Positions 1 through 64,000 of a stretch of 64,000 bases of DNA are shown here, one piece after another. The position numbers were made by a program, and so were the translations under genes. The stretch is from NCBI GenBank assembly GCA_013151235.1, contig JAADIO010000022.1, forward strand, positions 1-64,000, in the 5' to 3' direction. Origin of the DNA: Deltaproteobacteria bacterium. GTDB taxonomy: Bacteria > CG2-30-53-67. Numbering within the stretch: the first letter of the stretch is position 1; each line of letters opens with the position of its first letter. The notes under the pieces were generated by a model. It ran no database searches. It was not told where the DNA came from and saw nothing but the letters and a program-made list of their open reading frames with translations.

Positions 1-52
1 TCGTCCCGATATTGACGTGGGGCTTCGTCCGCTCATATTTTGCCTTTGCCAT
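1..52 (-). CDS. tuf: Elongation factor Tu, N-terminal fragment at the window edge
   Basis: The complement of the first 52 bases starts with ATG after an AAGGAGG ribosome-binding site and reads MAKAKYERTKPHVNIGT, which is the characteristic EF-Tu N-terminus. EF-Tu carries aminoacyl-tRNA to the ribosome as a GTP complex. Only 17 codons are inside the window; the rest lies to the left. The position directly after the Thr-Tyr-Gly-Thr tRNA cluster is the classical tRNA-tufB arrangement, so tuf is probably cotranscribed with these tRNAs. The call rests on a short but very conserved stretch. Confidence 0.9.
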   Translation of the reverse strand, partial: MAKAKYERTKPHVNIGT

Positions 53-80
53 CGGTCTTCCTCCTTATTCAAATCAAACC

Positions 81-106
81 GTTCAAACCGTTTAAACGGC
101 TTGAAC
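81..106. repeat. 26-bp near-perfect palindrome between tRNA-Thr and tuf
   Basis: Arms GTTCAAACCGTTT and AAACGGCTTGAAC are reverse complements apart from one position. The element lies in the tRNA-to-tuf spacer and has no T-tract on either side. It could be an RNA-processing hairpin or a decayed repeat; function is unknown. Confidence 0.6.
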
Positions 107-120
107 TATCTTAATGGTTA

Positions 121-197
121 TGGAGCCCACGACCGGGATCGAACCGGTGAACCTCATCCTTACCAAGGATGCGCTCTACCGACTGAGCTACGTGGGC
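121..197 (-). tRNA. tRNA-Thr (anticodon GGT)
   Basis: The complement folds as a full tRNA of 77 nt. The acceptor stem GCCCACG pairs with CGTGGGC, followed by T and an encoded CCA. The anticodon stem CATCC/GGATG closes the loop TTGGTAA, giving anticodon GGT (codons ACC/ACU). The T-arm GGTTCGATCC is present. It is the last tRNA before tuf. Confidence 0.97.
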
Positions 198-352
198 CGG
201 AAAAGTCAGAAACCGGAAATCCGGAATTGGAAATTCATCTAAAAGATCTCCTGTTGCCGATGCCTTCCGGAGCCAGCGTTCTCCTGTTCGCTGTTTCCCA
301 AACACCCCATTTCCAAATTCCATTTTCTGATTCCCAATGACTGTCTGCTATC

Positions 353-429
353 TGGAGCGGGAGACGGGATTCGAACCCGCGACCCTCAGCTTGGAAGGCT
401 GACGCTCTAGCCAACTGAGCTACTCCCGC
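353..429 (-). tRNA. tRNA-Gly (anticodon TCC)
   Basis: Acceptor stem GCGGGAG pairs with CTCCCGC and is followed by an encoded TCCA end. The anticodon stem TCAGC/GCTGA encloses CTTCCAA, so the anticodon is TCC (codons GGA/GGG). The T-arm GGTTCGAATCC is intact. It is third in the Thr-Tyr-Gly-Thr array in the direction of transcription. Confidence 0.97.
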
Positions 430-430
430 A

Positions 431-480
431 ATTCATTGTGAAAACGGTTCAAATATTTTTGACCCGTTTTCACAATGAAT
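431..480. repeat. 50-bp palindrome filling the tRNA-Gly/tRNA-Tyr spacer
   Basis: Positions 431-447 and 464-480 form a perfect 17-bp inverted repeat (left arm ATTCATTGTGAAAACGG). The 16-base middle is itself nearly self-complementary, so almost the whole spacer can fold into one hairpin. It sits one base from the tRNA-Gly 5' end and two bases from the tRNA-Tyr CCA. This suits a processing hairpin in the tRNA precursor or a small inserted palindromic repeat. Confidence 0.8.
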
Positions 481-482
481 AA

Positions 483-567
483 TGGTGGGGAGGGGAGGAT
501 TCGAACCTCCGTAGGCTTCGCCGACAGATTTACAGTCTGTTCCCTTTGGCCGCTCGGGAACCTCCCC
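483..567 (-). tRNA. tRNA-Tyr (anticodon GTA)
   Basis: An 85-nt class II tRNA with a long variable arm. Acceptor stem GGGGAGG pairs with CCTCCCC and is followed by A and an encoded CCA. The anticodon stem ACAGA/TCTGT encloses CTGTAAA, giving GTA. Its place as second gene of a Thr-Tyr-Gly-Thr cluster agrees with the call. Confidence 0.97.
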
Positions 568-716
568 GACGATCATTTAGAAATTGGAAATCAGGAATTA
601 AGAAGATAGCGGAACCTTTTCTTAACTGCGAATTTGTCTCTCCGCATTTATCAGACGAATGTCCCGTCTCACAGGTTTCTAATTTCTATTTTCCAGTTTC
701 CAATCACCCGATTACC

Positions 717-793
717 TGGAGCCGATGGCCGGAATTGAACCGACAACCTACTGATTACAAATCAGTTGCTCTACCGGGTTGAGCTACATCGGC
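717..793 (-). tRNA. tRNA-Thr (anticodon TGT)
   Basis: Acceptor stem GCCGATG pairs with CATCGGC and is followed by an encoded TCCA end. The anticodon stem ACTGA/TCAGT encloses TTTGTAA, giving anticodon TGT (codons ACA/ACG). This is the first gene of the tRNA operon. The cluster thus holds two threonine isoacceptors (TGT and GGT). Confidence 0.97.
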
Positions 794-947
794 AATCGAC
801 ACTTGCCTTACGTGGCCCTCTTCATATTACGGCAGGTTGCAATCCGATCGCAGCAGGCGGTCGGATCACCCCGGCATTTCGGTGCCGCAACGCTGCCTCC
901 TTTGAAAACATGCCTCCCTTGGAGACAATTTCTCAAAGTAAATTGGT

Positions 948-976
948 AAAATAGACTAATTCAAGTTCGATTTCAA
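948..976 (-). promoter_or_regulatory. Candidate sigma-70 promoter of the tRNA-tuf operon
   Basis: On the complement, TTGAAA and TATTTT are separated by 17 bases, about 150 bases before the first tRNA and just after the end of rlmB. This is the only promoter-like pair I see in the 794-995 spacer. The -10 box is imperfect, so the tRNAs could also be reached by read-through from cysS-rlmB. Confidence 0.4.
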
Positions 977-995
977 GGAAAAAATCAAAGAATAC

Positions 996-1731
996 TCATT
1001 TTTTTTCCAGCCGGTTCCGGCACACCTCATAGAGCATCAATCCCGCCGCAACAGAGAGATTCAACGATTCGACTCCCGCTTCCATCGGGATTGAGACCAC
1101 CCGGTCACAGACATCGAGAACCAGCCTGCGCACCCCTCGTTCCCCGCCAACCACCAGCGCCACGGGCCCGGAAAGATCGACATCACGGTAGCACTCCTGC
1201 CCGGCCGCGCCCGTTCCGATCACCCAAACCCCCTGTTTTTTAAGGACTTCAATCGTTCGAACAAGATTGGTAACCCTCGTCACGGCGAGCCGTTCCAGGG
1301 CGCCGGCCGATCGTTTGAAGGCCACACCACCCAGGGGAGCCGCCCCTTTTTTCGGCACGATCAGACCGTGCACACCCGCGGCCACGGCCGTCCGGGCCAC
1401 GGCACCCAAATTCCCGGGATCTTCCACGCTGTCCAGAATCAGAAAAAAAGGGTCTTCCCCTTTCCGGGCAGGGAGTGCAAGCAGATCTTCCAGAGGAAGT
1501 GTCGTCTTTTCACCACAGCGGGCGATCACCCCTTGGTGTATCCCTCCGGGGACAAGACGATCGAGACGAGTCCGTTCTTCGTAATGGAGTTTCAGGGAGC
1601 GTCGGCGCGCCTCCTCCCCGATCCGCCGGATCTTCGGGTTTCTCGACCCCTTCCGGATCCAGACCTCTTCAATGGCCCGATCCGGCAAGCAATTCTTCCA
1701 CGGGATGAATCCCGAAGATATATTCCACCAT
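996..1731 (-). CDS. rlmB: 23S rRNA 2'-O-methyltransferase RlmB (SpoU/TrmH family), frameshifted near the N-terminus
   Basis: RlmB methylates the ribose of G2251 in the 23S rRNA P-loop. The body (positions 1688 to 996, 230 codons) shows the SPOUT/TrmH motifs: DSVEDPGNLGAVARTA, VVGGERGV, and near the C-terminus SLNLSVAAGLMLYE, part of the knotted SAM site. The family's usual start is in another frame: ATG at 1731, directly after the cysS TAA stop, gives MVEYIFGIHPVEELLAG and then runs out of frame near position 1690. The total of 736 bases is 245 codons plus one base, matching the usual length of about 245 residues with one extra base. This is either a sequencing/assembly error or a real lesion. 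A TTG at 1688 would give a product without the N-terminal RNA-binding segment. Confidence 0.85.
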
Positions 1732-3186
1732 TTACCGTTCCCACTCCCAGTCCGTTGTCCCGTCGGGCCGATCCTTCAGCCGAACCCCCCGGGCCGCCAA
1801 CTCATCCCGAATCCGGTCCGCAGCCGCCCAGTCCCTGTTCTTCCGGGCCGCAAGACGCTCTTCGATCATCGTCTCGATCCGGTGGGAGGATTCGTCGGCG
1901 TTCCCTTTCAGAACGGATTCGGGCGCCTCCCGGAAGAGGCCGAGTACCGCGCCGATCTTTTCCATGTTTTCCCGGAAGTTGCGGAGCAAAGGCATCAGGG
2001 CCGTACCCTGTAAAGAAGTGAGGTCCTGCACGGCCCCGTTCAGCACCCGGACCACTTCGAAGAGATTTCCCAGGGCTTTGGCCGTATTAAAATCGTCGTC
2101 CATGGCCTCCTCGAACCGGGGGAACATCGCCTCCACCTCCCGGCGCACCTCGGCTGTACCGTCGTCCCTTTCTGCCGTGCATTCCTTCCCCCCATCGGCC
2201 AGAAGGCGATCCACGGTCTGAAGCAAATTATAGATCCGGCGGCGGGCCCGATCGGCATCCTGGAGGTTCCGGTCGGAAAAATCGATCGGGCTCCGGTAGT
2301 GGGTGGTCAGCAGGAAGAGGCGGACCGCCTCGGGATTGAACTTCTCCAGAACCTCCTTGATCGTGAAGAAGTTCCCTAACGATTTCGACATCTTCTCCTG
2401 GTCGATATTGACAAAACCGTTATGGAGCCAGTAGCGGACAAAGGGTTTCCCCGTGGCCGCCTCGCTTTGGGCGATTTCGTTCTCGTGGTGGGGAAAAATC
2501 AGGTCCTTGCCGCCGCCGTGAATGTCGATCGACTCCCCGAGGTGGGCCTGGCTCATGGCCGAACATTCGATATGCCAACCGGGGCGGCCCGGCCCCCAGG
2601 GACTCTCCCAGGCGGGCTCCCCCTCCTTCGAGGCCTTCCAGAGGACAAAATCGAGGGGACTTCTCTTTTTCTCGTCCACCTCGACACGGGCACCGGCCTG
2701 GAGTTCGTCGAGTTTCCGCTTCGAAAGTTTCCCGTAGGCAGGAAGGGTTGCAACCTCGAAGAGGACATCGCCCCCGGCCTCGTAAGCATGTCCCTTCTCC
2801 ACCAGCTTCTTCACCAGATCAATGATCTCCTTGATATGCTCCGTTGCCTTCGGCTCGATGTCGGCCCGTTCCACTCCCAGGGCCGCCATATCCTTCCGGT
2901 ACTCTTCAATATACCGCTCGGCGATCTCTCCGGCGGCAACCCCTTCCTCGTTGGATCGTTTAATGATCTTATCGTCCACGTCGGTAAAGTTGCGGACATA
3001 GGTCACGGAAAACCCACGGTAGGCCAGATAACGGCGGATCATGTCGAAGACCACCGCCCCCCGGGCATGGCCGATATGGCTGTGATCGTAGACCGTAACA
3101 CCACAGGCGTACATCTTCACTTCCCCGGGATGGATCGGCCGGAACTCCTCCTTGCCGTCGGTCAGGGTATTATAGACGCGGAGCAT
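1732..3186 (-). CDS. cysS: Cysteinyl-tRNA synthetase
   Basis: Class I synthetase charging tRNA-Cys, 484 residues, the usual length. The HIGH signature is at residues 37-40 (SHIGHARG) and the KMSKS loop is near residue 265. The zinc ligands expected in this family are visible: Cys28 in YACGVTVYD, the Cys of ECSAMSQ, and the His/Glu of PHHENE. The C-terminal part is the helical DALR/anticodon region. The first 17 bases overlap the end of the upstream ferredoxin gene, and the stop codon abuts the rlmB ATG, so the three genes form one transcription unit. Confidence 0.97.
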   Translation of the reverse strand: MLRVYNTLTDGKEEFRPIHPGEVKMYACGVTVYDHSHIGHARGAVVFDMIRRYLAYRGFSVTYVRNFTDVDDKIIKRSNEEGVAAGEIAERYIEEYRKDMAALGVERADIEPKATEHIKEIIDLVKKLVEKGHAYEAGGDVLFEVATLPAYGKLSKRKLDELQAGARVEVDEKKRSPLDFVLWKASKEGEPAWESPWGPGRPGWHIECSAMSQAHLGESIDIHGGGKDLIFPHHENEIAQSEAATGKPFVRYWLHNGFVNIDQEKMSKSLGNFFTIKEVLEKFNPEAVRLFLLTTHYRSPIDFSDRNLQDADRARRRIYNLLQTVDRLLADGGKECTAERDDGTAEVRREVEAMFPRFEEAMDDDFNTAKALGNLFEVVRVLNGAVQDLTSLQGTALMPLLRNFRENMEKIGAVLGLFREAPESVLKGNADESSHRIETMIEERLAARKNRDWAAADRIRDELAARGVRLKDRPDGTTDWEWER

Positions 3187-3361
3187 CTTTTTCTTCCTCC
3201 GTTACGATGATCGCCCCCACGGCGCAGACACCAAGACAGGCGCCACATTCGATGCAGGCATCAAGGACCCGGAAGACCTCCCCCTCCTCGATGGCATCAA
3301 CGGGACAGGTGGCCTGACAGGCACCGCAACCGACGCATTCCGTGGTGATGATAAAAGACAT
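3170..3361 (-). CDS. 2[4Fe-4S] ferredoxin
   Basis: A 63-residue bacterial ferredoxin with two complete cluster motifs: CVGCGACQATCP (residues 9-20) and CIECGACLGVCA (about residues 36-47). These bind two low-potential [4Fe-4S] clusters for cytoplasmic electron transfer. The short acidic tail has no extra domain. It overlaps the cysS start by 17 bases and is first in the ferredoxin-cysS-rlmB unit. The ribosome-binding site is weak. The partner enzyme cannot be told from context; the Rnf genes at 11-15 kb are one possible link, but this is inference. Confidence 0.93.
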   Translation of the reverse strand: MSFIITTECVGCGACQATCPVDAIEEGEVFRVLDACIECGACLGVCAVGAIIVTEEEKDAPRL

Positions 3362-3515
3362 AACAAGTTTACGGCTTCACAAAAAATCCATCCACTGCGT
3401 TGATCAGGTTTTGAGTTCGCTACGGCACACAAGCCAGAACGCCTCTCTCGTCGTCAAAACCTTCGCGCCTTGTATCCGGATACTGTTTACTTCGCCGTTC
3501 ATGAGATCCGCAAAA

Positions 3516-3544
3516 TTTACTTTCAAAAAATTCCAACATATGAT
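3516..3544 (+). promoter_or_regulatory. Candidate sigma-70 promoter for crcB
   Basis: TTTACT and TATGAT are separated by 17 bases, within an AT-rich stretch 55 bases before the crcB start. I looked for a fluoride riboswitch in this leader and found none of its conserved elements. Confidence 0.4.
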
Positions 3545-3598
3545 AATGATTGAAAAAATAATATAACATCCTGAAAATCCGGAAGGCAAGGATTAAAA

Positions 3599-3982
3599 AT
3601 GCAACTGTTCCTGAACACCTTATTCGTCGGTTTCGGCGGCTTTTTCGGTGCCATCCTCCGCTATCTCGCGAGCGCCTGGATCGGTCAGCGCTGGGGCAGA
3701 GCCTTCCCCCTCGGAACCTTCTTCGTTAATGTGGCCGGCTGCTTCCTCATCGGCCTGCTCATGACCCTGTTCGCGGAGAGGGTCATGGCCAGTCCGCAAC
3801 TCCGGTTCTTCCTGACCGTCGGATTCTTAGGCGCTTTTACGACCTTCTCTACATTCGAATACGAAACGGGGGCGCTTCTCTTCGACGGAGAGTTTATACT
3901 GGCCTCGCTGAATGTCTTCCTGAGCCTGATCATCGGCTTCGGCGCCCTCAAGTTAGGCGAATCACTGGCACGGAAACTTTAA
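3599..3982 (+). CDS. crcB: Fluoride ion channel CrcB/Fluc
   Basis: A 127-residue membrane protein with four hydrophobic segments, the standard Fluc size. It shows the family signatures GAILRY near residue 17, GTFFVNVAGCFLIG (about 39-52, including the conserved Asn), and GFLGAFTTFSTFE (about 79-91, the Thr/Phe-rich stretch that lines the pore and binds the central sodium). Fluc dimers export fluoride from the cytoplasm. The DUF190 gene follows 13 bases later; crcB-DUF190 pairs are common, which suggests a shared role in fluoride resistance or its control. Confidence 0.95.
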   Translation: MQLFLNTLFVGFGGFFGAILRYLASAWIGQRWGRAFPLGTFFVNVAGCFLIGLLMTLFAERVMASPQLRFFLTVGFLGAFTTFSTFEYETGALLFDGEFILASLNVFLSLIIGFGALKLGESLARKL

Positions 3983-3995
3983 GCATGGAGAAATT

Positions 3996-4712
3996 ATGGT
4001 TAAAAAAGGTCCGGCAAAGAAACTGACCATCTACGTGGATGAATCGGACAGTCATGGCAACAAACCGGTCCACGAAGCGGTGGTCGACATTCTTCACCGA
4101 AAGAAGGTAGCCGGCGTGAGCGTCTTCCGTGGATCGGCAGGCTTCGGAAGCAAGGGGGTCTATCATTCGTCCAAGATGCTCACCCTTTCCGGGGATATGC
4201 CGGTCAAGATCGAGGTCGTCGATTCGGAGGAGATGATCAACCGGGTTCTCCCGGACATCTACCAGATCGTTGAAAAAGGTCTCGTCGAAATCAGCGACAC
4301 GGAAGTAATCAAGTGCTGCAAAAACGCCCAGGAAAGCAACGAGGAGGTAAAAAAACGAATGAAACTTCAAGGCAAGGCGAAGATGCTTCGTGTCATCATC
4401 CGGGAGGACCATAAATGGGAGGGGGAACCCCTCTACGAAGCGATCGTGAAACGGTTCATCATGATGGACATCGCCGGCGCCACCGTCTACAAGGCATTCG
4501 CAGGCTACGGCCCGCACAAACGCTACCACAAGATCCGGTTTCTCTCCCGCGGGAAGGAGATGCCTGTTCTGATCACCATCATCGATACCGAGGAAACCAT
4601 CCGGAAGGTCCTTCCCGTCCTGGATGACATGGTCTCCGAAGGAATTGTCGTCCTATCCGACGTGGACGTCATTAAATACACCCACGGTGCGGGCGATCCC
4701 GAAATGATTTGA
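3996..4712 (+). CDS. DUF190 family protein with two tandem domains
   Basis: A 238-residue soluble protein made of two copies of the roughly 100-residue DUF190 domain, which has a PII-like ferredoxin fold. Both halves show the same pattern: LTIYVDESD and LRVIIREDH at the start, then AGVSVFRGSAGFGS and AGATVYKAFAGYGP, then MPVKIEVVDSEE and MPVLITIIDTEE. A GGAG ribosome-binding site precedes the ATG. Single-domain forms are about 110 residues, so this is an internal duplication. By fold and by the neighbouring crcB, it may be a ligand-sensing partner of the fluoride channel. The ligand is not known from sequence. Confidence 0.9.
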   Translation: MVKKGPAKKLTIYVDESDSHGNKPVHEAVVDILHRKKVAGVSVFRGSAGFGSKGVYHSSKMLTLSGDMPVKIEVVDSEEMINRVLPDIYQIVEKGLVEISDTEVIKCCKNAQESNEEVKKRMKLQGKAKMLRVIIREDHKWEGEPLYEAIVKRFIMMDIAGATVYKAFAGYGPHKRYHKIRFLSRGKEMPVLITIIDTEETIRKVLPVLDDMVSEGIVVLSDVDVIKYTHGAGDPEMI

Positions 4713-4749
4713 AGACCGTCATCAACAAAGAAACTCCGGGGTAAAACTC

Positions 4750-5901
4750 ATGCACTCCTACCGGAAAGAACGGCCTGATCTCGCTCCCTATGCGGCAAGA
4801 AGTGAGCGGTCCCGGGGACGACGTTATCAGGAATCGTTCAAGGACAACCGGACCGCCTTTCAGCGCGACCGGGACCGGATCATCCACTGCGCTGCCTTCC
4901 GTCGTCTTGAATACAAAACGCAGGTATTCGTCAACCATGAAGGGGACTACTACCGAACCCGGCTGACCCATTCCCTTGAGGTGGCCCAGATCGCACGGGG
5001 CACGGCCCGCGCCCTCGGGCTGAATGAAGAACTGGCCGAGGCAATTGCCCTCTCGCACGACCTTGGGCACACCCCCTTCGGCCATTCGGGCGAGCATGTC
5101 CTGAACGACTTGATGAAAGAGCACGGCGGGTTCGAACACAACCGGCAGAGCCTCCGGATTGTGGAAGAGCTGGAGGAGCGATACCCGGACTTTTCCGGTC
5201 TGAACCTTACCTACGAGACGCGGGAAGGAATCATCAAGCACTCCACCTATCACGACAACCCCTCCATTACGGAGATGCAGGATTATCATCCCGGCGTGGT
5301 CCCGACGCTTGAAGCCCAGATCATCAACCTCGCGGACGAGATCGCCTACAACAATCACGATATCGATGACGGACTGACCTCGGGTATGCTGGACCGGAAG
5401 GAACTCCGGGACGCCGTCCCCCTCGTCGAACGTGTTTTCACAAAGATCGAGAGGCAATGGCCGCAAATCGACGAAACCCGAAAAAAATATCAGGCCATCA
5501 GCCATCTCATCGGATTTCTCATCAATGATCTGGTGGAGCATTCAACGGCCCTTCTGAAGGAACACGACATCCGCTCCCTGGAAGATATGCGGGAGAAGAA
5601 CGTGATGATTATCTCCTTCAGCCCGGAAACCCACAGAGAGAACACGGAATTGAAACGGTTCCTCTATCACAACCTCTATACGCACTATCGTGTCGAGCGG
5701 ATGCGAATCAAAGGAAAAATGGTCCTCACCTCCCTGTTTGAGACTTACATGGAGAATCCCACCCTTCTGCCGAAAAAATACTACCGCATGATGGAGAAGG
5801 CGGGAAAACAACGGATCATCGCCGATTACATCGCAGGAATGACCGACCGCTACGCCCTGGACGAATACAAGAAGCTCTTTGAACCTTTTGAACGGACGTA
5901 A
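4750..5901 (+). CDS. Deoxyguanosinetriphosphate triphosphohydrolase-like protein (HD domain)
   Basis: A 383-residue HD-superfamily hydrolase of the short dGTPase-like type, which releases tripolyphosphate from dNTPs. The N-terminal RSERSRGRRY and the DRIIHCAAFRRLEYKTQVF segment are family hallmarks. The HD metal motif begins with the His of HSLEVAQIA near residue 75 and continues with SHDLGHTPFGHSGE at about 101-114. A later LADEIAYNNHDIDDG carries further metal and substrate residues. It starts 37 bases after the DUF190 gene and is probably cotranscribed. Exact nucleotide specificity cannot be read from sequence. Confidence 0.93.
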   Translation: MHSYRKERPDLAPYAARSERSRGRRYQESFKDNRTAFQRDRDRIIHCAAFRRLEYKTQVFVNHEGDYYRTRLTHSLEVAQIARGTARALGLNEELAEAIALSHDLGHTPFGHSGEHVLNDLMKEHGGFEHNRQSLRIVEELEERYPDFSGLNLTYETREGIIKHSTYHDNPSITEMQDYHPGVVPTLEAQIINLADEIAYNNHDIDDGLTSGMLDRKELRDAVPLVERVFTKIERQWPQIDETRKKYQAISHLIGFLINDLVEHSTALLKEHDIRSLEDMREKNVMIISFSPETHRENTELKRFLYHNLYTHYRVERMRIKGKMVLTSLFETYMENPTLLPKKYYRMMEKAGKQRIIADYIAGMTDRYALDEYKKLFEPFERT

Positions 5902-6005
5902 GTCCAGGGCTCGGGAATCAGGAATCGGGGAACCGTTATTCTTTCATCACCACGGTTTAGACAATCGCGATCATCTGCCGCGGATACACTTCAAAGAATC
6001 ATGCC

Positions 6006-9000
6006 ATGTCAGTCGTAAAGATCATCACCGAATCTTCCCGGCCCGGAAAACGCCGGAGAATCCTCAATGGCATCCTGCCCTATGTACGGTCGAACCGATG
6101 TTCCGAACTCCTGATTCTCGTCCCGTCAAACCGGATGGTTGAAGAAATCCGGGAGGCCCTGCTGCAACAGGAATCGGTACCGGGGTTTCTCGGGCTCCGG
6201 CTCATGACCTTTCTGGACCTTGCCCGGGACATATTTCAAAACGGTTCTTTTCCCGGTCGGATCGGCAGTACTCCGGCCCGGCAGTGGCGGCTTCATTCCA
6301 TCCTCTCCACCCTGCCCCCCCTGAAACCGTTCGGGGAGATCCGGGAAACACGGGGAATGCTTTCTCTGACCACGGATTTTATCCGTACGCTCAAGGAAGC
6401 GGGAATCCCCCCGGAAGAATTTGAAGCATCTCCGCCCGTCCGGGACAATCCGCATCTACGGGCCTTGGGGGAAATCTACCGGAAATACGAAAAATACCGG
6501 ACGGCACAAGGAATCCTGGACCGGGAGGACCTCCTCCGCCTGGCGGCGGAGGGGATCCGGAAAGCGCCCTCCCGATCTTTCACATCTCTCCGTGAGATCA
6601 TCGTAACCGGGTTTTATGACTTTACACCTCTTCAAGCAGGGTTTCTCTCCGCCCTCTCCACCCTTTCGGATTTGAAAGAACTTTCCATTTTTCTGGACGC
6701 CCCGCTCTCCTCCCCGGTCACCGTGAGGAGCCTGAAGCGGTTGCAACATTTTCTTCCCGGAGCGGAGATCCGTTCTTCCCAGAGAAAAGAGGAAACCCCG
6801 GCGAAGGCCCTGCACCACTTGCAGCAATGCCTTTCGACCCCGGCGGTAAAACCCGAACCGGTCCCCGGTGATGAGAGCATCGAGCTCCTGGAGGTACCCG
6901 GAAGGTATCGCGAAGTGGAGGAGATGGCCCGAAGGATCCGGGAACTTCACAAAAAACATGGACTTTCCTTCCATGATATGGCGGTCGTCTTCCGGAACCT
7001 CAGCGACTACCGGGAAAAGGTCCGGGAGATCTTCCGCTCTTTCGGAATTCCCCATCAACTGACTTCGGGCCTGCCCCTCAGGAACAATCCTCTGATCAGG
7101 ACCGTAACGGCACTGCTGGAATGTCCCCGTTCCGGATACCGTCGCGACGCAGTCTTTCGTCTATTGGCTTCTTCCTATCTCCGTTTCGAACCTCTTGAAC
7201 GGAGCACGATCACACCGGAACGGATCGACACCCTTGCGCGGGAGGCCATGATTCAGGGGGGGCGCGATGAATGGAAGATGCGCCTCAAGTCACGGCTGGA
7301 TCTACTCACGACCCGAGAACAGTACCTGCAGGAAAGCTACGGAACCGACCGGGACGAAAAAGGACACAAGGAGAGGATCGACCGGTGCCGTTCGAAAATC
7401 AAGGATTACAGGAAATGCATGGATGTGCTGGAGAGCTTCTTTGACCTCTTTGCCGATCTTCCGTCGGAAGCCACGATCCCGGAATTCATCGAACAGCTGG
7501 AGCATCTCCGGAACACCTTTCACCTGAAAGAACAGATCTACGAAAGAGACGATCTCGATCTGGTTCACCGGGACCAGACCGCCTTCCGAGAGTGGCAGGA
7601 ACTTCTCGAACAGCTCTCCCGGGAACAGATGGGGTTACAGAGGGTCTCTCTTGCCGACTTCGTCCGGCTCCTCTCTCTCACGCTGGCGGAAAAGAACTAC
7701 TCCCCCGACCCTCCGCAAGAAGATGCCGTCCTGGTGACGGACGCACTCGGCATCCGGGGGCTTTCCAGACCGGCGGTTCTGATCGGAGGATTGGTGGAAG
7801 GAATCTTTCCGCGGAACCATTCCCCAAGTCCCCTTTTCAGCGAATCCGACCGGCAACGGCTCAACAAGCATTTCGGCCCCAACCGATGGATCCCCCTGCG
7901 CTCCCAGCAGCGGGAGGAAGAGGACCTCTTTTTCCGTTTTGCCGTCGGCGCCGCCGAACATTTCCTGATCCTCTCCCGTCCGAGGACCGACGGGGAAGGA
8001 CACCCCCTCCTCCCCTCCAGCTACCTCGACATCCTCGGTGCCCTTTTCTCCCAAAGGATCAAGGTCACTTGCCGCTACTTGAACGATCCTTTACCCTCGG
8101 AAGACCCTCTCACGAACGAAAAGCCGCTATACCGTCCCGGCGAACTGCTCGAGTATACCTTCCGGGCCCTCTCCCGTCCCGTCACGGAGGAACCGGATTT
8201 TCCCTCCCTCCTGAAGCTCCTTCTCCGGGAGCGGTGGGAGACCTGTCGTTCCCTCTGCCACGGCCTTACAGTGCAACAGGCTCGCAAAGAAGTAAACGGA
8301 AGCTATCTGGGACATCTCGGCCCCGACGCAGCCCGCGGAATCCGGCAGGGAGAAGGAAATTACTCCGTCACGGCCCTGGAACGATACGCCGCCTGTCCCT
8401 TTCAATACTTCTGTGAACGGGAACTCAAACTTCGCCCCGTGGAGGAAGTGGAGGAAGAGGTGGGAGCCCTTGATCTGGGAAGTCTCTATCACCGGATCCT
8501 GGAACGTTTTTTCCGTGAGATGGAGGGGCCGGTCACGAAATCCGCCCTTGCCGCCGCCCGAAAGAGGCTGGACCGGATCGAGAAAGAAGAACTGGCCCGG
8601 GTGGAAAAAGGGGGAATCCCCGGCCACCGGAAAATCTGGGAGATTCGGCAGACAGAGATCCGGGATGTCCTGGACCGTTTTCTTCTGGATGAAATAGAGG
8701 CCTTTGAATCAACGGGAGAAATCCCCTCCCATTTCGAAGTAACTTTCGGGATGAAGGATGTCTCCCGGAGAGATCCCCTCTCCTCGCCGGATCCGCTGAT
8801 CCTTCCTTCGGAATCGGGCGAAATCCGGATGGAGGGAAAGATCGACCGGATTGATCTGAAGGACGGGGAACCGCCGCACTTTTCCATCCTCGACTACAAG
8901 ACGGGCGGCAGTAAACCGCCGGGGCCATCGGGAATCGAAAAGGGGGAAACCCTCCAACTCCCGGTCTATGCCGCGTGGGCGCTGGGGGCCTTCGCCGACG

Positions 9001-9230
9001 GCCGGGAACTCGGTCATGCCTCCTTTGTCCTGCTCCGCAAAGGGAGCAGGAAATGCCTGATCAATCCGGCCGGGCAAGGCCGGCAGGAGTGGAAAGAAAT
9101 CTCCGAACGGTATGTCCGAAACTATGTCGAAGAGATCCGGCATGGACGCTTCCCCCCGGGAGAGAAAAACTGTCCCCCTTACTGTCGATACGGAGAGATC
9201 TGCCGGAAAGGTGAAAAGGGTCGGCCATGA
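6006..9230 (+). CDS. AddB/RexB-like protein: inactivated helicase fused to Fe-S PD-(D/E)XK nuclease
   Basis: A 1074-residue protein resembling the AddB subunit of the AddAB recombination nuclease. The first ~700 residues look like a UvrD-type helicase in degenerate form: where a Walker A loop is expected (ESSRPGKRRR, residues 9-18) there is no GKT/GKS. Residues ~790-1070 are a RecB-type nuclease, with GSLYHRILE, GKIDRIDL and ILDYKTGG as the catalytic motifs. Cysteines at about 796 and 803 (AACPFQYFC) and in the C-terminal CPPYCRYGEIC frame the nuclease in the pattern of the AddB [4Fe-4S] staple. Likely role: processing DNA ends for recombination. No AddA-like helicase gene is adjacent; the next gene is a membrane protein. 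Confidence 0.85.
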   Translation: MSVVKIITESSRPGKRRRILNGILPYVRSNRCSELLILVPSNRMVEEIREALLQQESVPGFLGLRLMTFLDLARDIFQNGSFPGRIGSTPARQWRLHSILSTLPPLKPFGEIRETRGMLSLTTDFIRTLKEAGIPPEEFEASPPVRDNPHLRALGEIYRKYEKYRTAQGILDREDLLRLAAEGIRKAPSRSFTSLREIIVTGFYDFTPLQAGFLSALSTLSDLKELSIFLDAPLSSPVTVRSLKRLQHFLPGAEIRSSQRKEETPAKALHHLQQCLSTPAVKPEPVPGDESIELLEVPGRYREVEEMARRIRELHKKHGLSFHDMAVVFRNLSDYREKVREIFRSFGIPHQLTSGLPLRNNPLIRTVTALLECPRSGYRRDAVFRLLASSYLRFEPLERSTITPERIDTLAREAMIQGGRDEWKMRLKSRLDLLTTREQYLQESYGTDRDEKGHKERIDRCRSKIKDYRKCMDVLESFFDLFADLPSEATIPEFIEQLEHLRNTFHLKEQIYERDDLDLVHRDQTAFREWQELLEQLSREQMGLQRVSLADFVRLLSLTLAEKNYSPDPPQEDAVLVTDALGIRGLSRPAVLIGGLVEGIFPRNHSPSPLFSESDRQRLNKHFGPNRWIPLRSQQREEEDLFFRFAVGAAEHFLILSRPRTDGEGHPLLPSSYLDILGALFSQRIKVTCRYLNDPLPSEDPLTNEKPLYRPGELLEYTFRALSRPVTEEPDFPSLLKLLLRERWETCRSLCHGLTVQQARKEVNGSYLGHLGPDAARGIRQGEGNYSVTALERYAACPFQYFCERELKLRPVEEVEEEVGALDLGSLYHRILERFFREMEGPVTKSALAAARKRLDRIEKEELARVEKGGIPGHRKIWEIRQTEIRDVLDRFLLDEIEAFESTGEIPSHFEVTFGMKDVSRRDPLSSPDPLILPSESGEIRMEGKIDRIDLKDGEPPHFSILDYKTGGSKPPGPSGIEKGETLQLPVYAAWALGAFADGRELGHASFVLLRKGSRKCLINPAGQGRQEWKEISERYVRNYVEEIRHGRFPPGEKNCPPYCRYGEICRKGEKGRP

Positions 9231-9652
9231 TCCAGTGGATGAAATTACACGAAGTCGTCCTGCTTTGGATGGGCTTTGTGTCGATCCTCACCTTCGCGGG
9301 AACCCTCTTTACGATCCCGCTGCTGCTTGTCCGGATTCCGGAAGACTATTTTACCCGCACCGCCGGACCGCACAACCGTCGGCAATATCGTCATCCGGCA
9401 ATCAGGATCTTCGTACTCGTGATCAAGAATCTCCTGGGAATTCTCTTCATTGCGGGGGGAATCGCCATGCTCTTTCTCCCGGGCCAGGGGATCCTGACGA
9501 TCCTCATCGGAATCATTCTGACGAATTTCCCTGGAAAACCGGCCCTGGAACGGTGGCTGATCCGTCACAGCGCCGTCTATCATCCCGTGAACCGGCTTCG
9601 TAGATGGGCACATCACCCACCCCTGCAGATCCCCCATCGGGATAAAAAATAG
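9227..9652 (+). CDS. PGPGW-type small transmembrane protein
   Basis: A 141-residue protein with hydrophobic segments at about residues 12-35 and 60-95. The second contains FLPGQGILTILIGIIL, matching the PGPGW-like transmembrane family. The C-terminal tail is basic and likely cytoplasmic. Its ATG overlaps the stop of the AddB-like gene by four bases, so it is translationally coupled to it. Function is unknown; nothing in the sequence links it to DNA repair beyond position. Confidence 0.75.
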   Translation: MIQWMKLHEVVLLWMGFVSILTFAGTLFTIPLLLVRIPEDYFTRTAGPHNRRQYRHPAIRIFVLVIKNLLGILFIAGGIAMLFLPGQGILTILIGIILTNFPGKPALERWLIRHSAVYHPVNRLRRWAHHPPLQIPHRDKK

Positions 9653-9805
9653 CCTCCCGCCGGAATGTTACGGCGAGATCAATCCTCTCTTTCTCCCTCC
9701 TTTCATGAATTCTTCTAAACTTCCTCCCTCTTTCTGCCGATATGAGAGATAACGATCTTCACATTTTCAGCACATCACGGATCATCATTTCAGGAAGGTA
9801 AGACA

Positions 9806-10279
9806 ATGCCAATGGTTGCCGCGGGAAACGACCTGTGTAAAAGATTGCAGAAAAACTTCAGGTTTTTCAGTACTCTCCGGGAGGAAGAGGTGGAAGATTT
9901 TATGGAGTTTTGTGATTACCGGAAAAAACCTGCGGGAACAATGATCTGGCGGGAGGGAGATGAAGACAACTCGGCGGCATTCATCGTATCCGGACGGTTG
10001 GGAATCAAGAAGAAGACCGAATTCGAGGGAAAGCACGTCATCGTCGGGACCTATGGACAGGGTTCCGTCGTGGGGGAACTCTGTCTGTTAACCGATAACG
10101 CCCGATCCGTCAGTGCGGAAATTATCGAACCGGCGGAGATCGTGATTCTCTCCAACCGGAATTTTGAGAAACTCCTTTCCAAACACCCCATGCTGGGACT
10201 GAAGCTTCTCAAACACATTTTTCTCACCACCAGCGCCAGACTTCGGCGAACCTACGATCGGATCGCTTCAATCTTCTGA
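9806..10279 (+). CDS. Stand-alone cyclic-nucleotide-binding (CAP_ED) domain protein
   Basis: A 157-residue protein made of one cNMP-binding beta-barrel without a DNA-binding helix-turn-helix. The phosphate-binding cassette region reads GSVVGELCLLTDNARSVSAE (about 90-109), close to the CRP pattern, followed by a C-terminal helix pair. A good AGGAAGG site precedes the ATG. Such single-domain proteins usually act as regulatory subunits or structural sensors. A decayed relative of the same domain lies at 34510-34707. The gene converges on the TPR pseudogene. Ligand and partner are unknown. Confidence 0.85.
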   Translation: MPMVAAGNDLCKRLQKNFRFFSTLREEEVEDFMEFCDYRKKPAGTMIWREGDEDNSAAFIVSGRLGIKKKTEFEGKHVIVGTYGQGSVVGELCLLTDNARSVSAEIIEPAEIVILSNRNFEKLLSKHPMLGLKLLKHIFLTTSARLRRTYDRIASIF

Positions 10280-10331
10280 AAGCCTTCCCTGACTCGGGCC
10301 GACTCGAGAACCGTCCGGTCATGCTCTGCGA

Positions 10332-11204
10332 TCAGGACGGCACCGGCCGACTGAACCCACAATAGAACCGACAAGAAAAACAGTAATCGGTGAGTGCAAG
10401 ATCTATCTTCTTCCGCACCTGATAGATAAAACCGCGCCGGAAATAACCGTCGGGGGCGTCCGGTCTCAGCTTGATCATCTTCTCTGCGCTGATATGGCCC
10501 CCGCTGTATCACCGGTCATCCGGGCGGTCTCTTCCTGCACGAGATAGGCCGCGAAAAAATCCGGATGTTTCTTGATCAACTTATTCACCAGTTCCCGGGC
10601 ATTAGCATACTTCTTTGCCTTGAGGTAATAACCGGCAAGGGCCATCCTCGTCTTGACAATCTCCGGCTTGAGCTGCAAGGCCTTTTTTAATGACTCCTCT
10701 CCCAAGAGCGGCTCGTTGTTGAACAGGTGCGCTAGGCCCACCCGCAGGTAGAGATCAGGATCGTCAGACCGGTCCTTCAGTACGACACAATACTCGTCGA
10801 TCGCCGCACCGGGGCCCTTCCGCTTCATATCAAGGTGCGCCTTCTTCAGCGAGGCATCAATCCGGTGGGCAATGAGCAGAATCTCGCCGATCGCAATCTG
10901 GGCGTCAAGGCGGTCGGGATCGAGTTCCACCGTCTTCAGCAGGCTTCCGTAGGCCTGCCAGGGTTGCTGCAGTTTGAGATATGTCAGGGCCATCTGATAA
11001 TAGCCCTCCGCGTATTTCGGGTCAATCTGGAGGACATTCTTGAACTCAATCAGGACCTCCTTGTATTTCTCTTCGCTATAGTATTTTTTACTCCGATTGA
11101 GATAGTTCGTTTTTTTCTTTGATGGTTCCGCAGGCAACGGACAGGATCAGTCAAACGAAAATCAGGAGGAGGAACGGAGAAAAGGGCATCCTTCGACGTG
11201 ACAT
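10332..11204 (-). pseudogene. Decayed TPR lipoprotein gene (PEP-CTERM system type)
   Basis: Three frames are needed to read one TPR lipoprotein. Frame A from ATG 11204 gives a lipoprotein signal with a lipobox (LSVACG) but has an in-frame TGA inside the hydrophobic core. After the Cys the reading continues only in frame B (positions 11137-10475, 220 codons), which holds at least five TPR repeats such as YYSEEKYKEVLIEFKNVLQI. It ends at a stop after GDTAGAISAQRR. The next repeat (KLRPDAPDGYFRRGFIYQV) continues in frame C to a stop near 10332. The repeats resemble the TPR lipoproteins of PEP-CTERM/exopolysaccharide loci, which are often much longer. One stop, two frameshifts and a missing C-terminus argue for a pseudogene. 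Confidence 0.8.
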
Positions 11205-11306
11205 GAGCACCTCTCTCTTACGGGATTGATGTTCTTCCGTCCCCCCTCTGGACGAACCGGGAGCCGGAGAAGATAGATGAGAGGCAAACTCCATCCGAAG
11301 CAACAA

Positions 11307-11900
11307 CTAAGAGGACTTCCGTTCCAGCCGATTCATGGCCGCCATGAGGAAACCGAGCATGAAAAAAGCACCGGGGGGGAGGATCATCAAAAGCATCGGG
11401 AGATATCCCTTCCCGAAGAGGGCAACCCCTAAGAGCGATCCGTTCCCCAAAACTTCCCGGATACTTCCAAGCAGTGTAAGGGAGAGAGTAAAACCGGCCC
11501 CCATCCCGAGACCATCCAGGATGGAATAGAAAACACCATATTGAGAAGCGAAGGCCTCCGCCCGCCCCAGGATGATACAGTTCACAACAATCAGGGGAAT
11601 AAAGAGCCCCAAAGATTTATGAAGATCGTGGGCAAAGGCATTCATCATGAGATCTACAACCGTCACGAAGGAGGCAATCAGGATGATGAATGCAGGAATC
11701 CGGACGCCCCGCGGGATGACCTTCCTCAGAAGGGAGACGGCCGCGTTGGAACAGACCAGGACCGCAAGGGTGGCCGCCCCCATACCGAATCCATTGACTG
11801 CGCTCGTCGTCACCGCCAACGTCGGGCACATCCCGAGGACCAGTCGAAAGGTCGGATTCTCTTTCCAGAGACCCTTGGTAAATTCGTGTATCGCTTTCAT
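11307..11900 (-). CDS. rnfE: Rnf complex subunit E (NqrD/RnfE family)
   Basis: A 197-residue integral membrane protein with six predicted hydrophobic segments. It is a subunit of the Rnf complex, which couples ferredoxin:NAD+ electron transfer to sodium or proton translocation. Family marks include the N-terminal KENPTFRLVLGMCPTLAVT and the mid-membrane IVVNCIILGRAEAFAS. The conserved Cys residues of these two motifs are the proposed intramembrane iron-sulfur ligands shared with RnfA. It is last in the rnfC-D-G-E order, four bases after rnfG. No rnfA or rnfB follows, which is unusual. Confidence 0.95.
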   Translation of the reverse strand: MKAIHEFTKGLWKENPTFRLVLGMCPTLAVTTSAVNGFGMGAATLAVLVCSNAAVSLLRKVIPRGVRIPAFIILIASFVTVVDLMMNAFAHDLHKSLGLFIPLIVVNCIILGRAEAFASQYGVFYSILDGLGMGAGFTLSLTLLGSIREVLGNGSLLGVALFGKGYLPMLLMILPPGAFFMLGFLMAAMNRLERKSS

Positions 11901-11904
11901 TAGA

Positions 11905-12504
11905 TCAATTCTCCCGGAATTCCCTCTTATAGAACTCCAGCCCTTTCTTCACGGCTTTGACCACCGCCCGGGGAGAGATGGTGGCACCGGTAATCTGATC
12001 AATCTCTCCGCCGTCCCGTTTGACCTTGAGGTTGTTCTTCAGGGATTTCCCGATCAGCCCCCCGGGTCCGCTTCCCCGGCCGGGCCAGGTCTTAACACTT
12101 GAGATTTTGGCCCCCAATCCGGGCGTCTCGGAAAGACTGATGATCTCGATCCCCGTGATCACCCCTTTCGGGTTCACCCCCATCATGATCTCGATGGGAC
12201 CGCCGTAGCCGTCGGGTGCCACAACCAGGAAGGCCCGGCCCACAACGTTGCCGTCCTTCTTTCCGATATAAACCCTCCGTACAATATCGTTTCCCTTTCC
12301 GTCCTTGCCGATGATCTTATCGACAAATTCGGCATCGGCCTTGTTGTTGTACGGAGGTAAAACAGCCTTGATGGCCCGGCGGACCTCCTCCGCCTTGGCC
12401 TCGGCAATCGGTCCCTTCGTCACATCATAGACCTTTGCCAGAATCCCGGCGGACAGGATACAGAAGAGTCCCAGGACGATCACTAATTTCAGAGTATCAC
12501 GCAT
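11905..12504 (-). CDS. rnfG: Rnf complex subunit G (FMN-binding)
   Basis: A 199-residue protein with one N-terminal membrane anchor (about residues 8-25) and an extracytoplasmic FMN-binding domain. The flavinylation motif is QITGATISPRAVV near the C-terminus, where the Thr of GAT carries covalent FMN. It transfers electrons between membrane and periplasmic cofactors of Rnf. It is separated from rnfD by 278 bases that hold a small palindromic mobile element, while rnfE follows after four bases. Confidence 0.95.
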   Translation of the reverse strand: MRDTLKLVIVLGLFCILSAGILAKVYDVTKGPIAEAKAEEVRRAIKAVLPPYNNKADAEFVDKIIGKDGKGNDIVRRVYIGKKDGNVVGRAFLVVAPDGYGGPIEIMMGVNPKGVITGIEIISLSETPGLGAKISSVKTWPGRGSGPGGLIGKSLKNNLKVKRDGGEIDQITGATISPRAVVKAVKKGLEFYKREFREN

Positions 12505-12582
12505 CGCACCATCCGATTCCCGATTTCAATTTCCCAATTCCTGTTTTCCGGTTCCCGATTTCGAATCGCTATTTACAAATTT

Positions 12583-12761
12583 GATGAAGTCGTAAAAAGT
12601 CCGTTCGACCCTTCGACACGCTCAGGGCGAACGGTGTAAGTCATTGATATTCCGTTCGTGTGGTTCGGCCGGCTTCCGAGCATGGTGAGCTTGCCGAACC
12701 ACATGCTCGGAAGCCTGTCGAACCATGAACGGAATCCGAAAACGACTTTTTACGACACCAT
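12583..12761. mobile_element. MITE-like palindromic element, copy 1
   Basis: A ~179-bp element with terminal inverted repeats: left end GATGAAGTCGTAAAAAGTC, right end GACTTTTTACGACACCAT. It is flanked by a 7-bp direct repeat CAAATTT (12576-12582 and 12762-12768), which looks like a target duplication. The interior can form a long hairpin and contains the widespread 'ttcgac..gctcagggcgaacgg' motif. A second copy lies at 39789-39966. It has no coding capacity and so must have been moved by a transposase in trans. It splits rnfD from rnfG. Confidence 0.85.
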
Positions 12762-12782
12762 CAAATTTCTGATTCCTAATTT

Positions 12783-13862
12783 CTAATTCCCGTTCCCCCG
12801 CGTTCCGAAGGTCCCCGGTTTCACCCATCGGTCGATCAGCGGGGTTGCGGCATTCATCAGGAGAATCGCAAAGGAGACTCCTTCCGGATAGCCGCCCCAG
12901 AAACGGATCGTCATCGTGATCAGGCCGCACCCCACGCCGAAGACCAGCATCCCCCGGTGGGTCACCGGGCTGGTAACCAGGTCGGTGGCCATGAAGAAAG
13001 CGCCGAGGATCAGTCCGCCCGTGACCAGATGAAACTGCGGCGGAGCATAACGGTTCGGATCGATGCCGTGAAAGAGCGCCGCAATCACCAGAACCGTCCC
13101 TAAAAAGCTGAAAGGAATATGCCATGTGATCACCCGTTTCGCAATCAGGTAGAGCCCCCCGATGATCAGGGCCAGGGCCGAGATCTCACCTAAACTCCCG
13201 CCGACATGCCCCAGGAAGGGATCGATGAGGGAGAGATGAGCGATTCCGGAAAGGTCATGATGGAGAAGAATGGACTCCTTCATTCTTCCTAATGGCGTGG
13301 CCCCCGTTACGGTGTCGACCCCCCGCTGGAAAAAGGGCTGCGCCTTCGGCCAGGTCGTCATCTGGACGGGCCAGGAGATCAGGAGGACCACACGGGCGAC
13401 AAGAGCCGGGTTGAACAGGTTGTACCCCAGCCCCCCGTAGAGCTGTTTTCCGATGATAATGGCGACACCGCTTCCGACGACGCAGAGCCACCAGGGGGCG
13501 CCGGCCGGCAGATTCATGGCCAGCAAAATTCCCGTCAGGGCGGCACTCAGATCACCAACCGTCACGGTACGATGCATGATCCGTTGCAGGAGTACCTCAA
13601 ACCCGATCGCCGTAACGGTCGTAATCAGGAGGACCCGGAGGGCATCAAAACCGAAAAAATAGAGCCCGACGAGCAGGCCCGGTACCAGCGCCAGGATCAC
13701 ATTGTGCATCAACAGAGGGATCGACTCCCCGCTTGCAATATGGGGAGAAGAGGAAAGGACCAGCGGCTCCGCAGCGGCCTCTTCCTTTTTCTTGACCGGC
13801 GCCTTATTCCCTTTCTCATTCGGCGCCGGTTTCGACGTTGTCTCTTTTTTTTCTTCCGCCAT
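12783..13862 (-). CDS. rnfD: Rnf complex subunit D (membrane flavoprotein)
   Basis: A 359-residue NqrB/RnfD-family protein with about nine hydrophobic segments. The covalent FMN site is DTVTGATPLGRMK, with the Thr of GAT as the expected attachment residue. An extended charged N-terminus (about 30 residues rich in Lys, Glu and Pro) precedes the membrane domain and is longer than usual. It lies 233 bases after rnfC, and the gap holds a repeat tract. Confidence 0.95.
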   Translation of the reverse strand: MAEEKKETTSKPAPNEKGNKAPVKKKEEAAAEPLVLSSSPHIASGESIPLLMHNVILALVPGLLVGLYFFGFDALRVLLITTVTAIGFEVLLQRIMHRTVTVGDLSAALTGILLAMNLPAGAPWWLCVVGSGVAIIIGKQLYGGLGYNLFNPALVARVVLLISWPVQMTTWPKAQPFFQRGVDTVTGATPLGRMKESILLHHDLSGIAHLSLIDPFLGHVGGSLGEISALALIIGGLYLIAKRVITWHIPFSFLGTVLVIAALFHGIDPNRYAPPQFHLVTGGLILGAFFMATDLVTSPVTHRGMLVFGVGCGLITMTIRFWGGYPEGVSFAILLMNAATPLIDRWVKPGTFGTRGNGN

Positions 13863-13979
13863 AATCCCTGTGACCGATCCTTACGTACCCGGTTTGTTGT
13901 TGTCAGGCATTCTTACTCGCAATTTTACTCTTAATCCTAACCAGATGATCTTAAAAATGGATTAAGGTTACGATGAAGA

Positions 13980-14095
13980 TTAAGAGCAATCCCCTGCTCC
14001 CCTGTCCCTAAGATTTTCCCCCGTGCTCCCCGTGGTCAATGCTTTTGATCTTGCCTTTGCCCCTCTGTGCCTCTGCCCCTTTGCCCCTCTGCCTG
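13980..14095. repeat. Purine-tract intergenic repeat (gcagaggcacagagg type)
   Basis: On the complement this spacer is a run of 'caaaggggcagaggcacagagggg' type units followed by 'gaccacggggagcacggggg'. Similar tracts occur at 28730-28815 and 54661-54810, and a shorter one near 49925-49985. All are in gaps between minus-strand genes. Such low-complexity spacers recur in many large bacterial genomes. No function can be read. Confidence 0.6.
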
Positions 14096-15418
14096 TTACT
14101 TCTTCTTCCGGGCCATCACCTCGGCCTTGCCGAACCGGATCAGGTGCACCAGCGGCCGGGCGGCCGGGCAAATAAAGGCACAGGAGCCGCACTCGATACA
14201 GTCGAGGATCCGGTTCCCTTCCAGTTCGTCCATGACGCCCGCCTCCACGTAGACACCCAACAGACTCGGGTTGATCCGCATGGGACAGGCTTCCACACAT
14301 TTTCCACACCGAATGCAGGGGCGGGAATCTTTCAGTTTCAGGTCTTCCTCCCGGAAGACCAGGATCCCCGAAGTACCCTTGATCACCGGGACTTCCAGTG
14401 AGTACTGGGTCATTCCCATCATGGGGCCGCCGGAGATGACCTTCCCTCTTTTGCCTTTAAACCCGCCGCAGTAGTCGATCAGCTCCGAGAAGGGGGTCCC
14501 GATCCGGACCCGGAGGTTCTTCGGATCCCGGATGCCCGGGCCGGTAACGGTCGTCACCCGTTCAATGAGCGGCATCCCGTCATGAACAGCACAGTAGATG
14601 GCAGACGCAGTTCCCACGTTCTGGACCACCACCCCCACATCCATAGGCAGCCCACCCGAAGGGACTTCCCGGTTCAGGATGGCCTTGATCAACTGCTTCT
14701 CCGCCCCCTGCGGATATTTCACCTTGAGGGGAACCACCTCAATCCCCGGAAGGGATACAGCCTCCCGGGACATCACCTCGATGGCATCCGGCTTATTCCG
14801 TTCGATTCCGACAACCCCTCGCGAGACCCCCAGAACTTTCATGAGAATCGAAAGACCGCCGAGGATCTTCTCCGGCGCCTCCAGCATGAGACGGTGATCG
14901 GCCGTCAGGAACGGTTCGCATTCCACGCCATTCACGATGACCGTATCAATCGATTTCTCGGCCGGCGGGGAGAGCTTCACATGGGTCGGGAAGGTCGCCC
15001 CGCCCATGCCGACGATCCCCGCGTCCCGGATCTTTGTCTTCAATTCCCCGGGAGAAAGAGAAAGAAAATCCTCACATCCCGAAAGGCCGTCGAATTTCCG
15101 GTCTTCCCCGTCGGAGTCGATCACAACGGAAGGAACATCCCGCCCGATTGCGTGCGGCATGGGTGCCACGGCGGTCACGATCCCGGAGATGGAGGCATGG
15201 ACCGGCGCCGAGACAAACCCCTTTGCACCGCCGATCGGCTGCCCAGCGGAAACGGTTTCTTTTACCTTGACCAGAGCTTCACAGGGAGCTCCGATATGCT
15301 GCTGCAGGGGGATGACAACCCGCTTCGGCAGCGGAAGATTTTCGATCGTTTTCCGTTCCGTATAGTGTTTTTCTTCGGGAGGGTGAATCCCCCCTGCCGG
15401 AAAGGTAAGTGTCTTCAA
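14096..15418 (-). CDS. rnfC: Rnf complex subunit C (NADH/flavin, 2[4Fe-4S])
   Basis: A 440-residue soluble Rnf subunit that exchanges electrons with NAD(H). The N-terminal part includes FPAGGIHPPEEKHYTE, then the nucleotide- and FMN-binding fold with GIVGMGGATFPTHVKL (about 135-150). Two ferredoxin clusters follow: CIRCGKCVEACP (about 368-379) and CIECGSCAFICP (about 407-418). It is the first gene of the rnfC-D-G-E group; nrdR precedes it by 18 bases, so the operon may be read from further upstream. Confidence 0.96.
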   Translation of the reverse strand: MKTLTFPAGGIHPPEEKHYTERKTIENLPLPKRVVIPLQQHIGAPCEALVKVKETVSAGQPIGGAKGFVSAPVHASISGIVTAVAPMPHAIGRDVPSVVIDSDGEDRKFDGLSGCEDFLSLSPGELKTKIRDAGIVGMGGATFPTHVKLSPPAEKSIDTVIVNGVECEPFLTADHRLMLEAPEKILGGLSILMKVLGVSRGVVGIERNKPDAIEVMSREAVSLPGIEVVPLKVKYPQGAEKQLIKAILNREVPSGGLPMDVGVVVQNVGTASAIYCAVHDGMPLIERVTTVTGPGIRDPKNLRVRIGTPFSELIDYCGGFKGKRGKVISGGPMMGMTQYSLEVPVIKGTSGILVFREEDLKLKDSRPCIRCGKCVEACPMRINPSLLGVYVEAGVMDELEGNRILDCIECGSCAFICPAARPLVHLIRFGKAEVMARKKK

Positions 15419-15436
15419 ATTATCTACCTTGAAAAA

Positions 15437-15913
15437 TTATTTTTCTCCGGACTGCCGCCCCCGGACTTGAATAATCTCCTGCAGTTCATGCATGAAATCT
15501 TCGATATCCTTGAAGGAACGATAGACCGAGGCAAACCGGACGTAGGCAACATCATCGGTCTGATGGAGAAGGGACATGATCTCCTCGCCGATCTCCCCGC
15601 TTGCAATCTCCTTTTCCATCCGCTCCTGGAACTTCCGCTCGATCTTGTCCACCATCGACTCGATGGTGTCCATACTGACCCCCCGTTTCTGACAGGCCTT
15701 GACGATCCCGTCCCGGATCTTCTTCCGGTCGAAAGGTTCCCGGCGGTTGTCTTTCTTGATCACCATCGGAAGGATTTCTTCCACCCGCTCGTGGGTGGTG
15801 AAACGGCGTTCGCACTGCAGGCATTCCCGACGTCGACGGATGACATCTCCTTCGCGCCGCAGGCGCGAATCGACGACCTTGTTCTCTTTGTGACCGCAGA
15901 ACGGACATTTCAC
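15437..15913 (-). CDS. nrdR: Transcriptional repressor NrdR
   Basis: A 158-residue regulator of ribonucleotide reductase genes. The N-terminal zinc ribbon has Cys3/Cys6 (CPFC) and Cys31/Cys34 (CLQC). Residues ~48-138 are an ATP-cone domain that senses ATP/dATP, starting with [16 protein letters not shown]. The length is typical. It follows comEB and glyA, both of nucleotide and one-carbon metabolism, as in many Desulfobacterota. Confidence 0.97.
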
Positions 15914-15923
15914 GGGAGCCTCC

Positions 15924-16427
15924 TCAAGGGACTTCCCCCACTTCCGAATCGTGCCATTGGATCAACTCCACACCGGCTTCCGCCAGCATCTCACGGGAGA
16001 GTAAATCCGGATAATCACCTTCGTAATAAATCCTGCGAATCCCTGCATTGATAATCATCTTCGAGCAGATCATACAGGGAAGATTGGTACAGTACAGATC
16101 GGCGCCTTCGATACTGATCCCATGCTTGGCGGCCTGAATGATGGCGTTCTGTTCCGCATGGAGGGCCCGGCAGAGTTCGTGCCGCTCACCGGAGGGGACA
16201 TTCATCTGTTCCCGGAGACAGCCGATTTCAAGGCAATGACGAGTCCCCGAAGGGGATCCATTGTAACCGGTCGTCAGGATATTCTTATCCTTGACGATCA
16301 CCGCACCGATATGACGGCGCAGGCAGGTGGAACGGCTCTTCACCATATGGGTGATGTCCATGAAATATTCTTCCCAGGAGGGACGCTTCATATTCCTGAG
16401 GGCTCCGGTAAAGAGATGATCCTTCAT
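15924..16427 (-). CDS. comEB: Deoxycytidylate (dCMP) deaminase, ComEB family
   Basis: A 167-residue zinc deaminase converting dCMP to dUMP for thymidylate synthesis. The active site HAEQNAI (His ligand and catalytic Glu, near residue 90) and the CTNLPCMIC motif (two Cys ligands, near residue 118) are intact. The extra TGYNGSPSG segment is typical of dCMP rather than cytidine deaminases. Its start overlaps the glyA stop by four bases, so the two are translationally coupled. Confidence 0.93.
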
Positions 16428-17668
16428 TCCGCCAGCCGGTCGGTATAGACGGGGAAATTTTCGTTCAATTGCGCCACCTCCTGACGCACCGACCGGACAA
16501 CCTCCTCCGAATCGATATTCTGCAAAACCCGATCAATAAAATCGACAATCCTGCGGGCCTCCTCCTCCTTCATTCCCCGGGTCGTAATAATCGGCGTCCC
16601 GATCCGGATACCGCTGGTGATGGTCGGCGGCGCCGTATCGAAGGGAATTACATTCTTGTTCAGCGTAATTCCGGCACGATCCAACGCCTTTTCGGCCCGG
16701 TCACCGGAAATCCCCGTCTCACTGAGATCAACCAGCATAAGATGGTTGTCGGTCCCCCCGGAGACAATTCTGTACCCCCGATCCTGCAGCTCCTCCGACA
16801 TGGTCCGGGCATTCTTGATGACCTGCGCCTGGTACTCCCTGAAGGTCGGCAGCATCGCCTCTTTCAGGGCCACGGCCTTTCCCGCGATGGTGTGCATGAG
16901 AGGCCCTCCCTGCATGCCGGGAAAAATCGTATGATCCAGAGCCCGACCGAATTTCTCCTTGCAGAAAATCATCCCCCCCCGGGGGCCGCGCAGGGTCTTA
17001 TGCGTCGTCGTCGTTACGAAATCGGCAAGCGGCGTGGGGTTGGGATGGAGCCCCACCGCGATGAGGCCTGCAATGTGGGCGATATCCACCATGAGATAAG
17101 CGCCGACCTCGTCGGCAATACTGCGAAAAGCATCAAAATCTATCGTCCGGGAATAGGCCGATGCGCCGGCAACAATCATCTGCGGACGAAGCGTCCGGGC
17201 CGTCTCCCGGACCTCGTCGTAATCGATCCGTCCGGTTTCACGGGAGACCCCGTAGGAATGGGACCCATAGAGTTTGCCTGAAATGTTCACGGAGGCTCCG
17301 TGGCTCAGATGCCCCCCGTGAGAGAGCGACATCCCCAGGATCTTATCCCCCGGTTCGAGTACGGTCAGATAAACCGCCAGGTTGGCCGAGGTCCCGGAGT
17401 GCGGCTGGACATTCACATGCTCGGCACCGAAGATCTTCTTCGCCCGGTCGATCGCCAACTGTTCCACACGGTCCACGTTCTCGCAGCCGCCGTAGTAGCG
17501 ATGCCCCGGATACCCCTCAGCGTACTTGTTCGTCATCACCGACCCCTGCACATCGAGGACCGCTTGACTGACGTAGTTCTCCGACGCGATCAGAACAATC
17601 TGTTCATTTTCCCGGAGGGCCTCATCCCGCAGGGCATCCGCCACTTCCGGATCCAATTCTCTTAACAA
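16424..17668 (-). CDS. glyA: Serine hydroxymethyltransferase
   Basis: A PLP enzyme that interconverts serine and glycine with tetrahydrofolate. I chose the TTG at 17668 (GAAGG ribosome-binding site 8 bases upstream), giving 414 residues, the usual length; a longer frame to 17731 would overlap rpiB. The PLP-lysine motif [13 protein letters not shown] lies near residue 223, and IASENYVS and [13 protein letters not shown] mark the N-terminal region. The rpiB stop is 19 bases upstream and comEB overlaps downstream. Confidence 0.96.
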
Positions 17669-17687
17669 TCCAAGACCTTCTCTTTCG

Positions 17688-18128
17688 TCACTTCGACTCA
17701 AAACCACAGATCTTTTCGACACGCCGGGCATGCCGCCCGCCTTCGAAATCCGTTTCCACCCAGACCCGGACCATCTCCTCGGCCAGACCGCTTCCGATCA
17801 CCCGCTCGCCCATGGTCAGAATGTTGGCATTGTTATGCTCCCGGGAAAGCCGGGCGGTAAAAATATTGTGGCAGAGGGCTGCACGAACACCGGGAAACTT
17901 GTTGGCGGCAATCGACATCCCGATCCCGGTGCCGCAGATCAGGATCCCCCGGTCAAAGACCCCTTCCGATACCCCCTGTGCCACCTTTTCGGCATAATCG
18001 GGATAGTCCACGGATGCCGCATCACTACAGCCGAAATCGGTCACGTCATGACCGAGTCCCGTCAGGATCTTGCAAATCTGATTCTTCAGCAAATACCCGC
18101 CGTGATCCGCTCCCAGGGCGATTCTCAT
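17688..18128 (-). CDS. rpiB: Ribose-5-phosphate isomerase B
   Basis: A 146-residue RpiB/LacAB isomerase interconverting ribose-5-phosphate and ribulose-5-phosphate. The start at 18128 ([11 protein letters not shown]) has a GGAAGG site at good distance; the frame stays open further upstream, but that part does not match the family and overlaps the next gene. ADHGG near the start, the catalytic Cys in [17 protein letters not shown] (about 65-81), and the His of LSREHNNAN (about 98) are all present. First gene of rpiB-glyA-comEB-nrdR. Confidence 0.95.
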
Positions 18129-18238
18129 CCCCATTTCCTTCCCGGACCGCATGCGGTCCTCCGTGGTTACAAAAACTTGTGCATCATACTGAATTCCGGT
18201 TTCCCGGTCAAGAAAAATCCCGGTTTTTGCTTGGGATA

Positions 18239-19906
18239 TCAGGGAAGGAGTTGCGGAGCGGAAGGCCGCTGCAAACGCTTCGGTACCCACCAATCCTCAA
18301 AATTGTACCAGATCCCCGCCTTTTCCTGCCGGATGCCGTGGAATTTCACATTGACAATCGGCAGGGCATCCGGGACATAGAGAAAGCAGTAAGGCTGGTC
18401 TTCGGCAAGGATGGCGTGAATCTTCCGGTAGATTTCCTGTCGCTTCTTCCGGTCAAAGGTCTTCCGTCCGAGGACTAAAAGCCGGTCGACCTCCGGATTC
18501 CTGTAGGAGACGAAGTTATACTGGCTGGGTCCGGTCTGGGAGGAATGCCACATAATATAATTGTCCGGATCGACCCCGATCGACCAGCCGAGGAGGATCG
18601 CTTCGAAGTTCCGTTTGTCGACAAACTGGTTGATGAAGGCCTGCCATTCAACAACCTTGATCTTCACTGCGATTCCGACCTTCCTGAGATTCTGCTGGAT
18701 GATCTCCGCCGCCTGCTTGCGTTCATCGTTCCCCTGGTTGGTAATGATCGTAAATTGAAACGGTTGTCCGTCACGGTCGAGGATCCCATCACCGTCGGTA
18801 TCGACCCATCCGGCATCGGCCAACATCCTCCGGGCCTTTTCAGGATCATAGGGATATCGCCGTGCTTTCGGATTGTAGGCCCAGTAGTGGGGAGGATAAG
18901 GACCCGTCGCAACGGAACCGAGGCCGAGCCGGACCCCTTTGATGATATCCTCCTTGTTGATGGCATAGGCGAGGGCCTGACGCACCTTCTTCTCGGAAAA
19001 TTTCGGATCCCTCAGATTGTAGCCGAGATAGGTATAACCGTTTGCGGGATAACGGAACTTCCGGAAATTCTCCCGAAAGAAGGCGGTCTTCGTCTGGCGC
19101 TGATACTGCAGGGGGGTGAGTCCCATGGAATCCACCCCTTTCGCTTTCAGTTCAAGGAAGATCGTCGCCGGGTCGGGAATGATCCGGTAGATATATTCGT
19201 CGATATTCGGACGTCCCTTGAAGTAGTCATCATTGGCCGTGAGGACGATCTTCTGGCCGGTCAGCCATTCCTTGAACTTGTAGGGGCCGGTCCCCACGGG
19301 ATGGCGGTTGAAGCGGTCGGTATTGATGTCTTTTCCAGCGAGGAGGTGTTTCGGAATGATCCCGATGCTCCAACTCTCCAGGGCCGGTGCAAAGGGTTCC
19401 TTGTAGGTCACCCGAAAGGTCAGGGGATCGAGGACCTCGGCCTTGGCCACCCGTTCATAGTCGGCGCCATAAGGGGTCGCAACGTTGGGATCGATCAGTT
19501 TTTGATAGGTGAAGAGGACATCATCAGCCGTAAAGGGAACCCCGTCCTGCCAGCGGACATTGGGACGGAGATGAAAGGTGATGACCAGGCCGTCATCGGA
19601 AACGTCCCACGACTCGGCCAGGTCCCCCTCGAAGTGGAGATCCTTGTCGTACTTGATCAGACCGTTAAAAACCTGCCCGTTGATATCACCGGAGGCACTG
19701 TCATTGGCAATGACCGGGTTGAGCCGTTTGGCATCGCCGATCGAGGCCACAATGATCGTCCCACCCGTCACCGGATTCTCATCCTGTGCTGCGGAGGCAC
19801 TCTTCTTTGGAACATCGTCCCGGGAGGAACAACCGGAGAATGCCAGAAGGAGAAGCAGACAACCGACCAACAGTTTTGAACGAACGATATCTGTCCGCCG
19901 AAGCAA
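18239..19906 (-). CDS. Peptide ABC transporter substrate-binding lipoprotein (SBP_bac_5)
   Basis: A 555-residue solute-binding protein of the OppA/DppA family. The signal peptide ends in a lipobox LAFSGC (Cys26), so it is membrane-anchored. The mature part begins GGTIIVASIGDAKRLNP and shows the family motif AESWDVSDDGLVITFHLR (about 105-122), DVLFTYQKL, and GTGPYKFKEW (about 210). No permease or ATPase genes are adjacent, so the partner transporter must be elsewhere. The family also binds nickel, haem and other ligands. Confidence 0.93.
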   Translation of the reverse strand: MLRRTDIVRSKLLVGCLLLLLAFSGCSSRDDVPKKSASAAQDENPVTGGTIIVASIGDAKRLNPVIANDSASGDINGQVFNGLIKYDKDLHFEGDLAESWDVSDDGLVITFHLRPNVRWQDGVPFTADDVLFTYQKLIDPNVATPYGADYERVAKAEVLDPLTFRVTYKEPFAPALESWSIGIIPKHLLAGKDINTDRFNRHPVGTGPYKFKEWLTGQKIVLTANDDYFKGRPNIDEYIYRIIPDPATIFLELKAKGVDSMGLTPLQYQRQTKTAFFRENFRKFRYPANGYTYLGYNLRDPKFSEKKVRQALAYAINKEDIIKGVRLGLGSVATGPYPPHYWAYNPKARRYPYDPEKARRMLADAGWVDTDGDGILDRDGQPFQFTIITNQGNDERKQAAEIIQQNLRKVGIAVKIKVVEWQAFINQFVDKRNFEAILLGWSIGVDPDNYIMWHSSQTGPSQYNFVSYRNPEVDRLLVLGRKTFDRKKRQEIYRKIHAILAEDQPYCFLYVPDALPIVNVKFHGIRQEKAGIWYNFEDWWVPKRLQRPSAPQLLP

Positions 19907-19977
19907 GGGATCACTCCTTTCCGACGCCGCAGGAAGACCTCCGGCAGTCTCCCCACCGGAGAGTGCTGATGAGCGGA

Positions 19978-20388
19978 TTACTTCCCGGTCGGTACGGATT
20001 TTGCCGGGGCCGGAGGAGTCGAAGCAGGCGGTGCACTTGCAGGGTTCGACCCTTTCGATACCGGCGGCAGGGACTGGTTCAGTCCGCCGGGCAACACGGG
20101 GAGTTTGGGAACCCTCTGTTCCGTTCGGATGGGAACCTTATCGACAACGGAGGGAGCAACCTTTCCGCTCGAAAAGTAGGCCAGACTCAGGGAGGTCACC
20201 ATGAAGATGGCCGCCGCCCAGGCAGTCAGTTTCCCTAAAAAATCGGTGGGACCGGCGCTTCCGAAAACCGTCTGACTCGCCCCTCCGAAGGCGGCGCCCA
20301 TCTCCGCCCCCTTGCCTCCCTGGAGCAGAACGATGATGATCAGAATGATACAGACGATGACATGTACAACTACGAGCAATGGGACCAT
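19978..20388 (-). CDS. secG: Preprotein translocase subunit SecG
   Basis: A 136-residue SecG, the small accessory subunit of SecYEG. I start at 20388 because AAAGGAG lies nine bases before it; an in-frame ATG six codons earlier is possible. Two membrane segments (about 2-24 and 52-72) flank the conserved cytoplasmic loop LLQGGKGAEMGAAFGGASQ. A long Pro/Ala/Ser-rich tail (about 80-136) is typical of long SecG forms. Its place downstream of pgk and tpiA is the common order, here interrupted by the sigma factor genes. Confidence 0.95.
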   Translation of the reverse strand: MVPLLVVVHVIVCIILIIIVLLQGGKGAEMGAAFGGASQTVFGSAGPTDFLGKLTAWAAAIFMVTSLSLAYFSSGKVAPSVVDKVPIRTEQRVPKLPVLPGGLNQSLPPVSKGSNPASAPPASTPPAPAKSVPTGK

Positions 20389-20566
20389 GAATTTGACTCC
20401 TTTCAATCATCTATTGATCGTAGATTATTATCACAAATCGGGGGGAAGATACAAGATAGAAAACGGGAAAATAGAAATCAGGCCCCGGAATCGGAAAACA
20501 AAAACCGGAACTGCCGCCGACAAAGAGAGGGGAACTGAACCGTCACCGGGAACCTTCCGGCAGGAT

Positions 20567-21025
20567 CTACCGATTGGCCGTCACCGCCAGAACCAGGAAC
20601 CCGTGCCGGTAAGGCGGACCGCCGAGGATCACCGTCCCGTGATCCTCAATCCGCAAACGGGTCGTCAGAATCGAGGATTCGCCTTGATTGATTCTGACAC
20701 GGAGCAGGATTTTCCCCTTCGAGAAACGCTCAGGCGTTACTTCCATCACCCGCCCGCCGGGCACCTGCAGCCGACCGGTTTCCCCCCGCTCCACGGCAAG
20801 CCCTTGACTGTCCAGGAGTTGGAAGGAGATATAATTCAAGGCCAGCAAATCCTTTTTCAAGGCAAGGAGACGGGGGTCGAATCCCTCATCCGAATTGGAG
20901 GCAAGAATGACCTGTACGTCAATATGAAAAACCCCGGCATCGGCCGGAACCACCGCAGCCCCCCACATCAGGATCAGAGCGACCCCGAAGAAGATCCCCC
21001 CGTACCGTTTCATGTTCCACCCCAT
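20567..21025 (-). CDS. Exported hypothetical protein
   Basis: A 152-residue protein with a signal peptide (hydrophobic residues about 9-27, cleavage likely near VPADAG). The mature part is a short beta-rich domain reading FHIDVQVILASNSDEG and ending GGPPYRHGFLVLAVTA. An internal ATG at 21013 is an alternative start. I do not recognise the family. It lies 86 bases after the anti-sigma gene and may be a periplasmic partner or target of that stress-response pair. Confidence 0.65.
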   Translation of the reverse strand: MGWNMKRYGGIFFGVALILMWGAAVVPADAGVFHIDVQVILASNSDEGFDPRLLALKKDLLALNYISFQLLDSQGLAVERGETGRLQVPGGRVMEVTPERFSKGKILLRVRINQGESSILTTRLRIEDHGTVILGGPPYRHGFLVLAVTANR

Positions 21026-21111
21026 TTCCCAGGCGCCTCCTCAGAAAATGTATCAATTGCTTGGAAGAATAACGGCCCCGCCTCTCCCGGCAGGGAATGG
21101 ATCACATTGTG

Positions 21112-21636
21112 TCATACATCCCGATTTCCTGTGACCCAGATGACCGTCATATCGGATCCGTGGGTCTTGAAAAGGAGGATCGTCCGGTCCCCGCTTTCGA
21201 CATCCTCGACAATACAGTCATTTACCGAGCTTGTTTTTATCACAGTCGGCGCCGGTTTGTAAACGACAAAGAAAACCGCCGATACGAGCAGGACCGTCAC
21301 CGTCAGGGTGAGAGTCACGGGCCGGAACCGGAGGATGGGAGTCCAAAACCTCGTTCTCTCCGGCCCCCTTGTGTCGCCCCCTTTCACGAACGGGATCTGC
21401 CGCATGATTCGTTCATGGAGGGAAGAAAGCGCCCCGTCCTCCACGGCCACCGCAGCGGAAAAGCCCTCCCGCAGCAGGTTCCGGACCGCCCGGATCCGGT
21501 CGACTTCCGCCCGGCAGACCGGGCAGGACTCCAGATGTTCCGCAATCCGTCCCGCTTTGCGCTTCGGGAGTTCCCCGTCCAGCCAGGCACCGAGAAGGTA
21601 ATGGATCCCTTGACACTTATCCTTCACCGATCTCAC
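21112..21636 (-). CDS. Zinc-containing anti-sigma factor
   Basis: A 174-residue membrane anti-sigma protein. The N-terminal zinc (ZAS/zf-HC2) domain has the H-x3-C-x2-C pattern at His34, Cys38 and Cys41 (HLESCPVC). One membrane segment lies at about residues 102-120, followed by a ~50-residue extracytoplasmic tail. It should hold the neighbouring sigma-24 factor inactive. The start overlaps the sigma gene by 20 bases, as usual for coupled sigma/anti-sigma pairs. Confidence 0.9.
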   Translation of the reverse strand: MRSVKDKCQGIHYLLGAWLDGELPKRKAGRIAEHLESCPVCRAEVDRIRAVRNLLREGFSAAVAVEDGALSSLHERIMRQIPFVKGGDTRGPERTRFWTPILRFRPVTLTLTVTVLLVSAVFFVVYKPAPTVIKTSSVNDCIVEDVESGDRTILLFKTHGSDMTVIWVTGNRDV

Positions 21637-22228
21637 CTTCTTTCAGATAGGGCCGCAGGATCTCCTGAAGCCTCTGCCGTGCATAATGGAGGCGCGACAT
21701 GACCGTCCCCTTGCGGATCCCGAGCGAGGCTGCGATCTCCTCATAGGCAAGCCCCTCGATCTCCCGCAGAAGGATCACCGCCCGCTGTTGTTCCGGCAGC
21801 GACTGAACGGCATCGGTGATCACCCGCCCCAGCTCCTTCTTCTCCAGTTCCCGCCCCGGGTTGAAATACGAGGAGGGAGGAGTACGGATACTCTCTTCGT
21901 CGGAGGGGAGATAGGTATCGTCATATTCCACGTGCCGTTTCCGCCCTTCCTTCCGATAGTGGTCGATGACCCGATTGTAGGCGATACGGTACAACCAGGT
22001 ATAAAAATCGCTCCCGCCCCGGAACCCCGGAAGGGAGCGATAGGCCTTTAAAAAGGTCTCCTGCGTCATATCGAGGGCATCTTCCCGGTTCCCCAACATC
22101 CCGTAGGTCAGGCCGTAGATCCTTTTGCGGTATCGTTCGACCAGCCGGGAGAAGGCCTCTTTGTCTCCCTTCCGGGACCGGCGTACCCACTCCAGCTCTT
22201 CCGGCACCGGGGCTCTCTTTCTTCTCAT
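21617..22228 (-). CDS. RNA polymerase sigma factor, ECF (RpoE/sigma-24 type)
   Basis: A 203-residue extracytoplasmic-function sigma factor. Region 2 reads LVERYRKRIYGLTYGMLGNREDA with TQETFLKAYRSLPGFRG and WLYRIAYNRVIDHYRK (DNA melting and -10 recognition). Region 4 starts at about residue 140 with LPEQQRAVILLREIEGLAYE and ends with the recognition helix IRKGTVMSRLHYARQRL. The usual acidic linker lies between. It is followed by its anti-sigma factor. Confidence 0.95.
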   Translation of the reverse strand: MRRKRAPVPEELEWVRRSRKGDKEAFSRLVERYRKRIYGLTYGMLGNREDALDMTQETFLKAYRSLPGFRGGSDFYTWLYRIAYNRVIDHYRKEGRKRHVEYDDTYLPSDEESIRTPPSSYFNPGRELEKKELGRVITDAVQSLPEQQRAVILLREIEGLAYEEIAASLGIRKGTVMSRLHYARQRLQEILRPYLKEGEIGEG

Positions 22229-22298
22229 TAGACGATCCGATCCCTGAAATATTCTATTTCATGTCAGGGAGATGGAGTTTTGAGTTGCGTCGAAAGGA

Positions 22299-23063
22299 TC
22301 AGGAAGGAGTGCCGGCAAGGACGATACCGACAAAGGATTCCACCGCCAGGCTGGCCCCACCCACCAGTGCTCCGTCAATATCAGTACATCCCAGCAGTTC
22401 CCGTGCATTGGAAGGTTTGACGCTTCCCCCGTAAAGAATCCGGATCCGTGCCGCCACCTCCGTATCGTAGAGTTCGGAAAGAAGATTCCGGACACGGGAA
22501 TGGACCTCGTTCGCCTGCTCCGGCGTCGCCGTTTTCCCGGTTCCGATGGCCCAGATCGGTTCGTAAGCGATAACGATTCGGGAGATCTCCTGGTCGGAAA
22601 TCCCCGCCAGACCTTGCCGGAGTTGATCCCCGACGACTTCCATGGTTTTCCCTTCCTCCCGTTCGGACAGGGATTCCCCGGCACAGAGGATCGGCATCAG
22701 GCCTGCGTCCAGGGCCGACCGCACCTTCCGGTTCACCGTCTCACTGGACTCGCCGAAGATCCCGCGCCGCTCCGAATGTCCCAGGATTACGTAACGGCAT
22801 CCCGCGCTCCGGACCATCACCGGGGAGACCTCTCCGGTGAAGGCCCCTTCCTTTTCATAATGGAGATTCTGGGCCGCAAGAGCAATCCGGCTCCCCTTCA
22901 GTACCTGATGAACCGCCGTAAGGGCCGTGAAAGGGGGGGCCACAGCAACTTCAACCGCCTCGGCATCACCGACCTTCTCTTTCAGTCCCTCCACAAGCGC
23001 AACGGCCTCGGGAACGGTTTTGTGCATCTTCCAGTTCCCGGCAATCATGATTTTGCGCATCAT
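22299..23063 (-). CDS. tpiA: Triosephosphate isomerase
   Basis: A 254-residue TIM-barrel enzyme interconverting glyceraldehyde-3-phosphate and dihydroxyacetone phosphate. Catalytic residues are visible: Asn10/Lys12 in GNWKM, the His of ILGHSERR (about 95), and the Glu of AYEPIWAIGTG (about 167). It follows pgk by 46 bases in the same direction, a standard glycolytic operon. Confidence 0.97.
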   Translation of the reverse strand: MMRKIMIAGNWKMHKTVPEAVALVEGLKEKVGDAEAVEVAVAPPFTALTAVHQVLKGSRIALAAQNLHYEKEGAFTGEVSPVMVRSAGCRYVILGHSERRGIFGESSETVNRKVRSALDAGLMPILCAGESLSEREEGKTMEVVGDQLRQGLAGISDQEISRIVIAYEPIWAIGTGKTATPEQANEVHSRVRNLLSELYDTEVAARIRILYGGSVKPSNARELLGCTDIDGALVGGASLAVESFVGIVLAGTPS

Positions 23064-23109
23064 TTTCCCTCCTCACGGATTGTCGGATTCGTATGGAAAA
23101 GGCTTTGCA

Positions 23110-24303
23110 TCAGCCGTCTATATCGGAAAGACCTTCAATCCCCGGCAGGTTCTTCCCCTCCAGGAGTCTCAGGGAAGCCCCGCCCCCCGTGGAAATAAAG
23201 GTCATATTATCCGCCTCTCCGGCACGGTTGACCGCATCGGCCGTATCACCGCCGCCGATAATCGTCGTGGCAAAACAGTCCGCCACAGAGCGTGCAATAT
23301 AGGTCGTTCCACGGCTGAAGGGATCGAGTTCATACATCCCCATGGGGCCGTTCCAGACGACCGTTTTCACCCCCTGCAGGGCGAGGGAAAAATAACGGCA
23401 GGTGGCCGGTCCGATATCAAGGCCGTACCAGTCGGAAGGGATCTCCTGGAAGGTCACCGTTTTGGTATTCGCTTTGGCATCAATCCGGTCGGCCACGACC
23501 ACATCGATCGGGAGATAGAACATGACCTTCTTTTCCCGGGCCCTTCGCTGCACCTCCCGGGAGAGATCGATCATCTCCTCTTCGACAATCGATCTGCCCA
23601 CCTCGTAACCGGCCGCTTTGAGGAAGGTAAACATCATCCCACCACCGACAAAGATTTTATCCACCCGGTCAATCAGGTTCCGGATCACCCCGATCTTCCC
23701 GGAAACCTTGGACCCCCCGAGAATTGCCGCAAAGGGCCGGACCGGATCGGAAATCACTTTCTCGAAATAGTCGATCTCCCGCTTCATGAGAAAACCGGCC
23801 ACCGATACGGGGACAAAACGGGTGATCCCATAGGTCGAGGCATGCGCCCGATGCGCCGTACCGAAGGCATTGTTCACATAGATGTCAACCCCCTCCGCCA
23901 GCGCTCCGGCAAAGGCTTCGTCGTTCGCCTCCTCCCCGGGATAAAAACGGAGATTTTCCAGGAGGAGGACATCGCCGGGCTCCAGGGCATCAATCATCGA
24001 ACGGGTCTTCTCCCCCACGCAATCGGGGGCGAATGCAACCTCCTTGTTCAGGAGCCTCCCCAGTCGCCGGGAAACGGGAGCCAGGGAAAACTCCTTCCGC
24101 ACCTTTCCTTTGGGACGTCCCAGGTGGGAGGCCAGAACGACCTTCGCTCCATGGTCGATACAGTAGTTGATGGAGGAGAGGGTCGACCGGATGCGGCGAT
24201 CATCGGAAATATTCCCGTCCTCATCCATGGGAACATTAAAATCAACCCGGATAAAAACCCGTTTTCCCTTCATCTGCACATCTTCAATCGTCTTCTTGTC
24301 CAC
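23110..24303 (-). CDS. pgk: Phosphoglycerate kinase
   Basis: A 397-residue two-domain kinase that makes ATP from 1,3-bisphosphoglycerate. N-terminal substrate motifs include VFIRVDFNVPMDE (about 15-27), SHLGRPKG, and LLLENLRFYPGEEAND. The hinge and nucleotide-binding half shows AILGGSKVSGKIGVI and the C-terminal IIGGGDTADAV. No gapA gene precedes it here; the next upstream gene is a TPR-like protein. Confidence 0.97.
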   Translation of the reverse strand: MDKKTIEDVQMKGKRVFIRVDFNVPMDEDGNISDDRRIRSTLSSINYCIDHGAKVVLASHLGRPKGKVRKEFSLAPVSRRLGRLLNKEVAFAPDCVGEKTRSMIDALEPGDVLLLENLRFYPGEEANDEAFAGALAEGVDIYVNNAFGTAHRAHASTYGITRFVPVSVAGFLMKREIDYFEKVISDPVRPFAAILGGSKVSGKIGVIRNLIDRVDKIFVGGGMMFTFLKAAGYEVGRSIVEEEMIDLSREVQRRAREKKVMFYLPIDVVVADRIDAKANTKTVTFQEIPSDWYGLDIGPATCRYFSLALQGVKTVVWNGPMGMYELDPFSRGTTYIARSVADCFATTIIGGGDTADAVNRAGEADNMTFISTGGGASLRLLEGKNLPGIEGLSDIDG

Positions 24304-24392
24304 TCTTCACTCCTCGAAAGAACCACCTGGATTCATGCAGTAATTCACATATCGTAATCGACCGAACAGTGGTTGTCAAGATACAAAGCCCT

Positions 24393-25226
24393 TCAAAACC
24401 GGCTCGCCGCAACGGACTGAGCCCGGCCGGCACGTATCGGATTTCGCTGCTCCATCGTTTCCAGGGCATCCCGGATCAGCTTGCAGTTCGGATACTCCCG
24501 AAGGTATTTTCTGCCCAGCCGGATCCCTTCGGCATCCGTCCCTTCCCGTTCCGCCAACATGACCAGGGCGATCTTGGCGGCCGGCACGGCATAGTGTCCC
24601 TGTTCAAGCGCCTGCCGGATCTCCGCCAGCCCCTCCTCGCGCCGGTCCCCGACAAAGGGGAGAAACCATAGATAGCGGGTCTTGACACTCCGATAATATT
24701 TATAGAGCCCCGTGGCGAAGGCAATATCGTGGATTCCCGGATCGAGTGCGGCAACCTTGTGGATCTGTGAAAGGGCGCGCATCCCGTGCAGGAAGGCTGA
24801 AAAGTATCGTCGGTGATTCAACTCATAAAGCCCCCGCACCCCGAGGGACCCTCCCAGCAGAAAATGATCCCAGGCATTTAAGTTCCCCCGCCGTTCCAGT
24901 TCCTTCATCCGAGCTTGATTCTTCGGAAATTCGGCGGCAAACTCCTCTTCCAGCCGGGCCTTCGGGGCCCCCTTCTCCAGGGATTGCACCATGAGACTGA
25001 GCAGCCGTCCCATGCTCGGAAGGAGGGAGCCGGGATCGTTCTTTTCCATCCGGTCAAAGAGTGCATCCGCCTCCCGGTAGCGCCGGTCCATGACCATCGA
25101 CTCCGCCGTCAGGATGGTCCGATCCTGTTCCGGGGAGAGATAAGGAGCGGGGAAAGTCCCGCCGAAAGAGACGGAAGGGAATACGAGAAGCAGGAGGATA
25201 AGTACCCCGACCGACCGGCCGGACAC
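24393..25226 (-). CDS. Exported TPR-like protein of unknown function
   Basis: I place the start at the GTG at 25226, which has a GGAG site and begins a clear signal peptide (VGVLILLLLVFPSVSFG), giving 277 residues. The open frame further upstream runs through the repeat region and is not protein-like. The mature part is helical with TPR-like spacing, including an N-terminal ESMVMDRRYREADALFDRM and a C-terminal ALEQGHYAVPAAKIALVML. It also contains GLYKYYRSVKTRYLWFLPFVGD. Probably periplasmic; the family is not recognised with certainty. Confidence 0.7.
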   Translation of the reverse strand: MSGRSVGVLILLLLVFPSVSFGGTFPAPYLSPEQDRTILTAESMVMDRRYREADALFDRMEKNDPGSLLPSMGRLLSLMVQSLEKGAPKARLEEEFAAEFPKNQARMKELERRGNLNAWDHFLLGGSLGVRGLYELNHRRYFSAFLHGMRALSQIHKVAALDPGIHDIAFATGLYKYYRSVKTRYLWFLPFVGDRREEGLAEIRQALEQGHYAVPAAKIALVMLAEREGTDAEGIRLGRKYLREYPNCKLIRDALETMEQRNPIRAGRAQSVAASRF

Positions 25227-25255
25227 TCTTCTCCAAGCCGCACATTTTCCGGCCG

Positions 25256-25376
25256 ACTTATCCACATATTGTATATAAAATGTGGAAAAACACCATATAT
25301 AGGAGAACCTCTTGAGGAAAAGTCGAACGATATTCAGGGGTTGGAGAAAGAAAAAACTTATCCACATATTGTATAT
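25256..25376. repeat. Direct repeat carrying two perfect DnaA boxes exactly 100 bp apart
   Basis: The sequence ACTTATCCACATATTG continues to GTATAT and occurs at 25256-25276 and again at 25356-25376. Each copy contains TTATCCACA, the strict DnaA-box consensus (25258-25266 and 25358-25366). Each is followed about 25-30 bases later by a similar CATATATAG or CATATAGTG stretch. Between them TGTGGAAAA (25281-25289) is a reverse DnaA-box variant. The stretch is much more AT-rich than its surroundings. No dnaA or other replication gene is adjacent. Confidence 0.7.
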
Positions 25377-25404
25377 GATTTGTTGAGAACCCTACATATA
25401 GTGT

Positions 25405-25899
25405 TTAAAAACGTTCATGACGATCCAGATATACCACTCCCCCATGGATATCTCCATCATCAATTTCAAGAAACCCAACGGAAAGGGACCGGCCGTCGCG
25501 CATATTCCCTGCCGTACCGGGATTAAAAAAGAGGATCCCGCCGATCCGCTCATTGCAGGGATGGTGGGTATGGCCGAAGACAACCACATCGGGCCGGACC
25601 TGCTGCAAACGCTCTTTCAACAACCGGGGGGGGTGCTTCGGGTTCCCGACCCGGTGGGTCACCAAAACCCTTTTCCCCTCCAGAGGCACCATACGAAAGC
25701 GGGGCAGAGGGTCCGGGGTAAAGGGGGGATCCATATTCCCTCGTACGGCTATGACTGGCGCGACCTTTTGCAACCGCATCAGCAGTTGCGGCGACTCGAT
25801 GTCGCCGGCATGAAGGATCAGATCAACCCCGTCGAAGAGTGCCGGAATCGAGTCGGGGAGATTGTTGTGAGTATCCGATAAAACACCGATCCTCATCAT
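25405..25899 (-). CDS. YfcE/MJ0936-type metallophosphoesterase
   Basis: A 164-residue calcineurin-like phosphodiesterase. Metal ligands are in GVLSDTHNN (Asp/His, about 5-13), LHAGDIES (about 29-36), GNMD (about 54), THRVGNP (about 81) and FGHTHHP (about 107-113). Enzymes of this type hydrolyse phosphodiesters in vitro, and the natural substrate is usually unknown. Upstream, a 100-base gap separates it from the thioesterase gene; downstream are the DnaA-box repeats. Confidence 0.9.
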   Translation of the reverse strand: MMRIGVLSDTHNNLPDSIPALFDGVDLILHAGDIESPQLLMRLQKVAPVIAVRGNMDPPFTPDPLPRFRMVPLEGKRVLVTHRVGNPKHPPRLLKERLQQVRPDVVVFGHTHHPCNERIGGILFFNPGTAGNMRDGRSLSVGFLEIDDGDIHGGVVYLDRHERF

Positions 25900-26002
25900 G
25901 GCGGGCCCCTCTTTTTGAAAAAAACCTCAGTGTCCAAATACAACAGCCCCCACACCGATACCGAAATGAACGTCCGGTTTCACTACCAGCGTTCAGAGGT
26001 GA

Positions 26003-26419
26003 TCATACTCCCGGAGGAGTACCGGATTGCCGGAAGAGCCGCCCATGGGCCTCGGCCACAACGGTACCGTCCGGATCTTCGGCATGGGCCTCGGCCAGGA
26101 GAATCCGGCGGTCCTCCCGAAGGATCCGGCCGACGATTTCGACCTCTTCTTCCGTGGACAGGGGTGCCGGAAACCGGACGGTGATCTCTCCCGTAACTGC
26201 GGGGAGCCCCAGTTCCCAGGCCAGTTTGACCATCGCCTCATCCAGGAGCAGGGCAAGCACACCGCCATGAATGATCCCCGCATATCCTTGATAGGCAGCG
26301 GAAAGACGATAGCGTGCCTTAATCGTCTTCGCCTTCCGATTTACCTCAAAAGACACCTGCAACCCCTGAGGATTCTCCCGGCCGCAGACAAAACATTTCC
26401 CGTCGGAAAGCAGTTTCAT
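26003..26419 (-). CDS. Hotdog-fold thioesterase (PaaI/YbgC-like superfamily)
   Basis: A 138-residue single hotdog domain. The central helix segment GYAGIIHGGVLALLLDEAM (about 46-64) carries the HGG motif and the Asp/Glu typical of PaaI-type acyl-CoA thioesterases. The N-terminal CFVCGRENPQGL resembles a subgroup with a Cys pair. The acyl substrate is not predictable. It is divergent from the DEAD-box helicase gene, with a shared 114-base promoter region. Confidence 0.85.
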   Translation of the reverse strand: MKLLSDGKCFVCGRENPQGLQVSFEVNRKAKTIKARYRLSAAYQGYAGIIHGGVLALLLDEAMVKLAWELGLPAVTGEITVRFPAPLSTEEEVEIVGRILREDRRILLAEAHAEDPDGTVVAEAHGRLFRQSGTPPGV

Positions 26420-26533
26420 GAAGTTCTCATTCCTTTGCCGAAATCCGACAAAACAGATCTCACCTTGACATCACCTCGTGAACGTACTATAAATCGGTCT
26501 GTTTATTTCTGCAACCCATAAGGAATTCTCCGC

Positions 26534-27835
26534 ATGCAAAATAATGAAACGTCCTTTTCTTCCCTCGATCTCCCGGAGCAGGTCCTCCAGGGAGTCGAGG
26601 CGGCCGGGTTTACCCATTGCACCCCGATTCAGGCCAAGGTTTTTCCCCTGGCGCTGGAAGGGAGGGATGTGGCCGCGAAGGCCCAGACGGGGACGGGCAA
26701 GACCGCTGCCTTCCTCATCACGATCCTGACCCGGCTCCTTCGGAGCAAGAATCAAAAACGGGCCGGTTCCTCGCCGCGGGCCTTCATCGTCGCCCCCACT
26801 CGGGAACTGGCCGTCCAGATTTATGAAGAAGCCAAACTGCTCGGGCAGGGGACCAGTTTTTCCATGCTGGCCGTTTACGGCGGCGTCGACTACCAGAAGC
26901 AGCGGGACCGGCTCAAACTCGGTGTCGACATTCTGGTGGGGACACCGGGCCGACTCATCGACTATTACAAACAACGGGTCTTCGACCTGAAGGGGGTGGA
27001 GATCGTTGTCGTTGACGAAGCCGACCGGATGTTTGACATGGGCTTCATCAAGGATCTCCGTTACATGATGCGTCGTCTCCCCCACTACACCAAACGGCAG
27101 TCAATGCTCTTTTCCGCCACCCTCTCCTACCGGGTGATGGAACTCGGCTACGAACACATGAACCTTCCCGTCCAACTCTCCGTTTCGGAAGAGAAAATCA
27201 CCGCCGATAAGGTGGACCAGGTCCTCTATCATACGGGGATGGAGGAAAAGCCCCCTCTCCTGCTGGGACTCCTGAAACGGGAAGGGGGGAAAAGGGTCCT
27301 CCTCTTTGTCAACACCAAAGTCGTGGCCGACCGGGTCACCCGGCTCCTGAACGCCAACGGGTACAAGACCCGGGCCATCACGGGGGACATCCCCCAGACC
27401 AAGCGGCAGAAAATCCTTGAATCATTCAAGGCGGGAACCCTGCCGATTCTCGTCGCCACCGATGTGGCGTCGAGGGGACTTCATATCGAGGGAGTCACCC
27501 ACGTTATTAACTATGACCTACCCCAGGACGCAGAGGACTATGTTCACCGGATCGGAAGAACGGCCCGTGCCGGCGCTTCGGGCAAGGCGATCAGCCTCGC
27601 CTGCGAACGGTATGTCTATTCATTGGAAGAGATTGAGGCCCTGATCGGGGGAAAAATCCCCACGCGAATGCCGGACGAAGAACTCCTGGTCAAGGAGTAT
27701 CAGGCCGCCCCGCCCCGGAAACATCGCAGACCCTCCCCCACAAAAAGAGGAGCGAAATCTTCATATTCCAAAGGACGGTCCCGACAGAAAAGAGGACAAC
27801 CGTCGAGGAGGCCGCACCAAGGCAGAAGCTCCTGA
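26534..27835 (+). CDS. DEAD-box RNA helicase (RhlB/RhlE-like)
   Basis: A 433-residue ATP-dependent RNA helicase with all core motifs: the Q motif ending TPIQ (about 30-33), AQTGTGKT (50-57), PTRELA, GTPGR, VDEAD (about 160), SAT, and in the second domain ATDVASRG and HRIGRTARAG. The tail from about residue 395 is Lys/Arg/Ser-rich and would bind RNA nonspecifically. Likely roles are mRNA turnover or ribosome assembly. Assignment to RhlB or RhlE cannot be settled here. Confidence 0.93.
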   Translation: MQNNETSFSSLDLPEQVLQGVEAAGFTHCTPIQAKVFPLALEGRDVAAKAQTGTGKTAAFLITILTRLLRSKNQKRAGSSPRAFIVAPTRELAVQIYEEAKLLGQGTSFSMLAVYGGVDYQKQRDRLKLGVDILVGTPGRLIDYYKQRVFDLKGVEIVVVDEADRMFDMGFIKDLRYMMRRLPHYTKRQSMLFSATLSYRVMELGYEHMNLPVQLSVSEEKITADKVDQVLYHTGMEEKPPLLLGLLKREGGKRVLLFVNTKVVADRVTRLLNANGYKTRAITGDIPQTKRQKILESFKAGTLPILVATDVASRGLHIEGVTHVINYDLPQDAEDYVHRIGRTARAGASGKAISLACERYVYSLEEIEALIGGKIPTRMPDEELLVKEYQAAPPRKHRRPSPTKRGAKSSYSKGRSRQKRGQPSRRPHQGRSS

Positions 27836-28001
27836 TCTCCCCAGGAACGTCAACCACTCTCTTTTCATAACAACATAACGAGTATTATCTTCCGCATATA
27901 TACGTCGTTACATCCTTCGGAAAAATTTCCTTCTTCTGTTGATCATTTGATACAATATTATGAGAGGAACGTTTCGATCCATTTCAGAAGGGAGTAAAAG
28001 A

Positions 28002-28205
28002 ATGAAAGGTTTTTTTTTGGTAATGATGACAATCAGTCTTCTGATCGTCTGCCTGTTAGTGGTGAAAGACCTTTCCAGACAGGAGACGCAGGATGGAGGG
28101 AAAACACGAATCACTGCGATCGACCGTGCCGAAGAAGCGGCAAGCACAGTAAATCAAAGGACGGATGAAATAAACAAAAAACTGCAACAGGCCCTGGAAG
28201 AATAG
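28002..28205 (+). CDS. Small single-pass membrane protein
   Basis: A 67-residue protein whose start I set at 28002, where GGGAG lies eight bases upstream. One N-terminal membrane segment (FFLVMMTISLLIVCLLVV, about 4-21) is followed by a charged region with coiled-coil character rich in Glu, Gln and Lys. An upstream in-frame ATG (27960) lacks a ribosome-binding site. It converges with atpC, with only 21 bases between the stops. Function unknown. Confidence 0.6.
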   Translation: MKGFFLVMMTISLLIVCLLVVKDLSRQETQDGGKTRITAIDRAEEAASTVNQRTDEINKKLQQALEE

Positions 28206-28226
28206 CCGGAAAGCCAAGAGCCTGCC

Positions 28227-28646
28227 TTACCGGTTTGCAGTCATGCGGGAGACCTTCTCCCGGGTCAGCGCCCGTTTCAACCGAAGCTCGGCTCTTTGAA
28301 AACGGCTTTCGTCTTCCTCCCGCATTTCCCGGAGGCTCTTTTCCGCCCGCTCTTGCGAGGCATGGGCTCGAGCGACATCAATCTCGTCGGAACGCTCCGC
28401 CGTCTCGGCTAAGACAATAACATGGTCCTCATGGACTTCGATGAACCCTCCGCTCACAGCGTAATAGATCTCGCTTCCCTCCCGCCGGGTCGAAATGATC
28501 CCGATCTGCAGGGTACTGAGAAAGGGGACATGACCGGGAAGGACCCCGAACTCTCCCACGGAACCGGGAAGGGTCACTTCATCCACTTCCTCCGAGAAGG
28601 CAAGCCGTTCCGGAGTCACGATTTCAAAGAGAAGTTTGCCTGCCAT
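28227..28646 (-). CDS. atpC: ATP synthase F1 subunit epsilon
   Basis: A 139-residue epsilon subunit. The N-terminal beta-sandwich starts KLLFEIVTPERLAF and includes GSVGEFGVLPGHVPFLSTL; the C-terminal helical hairpin (about 90-139) is the part that can brake rotation. The ATG at 28646 is chosen from family alignment; the frame stays open through a repeat tract upstream. It is the last gene of the operon, 175 bases after atpD, and this gap is filled by a repeat. Confidence 0.95.
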   Translation of the reverse strand: MAGKLLFEIVTPERLAFSEEVDEVTLPGSVGEFGVLPGHVPFLSTLQIGIISTRREGSEIYYAVSGGFIEVHEDHVIVLAETAERSDEIDVARAHASQERAEKSLREMREEDESRFQRAELRLKRALTREKVSRMTANR

Positions 28647-28729
28647 AGTATAATCCTGTTCCCCTTTTATTCTGCCGTCGAGGTAGGAGCACTTTCCATC
28701 ATCTTCGTATGATGTTGCTCTGTGTCTCA

Positions 28730-28815
28730 GGCTTTCCCCGTGCTTCCCCGTGGTTAATTGCTTTTGATTTTGCGTTGTGCCTCTGCCCCTTTGTGCCTTT
28801 GTATCTCTGTGCCTG
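28730..28815. repeat. Purine-tract intergenic repeat between atpD and atpC
   Basis: On the complement this reads as 'ggcacagagatacaaaggcacaaaggggcagaggcac' type units, then 'aaccacggggaagcacgggg'. It is the same family as 13980-14095, including the flanking 'ttaattgcttttgat'. It lies inside the atp operon, partly overlapping the end of atpD. Confidence 0.6.
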
Positions 28816-28821
28816 ATCCGC

Positions 28822-31130
<2,309 letters not shown>

Positions 31131-31150
31131 GCGTTATCCTGTCTAAAAGT

Positions 31151-32662
<1,512 letters not shown>

Positions 32663-33202
32663 CTACCCCTTTACAAGTTGTTCCTTTAACTTGATCATCG
32701 AAGACTTGATACTTCCGTCATAGACTACGCTTCCGATCCGGGTCACGGCCCCGCCGATCAATGCCGGGTCTTCTTTCACTTTCAGATAGATACGTTTCCC
32801 GGAAAGGGCCTCCAGTTTCGCCTGCAGGTTTTTCTTATCCTCTTCCTTCAAGGGCAAGGCCGTCGTAACTTCCGCCTTGGCCCGGTTGTGAATCTCATCG
32901 GCAAAACGGACATATTCCCGGTAGATCTCCCTGATTATGGGAAATCGGTCTTTCCCGATCAGAAGGCGCAAAAACCGCTTGAGAAGACCGCTGACCCGGA
33001 TCTCGTCAACCACCATGTCAAGAAGCTTTCCTTTGTCTTCATTATTAAAGACCGGATTGAAAAAGAAGTTCTTCAACTTTCGATTTTCGACAACCGTCTT
33101 GACGATTGTACCGAATTCTTTTTCCACCTGATCGGCTATCCCTTCCTGCGTGGCAAGATCGATCAGTGCCTTGGCATACCTTCTGGAAACGACGCTGCTC
33201 AC
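32663..33202 (-). CDS. atpH: ATP synthase F1 subunit delta
   Basis: A 179-residue delta (OSCP) subunit linking the top of F1 to the b stator. The N-terminal RRYAKALIDLA and the C-terminal DPALIGGAVTRIGSVVYDGS are the family signatures. It lies between atpF (nine bases) and atpA (three bases). Confidence 0.96.
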   Translation of the reverse strand: MSSVVSRRYAKALIDLATQEGIADQVEKEFGTIVKTVVENRKLKNFFFNPVFNNEDKGKLLDMVVDEIRVSGLLKRFLRLLIGKDRFPIIREIYREYVRFADEIHNRAKAEVTTALPLKEEDKKNLQAKLEALSGKRIYLKVKEDPALIGGAVTRIGSVVYDGSIKSSMIKLKEQLVKG

Positions 33203-33211
33203 AAAGGTCTC

Positions 33212-33814
33212 CTATTTCAGCCCGGCGATATATTCATCCATGAACCGCCGATGGTCCCCGGGGGTCAGTTCCTGAACCAGTTTCTCTTCGGAGAGCTTCA
33301 GGGCCAGTTCGACGGCTTCCCGTTTTAAGGTCTCGCGGGCCTTCTTCATCTCCTGTTCAATCGACTCCTTCGCTTTCTCCTCCATCCGTTTTGCCTTCTC
33401 ATGGGCCTCGGCGATCAAACGCTCCTTCAGCTTTTCCGCATTCTCTATCGCCTTCTTCCGGATATCGGCAAACTCTTCGTCCCGGTTGGCAAGGCGATCG
33501 GAAAGCTCCCGATACTTCGCTTCAGCCTCTTCCTTGCTCTTCTTCGCCTCTTCCAGGCTTTTCAGGATCGCCTCCCGCCGACCGGCAAAGAAGTCCCGCA
33601 TCGGCTGGGCAAGAAACTTGTAAAGCAGAATTGCGAGGACGGCAAAATTGACCACCCGCCAGAACATTTCCATAGAGAGAATAGGAACTACCTTTTCCGC
33701 CCCCCCTTCGCCGGCAGCCCATAGAACGGACGCGGTCCCGACCATCATCAGACCTGCGATCAGGATTTTTGCTGCAACACGCATCTTCGGCATCTTCATC
33801 CAACGGCAAATCAT
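33212..33814 (-). CDS. atpF: ATP synthase F0 subunit b
   Basis: A 200-residue b subunit. It has an N-terminal signal-like segment (about 12-34, ending LWAAGEGG), then the membrane helix (about 50-68), then a long charged coiled coil (about 75-165) of the stator stalk. A cleavable leader before the b-subunit anchor occurs in several Desulfobacterota. The start overlaps the end of the b' gene by four bases. Confidence 0.93.
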   Translation of the reverse strand: MICRWMKMPKMRVAAKILIAGLMMVGTASVLWAAGEGGAEKVVPILSMEMFWRVVNFAVLAILLYKFLAQPMRDFFAGRREAILKSLEEAKKSKEEAEAKYRELSDRLANRDEEFADIRKKAIENAEKLKERLIAEAHEKAKRMEEKAKESIEQEMKKARETLKREAVELALKLSEEKLVQELTPGDHRRFMDEYIAGLK

Positions 33815-34242
33815 GAGAGGGTCCTTCCCAATATCTTCGAAGAAATTTCCAGAGAGAGAGTCTTCACGGATTTTTCCAATTCAATTTTTGCAGCATCAAC
33901 GCTCTTCTCCAGTTCCCCCATCCCCCGATCAATGATCTTTCCCACCTCCTTCTGCGCGGCGGAAAGGATTTCCTTCTCCCCGGCAAGAGCGGCGTCATAT
34001 GCCTCGTTGAAGGCAACCTTGGCATCCCGCTTCGCCTCCTGAAGGGCACGGGCATATTCTTCGTTCAGCTTTTCCATATTTCGTACGGCACCGGCTGCAT
34101 CACCGGCCGCACCCTCAATGATACCCTTCCGGTCGTCCAGGACCTTCAGTATGGGTCGATAAAGAAGAGAATTCAGGATCGCCATCAGGATCAGGATCAG
34201 GATAACGGCAGGAACAATCACATGAAGATTCAGTTCAATCAC
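33811..34242 (-). CDS. atpF': ATP synthase F0 subunit b' (b-type)
   Basis: A 143-residue second b-type stator subunit. One membrane helix (about 6-25, VIVPAVILILILMAIL) is followed by the conserved YRPILKVLDDRKGIIEG and a coiled coil. It begins with GTG and is first in the operon atpF'-F-H-A-G-D-C. Having two different b subunits points to a heterodimeric stalk, as in many bacteria with split ATP synthase operons. atpB and atpE (subunits a and c) are not here. Confidence 0.92.
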   Translation of the reverse strand: MIELNLHVIVPAVILILILMAILNSLLYRPILKVLDDRKGIIEGAAGDAAGAVRNMEKLNEEYARALQEAKRDAKVAFNEAYDAALAGEKEILSAAQKEVGKIIDRGMGELEKSVDAAKIELEKSVKTLSLEISSKILGRTLS

Positions 34243-34509
34243 GTTCGATTCCTTTGTTCAGGATGATCTTCTGGGTTTGCATGATCGCCCGGTAACGCTG
34301 GTAAGGGGCCAAACTGAAAAAAGCTTTGGGACATTAGCATATTCTAAAATGGATTGTCAAGGGCATTTAACGAAAAAAACAATACCGCTGATTTGGCAAG
34401 CTAAACAACACGGAAACAATAAATTTCATCTTTCGTTTTTCGCAACCTTTACCTTTCTGAAGTTACTAACTCAGACGACAGATGCGTTTTTTGCTGAACC
34501 GTTCTTCTT
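34243..34509. other. AT-rich intergenic region upstream of the atp operon
   Basis: Apart from the atp promoter at 34333-34360 I see no gene here. Open frames in this stretch have no protein-like composition. The rightmost part may include eroded upstream sequence of the cNMP-binding pseudogene. Confidence 0.5.
34333..34360 (-). promoter_or_regulatory. Sigma-70 promoter of the atp operon
   Basis: On the complement a consensus TTGACA (34360-34355) is followed after 16 bases by GCTAAT (34338-34333). The predicted transcript starts near 34326 and gives a leader of about 85 bases before atpF'. Confidence 0.5.
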
Positions 34510-34707
34510 GACAGGGAAGGAAATCGGTAGCTTGACGGAATCGCGCCCTTTTCGGAGGGTACGGAATTAATCATCCTCAAGAAAAAAGCCCTCGATACGA
34601 TCGTCCGGAAATACCCCGAAATCGGCATCAAAATTATCCGGAAAATCAGCCGCGTGGTCTCGATCCGGGCACGAACCTCCGGAGACCGTCTTACAAAAAT
34701 ATTTTAA
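34510..34707 (+). pseudogene. Remnant of a cyclic-nucleotide-binding domain gene
   Basis: In one frame the sequence reads GKEIGSLTESRPFRRV, which matches the phosphate-binding cassette of CAP_ED domains. In another frame it continues GTELIILKKKALDTIVRKYP and then EIGIKIIRKISRVVSIRART, ending RLTKIF and a stop at 34705-34707. This aligns with the C-terminal helices of the intact protein at 9806-10279 (VILSNRNFEKLLSKHPMLGL). The frame change and the missing N-terminal half show a decayed gene, probably from a paralogue rather than a recent copy. Confidence 0.7.
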
Positions 34708-34819
34708 GTTTCAAGATGTTCGGAAAAAGCAAAAAAAAGTTGACAGCGCAATCCGAATTTGATAAAAAACCATTCATATATTAGAATTTGTGAAAATTTG
34801 TTTGTCCTCATCCGTTACT

Positions 34820-34825
34820 TATAAT
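34820..34825 (+). promoter_or_regulatory. Candidate -10 box of the dsrJ-like gene
   Basis: A perfect TATAAT lies 53 bases before the start codon, with only a weak -35 (TTGTTT, 16 bases upstream). A TTGACA at 34740-34745 further upstream has a poor -10. The gene has its own AAGGAG ribosome-binding site. Confidence 0.35.
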
Positions 34826-34878
34826 CAAACCGGTTCGTTACGTCAAAGATATTCGAGCAGGCAGTAAGGAGAAAAGAT

Positions 34879-35268
34879 ATGTACGATTCGGGTAAGGTTC
34901 TCTTGGGAATTATTATCTTTCTGGTCATGGTAACTTTTCCGCTTTACTACAACATCGGAAGAGCCGATATCAAACCGGAGCCCGACCTGAACACCCTCGC
35001 CATACGGAAAATGGCGGTCAAACAGTGCATCGAAAAAACCCCGTACATGCGATCCAACCATATGAAGCTTCTGAAAGGTTGGATGGATGGCTTTCTCAAG
35101 GACGGAACCATGGAGTACAAGGCCGGTAACGGCAAAACATACGAAACCTCTTTCGACACCTGCATGGAATGTCATGCAAGCCGGAAAAAGTTCTGTGACA
35201 CCTGCCACAGCTATGCCGGGGTACAGCCATACTGCTGGAAATGCCATTCCCTGGATGACGAGGGGTGA
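34879..35268 (+). CDS. dsrJ: DsrJ-like triheme c-type cytochrome (orphan)
   Basis: A 129-residue membrane-anchored cytochrome. An uncleaved N-terminal helix (about 7-25) leads to a periplasmic domain with three haem motifs: CMECH (95-99), CDTCH (106-110) and CWKCH (119-123). The region around Cys50 (KQCIEKTPYMRSNHMKLL) is conserved in DsrJ, where a Cys serves as an unusual haem ligand. DsrJ is a subunit of the DsrMKJOP complex, which links membrane quinones to dissimilatory sulfite reduction. Here no dsrM, K, O or P is adjacent: a cNMP pseudogene precedes it and purD follows. It is either relocated, a remnant, or used with other partners. Confidence 0.82.
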   Translation: MYDSGKVLLGIIIFLVMVTFPLYYNIGRADIKPEPDLNTLAIRKMAVKQCIEKTPYMRSNHMKLLKGWMDGFLKDGTMEYKAGNGKTYETSFDTCMECHASRKKFCDTCHSYAGVQPYCWKCHSLDDEG

Positions 35269-35399
35269 ACCGGGTTATCCTTTCACTCTTTCGGCAGTTC
35301 CGGCTGACGACTTCACATCAATTCTTCGAATCCGTTCGGGGGTGTCGTAGTGAATCGGCATTCACGTAATAACGATCGTCGCCCCGGATCGAAACCCGG

Positions 35400-35428
35400 T
35401 TGACAATCCTTTCCTGATTCAATAGAAT
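35400..35428 (+). promoter_or_regulatory. Sigma-70 promoter of purD-purE-tolC
   Basis: TTGACA (35400-35405), a 17-base spacer and TAGAAT (35423-35428) make a near-consensus promoter. Transcription should start near 35435, leaving a leader of about 108 bases. That leader holds a 31-codon frame (35451-35546) whose TGA overlaps the purD ATG. Confidence 0.7.
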
Positions 35429-35542
35429 CAATTCCGTCTCGTAAACCGTTATGAAAATCCGTGTAGACGGCAGACCGGCTGGTTGGATGGAAAAGATTCT
35501 CCCGCACTTCAATACAAAGACAAGAATCCGAAAGATAAATAT

Positions 35543-36820
35543 ATGAAAATTCTGGTGACCGGTTCAGGCGGCAGGGAACATGCTCTGGTCTGGAAAATCG
35601 CTCAGAGCCCGAAGGTTGAGAAGATCTACTGTGCGCCGGGGAACGGCGGGATCGAGGCTCTGGCGGAATGCGTTCCGATCGGGGCGGAAGAGATTGATCA
35701 ACTCCTCGCTTTCGCCCGGAAAAAGGAAATCGATCTGACCGTAACCGGCCCGGAAGCACCGCTCACTCACGGGATCGTCAATCGCTTTGAGGAGGCCGGG
35801 CTTCCCATCTTCGGCCCCCGGAAAGAGGCGGCGATCCTGGAAGGAAGCAAAAAGTTCACGAAGGACTTCCTGAAACGTCATCACATCCCGACGGCGGCCT
35901 ACGCATGTTTTCAGGATGCACAAGCCGCCATCGACTACATTCATCAACAGGGCATCCCGATCGTGGTCAAGGCAGACGGCCTGGCCGCAGGCAAGGGGGT
36001 CTTCGTCGCGCAGAACGAAGAGGAGGCAATCGCCGCCGTCCGGACGGTGATGGAAGACAAAAAATTCGGCGATGCCGGAGAAACCCTCGTGGTGGAGGAG
36101 TGTCTCGTCGGGGAGGAGGCCTCTTTCATGGTCTTCTCCGACGGGAAGACGGTCGTCCCCATGGTCTCTTCCCAGGACCACAAACAGATCTTTGACGGAG
36201 ATACCGGACCGAACACGGGTGGTATGGGCGCCTATTCCCCGGCACCGGTGATCCAGGGCCGGACCTCGGAGATCATGGAAAACATCATGATCCCCACGAT
36301 CCGGGGAATGGAAGAAGAAGGTCGTCCCTTCCGGGGTGTCCTTTACGCGGGCCTGATGATGACCGATACCGGCCCCCAGGTCCTGGAATTTAACGTTCGC
36401 TTCGGAGATCCCGAGGCACAACCGATCCTCTTTCGCCTGAAGACGGACCTGATCGAGATCATGGAAGCAATCGGGAAAAAACGGCTCCATGAATGCCGGA
36501 TCGAGTGGAGCAACGATTCCACCGCATGTGTTGTCCTGGCCTCGGACGGCTATCCCGGCACCTACGAAAAGGGAAAGGTGATTACCGGCCTGTCCGATCT
36601 TCCGGACTCCTCCGACCTTTTTGTCTTCCATGCCGGGACCGAAAGAGCGGGAGAACGGATTCTGACCGCAGGCGGCCGGGTTCTCAGCGTAACAGCCTCG
36701 GGGCAGGACCTCCCTGCGGCGCTGGGCCGTGCCTACGACACCGTCCACCGAATTGATTTTCCAGGGAAATATTTCCGTACCGACATCGGCCGGAAAGGAC
36801 TGGACCGGCAAACCGATTGA
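35543..36820 (+). CDS. purD: Phosphoribosylamine-glycine ligase
   Basis: A 425-residue ATP-grasp enzyme making glycinamide ribonucleotide in purine synthesis. I start at 35543 ([19 protein letters not shown]), the standard N-terminus; the frame is open 20 codons further back. Motifs include [10 protein letters not shown], the ATP-grasp lid [14 protein letters not shown] (about 139-152), [14 protein letters not shown] (about 228), and [13 protein letters not shown] (about 285). The ribosome-binding site is weak (GAAAGA). purE follows after 10 bases. Confidence 0.97.
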
Positions 36821-36830
36821 AAGGAAACTA

Positions 36831-37331
36831 ATGACCCAGCCACTGGTCGCCATTGTCATGGGGAGTGATTCGGACCTCCCGGTTGTGAAAGAAACCATCT
36901 CCATCCTGAAGGCCTTTGAGGTTCCCTGCGAGGTGCGGGTCATTTCCGCCCACCGCACACCGGATCTTGCCACCGATTTTGCCGGGAAGGCCGCCGGTCG
37001 GGGAATTCAGGTCATTATCGCAGCAGCCGGCGGTGCGGCCCATCTTGCCGGAGTCCTGGCGGCAGGCACTCTGCTTCCCGTGATCGGCGTCCCTATCCCC
37101 TCCTCTTCCCTGCAAGGGCTGGATGCCCTGCTTTCCACGGTCCAGATGCCGGGCGGAGTCCCGGTGGCTACCATGGGAATCGGGAACGGCGGGGCAAAGA
37201 ACGCCGGTCTGCTGGCCATTCGTATTCTTGCCCTGGAAAACGGAGATCTACGCGAAGCATTGAAGGAATACCGGGCGACACAGCATAAAAAGGTGGAAGA
37301 AGCCGACCAACGTGTAAGGGACCTGGGATGA
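36831..37331 (+). CDS. purE: N5-carboxyaminoimidazole ribonucleotide mutase (class I PurE)
   Basis: A 166-residue class I PurE, moving the carboxylate of N5-CAIR to CAIR. The phosphate-binding MGSDSDLPV (about 10-18) and the catalytic His of VISAHRTPD (about 41-49) are present, as are GAAHLAGV and [20 protein letters not shown] precedes the ATG. No purK is adjacent, so either purK lies elsewhere or the bicarbonate step uses another route. Confidence 0.96.
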
Positions 37332-38947
37332 AGGGCGGACTGCTGCTCTCTTTTCTTTTCCTGCTCCTCTTTCCGGTTACCGCCTCCGGCGCAGATGCGG
37401 TGGTTTCAGGAGAGGAGGCGCTCCTTTCCCCGGATCGTATCCAACAACTCCTGAAACAGAATGAAGTTCCCCTCTCCCTGCAGGCCTGTCTGCAACTTGC
37501 CCTGAAGAACAACCTGGAAATCGCCATTGAACGCATTAACCCGGCCATGAGCCGGCAACGGGTCGAGCAGGCAAAATCAGACTTTGATCCGGTTGTTTCT
37601 CTGACTTTATCGAAGGACCGATCCGTCCGGCAGGTCGGCTCCGCCCTGGCCCTTCCTTCTCAAAATGAACGGGAAGATCTCAAAATGGATGCCGGGATTT
37701 CCGGGAAGTGGGTCACCGGAACGGAAACGGAACTGCATTTTACCAGTAACCGCAACATAACCAACTCCATCTTTGCCGGCCTTAACCCCTCCTACTCCTC
37801 GGAATTGATCCTCTCCCTGACGCAGCCGCTGCTGAAGGACTTCGGGATCTCCGCCAACACAACCGCTCTCCGGATCGCCTCGAACAATGAGACGATCTCC
37901 CAATACCGGTTCGCCGATCAGGTCATGCGGATTCTTTACAATGTGGAATCGGCCTATTGGGAACTGGTCTATGCAAAAGATGCCCTGCAGGTCGCTGAGA
38001 AATCGTTGAAACGATCGGAAGATTTCCTGAAATTAACGGAAGGGAAGGTGAACGTCGGGCTGCTCCCCAAGGTGGAGGTCCTGTATGCCGAAGCGGAACA
38101 AGCCGCCCGGAAGGAGGGAGTCATCTCCGCCCGGGACAGACTGCAGGATGACGAGGATCTGCTCCGCAGACTTCTGAACCTTTCAGACATGGAAAACTAC
38201 TGGGAAATTCATCTGGTGCCCACCGATTCGCCCCGGATCGAACCGGTCAAATCCAATCTGACGAGAGAACTGCAGGAGGGTCTGAAACACCGTCCGGACC
38301 TGAATCAGGCCCGGATGGACCTGGAGAACCGGAAGATCCGGTTTCGCTATACCCGGAATCAACTCCTCCCCAGAGTTGACCTGATCGGCTCCCTCGGTCT
38401 CAGCGGGCTGGCCGGCAAAGCACTGCCGCAGCAGGATTTTCAGGACCCGACAAAGACCGTCCTCAGCCCCTTCAACGGCAACTACAACGATTCTCTGAAA
38501 GAATTGGAAAGCGGCGGCAACTACTCTTACTCCCTCGGGATTCAGGTCACCTACCCCCTGGGAAACCGGGAGGCCAAAAGCAAAATGGTCCTGGCCCGGT
38601 TGAAAAAACGGCAGGCCCTTTTCGGCCTCAGGGATCTGGAAAACCGGGTGATACAGGAGATACGGGAGGCCTACCGGCAGATCCGGACAAACCGGAAAAG
38701 GATCGCCGCAACGGAAGCGGCACGGAAGCTCGCCGGGGAACGGCTCAAAAGCGAAACCCGCCGCTTCAAATTAGGGATGGCCACCAGTCATGATGTTCTG
38801 GAAGATCAGGAGAAATTCGCCCTCGCCCAACGCAATGAACTCCAGGCTCGAATCGATTACCGAACCTCCCGTGTCAACCTCGAACGGGTCAAGGGAACGC
38901 TGCTTGCGTACAAGGGGATCATCCTGGAGCCGGGCGGCTCACGATGA
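37328..38947 (+). CDS. TolC-family outer-membrane efflux protein
   Basis: A 539-residue outer-membrane factor. The signal peptide covers about residues 1-21. Two repeats of the TolC fold follow, each with a long helical hairpin: one around [20 protein letters not shown] and the [14 protein letters not shown] segment, the other from about 330 ([22 protein letters not shown]). The ATG overlaps the purE stop by four bases. It converges with the glycosyltransferase gene and overlaps its end by nine bases. No inner-membrane pump or adaptor is adjacent. Confidence 0.9.
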
Positions 38948-39700
38948 CAGACGTCTTCCTTCCCGGTTGAAGAGTGCGTTTCGCAGAAGGCCGATACGGT
39001 GGAGACGAAACAGGATCCCGGTCTTCAGGACGCCCAGACCATAGGTGACGCTCCGGGAGAAATTGATCGATGAGGCCTCTTCAAAATATTTTGTGGGACA
39101 GGTAATCTCGGCAATCGAATAGCCGAAATAGATGATCTGGGCCAGCATCTGATTATCGAAAACAAAATCGTCGGAATTCTCCGCCAGGGGAAGGGTCTCC
39201 AAAACCTCACGGGAGAAGGCCCGGTAGCCGGTATGATATTCCGAGAGCTTGTGGGAGACCAGGAGATTCTCTACCGCCGTCAGGAAACGGTTGCTCATGT
39301 ATTTGTAGAGCGGCATCCCCCCCCGGAGCGCACCAACGCCCAGGATGCGTGATCCCAGGACGACATCATAAAGCCCCTCGGCAATCAGGGAAGACATGGC
39401 CGTGATCAGCTTGGGGGTATACTGGTAATCGGGATGAAGCATTACCACGATATCCGCACCCAACTTCAGCGCCTCGGTGTAGCAGGTCTTCTGGTTTCCC
39501 CCGTAACCGAGGTTCGCGTGATGCTGAAAGGTCCGGATCCCCAGACGCTTCGCCACCTCCAGGGTCCGGTCCGAACTCTTGTCGTCCACCAGGAGGACTT
39601 CATCCACAATATCGTGGGGGATCTCATCATAGGTCGCCTCCAATGTCTTTTCAGCGTTATAGGCCGGCAGGACCACGACAATTTTTTTATGATTCAGCAA
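38939..39700 (-). CDS. Glycosyltransferase family 2 (DPM1/polyprenyl-phosphate type)
   Basis: A 253-residue GT-A enzyme. [20 protein letters not shown] (about 9-28) and the DDKSSDRT segment (about 40) form the nucleotide-sugar site, and [10 protein letters not shown] (about 86-95) holds the metal-binding DxD-like motif. There is no C-terminal membrane domain. It probably transfers a sugar to a lipid carrier or a glycan. Upstream is the second copy of the palindromic mobile element. Confidence 0.88.
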
Positions 39701-39788
39701 GGTCGCCTCCTTTCAGTGATTGATACACAAAAACTAAGTGGTCGCGTTCATGGCTGTACTTCATGGTTGTGTTCCTTGATTCAAGATT

Positions 39789-39966
39789 GATGGTGTCGTA
39801 AAAAGTCACGAAGCCCTTCGACCCTTCGGCCGGCTCAGGACAGGCCCGCTCAGGGCGAACGGTGTAAGTTATTGATATTCCGTTCGTGTGGTTCGGCCGA
39901 CTCACCATGCTCGGTAGCCTGTCGAACCATGAACGGAATCCGGAAAATGACTTTTTACGACTTCAT
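39789..39966. mobile_element. MITE-like palindromic element, copy 2
   Basis: A ~178-bp relative of the element at 12583-12761, in the same orientation. Ends are GATGGTGTCGTAAAAAGTC and GACTTTTTACGACTTCAT. It is flanked by a 7-bp direct repeat CAAGATT (39782-39788 and 39967-39973), which again looks like a target duplication. The interior includes TATTCCGTTCGTG and CATGAACGGAAT, which pair in a long hairpin. It lies between the glycosyltransferase gene and rimO. Confidence 0.85.
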
Positions 39967-40000
39967 CAAGATTATTCATGGCCGAGATTTTCCCGGCACC

Positions 40001-41326
40001 TTATTCCACGATCGCTCCTACGAGATCATAGGTATGGGCGTCGGTGATCCGGACATCATAGAACTCTCCCACCTCGGCATTCCCCTCGTTGATCAGTACC
40101 TGCCCGTCGATCTCCGGCGCCTGTCCATAGTATCGGCCGGCAAGGAGCAGATCGGTCTCGGAAGAATGTCCTTCCACGAGGACTTCGAGAGTCCGGCCGA
40201 TCCGTTCCTCATTCCGTTCTCCGGAGATCCCCGCCTGTATCTCCATCAGGATTCCCCGGCGCTCTTTTCGCACTTCCGGCGGGACCGGGTCGGGGAGCAA
40301 TGCCGCGGAAGTTCCTTCTTCCCGGGAATATTCAAAGACCCCTACATGATGGAAGCGAACCTCCCGGACAAAATCGCAGAGAGTATGAAAATCCCCTTCT
40401 CCCTCGCCGGGAAATCCGACGATCAGGCTGGTTCGCAGAACCACGTCGGGAAGGATCTCCCGCACCTTCCCGATCCGACGGTACAAATCCTCCGCCGTTA
40501 CCTTCCGGTGCATCTTCTTGAGGATCGGGTCGCTGATGTGCTGAACCGGCAGATCGAGATAGGGCAGAACCTTCTTCTCCGAGGCAACGAACCCGATCAG
40601 TTCATCCGAGAGATGGTCGGGGTGGAGATACATGAGACGGATCCACCGCACTCCCTCGATGCCGGAAAGTTCCTGCAGCAGGACCGGCAAAGCATTCGGT
40701 TCACCCCGGTCGGACCCGAACCGGGTGATGTCCTGACCGATCACGATCAGTTCCCGCACCCCCTGATCGACCAACCCCTTCGCCTCTTCGATCAATTCCG
40801 AGCGATCCCGGCTCCGGTGGGGTCCCCGGATCAAGGGAATCGTGCAGTAACTGCACCGATGGCTGCACCCCTCGGAGATCTTCAGGTAGGCGGTATAAAA
40901 AGGGGTCAGGAGGGTCCGTGCAACGGGAGCATGATCCGGCTCCTCCGTCATACCGCTTCCCTCTTCGTGTAGAATCCGGTCGATCCCGGCCACAATCCGA
41001 CTTTCCTCGGAAAGAGTCAGAAAGGCATCGACCTCGGGGATCTCCTTTTCCAGTTCCGCCCGGTACCGCTCCGCCAGGCAGCCGGTCACAATCACCCCCT
41101 CAAGATCCCCCGCCTCTTTCCGGCGGCAGTATTCAAGGATCGTGTCGATCGACTCCTCCCGGGCGGATTCAATAAAACCGCAGGTGTTGATCAGGATCAG
41201 ATCCGCTTCACGCTCATCTCCCGTCAGTCTATAGCCGGCTTTGCGCAGACGGCCCGCCATCTCCTCACTGTCAACCAGATTTTTCGGGCAGCCCAGAGAG
41301 ATCAGGCCGATTTTTTTTACACTCAT
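40001..41326 (-). CDS. rimO: Ribosomal protein S12 methylthiotransferase RimO
   Basis: A 441-residue radical-SAM methylthiotransferase that modifies an Asp of ribosomal protein S12. The N-terminal cluster-binding domain has SLGCPKNLVDSE (Cys13), the RimO form of this motif, and NTCGFIESAREESID (Cys49). The radical SAM cluster CSHRCSYCTIP is near residue 154. A TRAM domain closes the C-terminus. SLGCPKN with IESAREESI separates it from MiaB. The start overlaps the lolA stop by four bases. Confidence 0.96.
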   Translation of the reverse strand: MSVKKIGLISLGCPKNLVDSEEMAGRLRKAGYRLTGDEREADLILINTCGFIESAREESIDTILEYCRRKEAGDLEGVIVTGCLAERYRAELEKEIPEVDAFLTLSEESRIVAGIDRILHEEGSGMTEEPDHAPVARTLLTPFYTAYLKISEGCSHRCSYCTIPLIRGPHRSRDRSELIEEAKGLVDQGVRELIVIGQDITRFGSDRGEPNALPVLLQELSGIEGVRWIRLMYLHPDHLSDELIGFVASEKKVLPYLDLPVQHISDPILKKMHRKVTAEDLYRRIGKVREILPDVVLRTSLIVGFPGEGEGDFHTLCDFVREVRFHHVGVFEYSREEGTSAALLPDPVPPEVRKERRGILMEIQAGISGERNEERIGRTLEVLVEGHSSETDLLLAGRYYGQAPEIDGQVLINEGNAEVGEFYDVRITDAHTYDLVGAIVE

Positions 41327-42027
41327 GGCTGCTCGATCACCATCACACCATCGGGGACCTTGAACCGGAAAAAGGAATCAGCCAGCCCCTGGTTGATCTT
41401 CACGTTCCGAAAGTAGAGTTCCGTGACATTGCCGTAGAGGTCGTATTGATCAATCCGGCCGACATGAAAATCCTTCTTGTCGACGAAGAGGAGGATCCGG
41501 GCCAGTCCCACGGCCTTCGAATCCCTGGGCGTCAGTTGCAGGATATCCCGGGTCGACCGGTCAAAAGCGGGGTCTTTGTTGAATGAGATGGAATAATCCT
41601 TTTCGGCGGACTTCAACCCTTCAAAAAAAACCAGGGGAGAACGGACGCCCCCCTTCCCCGAGAGTTTCACCTTCCGGGCCTGGCGGATCTCCGGAGAATA
41701 CTGGATCACCTCGTCACCGTCGATAAAATACTGATCCTTCGAGGGGCTGGAATAATCCCAACGCATCTTCCTTTTGCGCTTGAGGTAGACACGTCCCTCG
41801 GAACGCTGATCTTCCGGATAAGAAAGGATCCGCGCCACCTGAACAAAGTCGGCCTGAAAATCCTTGAGCGACCGGTAATGGGCTTCGACCCCGGCAATTA
41901 CGGAAGAGAGTAACTTTCCTGCATTCCCCTCGGCAGCAACAACCCTGGGGAGGACAACGGTCCACAACAGGATGAAGAGGAAAACCCGACAGCCTGTCTT
42001 TGAGAATCCCTTCAAAACCCGTTTCAT
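41323..42027 (-). CDS. lolA: Outer-membrane lipoprotein carrier protein LolA
   Basis: A 234-residue periplasmic chaperone that takes lipoproteins from LolCDE to the outer membrane. A signal peptide (about 1-31, ending VVAAEG) precedes a LolA fold with FQADFVQVARI, the family's MRWDYSSPSKDQYFIDGDEV, and YGNVTELYFRNVKIN. The gene follows ftsK and is coupled to rimO by a four-base overlap; ftsK-lolA is a common order. Confidence 0.93.
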   Translation of the reverse strand: MKRVLKGFSKTGCRVFLFILLWTVVLPRVVAAEGNAGKLLSSVIAGVEAHYRSLKDFQADFVQVARILSYPEDQRSEGRVYLKRKRKMRWDYSSPSKDQYFIDGDEVIQYSPEIRQARKVKLSGKGGVRSPLVFFEGLKSAEKDYSISFNKDPAFDRSTRDILQLTPRDSKAVGLARILLFVDKKDFHVGRIDQYDLYGNVTELYFRNVKINQGLADSFFRFKVPDGVMVIEQP

Positions 42028-42075
42028 TAACGAACTCCTTTTCCCCGGCTATAAACGAATGATCTCATCTTCCAT

Positions 42076-44319
42076 TCAATTAAAATCCTTGCCGACAAGA
42101 ACATCCCGGGGCCGGGCCCCGTCGGCGGGACCGACCACTCCTTCCCGTTCCATCCGCTCGATCATCCGGGCCGCCCGGTTGTAGCCGACGCGGAGCCTCC
42201 GCTGAAGCATGGAGATCGAGGCCTGCCGGCTTTCGATCACCAGGTTGACGGCCGAATCGTAAAATTCATCATAAGGCTCTTCCTCCTCCTTCTCACCCCC
42301 GGAACGAAGTTCCGCGTTGAGGACCTCCTCGTCATATTCCGGTTTCCCCTGCCGTTTCACGAACTCCACCACCCGGCTGATATCGTCATCGGAGAGAAAT
42401 GAACCGTGCAGCCGGATCAACTGCGATGAGGCCGGCGGGAGAAAGAGCATGTCCCCCTTGCCGAGGAGATGTTCTGAACCGACGGTGTCGAGAATGGTCC
42501 GGGCATCATACTTCGAGGAAACCTGGAAAGAGATCCGGGCGGGAAAGTTGGCCTTGATCACCCCGGTAATGACATCCGTTGAAGGACGCTGTGTCGCCAT
42601 GATCAGGTGAATTCCCGCCGCCCGGGCCATCTGGGAAAGACGGGTAATCGCCTCCTCCACATCCCGGCCGGCGACCATCATCAGGTCGGCCAGTTCATCA
42701 ATCACGATCACCAGGTAGGGCAGACGCATCGGTTTTTCCCCGGCATCCTCTGCTTCGTCCGTGTTGAGGGAGAGGGTCGACTTCTTCTTGGACCACTCTT
42801 TGATCTCCTTGTCGATGGCCCGATTAAAACCGATAATATTCCGTACCCCCTTCTCCGACAGGAGCTGATAGCGCCGTTCCATCTCTTTCACCGCCCAGAA
42901 GAGTGCCCCCGCCGCCTTCCGGGAATCGGTTACCACCGGAGCGATGAGGTGGGGGATCCCATCGTAGATTGAAAGCTCGAGCATCTTGGGATCGACCATA
43001 ATCAGCCGGACCTCCTCCGGCTTGGCATTAAAAAGAATGCTCAGGATCATCGAGTTAACGGCCACCGACTTGCCCGAGCCGGTCGCCCCGGCCACTAAAA
43101 GGTGGGGCATCCGGGCCAGGTCGTAGTGAAAGGGGTCCCCGAAAATGTTTTTGCCCATGGCGAGATTGAGGAGGCTCTTCGTTTTCCGATAAGACTCGCT
43201 GGTGAGGATATCTTTCATGTAGACATCCTCCCGATTGTTGTTGGGGATCTCAATTCCGACGGCGGGCTTTCCCGGCAGGGGCGCCACGATCCGGACCCGT
43301 ATGGCCCGCATGGCCATGGCAAGGTCGTCGGCCAGATTCACGATCTTGCTCACCTTGATCCCCGGCGCAGGCTGATATTCGTACATGGTGACCACCGGCC
43401 CGGGATGGACCTCCGTCACCTGTCCATGGACCCCGAAATCGGCCAGCTTCTTTTCGAGAATCTCGGAATTCATCAGCAGCTCGTCCCGGCTCGCCTTCTT
43501 CTCCGGCTCGGGAGGATCGGCAAGGAGGGTGACCGGAGGAAGTCGATAAACCCCGTCGGTGGCATGAAAGTCAAGCTCCTCCTGGAAGGCCTCTACCCCC
43601 TTCTTGGGTTCCTTTTTTTTCGCGACCTTCGGTTTCGGCCGGTGGTTTTTGATCTCGATCTTTTTCTTCAAGACCTGGGTTTTCTGTTCCTTCTCTTTTT
43701 TGTAGAGATATTGGGTCTTCCCCTTTTCATAGAGGATCTTGAGGGTCTCTCCCCCCTTCACGGCCAGGGTCAAAAGAGAGAGGCCGGTGGTAATCATCAG
43801 TGAAATCAAAAAGAGCGTCATTAGGATCAGATAGGTCCCGGTCTTGGCGAAAAGATGCAGCATCCCCTTCGACAGAATCGTACCGATCCACCCCCCTGCT
43901 CTGTAGAGGGTCTGCGAAAAAAAAGAGATCGAGGAGAAATGAAGACCGAGGAGGGTGGCAAGGGAAAGAACCAGGATTACGCCGCCTGTAAGGTGGAGAA
44001 GAATCTTCTGCCGCGTCCATTCCATGCTTCGGATGAGAGAAGCGGCAAAGAGGAGCATAAAAAGGGGAATCAGAAAAGCCGCCCCGCCGATAAGATTAAA
44101 AAAGAGGTCGGAGAGGTAGGAACCGACCAAACCGCCGTAATTTTGGATCTCGCCATTTCCGGGAGTACTGAAGGAAGGATCAAAATTGTGATAGGTCAGA
44201 AGGCTGATGAGGAGAAAGACCGATGCCACCGTGCAGACGATCCCCAACCCCTCCCGAACCTTCGGGTGGTTCCGCCAGTCCTTCAGGGGTCTTCCCTCTT
44301 TTTTTGAGCCATTCTTCAC
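42076..44319 (-). CDS. ftsK: DNA translocase FtsK/SpoIIIE
   Basis: A 747-residue DNA pump for chromosome segregation at the septum. Four to five membrane segments lie within residues ~25-190, followed by a charged Lys-rich linker. The motor shows GATGSGKSVAVN (Walker A, near 412) and YLVIVIDELADLMM (Walker B), then LIMATQRPSTDVITGVIKAN. The last ~65 residues are the gamma winged helix that reads KOPS sequences (QASISMLQRRLRVGYNRAAR). The short linker is typical of non-enteric FtsK. Confidence 0.97.
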   Translation of the reverse strand: MKNGSKKEGRPLKDWRNHPKVREGLGIVCTVASVFLLISLLTYHNFDPSFSTPGNGEIQNYGGLVGSYLSDLFFNLIGGAAFLIPLFMLLFAASLIRSMEWTRQKILLHLTGGVILVLSLATLLGLHFSSISFFSQTLYRAGGWIGTILSKGMLHLFAKTGTYLILMTLFLISLMITTGLSLLTLAVKGGETLKILYEKGKTQYLYKKEKEQKTQVLKKKIEIKNHRPKPKVAKKKEPKKGVEAFQEELDFHATDGVYRLPPVTLLADPPEPEKKASRDELLMNSEILEKKLADFGVHGQVTEVHPGPVVTMYEYQPAPGIKVSKIVNLADDLAMAMRAIRVRIVAPLPGKPAVGIEIPNNNREDVYMKDILTSESYRKTKSLLNLAMGKNIFGDPFHYDLARMPHLLVAGATGSGKSVAVNSMILSILFNAKPEEVRLIMVDPKMLELSIYDGIPHLIAPVVTDSRKAAGALFWAVKEMERRYQLLSEKGVRNIIGFNRAIDKEIKEWSKKKSTLSLNTDEAEDAGEKPMRLPYLVIVIDELADLMMVAGRDVEEAITRLSQMARAAGIHLIMATQRPSTDVITGVIKANFPARISFQVSSKYDARTILDTVGSEHLLGKGDMLFLPPASSQLIRLHGSFLSDDDISRVVEFVKRQGKPEYDEEVLNAELRSGGEKEEEEPYDEFYDSAVNLVIESRQASISMLQRRLRVGYNRAARMIERMEREGVVGPADGARPRDVLVGKDFN

Positions 44320-44331
44320 CAGGCGTCTTCC

Positions 44332-45117
44332 TCAGACAATCCAGAAAAAGGTGATCGCCGCAACCCCCCAGCAATAGAGGGCAAACCCCGTCAGTCCCCT
44401 GCGTACAAGAAGCGCCATCAGGATCCGTATCGCCAGCCATCCGCTGACGGCGGCCGTCATGAACCCGACGAAAAAGGCCGCTCCGGAGCCGCCTACCGTA
44501 TGTCCGAGAATATCTTTTCCTTCCAGTACCACGGCACCCAGAATCGCCGGAATCGACAGGAGGAAGGAAAACCGCGCGGCCGCACGAGCCTCGATCCTTC
44601 GATAGAGTCCGGTGGCGATGGTGGAGCCTGACCGGGAGATCCCCGGGATCACCGAGATCCCCTGCACCACTCCGATCAGGATGGCGTCCTTCACTCCGAT
44701 CCCGGAAAGGGGTCGATCCGCCCTTTTCACCCGGTCGGCGGTAAAAAGGAGGAGCCCCGTCACGGCCAGCGTCCAGACCACCGTCTCAGGGGATGAGAAG
44801 AGACGCTCAAAAACATCCTTGAAAAGAACGCCGATCACCCCCGTCGGGACCGTCCCCAGCAGAATCAGCAGCCCCACCCTTCGCCATTTGGAGTCCCCTT
44901 TCCCCAAAGAGGCGGACAGAATCTTCCGGAGGTCCGCCCCGAAATAGATAAAAACCGCAAGAAGGGTCCCCAAGTGCAGAACCACATCAAAGGCAAGATT
45001 CGGATCTGTAAAATGGAGCAGGTGCTGCACGATCACCAGGTGCCCGGAACTGCTCACCGGAAGAAACTCCGTCAGTCCTTGCACCAGTCCGAGAATAGCC
45101 GCATTGAGGAGCGTCAT
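44332..45117 (-). CDS. uppP: Undecaprenyl-diphosphatase UppP (BacA)
   Basis: A 261-residue integral membrane phosphatase recycling undecaprenyl pyrophosphate for peptidoglycan and other envelope glycans. The two active-site motifs are QGLTEFLPVSSSGHL (about 14-28) and VIPGISRSGSTIATGL (about 157-172). Around eight membrane helices are seen. It lies 34 bases after lysA and 12 bases before ftsK, all on the minus strand. Confidence 0.96.
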   Translation of the reverse strand: MTLLNAAILGLVQGLTEFLPVSSSGHLVIVQHLLHFTDPNLAFDVVLHLGTLLAVFIYFGADLRKILSASLGKGDSKWRRVGLLILLGTVPTGVIGVLFKDVFERLFSSPETVVWTLAVTGLLLFTADRVKRADRPLSGIGVKDAILIGVVQGISVIPGISRSGSTIATGLYRRIEARAAARFSFLLSIPAILGAVVLEGKDILGHTVGGSGAAFFVGFMTAAVSGWLAIRILMALLVRRGLTGFALYCWGVAAITFFWIV

Positions 45118-45151
45118 GTCAATCTCCTGATTATCAAAAGGGCCTGAACCC

Positions 45152-46411
45152 TCATTGCTGCAAAATTGGAGGAATCGACTCGCCGGCCATCAATTCCTCC
45201 ACCGTCTCCCGCTTCCGGACGATATGGTATTGCCCCCCTGAAACGAGGACCTCCGGCACGCGGGGCCGCGTATTGTAGTTCGAGGACATGACGAAACCGT
45301 ATCCCCCGACGGACATGACAGCCATGAGGTCGCCCTGCTCATAGGGCTGAATCTCCCGATCCTGTGCGAGGAAATCCCCGGACTCGCAGATCGGGCCGAC
45401 CACATCGGCGGTAATGTTTTCCGTAATCTTTCGTTCCACCGCCTGGAGCCGGTGATAGGCCTGATACAGGCTCGGCCGGGCCAGATCGTTCATCCCGGCA
45501 TCGACGATGATGAACTTCCGGCCGAGATTCTCCTTGGTATAACGAACCCGGGTCACCAGAATCCCGGCATTGCCGACAATCACCCGGCCCGGCTCAAAGA
45601 TCATCGTACAGTCCAGCTCCTGCGTATGCCGGATCAACGCCCGGCCGTACTCCGTGGGATGGGGCGGCTCCTCTTCGTCGTAACTGATCCCGAGCCCCCC
45701 GCCCAGATCGAAGTAGCGGATCGCGATCCCCTCGGCCTTCAGCGCCCCGATCAACCCCTTTACCCTCTCCACGGCGGCGAGAAAAGGGGCCATCTCCGTC
45801 AGTTGGGAACCGATATGACAATCAACGCCGATCGGCTCCACATGGTCAAGCTCCACCGCCAGCCGATAGGCCGAACCCGCCTCTTCGATGGGAATACCGA
45901 ACTTGTTCCGTTTCAATCCCGTCGAGATGTAGGGGTGGGTTTTCGGATCGACATCGGGATTCACCCGGAAAGCAACGGGCGCCGTCTTGCCCATCGATCC
46001 GGCAACCCGGTCAATCTCACGCAACTCCGGAAGGGATTCGACATTGAAGAGGAGGATCCCCGCCTCAAGGGCCGCCCGGATCTCCTCCGTCCCCTTACCG
46101 ACACCGGAAAAAACAACCTTGCCCGGATCTCCTCCGGCCCGGAGAACCCGGATCAATTCCCCGCCGGAGACAATATCGAAACCGCTCCCTAACCGGGCAA
46201 AAAGAGCAAGGACCGCCAGGTTGGAATTCGCCTTCACGGAATAACAGATCCGATGCGGCGTCCCCTTGAGTGCCTTTTCAAAGGCCAGATAGTGCCGCTC
46301 CAGGGTGGCCGTACTGTATAGATAGAACGGGGTGCCGACCGCCTCTGCGATCTCGCGGACCGGGACATCCTCACAATAGAACTGATCCCCCCGATACTTG
46401 AAATGATGCAT
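45152..46411 (-). CDS. lysA: Diaminopimelate decarboxylase
   Basis: A 419-residue fold-III PLP enzyme making L-lysine from meso-diaminopimelate. The PLP lysine is in CYSVKANSNLAVL (about 56-68). Later motifs are the glycine-rich FDLGGGLGISY (about 232), EPGRVIVGNAG (about 275), and GPICESGDFLAQDR (about 343), which holds the dimer-interface catalytic Cys. The gene lies downstream of argH and the FN3 lipoprotein, a known order in related bacteria. Confidence 0.96.
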   Translation of the reverse strand: MHHFKYRGDQFYCEDVPVREIAEAVGTPFYLYSTATLERHYLAFEKALKGTPHRICYSVKANSNLAVLALFARLGSGFDIVSGGELIRVLRAGGDPGKVVFSGVGKGTEEIRAALEAGILLFNVESLPELREIDRVAGSMGKTAPVAFRVNPDVDPKTHPYISTGLKRNKFGIPIEEAGSAYRLAVELDHVEPIGVDCHIGSQLTEMAPFLAAVERVKGLIGALKAEGIAIRYFDLGGGLGISYDEEEPPHPTEYGRALIRHTQELDCTMIFEPGRVIVGNAGILVTRVRYTKENLGRKFIIVDAGMNDLARPSLYQAYHRLQAVERKITENITADVVGPICESGDFLAQDREIQPYEQGDLMAVMSVGGYGFVMSSNYNTRPRVPEVLVSGGQYHIVRKRETVEELMAGESIPPILQQ

Positions 46412-46437
46412 GAAATCCCTTTTGAATTTGATTCAAC

Positions 46438-46459
46438 ACCGGCTTTTTTCGAAGCCGGT
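46438..46459. terminator. Hairpin between the FN3 lipoprotein gene and lysA
   Basis: ACCGGCTT and AAGCCGGT form an 8-bp stem with a six-base loop. The T-tract (TTCTTTA) follows on the plus strand, where no gene ends, while the minus strand has no T-run. It may be an attenuator or an RNA-stability hairpin at the operon junction. Confidence 0.45.
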
Positions 46460-46463
46460 TTCT

Positions 46464-47483
46464 TTATTGTGCAACCACAGTCACCTTGCGCGAAGGCGCG
46501 CTTTCATTCGGTTCCGGGGCATGGTCAAAGGCCGTGACCGAATATTCATAACGTACCCCGGCGCTTACCGAAGAATCGGTGAAGGCCGTCCCCGGGGTTT
46601 TCACTTCTCCGATAAAGCGGGCATTCTTCTCTTTTTTCGTCCGCCGATAAACCCGGTAACCGGCCAGGTCCGTTTCTTTGTTTTCCTCCCAGAAGAGCCT
46701 GACCCGCCCCGGACCCGCGATCGCCTCTATCCCTATAGGGGACGCCGGGGCCTTCCGGTCCAGGGGAATGACCGAAACCTCGGGCGAAGACACACTTTCG
46801 ATCCAGGGTGGCCCCCCGGCGGCAATGCTCCGTACGGCATAATGATAGGTCGTTCCGTTCCGCAGTCCCCCCTCTTCAAAGTGGGGCTTCCCGAGGGGAA
46901 CGGCATTCACCGGATGAAGCGGAAAGGCGGCCTTCCCGCTTCGCCGGTAAACAAGGTAGCGTACACTCTCACCCGGCGGCGATTTCCATTGCAGGGTCGC
47001 CGTCCGATCCCCCGGCACCGCCGTCAGAGAAGACGGTGGCGGAGGAGACGGCTCCCAGAGAACAACCTCTTCCTCCGATTCCGCCCCGGCAAACCCCTTG
47101 CGGCTTACCGGAACCACGAGATAGCTGTAGAGCTTTCCCATCCACACTGGATCGATATCAAGTTTCAGTTGCAGGCGACCATCCACGATCTCCGAAGACA
47201 CCGGATCGACAAAAGCCAGGTCGTGAAAACGGCGGCAGTTGCATCCCCGCTGCCGGTCCGCCAGAAGATCCTCGTAGAAGAGCCGGTATCCACTGATCTC
47301 TTCCCGATGCTTCCCGTCCGGCGCCGGCCAGGTAAAAAGGACCGTCTTGCCCCGGATGATGACCTCAAACCCGCCCACCGCCTTTGGGAGTTCAAGATCG
47401 GGAGAGACAAGAGGGGTCTTTACACCACAGGCCGTCCAGAGCAGTCCGAGGAGAAGAAAAACCCCGACCCGACATCCTGCCAT
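46464..47483 (-). CDS. Fibronectin type III domain lipoprotein
   Basis: A 339-residue lipoprotein with lipobox LLWTAC (Cys19). Three FN3-like modules follow: one around VLFTWPAPDGKHREEISGYR, one at ATLQWKSPPGESVRYLVYRR, and one at VRLFWEENKETDLAGYRVYR. Start at 47483; a frame open to 47681 overlaps argH in another frame. The gene sits between argH and lysA, a position where related genomes also carry a lipoprotein gene. The outer membrane or periplasm is the likely location; ligand unknown. Confidence 0.85.
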   Translation of the reverse strand: MAGCRVGVFLLLGLLWTACGVKTPLVSPDLELPKAVGGFEVIIRGKTVLFTWPAPDGKHREEISGYRLFYEDLLADRQRGCNCRRFHDLAFVDPVSSEIVDGRLQLKLDIDPVWMGKLYSYLVVPVSRKGFAGAESEEEVVLWEPSPPPPSSLTAVPGDRTATLQWKSPPGESVRYLVYRRSGKAAFPLHPVNAVPLGKPHFEEGGLRNGTTYHYAVRSIAAGGPPWIESVSSPEVSVIPLDRKAPASPIGIEAIAGPGRVRLFWEENKETDLAGYRVYRRTKKEKNARFIGEVKTPGTAFTDSSVSAGVRYEYSVTAFDHAPEPNESAPSRKVTVVAQ

Positions 47484-47484
47484 C

Positions 47485-48888
47485 CTAACCACTCCGGCCG
47501 CGGCGGGGAGAAGGGGAAACCTTACGCCGGATCGCCGCAATCCGTTTTTTGACCCGGGCCGGTGCCGTTCCACCGGGAATGTCCCGGGAGGCAACGGACG
47601 CCTTCGGCGTAAGCACACCATAGATGTCCTTTTCAATGGAGGGGTGAAAGCTCTGCATCTCCTGCAGGGAGAGGGATTCAAGCCCCCGACCCGCGTCCAT
47701 ACAGAACCGGACGATTTTCCCCGTCACTTCATGAGCCGTGCGAAAGGGAAGTCCCTTCCGGACCAGGTAATCCGCCAGATCGGTGGCCGTGGAAAACCCC
47801 TTCGTTGCACACGACTCCATCCTCTCCCGCCGGATGGTCAGACTCTTGATCATCCCGGCGAATACCGTGAGCGACCCAACGACGGTATCGACGGTATCAA
47901 AGAGGGGCTCCTTGTCCTCCTGGAGATCCCGGTTATACGTGAGGGGCAGCCCCTTCAGGTTCGTCAGCATCGCCATGAGGTGGCCGTAAACCCGGCCCGT
48001 CTTTCCCCGGACCAGTTCCGGCACATCGGGATTCTTTTTCTGAGGCATGATACTGCTCCCCGTGGCGTAGTCGTCCCCCATCTCGACGAAAGAGAAGGGC
48101 TCACTCGACCAGAGGATCAGCTCTTCGCTGAAACGGGAAAGATGCATCATGATCAGGGAGGCCGCTGTGAAGAATTCGACCAGGTAATCCCGGTCGCTCA
48201 CGGCATCCATACTGTTCTCCGTAACCCCCTCGAAACCGAGCTGATCGGCCACAAACTCCCGGTCGATCGGGAAAGGGGTCCCGGCAAGGGCCCCGGATCC
48301 AAGGGGGAGGCGGTTGACCCGCTTCGCGCATTCGGTCAGGCGCTCCCGATCCCGGAGGAACATCTCACAGTAGGCCAGAAGATGATGGGCGAACAACACC
48401 GGCTGGGCGATCTGAAGATGAGTAAAACCCGGCATGATCACCCCCTCCCCGGCCTTCGCCTTCTCTATGAGAATGAGGATCAGACCCCGGATGAGATCAT
48501 CAATCCCCCCGATGGCATCCCGGAGAAAGAGGCGGGTATCGAGGGCCACCTGGTCGTTCCGGCTCCGGGCCGTGTGGAGCCTGCCGCCCACGTCACCGAT
48601 CTTCTCAATGAGCCGCCCTTCGATATTCATGTGGATATCTTCCAGCTCAGGACGGAAGGGAAAGGTCCCCCCCTCAATCTCCCGGGCGATGGAACGAAGC
48701 CCCTGCAGGATCTTCTTTGCATCCGCGGAGGGGATAATCTTCTGCCGGGCCAGCATCCGGCAGTGGGCCATGCTCCCTTCAATATCGTAGGGGGCCAGCC
48801 GTTTGTCGTAATGGACCGACGCGGTAAAGGCCTCCACGCCCTTATCCATTGCTTTCGTAAAGCGCCCGCCCCAAGGTTTCTTCTTCAA
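47485..48888 (-). CDS. argH: Argininosuccinate lyase
   Basis: A 467-residue fumarase/aspartase-superfamily enzyme releasing arginine and fumarate. Conserved parts: [20 protein letters not shown] at the start, [17 protein letters not shown] (about 96-112), [19 protein letters not shown] (about 156), and the signature [20 protein letters not shown] (about 275-294). It ends one base before the FN3 lipoprotein ATG. The 290-base gap upstream of argH (48889-49178) holds nothing I can recognise. Confidence 0.97.
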
Positions 48889-49178
48889 AGATCACTCCTT
48901 TACGGATCATCAAAGGGGGTCTATCTATTTGAAAGTATTGACAAACAGATCTATCACATCTTGGCCGGACATCTTATCAACCGGCCGATTCGATGTCAAG
49001 GAGGGAATCATACCCATCCGTCAACCGTCATGGTTTCTTCAAAGGGCTCTGAAGGAAGATGTAACAGGCGGGCAGATCCACCTGAATGGATGTCTAACCG
49101 GAAAATCGACAGTCGGCGTGGATTCGCGGCGGTCAAAGTTTTCGCCGCAGACAAGGCAACCCGGCGAGAGGAAACCGA

Positions 49179-49883
49179 TCACTCCGCAACGGGATTGTTC
49201 GATGCCGCTCCCCGGGCGATAATACGGAACGTGACAACCGGCACCTGAGGAAGGTCCGTACGGATCAGGGCAAGGCCGGAAAAATCCGGTTGTTCGGCCT
49301 TGCCGACGAACGCCACCGACACCTTGATCTCACCACCGGCAGGCACGGCAGGATCGTCGACAGAGATCCTGAGGCGGGTATCGAAGGGTTTTACGACCTC
49401 AAGATGGATCGGCTTCGCCGAGTGATTCGACAGAGTCACCGACCGGGAGACCACCTTCCCCGGAGGAACCAGGCCGAAGTTACAAATCAGGGGATTCACG
49501 GTAACGGGTTCCAGGACATTCCCTTTGATCCGGAGCAGGAATCGCCCGTCCGGCGCGTTGGTCAGGAGGGAAATCCCCTTCGACTGGGGACCCCTTTTGT
49601 GCCGGGAGTTAAAAACCACGAGAAGTTCGCCGCTCTTCCCCGGGGCGATCTCACGCGGGTAGTCACGGGCAACGGTGCAACCGCAGGTGGTTTCCACCTT
49701 GTAAATCTCCAGCGTCTCGTCCCCCCGATTTTCCAGTTCAAAGCGGTGTACCACCTGGGTCCCCTGGAGAATCGTTCCAAAGTCAAAGACCGGCGAAGAG
49801 ACCGCCACTCGCGGCCCCACGGCCGCTGAAACCGCAGCACAGAGCATCATCATAAGAACAACGGCCAGGATCTTTCGTATCAT
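49179..49883 (-). CDS. DUF1573 domain protein, exported
   Basis: A 234-residue periplasmic protein. The signal peptide (ILAVVLMMMLCAAVSAAVG, about 4-22) precedes two Ig-like repeats. The first is a clear DUF1573: SSPVFDFGTILQGTQVVHRF, then FELENRGDETLEIYKVETTC and TCGCTVARDYP. The second begins NPLICNFGLVPPGKVVSRSV. The TCGC motif is characteristic. It is the last gene of the cytochrome-associated group. The frame to 50096 upstream is not protein-like, so I start at 49883. Confidence 0.85.
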   Translation of the reverse strand: MIRKILAVVLMMMLCAAVSAAVGPRVAVSSPVFDFGTILQGTQVVHRFELENRGDETLEIYKVETTCGCTVARDYPREIAPGKSGELLVVFNSRHKRGPQSKGISLLTNAPDGRFLLRIKGNVLEPVTVNPLICNFGLVPPGKVVSRSVTLSNHSAKPIHLEVVKPFDTRLRISVDDPAVPAGGEIKVSVAFVGKAEQPDFSGLALIRTDLPQVPVVTFRIIARGAASNNPVAE

Positions 49884-49987
49884 GGCGCCGCCCTCTCTTC
49901 CAGGAGGGATTTGCACCGCGTGTGGCTCATGCTTTTGGGCTTGACTTTTGACTTTGTTTCTCTCCGTGGTTAATGCTGTGGTTGCCG

Positions 49988-50815
49988 TTACTCCGCGTCC
50001 TTTGCACACCGAAAGCCGACGTCGTTGTGGTGATAACCTTCGATGGCAATCGCCTGCCGTCGGGTAATCCGCAACAGCGCGGCATTTGAACTCCATGCCC
50101 CCCCCCGGATCACGTGGATCCCCTTGCCGTACAGTCTGTTCGACATCTCATTGCCGGGGTACGGGGTATAGACACCCGCTGTCCATTCGGAGACGTTCCC
50201 GGCCATGTTGCGAACCCCGTAGGGCGAACTATCGGTCGCATAGAAGTCCCCGGGAACGGTGCGGGTGTAGATGGGGTTGTGGAAGAGGGTCGCGGAGTAG
50301 CATGCCCAATAGCGGCCCCCGTGGTAGGGCGGCTCATTACCCCACGGATAGCGGCGCCCGTCGGTGCCCCGTGCGGCCTTTTCCCATTCCGCCTCCGTGG
50401 GGAGACGCTTTCCCGCCCACTTCGCATAGGCATCCGCATCCTTCCAGGTCACCTCGACCACCGGCAGTTCGTCCTTGCCCATCACCGGGTTCTTCAGTTC
50501 CACCGGCAGGGTCCGTCCGGTCGCCTCGGCAAATTTGCGGTACTCGCCCACGGTCACCTCATGAGTATCAATATAGTAGGCGGGCAGATCCACGAGATGA
50601 GCGGGCGCCTCATCGTCGTACGAGTCGTCCGCTCCCATCCGGAAGGAGCCGGCGGGGATATAGGTCATTCCCGGGATCACCGCCGGCGGCTTTGCAGACT
50701 GCTGCTCGGCATGCTGCGCCACCTCTTTCGCCGCATGCTGCTCCGGCTTCCCGCTACAGCCGGAACCGAAGGAGATCAAAACAAGAAGGAGAAAAACCAT
50801 TCTGTAAGGGGACAT
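49988..50815 (-). CDS. SUMF1/FGE-fold lipoprotein lacking the catalytic cysteines
   Basis: A 275-residue lipoprotein (lipobox FGSGC, Cys20) with a formylglycine-generating-enzyme fold. GMTYIPAGSFRMGADDSYDDEAPAHLVDLPAYYI-type sequence opens the domain (about 48-80), followed by RLPTEAEWEKAARGTDGRRYPWGN (about 138-161), NMAGNVSEWTAGVY (about 206) and a C-terminal GFRC. In the segment where formylglycine enzymes carry their Cys pair, this protein reads HVIRGGAWSSNAALLRITRR, without Cys. So it is unlikely to oxidise sulfatases. Start 50815 has GGAG eight bases upstream. It follows the 7-haem cytochrome gene by 38 bases. Confidence 0.88.
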   Translation of the reverse strand: MSPYRMVFLLLVLISFGSGCSGKPEQHAAKEVAQHAEQQSAKPPAVIPGMTYIPAGSFRMGADDSYDDEAPAHLVDLPAYYIDTHEVTVGEYRKFAEATGRTLPVELKNPVMGKDELPVVEVTWKDADAYAKWAGKRLPTEAEWEKAARGTDGRRYPWGNEPPYHGGRYWACYSATLFHNPIYTRTVPGDFYATDSSPYGVRNMAGNVSEWTAGVYTPYPGNEMSNRLYGKGIHVIRGGAWSSNAALLRITRRQAIAIEGYHHNDVGFRCAKDAE

Positions 50816-50853
50816 AATAAAATCTCCAATTCTTATGGATATCGACCGGCAGA

Positions 50854-53067
50854 TCACCGATCGGCATGAGCCCAGGCAACGGCACGGTCGTAGTCCTTAC
50901 CGATCGGCGTGCCGCGATAGTTGATGTTACGAGCGAGCAACGGAACGCCGGCAGGCGTGGTGCGATGGCACGCGCTGCACTCCACGGGTCCGGTGGAACC
51001 ATCCGGGTTGTACTGGACCGCCTGCTGCGGCGACACCTCGTCATTGCCCAGGGGATTGACCGGGAAAAGGCCGTGGGCCGCCTGATGGCACCCCTGGCAG
51101 GTGATCCCGGCATGGGCACTCGAAAAACGCATCAGACTGTATTTCTGTGGTTGATCGACGGGGAAAAAACCACCCCCCATCGATTCCACAAAGGGCGGAG
51201 CGTGACAGTCGGCGCAATGCGGCAGACCCGCTGAAAACCAGTAATCCTTGCTGCCGGAGACATCACCATAAGAGACAGGAACGGCACCGTCCACTGCCGT
51301 TGCCGACACCGTGCCGTCTTTCTTCCGGTACCCGAGCGGTGCCCCTTTGCCCCGCTCCCAGGTAGCTTCGTTCCTGTCCCGCCCCTTCACTACCTTCGGG
51401 TCCAGGTAGCGGTCGATAAGCTGCTGCACGTCACCGCCGGTGAGTACCGCAGCAATTTCCGGGATCGTTTTATTCCGCAATCCCGCTCCCGCGCCCGTCG
51501 CCGTATCGGTCAGCCGGTCCGCCCGGTAAAGGGCAATGGAAAGTCGGTTGTGACAGTGCGTGCAATAGAGCCCCCGGTCCTTGCCCTCCTCATCCCAGAC
51601 GGTATCAAGGTACCATTTCCCGATCGCGTTCAGGTGACTCTTTGTGTGCAGTTCGGCCGCCCGGTACGGGTTTGAGTGGACGTCGCGGCCGGTGTAACTG
51701 CCTGCGGCATCCCGGTTGTCCCCCTTCGCGTACCGGTTGGCGCCATCCCGGGTAACGGGGAAACGATCGAACCGACCCGCATCCGAGTGGGCCGGGTGGC
51801 ACATCTGACAGTTCCCGGGCCGCCCCCCGGCGTCCGGAGCGGGCATCACCTCGGCATGTTTTCTGTGTATCGCCTCGGTCAGCGACAACCGCGCCCGCAC
51901 CTTCGAGTCGGCAATATTGGTCATGGGGCTGTCGTTCATCCGGAGACGACCGATGACGTTATCCGCGTGGCACGAGGGACAGAAAACCGTCTGGCGACCC
52001 AGGCGGTTGAGGCTCGAGTTGTTGCTGTAGTTCCAGGTAAAATGGGTCTGCTCGTCCTTGTCGTGAAGTTCGAGGATGGAAATGGCCGCCGCCTGGGTGG
52101 TGGAGAAATGCTCGGTAGAATCACTGTAGGTCTTCAGCCAATAGCTGTATTCCGCTCGGTACTTCTTCGCCCGGTCGCCGTTCGCACGCTTCGTGCCATG
52201 GCACCGATCACAGGAGGGAGCATCGACGGGGATTACCCCCATGGCGGTCATGACACTGCCGTCACGATCCATCACGAAACGGCCGGCTTTGTCCCGCAAG
52301 GTGATGATCACCCGCTGATAGGGCTGGTACTCCACCTCCTTGCCCGAACGGAGGCTTTTGTTTCCGCGCGAGTAGTCGAGGTAGGGAGTAAGCGGTAACC
52401 CTACGGCATCCCACAGATCAGGCGGAGCGAGGGGGATCGGGATATCGGTCGTGTCGTTTTCTCCGTCAACGAAAAAGCGTACGCCGCTCTCGCCGGTATA
52501 GTGAAGACTACGATCACGCTTCAGAATCGGCGGCCAATCAGTAATGCGCCGGCCGGTGATCCCATGGTCGTCATCGGGAGGGTGGGTATTCCAGACGTAA
52601 ATGCGATCCTTCGCCGTCGCCCCGGCCGGTCGGACGCCATCGGGCCGACCGTAGGTATAATAGGGACGGATGAACTCGACCGGTGGCTGGTCGAAGGGAT
52701 CGAGCCGCTCCCCGTTCCGGTCAACATCATACTTGACCCCCCAGTAGGAAAGCTTGTTGCCGGAGGAATAGGAATTTCCCTGAAAACCGAACTCGGGCTG
52801 CACACCGTCCGTCGGGGTCATCAGTTTCGGCGGCGTCCCGTCCGATCCTTCCGTACGGATTACCTGTACCTGCACGCTGTTAAAGGGAGGCAGGGCGGCC
52901 GTATATTTGAAATCGAAGCTGGTGATGTGCATCCCCAATTCCGAATGGATCAGGATTACATAACGGTGCTGGGGCTCATGGAACTCTTCCAGGGCAGGTG
53001 CCCTAACCGGAAACAACGCAACCATGCCCAGGAACAGCAGGACAATCCTCGTGCAATAAGCGCTCAC
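50854..53067 (-). CDS. Seven-haem secreted c-type cytochrome, paralogue of the giant cytochrome
   Basis: A 737-residue exported protein; the signal peptide ends near RAPALEE (about residue 26). It has seven CxxCH motifs: CDRCH (~286), CPSCH (~363), CQMCH (~420), CTHCH (~502), CADCH (~618), CQGCH (~657) and CSACH (~697). The haem-free N-terminal ~280 residues start with SELGMHITSFDFKYTAALPP, matching the giant cytochrome at 54906-59894. Haem contexts also match (for example CHADNVIGR, PHCADCHAPPFVES, AHGLFPVNPL), and only the giant protein's fifth haem is missing. The GTG start overlaps the prolyl-isomerase stop (GTGA), so the two are coupled. Likely extracellular or outer-surface electron transfer. 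Confidence 0.9.
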   Translation of the reverse strand: MSAYCTRIVLLFLGMVALFPVRAPALEEFHEPQHRYVILIHSELGMHITSFDFKYTAALPPFNSVQVQVIRTEGSDGTPPKLMTPTDGVQPEFGFQGNSYSSGNKLSYWGVKYDVDRNGERLDPFDQPPVEFIRPYYTYGRPDGVRPAGATAKDRIYVWNTHPPDDDHGITGRRITDWPPILKRDRSLHYTGESGVRFFVDGENDTTDIPIPLAPPDLWDAVGLPLTPYLDYSRGNKSLRSGKEVEYQPYQRVIITLRDKAGRFVMDRDGSVMTAMGVIPVDAPSCDRCHGTKRANGDRAKKYRAEYSYWLKTYSDSTEHFSTTQAAAISILELHDKDEQTHFTWNYSNNSSLNRLGRQTVFCPSCHADNVIGRLRMNDSPMTNIADSKVRARLSLTEAIHRKHAEVMPAPDAGGRPGNCQMCHPAHSDAGRFDRFPVTRDGANRYAKGDNRDAAGSYTGRDVHSNPYRAAELHTKSHLNAIGKWYLDTVWDEEGKDRGLYCTHCHNRLSIALYRADRLTDTATGAGAGLRNKTIPEIAAVLTGGDVQQLIDRYLDPKVVKGRDRNEATWERGKGAPLGYRKKDGTVSATAVDGAVPVSYGDVSGSKDYWFSAGLPHCADCHAPPFVESMGGGFFPVDQPQKYSLMRFSSAHAGITCQGCHQAAHGLFPVNPLGNDEVSPQQAVQYNPDGSTGPVECSACHRTTPAGVPLLARNINYRGTPIGKDYDRAVAWAHADR

Positions 53068-54503
53068 TTTTGACCTCCGGAGGATGCCGGCGGCAACGCC
53101 TTACCCCGTTTTGCCGTCGGCAGGGTCACCCGGCCGAACCAGTCCGGATCGATAACGACCTTGTGCTTTTTGCGCAGCTCCGCCAGATAGGGTCCCATAT
53201 TCTTCTTGAAGAAGAATTCATTGTAGTGTTCGCGCTTGTCGCTGTTATTGATCCGTTTCAGGGAAAGCTGCTCCGGTGCGACTCGCTCCAGGGTGCGAAT
53301 GAGATGCCACCCGAGCGGCGATTTCACCGGCCGACTGACCTCTTTTACCTTCAAGGCAAAGGCCGCCTTTTCCAACTCGGGAAGGATCTTCCCCCTCCCT
53401 TTTGTGATCCATCCCAAGACCCCCGAAGTCCGCCCGGCGGACGGATCGATGGAGCGCTCCTGGGCGAGCTTGTAGAAAGGATCGTAGTCCTCGGTAGTCT
53501 CCTTGAGGATCTGCTTGCGCAACGCTTTCGCCTCGGCCCTGGTCTTCACCACGATCTGCTGCAGACGCCGCCGTTCGGGAATGGTAAAGTCCTTCGGATG
53601 TTCCTTGTAGTATTCGGCAAAAGCCTTATCCGTGGGGATATACTTTTTACGCAATTTCGTCACGAGCTGCGCTGCGGTGAGGTCGCGCACAAAGTCGTCG
53701 TGGCGGTGCCGGTAGGTGGGGTCCCGATCGAGGCCGAGGCCGCGTGCCTTGCGTGCCTTGAGAATCTCAACTCCCATGGCAAGAAGTTCGGCACGCCGTT
53801 CCCCCGTACTTTTCTTGTTCTTAAGGCGAGGCCGTGCCCATCGCCAGGTCACCGGCTCGCCTGCAACCGTGGCGATTACCTGCCCCGGCTGTCGCTTATC
53901 GTCATCGTTCAGTGCAATATCGGCATCCTTCACCTCCACCCGGAGCGTCTTTCCCAAACTCTCCGCAAGTTCCTTACGTACCTCGTCGAAACGGCGGGCG
54001 GCAAGCTTGTTACGCATAACCCGGCGCATCTCGGCATCAAGTTTGTTGGCACCATGTTTGGTGTTCTTCTCCTTCTTCCACGCAGCCTCCACCTCTGCAT
54101 CGGTAATCTTGCTGCGTCGGTTGTAGAAGTCACGGGTATAGAGGTCGGCGAGGGTTTGAATCTCCCACGCCTTCAGGCGGGTACGGAATTTTTCGCTCTG
54201 ATCCAGCCCTTCCGACTTTGCCTCAAGATAGAGAAGACGCTGGTTGATGAGATTCGTAAGAAAAGCCTGTTTCACCCGCCGTCCCTGACCGGAGGAGTTA
54301 AGTTGATCCGCGTACGCCTGCAGCGGGGTGGAGTCAATCGCCTGGATCACCTCCCAGTCGTGGATGGCAAGGCCGTCCACGGTGGCGACGACGCCGGATT
54401 CCCCTGCGGGTTTCCCCTTCGCCGCATCGGCTGCAAGGGTCGTGCCGGCAAGGAGTACCAGAAAGGAGAAAAGAAGAGAAACGACGACCGAAAGCTTCTT
54501 CAT
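53064..54503 (-). CDS. Parvulin-type peptidyl-prolyl isomerase (SurA/PpiC family)
   Basis: A 479-residue exported chaperone-isomerase. Signal peptide about 1-24. A SurA-like helical N-terminal part (AFLTNLINQRLLYLEAKSEG, about 90-109) leads to a PPIC domain at about 305-410, with ERRRLQQIVVKTRAEAKALR and GVLGWITKGRGKILPELEKA, ending in KSPLGWHLIRTLERV. It heads the set isomerase, 7-haem cytochrome, SUMF1-like lipoprotein, DUF1573, and is translationally coupled to the cytochrome. It probably folds the proline-rich cytochromes outside the cytoplasm. Confidence 0.9.
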   Translation of the reverse strand: MKKLSVVVSLLFSFLVLLAGTTLAADAAKGKPAGESGVVATVDGLAIHDWEVIQAIDSTPLQAYADQLNSSGQGRRVKQAFLTNLINQRLLYLEAKSEGLDQSEKFRTRLKAWEIQTLADLYTRDFYNRRSKITDAEVEAAWKKEKNTKHGANKLDAEMRRVMRNKLAARRFDEVRKELAESLGKTLRVEVKDADIALNDDDKRQPGQVIATVAGEPVTWRWARPRLKNKKSTGERRAELLAMGVEILKARKARGLGLDRDPTYRHRHDDFVRDLTAAQLVTKLRKKYIPTDKAFAEYYKEHPKDFTIPERRRLQQIVVKTRAEAKALRKQILKETTEDYDPFYKLAQERSIDPSAGRTSGVLGWITKGRGKILPELEKAAFALKVKEVSRPVKSPLGWHLIRTLERVAPEQLSLKRINNSDKREHYNEFFFKKNMGPYLAELRKKHKVVIDPDWFGRVTLPTAKRGKALPPASSGGQK

Positions 54504-54600
54504 AAATAACCTCCAACATCCGCTTTAATGAGTGTTTCGCAAAGTACCCGAAAAACCGTATACTGTCAAGGGGTTAAGACCCGCATTTTTCGAACCTGCA

Positions 54601-54661
54601 AATCCCCCCTACCCCCCCTTTCCGGCGCCTCCCCCTTTTTAAAGGGGGACTGAGGGGGATT
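54601..54661. repeat. C/G-rich palindromic intergenic repeat
   Basis: The outer arms AATCCCCCCT and GGGGGATT frame an inner palindrome CCCCCTTTTTAAAGGGGG (54631-54648). It can form a strong hairpin on either strand. The 54504-54905 gap is a mosaic of such repeats between the giant cytochrome gene and the isomerase gene. Confidence 0.65.
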
Positions 54662-54810
54662 CCGCGCTTGTCTTTGATTTTCCTTGCGCCCTTGGCGTCC
54701 TTTGCGAGAAGGCGCTTTCCGCTTTTAGCCTTTGACCGGGGCGGTTTGTAAACCGCCCCCTACATCGATTTGTTTTTCTTTGCGGCCTCTGCGTCTCTGC
54801 GGTGAGATCA
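54661..54810. repeat. Purine-tract repeat plus GGGGCGGTTTGTAAACCGCCCC palindrome
   Basis: On the complement, 'ctcaccgcagagacgcagaggccgcaaag' at the right and 'ctcgcaaaggacgccaagggcgcaagg' at the left belong to the same spacer family as 13980-14095. Between them, at 54738-54758, is a near-perfect palindrome with arms GGGGCGGTTT and AAACCGCCCC. No coding function is seen. Confidence 0.6.
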
Positions 54811-54835
54811 CCTCTTGATGGTTTCATAATAGACC

Positions 54836-54867
54836 AAAGGGGGTGGACCGTAAGGCCCACCCCCTTT
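54836..54867 (-). terminator. Hairpin terminator of the giant cytochrome gene
   Basis: AAAGGGGGTGG and CCACCCCCTTT form an 11-bp stem around a short loop, 39 bases past the stop codon. The strand past the stem has no strong U-run, so termination may be partial, with some read-through into the isomerase group. Confidence 0.6.
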
Positions 54868-54905
54868 GTGCTGTGGCGGATTGGGACCCGCCGGGTTCAT
54901 AATGT

Positions 54906-57900
54906 TTACGGGTTCGACAAGGCACCCACATGGCAATAACCGCACGAGTTTGTCATCCCCGCAGGCGTGGTATCTCCCGCAGGATCGGGGTCACCGTTTG
55001 CAGCCAGATCGGTCCTCATGGCATCTACGAACTCCGTGGTCACCACGTCGAAGGTATGGGAGTGGATATCCCCCTCACGGTACTGGTTCGAACCATCCGT
55101 GAGGGAGTTCTCCCACCGCGCCGTTTTGGCCGTCTTCGGCATATGGCAGTTGGTGCATCGCCCCATACCGCTACCCACCGGATCATAGGTCATGTAACTC
55201 ATAGTACTGTTCACCCACTTCCCTATGTGACGCATCACCTCGGAGGCGATCGTGGCCTCATCGGTCGGGGTCGTGGTCCCGGCGGCAAGATCATCCGCCA
55301 TCGACTGGGTAACAAACTGGAAGTTCGCAGGATCGGCGCCTTCCAGGCTTTCGTCCGGAGTCGTTTCACCCGCACCCGGTGCTCTGAGGGAACTGTTGTG
55401 ACAACCCAGGCAGAGAGCGTTGTTATCACCGTTGGCAGTGAGCTGATGCTCTTCGACCACACCGGCGGCACTGGGACCGCCATGAGCGTCATGACAGTCG
55501 ATACAGGTCACCATCTCCATGTCGTTCTTGTACATCGTCGTACGCACCACGTCGTAGTACTGCTGGTGGTGGCCCTTCGAATGGTTGAAGGAACCGGTCA
55601 CCTGCGTTACATTCCCCGCCGCAGTAGAAGTCACGAAGGGGTTGGCCGACTCATAACCGATATCCTGCCAGCTATGGTGATCGGTGGTATAGTCGATCGC
55701 CTCCCAGTATCCGCCGACGGTCCCGAAGTCGGGAGCCAGGCCGGTGCCGTCTGCGGTGCCGTAGTACTCGGCGGGACTCATCCCCGGCTTGAAGACCGTA
55801 ATCGCCGGATCGACAGTGAGATCTCCCACGGAAGCGAAGCCCGCATGAGCGCCGCTTGAATCAAGGACGCTGTGACCGTGACCGCGCTGGTGACAGGTGC
55901 CGCAAACCATCGTCAGACGTCCCGGAGTCAGAAGATCCGGCTGGACGATATTGTAGCCCTCGCCGCCGTTTGCCACATGTTCGGAACCCGGACCGTGACA
56001 GCGCTCGCAGCCGATGTTGCCGGCGTAGACGTTGGACGCGACCTGGTCAATGTACTGGGTGATGAAATTGCCGTTGCTATCCTTGGTAATGCCGACACCG
56101 CCGTGGCAGCCGGCGCAGTCAACACCAAAGGACTCGGTGGGTGCACCCGTAGGCGTCGTACCAAGGCCTGCGGGTGTAAAAACGTCGGCACCCATGGTGG
56201 TCGGTGTGGACCACTTACCGGAGAACTCACCGTTCTCCCCGAAGGCAGCGGGGTCGGATCCGGACTCGTTCCACTGGAACGGAGCCGGATAATAATAGGA
56301 GGAACCGCCGGCCTGCACGTGCGCCGTTCCCGGCTCTCCATTGGCGCCGACAAGAAGCATGTAGCGCTGCTTGGCAACTCCCTCACCGCCATAGGTGAAA
56401 GCAACGTTGTACGTAGCCGAAAGGTTCCCGCTGCATGTGGCGTTATCCGCCATCTGCATTGTGGGCGTACCCCCCGAGTAACCCAGCTTGGCGTAATGGG
56501 TGTTGCCCTGGGCGGAGAAGCTAATGCAGTCGCCATTGGCGAATGCCGCCAAGCCACCATCAGCGTTGGCTGCCCAACTCGTCATATCCTGCAGACTGTT
56601 GGCCATCGTATAGCCGGGGTTGGACGGATCCGGAACGCGGAATCCGAGGAAGTGAAGGGTGTGCTTCAGCGAACCCTTCGCATGGCACCCAAGACAGGTA
56701 GACGAACCGACGTAGGTCGCCGAGGTGGACGGTGTCATCGAAATCGTGATGTCACCGAAGGCCGGCATGTTGACTACGTGGCCGTTGACCACCTTGAGAG
56801 TTTCACGCCGAGCCCACGGCAGGTGTGCCGTATCGCTCCCCGCAGGGATGACGCAGGCATAGTAATCACCGTCGGCCAGCGGCACACCATTAAAATTGTA
56901 GCTGCCATCAGCTGCGGTGGTCGCAAAACCGCCGTTGGAATTGGACCCGCCGATCACTGCGTTGGCGACATCCTCAATCGGCTGAATGGAACTGCTCGCC
57001 TCCACATCGGCAGCAGAAACAAAGACCACGGAGGCATTGGCAACCTTCGCCGTGGAGGTATCAACGACCGTACCGTGAAGTGCAAGACCGGTCATATTAT
57101 TGTGATTGGCGCAATCGTCGTTGGCCGGGGCTTCCGGAATCATCGTGCGCCCGTAGCCGAGCGGCAGGCCCAACCCGTTGTCGGTTGCGTTTCGTTCGAC
57201 CGTCGGCAGGGTACTCCTCGCGTCCCGCACGGTATGCATGTAGATCACCGCCAGGTCATAGTTGGTGCCGATCGTTACGCCGTTCACCTTCTTCTTCGCC
57301 GCGACTGTCGGTACACCGCCGTTGTTGGTCACGTGACATGCGCCACAGGTAACGGGACCGTGCGAACCGTTGGCATTATACTGGAGCGCAGCGTTGCGGG
57401 TCGTCGGATCGTTCAGCGGCGACACCGGGTAGAGCCCGTGGGTCGACTCGTGACACGACTGACAGGCGATCCTCTCGTGACCCTTGGAGTGGCGCATGAG
57501 GGCGTACTTGCCGGGCTCGGCCCAGGGCGGATTCATCCCCTGGGACTCGACAAATGGATACGCGTGACAGTCGGCGCAGTGCGGCTCACCCGCAGAGGCC
57601 CAGAAGTCACTCCCGTCGGTCACCACACCGTAGGGGACACCGGGGACAACTTCGCCGCCCATCCCCTTGTACTGGTAGTGGTCATTGGTATCATCAATCA
57701 CCGTCTCACCGCCGAGTTCGGAGGCAATATCCACTGCTTCCTGCTCGGTCAGCGGCGTATCGACACCGCCGAACATCAGGCCTTCGGCCGCAGCGTTCTG
57801 CGTGGCAACCAGGAGGTCTTCAGCCGATTCGCCGGCAATCGCAGGTCCCAGTCCACCGATACCGCCGGCACCGTGGCAGAGATCGCATTCCTTGTCCTCG

Positions 57901-59894
57901 TAGACGTTGGTGCCGCCTGTCGGAGTGACGGTCCGCAGTTTCGGGTCCATGTACTTGGAGGTCAGGTCCGACACGGAGACACCCAGTGCGGCGGCAATCG
58001 ACGGAATCCCCGAATCACGCAGGGTTGAGGTCGCGGGACGCGCCGTCGAACCCGGAATGGTGGGATCGCCGATCCCGGTGTCCGTTTTCCACAGTTCGGA
58101 GGCGAGCCGGTTGTGACAGTTCGTGCAGTAGATTCCCTTGCCGGTGCCCGCATCGACGTTATCCAGGTACCATTGGCCGATGGCGTTCAGGTGGCTGGGC
58201 GTATCGTCCGGCTCGTTGTTACGGTCCATGTTGCCATGAACGTCCCGATTGGTGAAACAGCCCACGGAGTCACGGATGTCCGTCTGGGCGACGGAGGTCA
58301 GCGTCCCCTGGTAGCTGAGCGGGAAGTTGGTCATGTCGCCGTTCTGGGTATGGGCCGGATGGCAGGCCTGGCAGTTGCCGGCGCGGCCGTTGTTATCCGG
58401 CAGCGTACGCTCAACAGCGCCGGAATGACGCATATGGATGGCATAGGTCAGCGCCTGGTTGCCGACATTGTCCCGGCTGGCAGGGTAACGCTCCGCCTCG
58501 GAGGCTGCCGGCACGGACGGAGACTGGTTGTCGCAGAAGCGGTCACCGGCCTGGAAACGGCCTACGATGTTATCTGCGTGACATGACTGACACATCACTG
58601 ATTGCCGACCGAGACGGTTGTTCCCGACACCACTCGGGTCGTAGTTGCCAAGGAAGTTGGTGCCGAAATCGGAATCGTGGATACCGAGCATCCCCACCGC
58701 CGCCGACTTCAGCCGGGCATAATATCCCGTGGCCCCCTGGGCGAGCCAGTAATTATACTCCTGCAAGGCGTGACCACCCGGATCACCCGCGGGAATGGTT
58801 CCGCTGGCGGGATCATAGCCATGACACTTTTCACATGCCGGGGAGTCGATTGGGGCGGTGCCGAAAAACTGCACCGGTGTTCCATCGTGCTGCAGCATCT
58901 GGTTGCCGGTGGAAGCGTTGTACATGTAGACCCACTGCTCCTGAAAGGGCCTGAAATCGCTCTCGGCGATGTCGGTAATGTTTTTGCCCACCACCAGGGA
59001 GTCGTTGAACGGGGTCAGCGCAATGCCGACAACATCCCAAACATCGGCGGTCGTCAGAACCACGGGCACATCGGAGAGACGCATGCCATCGAGGCCGAGA
59101 CCGGCGCCCGCGGCATCAATGATCTTGGTATAGGTATAAACGACCGTCCCCTCATTGCCCACATAGGTGAGGCCTGGACGGCCGAGACCTAAGCCGTTAA
59201 GTGCATCGGCCGACTTGTCCGCAAGCTTGTTGGCCATCGCCCCGAAGGTGGGGCCGTGGTCCTGGGGAATATTGAGGGAGGCACCACCGACAGAGATACG
59301 ATCGGTCGCCAGGGCACCCGCCGCCTTGCCGCCTTCGAGGAAGGGGAGAACGGGCGGATCACCCGGACCGGCACCGCCGGAAACGCCGATGCCGGAGCCG
59401 GCATCCTTCCCGGTAAAGGGATTGTAAGTATAGAGAGAGTCGAACTCAACATTCGACAACATGTCCTCAGGGTCGGTGGTGGTCCCGTTGACGTTCGAGT
59501 CGGGACTACCGTCGGCCCATTTCTCGGTGCCGTTCCCGGCATCATAGGGGACTGTCCAGTAGGCCAGCTTTGCTCCCTCCGAGAAGGAATTGTCCTTGAA
59601 CTCATAGCCGAGCTTAATGTTGTCGGCGGGTGTGAGTTGCTTCGGGTGTGCACCGGTTTTCACCGCCTGCGCCTGGATCGAGTTGAAGGGCGGCAGGACG
59701 CAGCAATAGGAAAAATCAAAACCGGTACAGTGCATCCCCAACTCATAGTTGGTAAAAATGAGATAGTTCTTCTTGGGTGAGTTGAGATGGCGGCCCCGGC
59801 TGCGCCTGCCGCGGGCAACGGCATTCGTCGCCAGCGAGGCGACAAAAAGTACGCCCAGGACCAGCATCAGAATCTGAATGGCTGTCTTACGCAT
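54906..59894 (-). CDS. Giant 16-haem secreted c-type cytochrome
   Basis: A 1662-residue protein starting at 59894, where AAAGGAG lies six bases upstream; signal peptide about 1-28. It has 16 CxxCH motifs at about residues 355, 434, 508, 592, 672, 775, 812, 852, 1067, 1262, 1298, 1334, 1467, 1498, 1582 and 1652. The first ~860 residues match the 7-haem protein at 50854-53067, including NYELGMHCTGFDFSYCCVLP at the N-terminus. Residues ~945-1050 form a haem-free beta domain of carboxypeptidase-regulatory type (HGTVVDTSTAKVANASVVFV, DGSYNFNGVPLADGDYYACV). The last ~600 residues are a second 8-haem module. The gene starts 16 bases after a PEP-CTERM gene. Likely role: surface or extracellular electron transfer. 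No membrane anchor is seen apart from the signal peptide. Confidence 0.93.
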   Translation of the reverse strand: MRKTAIQILMLVLGVLFVASLATNAVARGRRSRGRHLNSPKKNYLIFTNYELGMHCTGFDFSYCCVLPPFNSIQAQAVKTGAHPKQLTPADNIKLGYEFKDNSFSEGAKLAYWTVPYDAGNGTEKWADGSPDSNVNGTTTDPEDMLSNVEFDSLYTYNPFTGKDAGSGIGVSGGAGPGDPPVLPFLEGGKAAGALATDRISVGGASLNIPQDHGPTFGAMANKLADKSADALNGLGLGRPGLTYVGNEGTVVYTYTKIIDAAGAGLGLDGMRLSDVPVVLTTADVWDVVGIALTPFNDSLVVGKNITDIAESDFRPFQEQWVYMYNASTGNQMLQHDGTPVQFFGTAPIDSPACEKCHGYDPASGTIPAGDPGGHALQEYNYWLAQGATGYYARLKSAAVGMLGIHDSDFGTNFLGNYDPSGVGNNRLGRQSVMCQSCHADNIVGRFQAGDRFCDNQSPSVPAASEAERYPASRDNVGNQALTYAIHMRHSGAVERTLPDNNGRAGNCQACHPAHTQNGDMTNFPLSYQGTLTSVAQTDIRDSVGCFTNRDVHGNMDRNNEPDDTPSHLNAIGQWYLDNVDAGTGKGIYCTNCHNRLASELWKTDTGIGDPTIPGSTARPATSTLRDSGIPSIAAALGVSVSDLTSKYMDPKLRTVTPTGGTNVYEDKECDLCHGAGGIGGLGPAIAGESAEDLLVATQNAAAEGLMFGGVDTPLTEQEAVDIASELGGETVIDDTNDHYQYKGMGGEVVPGVPYGVVTDGSDFWASAGEPHCADCHAYPFVESQGMNPPWAEPGKYALMRHSKGHERIACQSCHESTHGLYPVSPLNDPTTRNAALQYNANGSHGPVTCGACHVTNNGGVPTVAAKKKVNGVTIGTNYDLAVIYMHTVRDARSTLPTVERNATDNGLGLPLGYGRTMIPEAPANDDCANHNNMTGLALHGTVVDTSTAKVANASVVFVSAADVEASSSIQPIEDVANAVIGGSNSNGGFATTAADGSYNFNGVPLADGDYYACVIPAGSDTAHLPWARRETLKVVNGHVVNMPAFGDITISMTPSTSATYVGSSTCLGCHAKGSLKHTLHFLGFRVPDPSNPGYTMANSLQDMTSWAANADGGLAAFANGDCISFSAQGNTHYAKLGYSGGTPTMQMADNATCSGNLSATYNVAFTYGGEGVAKQRYMLLVGANGEPGTAHVQAGGSSYYYPAPFQWNESGSDPAAFGENGEFSGKWSTPTTMGADVFTPAGLGTTPTGAPTESFGVDCAGCHGGVGITKDSNGNFITQYIDQVASNVYAGNIGCERCHGPGSEHVANGGEGYNIVQPDLLTPGRLTMVCGTCHQRGHGHSVLDSSGAHAGFASVGDLTVDPAITVFKPGMSPAEYYGTADGTGLAPDFGTVGGYWEAIDYTTDHHSWQDIGYESANPFVTSTAAGNVTQVTGSFNHSKGHHQQYYDVVRTTMYKNDMEMVTCIDCHDAHGGPSAAGVVEEHQLTANGDNNALCLGCHNSSLRAPGAGETTPDESLEGADPANFQFVTQSMADDLAAGTTTPTDEATIASEVMRHIGKWVNSTMSYMTYDPVGSGMGRCTNCHMPKTAKTARWENSLTDGSNQYREGDIHSHTFDVVTTEFVDAMRTDLAANGDPDPAGDTTPAGMTNSCGYCHVGALSNP

Positions 59895-59910
59895 GGAAGC
59901 TCCTTTCATT

Positions 59911-60843
59911 TTACACATGGTGCCCTCCTTTCCCACCTGCACGACGACGAAGCCCCAACAGGCCGAAAAGCCCGGTCGCCAGGAAGACGAGGGACGAAGG
60001 CTCGGGAACCATTGCCGTGGTGGTAAGGGCGTTAAGATTGTCGCTCGACAACAGACCCAGGTCCGCGGCCGTGATGGCGACATTCGAGGTGTTGTTCAGA
60101 AAAAGGTCCGCGGCCGATCCGTAGCCGGAGGCGGAAGCCAGCGAAAACAGAACATCTCCCGTAACAGCATCAATGGCCAGCGCGTCTAAGTCCTGTCCCT
60201 GCTCAATACCAAGCGACGCGGCAGTCCGGAAGATGTTACCAAGACTGTTGAGATAGATGTTCCCATCACCGGCAAGGGAGAAGTAGACATCCCCGTCCTG
60301 ACCCGGAACATAAGGTGCGGCACCGAGATCCACGGCATCGAGATCATCATTGTTCTGTCCGTAAGCGCTATCGTTCAGACCGTAGTCCTCACCATAAGTA
60401 TCCGCAAAGTTGACCCCCGCAAGCTGGCCCGGGTTGGCGTCGAAAAGCGTCCCCATCTGCCGACTGGTCGAGGCCTTCCATGCCACGTCCGTGCCCGAAG
60501 CGCCCTGGCTGTTCGCATCCACCGAGAAATAGACGTCGTAGATGCTTGCGGGATCAGCACTGTCAAACCCGAAGGAGAGGGCGTCGATCTCGTCGGCCGC
60601 GGACAATCCGAGATCGGCCGGCGTCAACGCCACGGTGTTGGTGCCGTCGAGCGGCGTATCGAAGAGATGGGCGCCGTCCGGACTGGTGCTGTATACGTCA
60701 TTAGGCATATTCGTTCCGGGAGCAACGCCGATCCCGTCATTGAGCACCGAGAAGGTGTCGGCCCGGCCGATCGCCGGAAGAGCGAAGATACAAATCATTG
60801 AGACAACCGCCAGAAGGCGGAGCCTTAACCCATAACATTTCAT
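59911..60843 (-). CDS. PEP-CTERM sorting domain protein (directly upstream of the giant cytochrome)
   Basis: A 310-residue exported protein with signal peptide (about 1-29) and a C-terminal PEP-CTERM signal: VPEPSS, a hydrophobic stretch (LVFLATGLFGLLGL) and RRRAGGK. The mature part has about four repeats pairing a DLDAL-like motif (LSAADEIDALSF, NNDDLDAVDLG, GQDLDALAID, SSDNLNALTT) with a DVYFS-like strand. An exosortase (not in the window) should cleave the tail. The GGGGG-rich leader is shared with the other two PEP-CTERM genes. It ends 16 bases before the cytochrome start, so the two are cotranscribed. Confidence 0.92.
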   Translation of the reverse strand: MKCYGLRLRLLAVVSMICIFALPAIGRADTFSVLNDGIGVAPGTNMPNDVYSTSPDGAHLFDTPLDGTNTVALTPADLGLSAADEIDALSFGFDSADPASIYDVYFSVDANSQGASGTDVAWKASTSRQMGTLFDANPGQLAGVNFADTYGEDYGLNDSAYGQNNDDLDAVDLGAAPYVPGQDGDVYFSLAGDGNIYLNSLGNIFRTAASLGIEQGQDLDALAIDAVTGDVLFSLASASGYGSAADLFLNNTSNVAITAADLGLLSSDNLNALTTTAMVPEPSSLVFLATGLFGLLGLRRRAGGKGGHHV

Positions 60844-60915
60844 AATGTTTCCCCCTTGTATGATGTCATTCCCCTGCAATAATCCCGCCGGGAGCGAATG
60901 CCTCCGGCTTCCCCC

Positions 60916-60952
60916 TTTCCGGCAGGCAGCAGATTTGTGAACCTGCCGGAAA
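60916..60952 (-). promoter_or_regulatory. Leader hairpin and shared PEP-CTERM leader motif, copy 1
   Basis: TTTCCGGCAGG and CCTGCCGGAAA form a perfect 11-bp stem with a 15-base loop in the leader of the gene at 59911-60843. Its 3' side overlaps a motif found in all three PEP-CTERM leaders (AAATTCCTGTCSGCA, then an A/G-rich run). No sigma-54 promoter is visible in the 287-base spacer, so this gene may be transcribed from the one upstream of the 61131-61952 gene. Confidence 0.45.
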
Positions 60953-61130
60953 CATAACGTAAAATTGAACCATTGTAAAAGTACGATTTATGTTGGAACC
61001 ATTTTGTCGGTCATTCTTCACCCCCCTCATATTTAGATGATCACGATATTTGACTTCAACTTCCGCAGCAAATCTTATGAATCACCCCCTTTCCCGATAT
61101 AAGATCATTTTGCCCATTTGCCGTAAGCCG

Positions 61131-61952
61131 TCACACCCCGCGACGACGAAAGAAGACCGCAAGTCCTGCCAGACCGCTTCCCAACAGCACCAGCGAGCCG
61201 GGCTCGGGAACCGTCGCAAGCTGGAGTTCAAGAACCATCTGGTAAGAGAGAGTATCGAACCCACTTCCCGGCATCCGATTGCCCGTGGCGACAAGACGCA
61301 GGCTCTGACCGTCAAAGGGACGGCCGTCCACCTTGTAGGCGAAGTTGTAACTGCCATTGGTCGGAGAGGTCCACGGGGCGGTCCAGAGACGTAAGGGCAT
61401 ACTGTTATCCAGACCGGTGTTCTGCGGGATGAAGACGGCGTTATTCATCACCACGTGCATCTCGCCGTCACCGGTCACCGTGCCGCCCGGCTCGAAGAAA
61501 CTATTCCACGGAATGGTATACTGGTTGGCGTCGCCGGTCTCAGTGGAGTGGTCGCGGAAGTCGACCGTCCCAAGCAGTGTTCCCGGGACCGTATCCGGCA
61601 GGAAGGTGTCCGCAGGAATCGTCACCGTCGTACCCCCTCCGCTGATTACAATATCCATCGTGCCGCCCGGAATCGCCCATTCCAGGGAATGCTGGAAGTT
61701 AAAGCTACTCCCCGTGTCTCCACCGTTATATGGATCACTTGCGATTCCATCCACACTCCCCGGAACGATGTTGAAGTGGTAGGTACCGTCGGTCCAGGCG
61801 ACCGGCGTGGCATGGGCAGGGACAACCGCCAAGATGAAGAATAGCCCGAAGACAACGGCGACCGCCGCTGTTTTTAAGTGTTGAATGATGATGGTGTGCC
61901 GCCACACCGGAACCTCCGCCGACAGGCGGAGTTTCCCCTTGCAAAGATTCAT
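61131..61952 (-). CDS. PEP-CTERM sorting domain protein
   Basis: A 273-residue exported protein. A long N-region (about 27 residues) precedes the signal hydrophobic core (about 28-48, ending AHA). The C-terminus is VPEPGS, a hydrophobic helix LVLLGSGLAGLAVFF, then RRRGV. The mature domain is beta-rich with SFNFQHSLEWAIPGGTMDIV and NAVFIPQNTGLDNSMPLRLW; I do not recognise it beyond the sorting signal. A GGGGGGAAG site precedes the ATG. A sigma-54 promoter lies about 300 bases upstream. Confidence 0.92.
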   Translation of the reverse strand: MNLCKGKLRLSAEVPVWRHTIIIQHLKTAAVAVVFGLFFILAVVPAHATPVAWTDGTYHFNIVPGSVDGIASDPYNGGDTGSSFNFQHSLEWAIPGGTMDIVISGGGTTVTIPADTFLPDTVPGTLLGTVDFRDHSTETGDANQYTIPWNSFFEPGGTVTGDGEMHVVMNNAVFIPQNTGLDNSMPLRLWTAPWTSPTNGSYNFAYKVDGRPFDGQSLRLVATGNRMPGSGFDTLSYQMVLELQLATVPEPGSLVLLGSGLAGLAVFFRRRGV

Positions 61953-62031
61953 AAACTTCCCCCCTATGATGTCATTCCCCTATAAAACGGTCTTGAACAA
62001 TCGCGCCCGAGGCATCCGCCCCCGGCCCCCC

Positions 62032-62121
62032 TTTTTCTGCGGACAGGAATTTGCAACCCTTTCAGATGACAATCATCAACGGCTCCCAATTCCCGTCATT
62101 AGATCGACTGGGTACCTCCTT
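62032..62121 (-). promoter_or_regulatory. Shared PEP-CTERM leader, copy 2
   Basis: In transcript sense this leader of the 61131-61952 gene holds AAGGAGGT (62121-62114) and then AAATTCCTGTCCGCAGAAAA (62052-62033) followed by a G-rich stem. The same two elements occur in the leader of the 62542-63420 gene, and the second also at 60916-60952. AAGGAGGT has no good start codon nearby in this copy. The role is unknown; a leader RNA element is possible. Confidence 0.4.
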
Positions 62122-62250
62122 TCTTCAATACGAACTAAAACGTCTCCATTTTCATGTTCCTCAGGCTGCAGCACGAATCACTCCCCCCCGGTTTGATACT
62201 GCACGCCACGATCGGCCGGAACTTTATGCGGCCATATACAGCAGCATATT

Positions 62251-62266
62251 GCAGGTTACATGCCAA
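62251..62266 (-). promoter_or_regulatory. Sigma-54 promoter, PEP-CTERM gene at 61131-61952
   Basis: The complement reads TGGCATG-TAAC-CTGCA, close to the sigma-54 consensus TGGCACG-N4-TTGCW. Transcription would start near 62240, leaving a leader of about 290 bases. It shares GGCAYGNAACCTGCW with the promoter at 63633-63648. Confidence 0.75.
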
Positions 62267-62376
62267 TTCTACCCAATGAGCGGCCAGAACAAATAAAAAG
62301 ATAACATGATGAAAAGAAGGGACTTATTTCGGAGCAAGACAGCCCGTCAACCGGTTATGCAGGTATTCGATAGCGT

Positions 62377-62422
62377 GAATATATGAAATAATTTTCCTTT
62401 TTTGTGAAAAGATTTTCCCACT
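62377..62422. promoter_or_regulatory. Conserved upstream activator-like element, copy A
   Basis: A 46-bp AT-rich element with GAATATATGAAAT followed by a palindrome GTGAAAAGATTTTCCCAC. It lies 111 bp upstream of the sigma-54 promoter of the gene at 61131-61952. Copy B at 63764-63808 is at nearly the same distance (116 bp) from the other sigma-54 promoter. It is a good candidate enhancer for a sigma-54 activator. Confidence 0.65.
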
Positions 62423-62468
62423 ATTTGTGCGGATGCACGATTGTGCGGGCTCCACAACGGATGCAGAC

Positions 62469-62502
62469 AAAACAAAGGGGGCCGGCCCGAAGGCCCGCCC
62501 CC
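62469..62502 (-). terminator. Rho-independent terminator of the PEP-CTERM gene at 62542-63420
   Basis: In transcript sense GGGGGCGGGCC and GGCCGGCCCCC pair around TTCG, and TTTGTTTTG follows. It begins 40 bases after the stop codon, so this gene is probably monocistronic. Confidence 0.85.
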
Positions 62503-62541
62503 TGATTCTCTCAGATCCTCAATACGCAAGCGACCGGAGCA

Positions 62542-63420
62542 TTATGCACCGGCGGCCTTTACGGAACGATGATGACGCCGGTGGAGACCGGCGAGAACCG
62601 GCAGGAAGGATGCGATCAGGAAAAAAGAGGAGGGCTCGGGTACGGCAGCGGCGCTGACCCGGATATTGTCCACGATCAGGCCGGTGTCGAAGCTCCCGTC
62701 CCCCTCATCTCCGACAAAAAATTCCAGGGTGTAGTCGCCGGCGCCCAGGATAGAACTGGTGACCGTCTGGAACCCGCCGAGATAGGTCCCGTCGTAAAAG
62801 CTGCTCGCCGGAAGTGTGGGATCGCTGGTCGTCCAGGAAATGCCGCTGAAGTCACCGGCGTATAGCGGTGCAAAGGAACCATCGTTGTAGCCGTCGTCCA
62901 AGGAGCACTGAACCAGGGAGATCGGAGCGCCCGCGGCAGGCAGGAGGCGGATCTCGGCGATATCGGCAAGGCCGGCGGTACTCCATCCATCGAACTCACT
63001 GGTAGCAATAGTCCAGTCGAGAGCCAGAGTGGAGGGGGCCGTAAGCGTAAAAGACTGGCTCAAAGTGGCGATGTCGAACTCGTCGGCGCCGCTTCCGTCC
63101 CGGTCAAACCCCGAATCCACACCCGGCGGCATCCCGTTCACAAAGCTGTCGGGACTGGTCGATAGGAGCGCAAACCAACTGCCGTCGGTTGCCAAATAGC
63201 CGGTCTGACCACTAATATTTTTATCCGGGCTATGGTAGTCGGGGTTGATCCGCTGGACGTTGCCGGAAGCGGTCCAGCCGGACAGGTCGGTTTCAAAAGA
63301 AAGGTTGGTGAGCCCCGTAGCGAAGGCCGCCGCCGGGACGAACAGACAGAAAACTGCGATCACCGCCATCCAGCGGAGTACGACATTCCGAATCTTTAGT
63401 TTTATACTGTATAACTTCAT
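62542..63420 (-). CDS. PEP-CTERM sorting domain protein
   Basis: A 292-residue exported protein with signal peptide (about 14-35, ending AAAFA) and a C-terminal VPEPSS-FFLIASFLPVLAGL-HRRHHR sorting signal. The mature domain begins LTNLSFETDLSGWTASGNVQ, typical of carbohydrate-binding-like jellyroll modules in surface proteins, and includes LALDWTIATSEFDGW and GDYTLEFFVGDEGDGSFDTG near the end. It has its own sigma-54 promoter and terminator. It is likely anchored, modified or released at the surface by an exosortase. Confidence 0.92.
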   Translation of the reverse strand: MKLYSIKLKIRNVVLRWMAVIAVFCLFVPAAAFATGLTNLSFETDLSGWTASGNVQRINPDYHSPDKNISGQTGYLATDGSWFALLSTSPDSFVNGMPPGVDSGFDRDGSGADEFDIATLSQSFTLTAPSTLALDWTIATSEFDGWSTAGLADIAEIRLLPAAGAPISLVQCSLDDGYNDGSFAPLYAGDFSGISWTTSDPTLPASSFYDGTYLGGFQTVTSSILGAGDYTLEFFVGDEGDGSFDTGLIVDNIRVSAAAVPEPSSFFLIASFLPVLAGLHRRHHRSVKAAGA

Positions 63421-63517
63421 GAGTTTTCCCTTTTCTCTAATGAGTTACCCCCTTTTACATGATTTCCCCCCGAGAAGCCGCGTTCCTTTTTCCGGAGGCG
63501 CCGGTCCCCAACCGACC

Positions 63518-63567
63518 CCTTTTGCCGACAGGAATTCGTTTTTTATAACGACGTTTACCACCTCCTT
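63518..63567 (-). promoter_or_regulatory. Shared PEP-CTERM leader, copy 3
   Basis: In the leader of the gene at 62542-63420, AAGGAGGT (63567-63560) precedes GAATTCCTGTCGGCAAAAGG (63537-63518), the same order of elements as in copy 2. A short open frame of about 37 codons follows the AAGGAGGT but has no start at proper distance. Confidence 0.4.
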
Positions 63568-63632
63568 TCCGGTGGAGCATCAAACCCCTTGTTTGCGTTC
63601 TCCGCAGAGGCCGCTTATCCGTATTTAATGAA

Positions 63633-63648
63633 AGCAGGTTCCGTGCCA
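63633..63648 (-). promoter_or_regulatory. Sigma-54 promoter, PEP-CTERM gene at 62542-63420
   Basis: The complement reads TGGCACG-GAAC-CTGCT, matching the sigma-54 -24 element exactly and the -12 element with one change. The leader to the ATG is about 200 bases. Regulation by RpoN with a PrsK/PrsR-type two-component system is known for PEP-CTERM genes in other bacteria. Confidence 0.85.
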
Positions 63649-63763
63649 ATCCAAACCGGAGCAAGGCAGGTTGGGGGAAAAACCGGGTAACCCACTGATA
63701 ACATAAATAATTATTTTATACCACAAGAGACCGACAACGGCTCATTCCGCTATTCGACAAATC

Positions 63764-63808
63764 GAATATATGAAATGTTTTTCCTCTTTTGTGAAAAATT
63801 TTTCCACT
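63764..63808. promoter_or_regulatory. Conserved upstream activator-like element, copy B
   Basis: A 45-bp relative of copy A, with GAATATATGAAAT followed by the palindrome GTGAAAAATTTTTCCAC. It is 116 bp upstream of the sigma-54 promoter at 63633-63648 and ends one base before the -35 box of the divergent gene starting at 63845. It could therefore act on both directions. Confidence 0.65.
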
Positions 63809-63837
63809 TTGACAACATTAAACGATCCCGTTATACT
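63809..63837 (+). promoter_or_regulatory. Sigma-70 promoter of the membrane protein gene at 63845
   Basis: TTGACA (63809-63814), a 17-base spacer and TATACT (63832-63837) form a nearly perfect promoter. The expected start of transcription is at or next to the ATG at 63845. Confidence 0.8.
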
Positions 63838-63844
63838 GTGCCTC

Positions 63845-64000
63845 ATGAATGTTAGTTTAATGGAACGGTACAAACCGGCGGCCGACCGAAGAACACTCCT
63901 CCTGATCTCCGGGTTCATCTGGTCAGGCGTAGGGATCATGCTGGTCTCCTTTGCGCTCGTGTGGCTTTCGGCCCGCGGGGGAACGGCCGCCTACCTTCTC
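63845..64000 (+). CDS. Membrane protein of unknown function, N-terminal part at the window edge
   Basis: An open frame runs to the end of the window. It starts at ATG 63845 (MNVSLMERYKPAADRR) or at the second ATG 63860 (MERYKPAADRR). A membrane helix follows (LLLISGFIWSGVGIMLVSFA, about 22-41). No ribosome-binding site is visible for either start, and the promoter is so close that the mRNA would be leaderless or have a leader of about 15 bases. The pattern RYKPxxDRRxLLLxxGxxWSGVGIML fits a small conserved membrane protein family of unknown function. Confidence 0.7.
   Translation, partial: MNVSLMERYKPAADRRTLLLISGFIWSGVGIMLVSFALVWLSARGGTAAYLL

Follow-up and report, generated by a model that had tools for sequence, protein, structure and literature searches.

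What holds secreted cytochromes close to the cell when they lack a lipid anchor is an open question. In Geobacter, extracellular cytochromes are anchored by polysaccharide (PMC9244359), and we found in the literature no described protein link between polysaccharide and secreted cytochromes. A locus in which genes for giant multihaem cytochromes lie beside genes for PEP-CTERM proteins raises the question of whether the two kinds of protein work together. The window analysed here is a stretch of 64,000 nucleotides on contig C22 of a 2.62 Mb bacterial genome that is 99% complete.

Extent and gene content of the block

All eight minus-strand genes that an initial annotation had listed at 49179-63420 are present: three for PEP-CTERM proteins (PEPA, PEPB and PEPC), two for cytochromes (CYT16 and CYT7, whose haem counts of 16 and 7 are exact), and one each for a prolyl isomerase (PPI), an FGE-fold protein and a DUF1573 protein. 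The likely gene starts are 60843 for PEPC, 59918 for CYT16, 50815 for the FGE-fold protein and 49883 for the DUF1573 protein. The true edges of the block lie farther out, at 49009-63822 (14.8 kb), and the whole block is missing as a unit from the congeneric genome G001. Homology of the flanks stops at 49008 and restarts at 63823, and in G001 the same flanks enclose only ~42 bp (13958-14000 of L145) in place of the 14.8 kb. Backbone genes on either side are syntenic in G001, at 57-91% identity, and in that genome argH directly precedes the gene whose start in the window is near 63861. No recombinase was recognised inside the block, the window has tRNA genes only at its opposite end from the block, and no plasmid relatives of note were found.

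Recent horizontal transfer of the block was considered and rejected as unproven. CYT7 is 76% identical to its counterpart in 'Nitrospirae bacterium CG2_30_70_394' (G007), a member of another family of the class, a value close to the 71% identity of ordinary CYT7 orthologues on either side of this family boundary; GC3 is 0.68-0.75 in the block, against a mean of 0.69 in the rest of the window and 0.91 in CG2_30_70_394. Because the orthologue identity is similar and the base composition matches the rest of the window, the block is not evidence of recent transfer. An old transfer and loss in six lineages both remain as its history.

Two cytochromes, one of them a fusion

CYT16 (54906-59918, minus strand) contains exactly 16 CxxCH motifs and, as motif counts and alignment indicate, joins an 8-haem CYT7-like module to an octahaem module behind a Sec signal. 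The two cytochromes had been described as paralogues, which is true of one half of CYT16: residues 1-905, with eight haems, are 34-52% identical to CYT7, whereas residues ~947-1670 form an octahaem module unrelated to it. G006 has a lipobox-bearing octahaem protein to which this octahaem module is 64% identical, and the gene for that protein adjoins those for a barrel-like protein of 439 aa and a 13-haem cytochrome; CG2_30_70_394 has the same set, divided between two contigs. The barrel-like protein was assigned by inspection and matches no Pfam family. Distant octahaem relatives occur in other lineages, several of them bearing a lipobox. In the N-terminal module, the MtrC/MtrF domain (II/IV) scores 32.0 bits (cut-off 30). 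A full CYT16 fusion behind PEPC was considered for CG2_30_70_394 and not found: contigs C22 and C26 of that genome, taken together, encode the octahaem protein as a lipoprotein of its own, on different contigs. The fusion is thus seen only in the source genome.

CYT7 (50854-53067, minus strand) is a predicted secreted cytochrome with exactly seven CxxCH motifs. Its start overlaps the stop of PPI (53064-54503, minus strand), a predicted secreted prolyl isomerase of the SurA/PpiC type (PF00639 and PF13145 above cut-off). Both cytochromes have plain Sec signals, and neither CYT16 nor CYT7 carries a lipobox or a PEP-CTERM tail. The earlier suggestion of assembly through exosortase is not supported so far.

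The CYT7 family is marked by seven CxxCH motifs, all invariant, together with a conserved motif at the N-terminal end, ELGMHCTGFDFSYCCxLPPYNS, the cysteines of which are gone from the CYT7 of the window and from its CG2_30_70_394 orthologue. Six of nine family members match the MtrC/MtrF domain (E up to 0.001), and CYT7 itself reaches 26.6 bits, under the cut-off of 30. Neither CYT7 nor CYT16 matched the solved nanowire cytochromes among PDB sequences, whether searched as single proteins or as profiles, and predicted models of the octahaem module and CYT7 had a mean pLDDT of ~31, too low to be of use. Polymerisation into nanowires has no support so far.

A CYT7-family member was present in 10 of 386 sampled genomes. 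Most of the loci examined have a gene for a PPIC-type isomerase adjoining that of the CYT7-family protein: one locus each in G001, G002, G070 and the Methylococcaceae genome L041, and two each in G006 and G007. It is absent beside the family gene on contig C61 of the source genome (G000) and in G292. In G002 and L041 a 9-haem cytochrome gene comes first, followed by the isomerase gene and then that of the 7-haem cytochrome; the CYT16-PPI-CYT7 set of the window thus seems to be a version of a more ancient operon. It differs from the other operons in that CYT16 replaces the 9-haem protein, the FGE-fold protein replaces a 155-aa lipoprotein, and three PEP-CTERM genes are added. A CYT7-type lipoprotein occurs in L041. 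Since the isomerase/CYT7 operon lacks PEP-CTERM genes in most lineages examined, PEP-CTERM proteins are dispensable for the CYT7 family. For this operon of a heptahaem cytochrome and a prolyl isomerase, which occurs in Methylococcaceae and in other phyla, we found no published name.

The two remaining genes lie at the lower end of the block. The FGE-fold protein (49988-50815, minus strand; PF03781, 193 bits) is a probable lipoprotein with a weak lipobox. Catalytic FGE has a copper-binding cysteine pair in its C-terminal segment; the protein predicted here has cysteines only at 19, 171 and 269, and this pair is absent, one cysteine being found in the C-terminal segment. The DUF1573 gene (49179-49883, minus strand; PF07610, 103 bits) encodes a predicted exported Ig-like protein and falls within the insertion. 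It does not adjoin the FGE gene in CG2_30_70_394.

PEP-CTERM proteins and their control

PEPB (61131-61952, minus strand) and PEPC (59911-60843, minus strand) match PF07589 above the Pfam cut-off, with 28.3 and 25.0 bits, respectively. PEPA (62542-63420, minus strand) was recognised by eye and through its orthologue on contig C99 of CG2_30_70_394; its degenerate tail, VPEPSS...HRRHH, is called PEP-CTERM by no model, and that of the orthologue, VPEPAS...RRRR, is normal. Among the PEP-CTERM genes, PEPC is the one coupled to that of a cytochrome: its stop falls within ATGTGTAA, which also holds the start of CYT16, and the two genes overlap. The source genome has 14 PEP-CTERM matches (none in 14 control genomes), a single exosortase on contig C32 (Exosortase_EpsH, 238.5 bits against a cut-off of 25.7) and a single PrsR (TIGR02915, 558 bits against a curated cut-off of 502.6).

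The PEP-CTERM system has been described with control by sigma-54, PrsK and PrsR, the reported spacer between an upstream box and the promoter being 32-92 bp (PMC1569441). Pattern matching found a candidate sigma-54 -24/-12 element upstream of PEPA, TGGCACGGAACCTGC (63634-63648, minus strand), and another upstream of PEPB, TGGCATGTAACCTGC (62251-62265, minus strand). Two matches to the strict pattern in 64 kb are no more than chance across the window (shuffle mean 1.79); both fall in the PEPA and PEPB leaders, at 63648 and 62265, and each has the same box upstream. This candidate activator site is AAAATTTTTCACAAAAGAGGAAAAACATTTCATATATTCG (63762-63805, minus strand), 114 bp above the PEPA element, and GGGAAAATCTTTTCACAAAAAAGGAAAATTATTTCATATATTC (62376-62419, minus strand), 111 bp above the PEPB element. 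The layout agrees with that described for PEP-CTERM genes, although both spacers exceed the reported range. Sigma-54 sites also precede the PEP-CTERM genes of CG2_30_70_394. No sigma-54 site was seen in the 250-bp leader of PEPC, and no leader gave an Rfam match to a riboswitch or other RNA. Intrinsic terminators follow PEPA (62470-62510, minus strand) and CYT16 (54835-54868, minus strand), the latter strong, with a 15-bp stem. As far as sequence features can indicate, three transcripts are likely: PEPA alone, PEPB-PEPC-CYT16, and PPI-CYT7-FGE, possibly extending to DUF1573.

Recurrence among relatives

The class to which the organism belongs was compared through eight genomes (G000-G007), the next relatives being related only at the level of the domain. 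The Desulfobacterota setting assumed in the initial annotation is not supported: no close relative was found beyond this small class, and the named one, CG2_30_70_394, is a 'Nitrospirae' MAG (LysA 57% identical). In CG2_30_70_394 we found orthologues of PEPA (66%), PEPB (58%), PEPC (55-57%), the isomerase (74%), CYT7 (76%) and the FGE-fold protein (74%). PEPB, PPI, CYT7 and FGE are contiguous there in the order of the window, leaving out PEPC and CYT16, and PEPA and PEPC adjoin on another contig, which stops inside PEPC. The adjacency of cytochrome and PEP-CTERM genes is thus conserved in a relative, as had been predicted.

G001-G006 each carry 8-28 PEP-CTERM genes; these resemble PEPA, PEPB and PEPC in the sorting tail alone, and none is an orthologue. 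These six genomes also have no CYT7 of the window type (best identity 45%). The searches behind this absence covered PEPA, PEPB, PEPC and CYT7. This joint presence and absence, with two genomes having the set, is the strongest evidence that the PEP-CTERM proteins and the cytochromes work together.

Discussion

Our best reading of the block, to which the sequence evidence gives an even chance of being right, is a cell-surface electron-transfer module with anchoring by PEP-CTERM proteins and polysaccharide. CYT16 and CYT7 would be exported by Sec, receive their haems in the periplasm and fold with help from the neighbouring prolyl isomerase. Their place of action would be at the outer membrane or beyond it, and electrons would presumably be exported. 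There the octahaem half of CYT16 would stand in for the lipoprotein cytochrome of the outer surface, which in relatives is partnered by a beta-barrel and a 13-haem cytochrome. The single exosortase of the genome would sort the three PEP-CTERM proteins, which would be switched on with the exopolysaccharide programme through sigma-54 and PrsR, be made with CYT16, and most likely retain the anchor-less cytochromes in the extracellular matrix.

Several observations suggest surface electron transfer: relatives of the octahaem module belong to porin-cytochrome clusters, there is partial similarity to MtrC/MtrF, the genome has a porin cluster of its own, and the block encodes the isomerase. That cluster, on contig C1 and separate from the block, encodes a porin, a 5-haem and a 17-haem cytochrome beside an NrfD complex and a tetrahaem c protein. 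In Geobacter, the prolyl isomerase GSU2074 of the omcZ operon showed an electrode-growth defect in Tn-seq (PMC5585712). The surface role proposed at the outset thus gains indirect support from the octahaem relatives and the second porin cluster, whereas we found no specific evidence for the electron storage proposed with it. An anchoring role for the PEP-CTERM proteins is suggested by PepA, a PEP-CTERM protein that helps polysaccharide bind to cells in flocs (PMC9850573), together with the polysaccharide-dependent retention of cytochromes in Geobacter (PMC9244359). The more specific idea, that the PEP-CTERM proteins are dedicated partners fixing secreted giant cytochromes to polysaccharide and so forming an electroactive matrix under PrsR/sigma-54, is a tentative one, possible rather than probable.

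Other explanations have to be considered. The block could be a biofilm island, in which surface cytochromes and co-regulated PEP-CTERM matrix proteins make no contact and are useful under the same condition. Three likely transcripts suggest partly separate control, and PPI-CYT7 operons exist elsewhere without PEP-CTERM genes. However, all three PEP-CTERM orthologues accompany PPI-CYT7-FGE in the only other genome with it, and they are missing from six relatives with 8-28 other PEP-CTERM genes; we consider such an island unlikely, but a serious contender. The cytochromes could also store or transfer electrons in the periplasm, with the PEP-CTERM proteins outside, since they have neither lipobox nor PEP-CTERM tail and the block encodes no porin, beta-barrel or secretion system. 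Against this, lipoproteins are found among the relatives of both halves of CYT16 (the CYT7-type protein of L041 and the octahaem proteins of G006 and G007), the octahaem lipoprotein of G006 and G007 adjoins the barrel-like protein, and similarity to the MtrC/MtrF domain was detected, which makes a periplasmic location improbable. Finally, the module could take electrons up instead of exporting them, with Fe(II) minerals or partner cells among the possible donors. Sequence does not reveal the direction of electron flow, and the genome's own porin-cytochrome cluster beside the NrfD complex and the tetrahaem c protein could work either way; but no specific evidence points to uptake, and we regard it as quite improbable.

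Parts of the block resemble known systems. The block and its genome share with the PEP-CTERM/EpsH system (PMC1569441; PMC9850573) the tails, the single exosortase, PrsR and, ahead of PEPA and PEPB, sigma-54 elements that have an upstream box in common. Most genes described for that system are monocistronic and linked to polysaccharide genes, whereas here PEPC overlaps the gene for a giant cytochrome, and the set is inherited with cytochromes. What links the block to MtrCAB and the Geobacter porin-cytochrome complexes (PCC) is the octahaem half of CYT16, whose homologue in sister genomes is a lipoprotein cytochrome encoded with a barrel-like protein and a 13-haem cytochrome; unlike those complexes, the block has neither a barrel nor a periplasmic partner, and CYT16 is a soluble-type fusion without a lipobox. 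The omcZ operon of Geobacter sulfurreducens likewise combines an extracellular multihaem cytochrome with an isomerase gene, GSU2074, but neither CYT7 nor CYT16 matches a solved nanowire cytochrome, and the paper mentions no PEP-CTERM genes (PMC5585712). The surface-associated MCA0421 of Methylococcus capsulatus, of the c553o/multihaem group, adds to electrode current (PMC6281684, PMC4831470); as another Methylococcaceae genome carries a CYT7-type operon, this offers a lead only. Among the papers searched, none described a module of PEP-CTERM proteins and multihaem cytochromes.

The analysis reveals a conserved heptahaem-cytochrome/prolyl-isomerase operon common to several lineages, including a methanotroph, and adds a deep lineage, represented here by eight genomes, to those with predicted multihaem electron transfer. 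If the more specific idea of dedicated partners is correct, PEP-CTERM proteins would retain cytochromes by a route other than a lipid anchor, docking to a porin or assembly into nanowires. A compact block that is naturally present or absent and couples PEP-CTERM matrix proteins to cytochromes makes the question of retention testable, and suggests that some bacteria may build an electron-conducting outer layer with the exosortase machinery that decorates their slime.

Noncoding stretches of the block

The leaders of the PEP-CTERM protein genes PEPB and PEPC have AGGGGAATGACATCATA in common, lying immediately 5' of the start codons (window 61965-61982 and 60858-60874, minus strand), and the PEPC leader also carries, on the minus strand, an inverted repeat, TTTCCGGCAGG, which is perfect over 11 bp and has no T run. 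Repeat-like stretches, consisting of AGGGGGCGGTTTACAAACCGCCCC together with C and G runs, were observed in the gap between the 16-haem cytochrome gene CYT16 and the prolyl isomerase gene PPI (window 54480-54830).

Related loci in the same and other genomes

Elsewhere in the window's own genome (G000), a second gene of the CYT7 family of 7-haem cytochromes was observed without an isomerase; one DUF3034 and one 4-haem protein are encoded beside it, as are a sensor kinase and a sigma-54 response regulator (L054, contig C61, 5221-13063 for the whole set), and related regulator/kinase/haem sets adjoin 9-haem cytochromes in the relatives G001, G002 and G004. The same genome has a porin-cytochrome cluster comprising a 465-aa barrel-like protein and 5-haem and 17-haem cytochromes (L115, G000:C1:20000-34893, 5476-9958). 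An NrfD/iron-sulfur complex is encoded next to it, as is a tetrahaem c protein.

In CG2_30_70_394 (G007), of another family, an extra PEP-CTERM gene (L140, contig C99, 10694-11347), accompanied by sigma-54-like sites at 10257 and 10561, immediately precedes the PEPA orthologue; no counterpart of this gene was found in the window. A barrel-like protein is clustered with 29-haem, 20-haem and 3-haem proteins in the same genome (L124, contig C180, 4613-10245).

A Methylococcaceae operon (L041, SPJM01000248, 4724-13249) encodes a 9-haem cytochrome, a prolyl isomerase, a 7-haem lipoprotein cytochrome, a 155-aa lipoprotein and a thioredoxin-like protein, and is followed on the opposite strand by a protein whose VIPTPP tail may be a variant sorting tail.

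Follow-up and report, generated by a model that had tools for sequence, protein, structure and literature searches.

The window analysed here, a stretch of 64,000 nucleotides in all, comes from a bacterium of a little-sampled phylum. On its minus strand a reading frame that is open throughout from 59894 to 54906 encodes a 1662-residue protein with 16 CxxCH motifs, eight of them starting at residues 354-850 and eight at residues 1067-1651, as the first-pass annotation had claimed. Shuffling the same residues 2000 times gave a mean of 0.04 such motifs and a maximum of two. The start of the 1662-residue form has good support from a Shine-Dalgarno sequence 5 nt before the ATG (AAAGGAG-cttcc-ATG). 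Only three frames of at least 80 codons with at least two CxxCH motifs are present in the 64-kb window, namely this gene, the gene at 50854-53067 and a small plus-strand frame; a short frame at 34825-35265 (+) contains three CxxCH motifs. The features of the locus, all on the minus strand, are as follows.

54906..59894, minus: whole gene, 1662 aa, 16 CxxCH motifs, with its ATG start codon at 59894
59796..59894, minus: Sec-type signal peptide, residues 1-33 (..LATNAVA-RG), with no lipobox, read directly from the sequence; helix 2-33 in the model
59700..59744, minus: signature ELGMHC...YCC, residues 51-65, with M54, H55, C56, C64 and C65 kept in 97-99% of 97 aligned rows
58842..59771, minus: haem-free N-terminal beta domain, residues ~42-351, from predicted strands and weak Ig/beta-sandwich matches
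57234..58835, minus: haem module 1, residues 354-887, with seven family haems (His 358, 439, 512, 594, 777, 815, 854) and one private motif, from the alignment and from Pfam (Cytochrome_C7 and the MtrC/F II-IV domain)
57873..57887, minus: extra CDLCH, residues 670-674, in a private insert; motif column empty in the other 96 aligned rows
57084..57218, minus: junction or inter-module linker, residues 893-937, predicted disordered (pLDDT ~26-32; below 50 also in the N-module model)
56730..57077, minus: carboxypeptidase-regulatory / transthyretin-like domain, residues 940-1055, from the CarboxypepD_reg score, a fold match and pLDDT ~90
54909..56729, minus: haem module 2, residues 1056-1662, an OcwA-like octahaem module (His 1071, 1264, 1300, 1335, 1468, 1499, 1584, 1655), from profile, fold and alignment
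56268..56606, minus: beta insert in module 2 (residues ~1097-1209), placed between its first and second haems, from predicted strands
55560..55571, minus: HHQQ, residues 1442-1445, which may form the distal pocket of haem 2 in module 2; the first His and the QQ are nearly invariant
54835..54868, minus: terminator-like 15-bp hairpin past the stop codon, from the sequence
53064..54503, minus: PpiC-type peptidyl-prolyl isomerase (PPIase), the usual neighbour of the N-module family, from neighbourhood comparison
50854..53067, minus: seven-haem N-module paralogue, with a 4-bp overlap with the PPIase gene, from CxxCH count and neighbourhood

The signal peptide is presumably cleaved after residue 33, and the hairpin may mark a transcription end ahead of the PPIase gene. 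Structures were predicted for two overlapping parts of the protein, residues 1-940 and 474-1662.

The N-terminal half is a member of a widespread family of heptahaem proteins of ~800 aa, with the signature ELGMHC...CC, which we define in this analysis as the ELGMHC heptahaem family. A scan of 84,980 species genomes with the N half left 80 kept loci, at 35-38% identity, in Gammaproteobacteria (methanotrophs, sulfur oxidisers and tubeworm symbionts), Betaproteobacteria, Nitrospinota, Saprospiraceae and Calditrichaeota; the matches span residues 1-919 at most and nearly all of them stop near 887-890. Nearly all of these proteins are ~760-880 aa long and have exactly seven CxxCH motifs. When aligned, seven CxxCH columns at fixed spacing are filled in 97 of 97 rows, the N half from the window included, and further histidines outside the motifs (487, 490, 515, 553, 772, 806, 819 and others) are also invariant. 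The eight-plus-eight symmetry noted in the first-pass annotation is therefore correct as a count of motifs per half but not in its family meaning: the arrangement is really 7+1+8, because the CDLCH motif sits in an insert that is absent from the other rows. The first ~350 residues were rightly described there as having no haem motif, and they additionally contain a predicted beta-sandwich domain (~42-351), which precedes the haem domain in the model of residues 1-940 (pTM 0.71, pLDDT 63). Fold matches to this domain are weak and Ig-like, the MtrC beta domain being among them at Z 2.2, and in a second fold comparison (VIA) no haem protein matched the N module above Z 2.2. Two thirds of the family rows are without a lipobox, as judged with a simple motif. 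The branch of the window row in the family tree is long and joins others that are long too, so its exact position is not to be trusted.

We found no curated model for the heptahaem family: Pfam offers the generic Cytochrome_C7 and a marginal MtrC/F II-IV match, and no NCBIfam model scored above its cut-off. A literature search for the family found nothing relevant. The surface cytochromes of Methylococcus capsulatus (MCA0421, MCA0424-0433), described in PMC6281684 and PMC4831470 as repressed by copper and, for one of them, as a contributor to current, were considered as possible members of the same family from these published descriptions; MCA0421 is described as belonging to the cytochrome c553o family. 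The locus brings into view a family of broad distribution, with 80 loci from named genomes in several phyla, an invariant ELGMHC...CC and no curated Pfam or NCBIfam model that we could find.

The C-terminal half belongs to a different family, whose members are normally stand-alone exported proteins of 640-900 aa, often lipoproteins, that have an Ig-like domain at their own N terminus. Among eight genomes sampled from the phylum, it was seen elsewhere only in two: G006, from a sister class, where identity is 65% starting at residue 939, and G007, where it lies on two contig pieces. In both genomes the gene is separate and encodes a lipobox (LTGC), a short linker, a CarboxypepD_reg-like domain and then eight haems, and directly downstream lies a gene for an outer-membrane beta-barrel (a judgement from sequence, with no Pfam match), beside which G007 additionally has a gene for a 13-haem lipoprotein. 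A profile search of 386 genomes turned up remoter members in other phyla, again as stand-alone proteins; several carry a lipobox, and one ends in a type IX secretion tail. Thus searching with the C half alone did recover a stand-alone family, both in sister genomes and in other phyla.

A crystallised relative of this family is OcwA, the nonahaem cell-surface terminal reductase of Thermincola potens (PDB 6I5B). The single full-length protein used as a query gave no OcwA match, whereas the profile of twelve C-family sequences (A4; the wider combined alignment of the C family was used in trimmed form) matched OcwA (6i5b_A) with E=7.8e-26. This alignment is in register at YVGS..C..CH at haem 1, at haems 2-4, at HHQQ and at the CxxCHMPKTA haem. 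When 724 chains were re-aligned to the junction model, OcwA came first (Z 5.4, 319 residues, 21% identity), but with an rmsd of 8.5 and on a low-confidence model; neither model had a Foldseek match in the PDB at E<=0.001. OcwA has nine haems, of which haems 2 and 5 are open under the His-His pairs HH281/282 and HH380/381; it is related to NrfA, c554 and MccA, reduces solids, shuttles and oxyanions (nitrite and hydroxylamine in vitro), and shares with MccA an additional beta-sheet domain within the haem domain (PMC6703420). The pairs occur at SEQRES 252/253 and 351/352, which fits a numbering offset of 29, and with that offset assumed the first pair aligns with the family HHQQ (1442-1445 in the window protein), while a single conserved His stands in the place of the second. 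We read the C half as OcwA-like, with haem 2 at His1264 as the one candidate for an open haem, which may bind substrate beneath the HHQQ pocket. Common to both are haems 1-4, the His-His pair above haem 2, a beta insert inside the haem domain and the late CxxCHMPKTA haem. In contrast to the C half, OcwA has nine haems rather than eight and, at its other open haem, a further His-His pair, and unlike the fusion it has no N-terminal Ig-like domain, no fused heptahaem module and a Gram-positive host. No relevant papers on OcwA homologues or fusions came up in a literature search.

Between the two haem modules, the first-pass annotation had placed a haem-free domain resembling carboxypeptidase-regulatory (Ig-like) modules and had viewed it as a rigid linker. 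The domain itself is borne out: a search with this region alone gave a weak but specific score to CarboxypepD_reg at E=1.4e-4 (below the gathering cut-off), 8 of 12 C-half relatives match the same model, and the predicted fold of residues 940-1055 superposes on the transthyretin-like domain of carboxypeptidase D over 77 residues, at Z 5.3 and an rmsd of 2.6. Its role as a rigid linker is not, since stand-alone members of the C family already carry the Ig-like domain; it is the native N-terminal domain of that family, inherited with the C half rather than made as a linker. The true junction is residues 893-937, predicted to be disordered; it follows H887, the last ligand conserved in the N module, and homology to the C family sets in after it, at ~940. 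The model that spans it (residues 474-1662) has a pTM of 0.51 and a pLDDT of 53.

The finding of each half alone in other genomes upholds the view of this protein as a fusion of two cytochrome modules. One may consider that both halves are copies of one eight-haem module, in the manner of MtrC domains II and IV. Each half does have eight motifs, the layout alternates beta, haem, beta and haem as in MtrC, and both halves score with the Pfam MtrC/F II-IV model (31.2 bits for the N half, barely above the cut-off of 30, and 20 bits for the C half). Yet alignment of the N profile to the C profile is weak (probability 41, 150 columns), on which ground we rejected internal duplication; in addition the halves belong to separate families with differing haem spacing, and in the N half the eighth motif has no counterpart among the other aligned rows. 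We regard such a duplication as highly improbable.

Alternatively, two genes might have been mis-joined in frame during assembly or binning. The same fusion was not found in any of the 80 N-half loci, nor in the 386 genomes searched with each profile, and the genome is a draft of 73 contigs. Against this, the contig is 112.6 kb long, there are no Ns in the window, GC and GC3 are similar along the gene, and the in-frame join falls at domain borders. Moreover, in the sister genome G002 an N-module cytochrome (nine haems), a PPIase and a seven-haem cytochrome follow in the same order as in the window, without the C half. Since the C half lies inside this otherwise conserved order, with the partner genes of the N module beyond it, an artefact would need two mis-joins, and we give this explanation very little credence. 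N modules of relatives also have add-ons, namely two extra haems in G001, G002 and G004 and a monohaem cytochrome c in G006; together with the OcwA-like module, these C-terminal additions of sister genomes form a natural series bearing on the partner of the N module. The G006 protein (L121:5866-9717) has a lipobox, an N-terminal extension and its monohaem cytochrome c (PF13442) attached through a Thr/Gly-rich linker.

A fusion of comparable layout, with 13 haems, is found in G216 (L147:3750-7397), where a C-family octahaem module is followed by a second CarboxypepD_reg-type domain and then a further haem module. It differs in that the second module is a five-haem c7-like one, not of the heptahaem family, and stands at the C terminus. 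Because this fusion exists, two haem modules split by a CarboxypepD_reg-type domain are not unique to the window. The protein is a real and, it appears, rare fusion in which cytochromes of two known kinds are joined; its parts and general layout have precedents. The same locus of G216 (L147:814-11998) is a cluster of multihaem genes (4, 12, 13, 22 and 4 CxxCH) with a possible barrel.

As to function, our preferred reading, held with moderate confidence, is that of an exported electron-transfer protein, probably at the cell surface, which joins a heptahaem ELGMHC protein to an unrelated OcwA-like octahaem cytochrome. The C module would give electrons to, or take them from, an extracellular partner or an outer-membrane conduit of the organism, and the N module would be its physically tethered electron partner; we infer both the electron flow between the modules and its direction. 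A location on the outer surface is probable judging only from the relatives of the C half, which are lipoproteins or lie beside a barrel. The fusion protein has no lipobox, and among the adjacent genes that were read none encodes an outer-membrane barrel, both of which speak against the surface reading. The window genome does encode a barrel elsewhere, on contig G000:C1, that is 27% identical to the G006 barrel and has no C module adjoining it, and the fused C module could serve this conduit. The gene extends OcwA-like surface reductases, whose structure is known from a Gram-positive, to a Gram-negative-type lineage with porin partners, and it shows that an OcwA-like module can occur covalently joined to another cytochrome.

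The neighbourhood of the heptahaem family has to be weighed here as well. Across phyla, the heptahaem gene is followed by a PPIase gene and then often by a redoxin gene: of the 37 loci with 5 kb or more of sequence on the downstream side, 30 have a PPIase there and 24 an AhpC/TSA redoxin. These neighbours and the conserved Cys motif are hints of thiol or metal chemistry in the maturation or function of the heptahaem protein. At about 13 of the 37 well-flanked loci there are NapC/NirT-type genes near the family gene, and no obvious barrel lies beside those inspected, a picture that, with most rows lacking a lipobox, would also fit a periplasmic enzyme. The serious rival is therefore a periplasmic two-domain reductase with no surface location, in which the N module is a terminal reductase fed by NapC and the OcwA-like module adds a second domain, catalytic or electron-feeding. 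The resemblance of OcwA to NrfA, c554 and MccA and its reduction of oxyanions (PMC6703420) accord with this, as does the absence of a lipobox, and the PPIase and redoxin genes next door could encode maturation factors. On the other hand, no NapC gene was seen beside the window gene, and the relatives of the C module include several lipoproteins and one protein with a type IX secretion tail, the close ones adjoining an outer-membrane barrel. We consider the periplasmic reductase unlikely, though clearly the strongest of the alternatives to a surface electron-transfer fusion.

A bolder form of the surface reading is that the protein is a self-contained two-headed device, in which a heptahaem reductase family not described before, with a conserved Met-His-Cys/Cys-Cys site, is hard-wired to an OcwA-like terminal reductase. 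We think this rather improbable; were it true, one polypeptide would couple two extracellular redox substrates without a separate shuttle. Even less probable, in our estimate, is an extracellular wire of the OmcS/OmcE kind, with the N module as a filament unit and the C module as its cap or terminal reductase. The protein is haem-rich and exported, and a PPIase neighbour is also known from the Uet cluster (PMC10734462), but 1662 residues for 16 haems amount to 104 aa per haem, which is not wire-like, the beta domains are large, and Pfam and NCBIfam scans gave no match to a filament-cytochrome family.

The fused protein can also be compared with other large multihaem systems. It shares with the decahaem outer-membrane cytochromes MtrC, OmcA and UndA the alternation of beta and haem domains, and differs from them in having 16 rather than 10 haems, a C half that is OcwA-like and by score not MtrC-like, and no lipobox. 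The whole protein had no match at E<=1 to TIGR03507 (MtrC/OmcA decahaem), with which the nearest C-half relative scored 21.7 bits against a cut-off of 209; the scores were 32.4 against 192 bits for TIGR03508 (DmsE/MtrA decahaem) and 40.4 against 325 for NF041028 (GSU2203 decahaem). The PCC3 cytochromes of Fe(II)-oxidiser porin-cytochrome clusters have low-complexity repeats, 10-60 haems, a low residue-to-haem ratio and an adjacent porin (PMC5566968). Our protein is like them very large, exported and multihaem, and its genome also has a porin-cytochrome conduit; membership was rejected, given the residues per haem, the lack of PCC3-type repeats and the lack of a barrel among the adjacent genes read. 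The hexadecahaem HmcA of sulfate reducers likewise has sixteen haems but is of a different family, and identity with it was rejected, the full protein having no NCBIfam match at E<=1.

Several other observations were made around these genes. In the paralogue at 50854-53067 the three conserved Cys of ELGMHC...CC are gone (ELGMHITSFDFKYTAAL), with the Met and His kept, and this gene has a 4-bp overlap also with the next one, an FGE/SUMF1-like lipoprotein identified by eye. Directly upstream of the cytochrome, at 59911-63420 (-), lie three predicted exported proteins with PEP-CTERM-like C termini. The conduit of the window genome itself (L149, G000:C1:22000-34893) consists of consecutive genes for a beta-barrel, a five-haem and a 17-haem lipoprotein; a gene on the opposite strand encodes a protein made of four class-I cytochrome-like repeats. 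The same type of barrel is found in G003 (L148:6382-8700) and G005 (L111) with a C-terminal tail of four CxxCH motifs in one ORF, i.e. as a barrel-cytochrome fusion.
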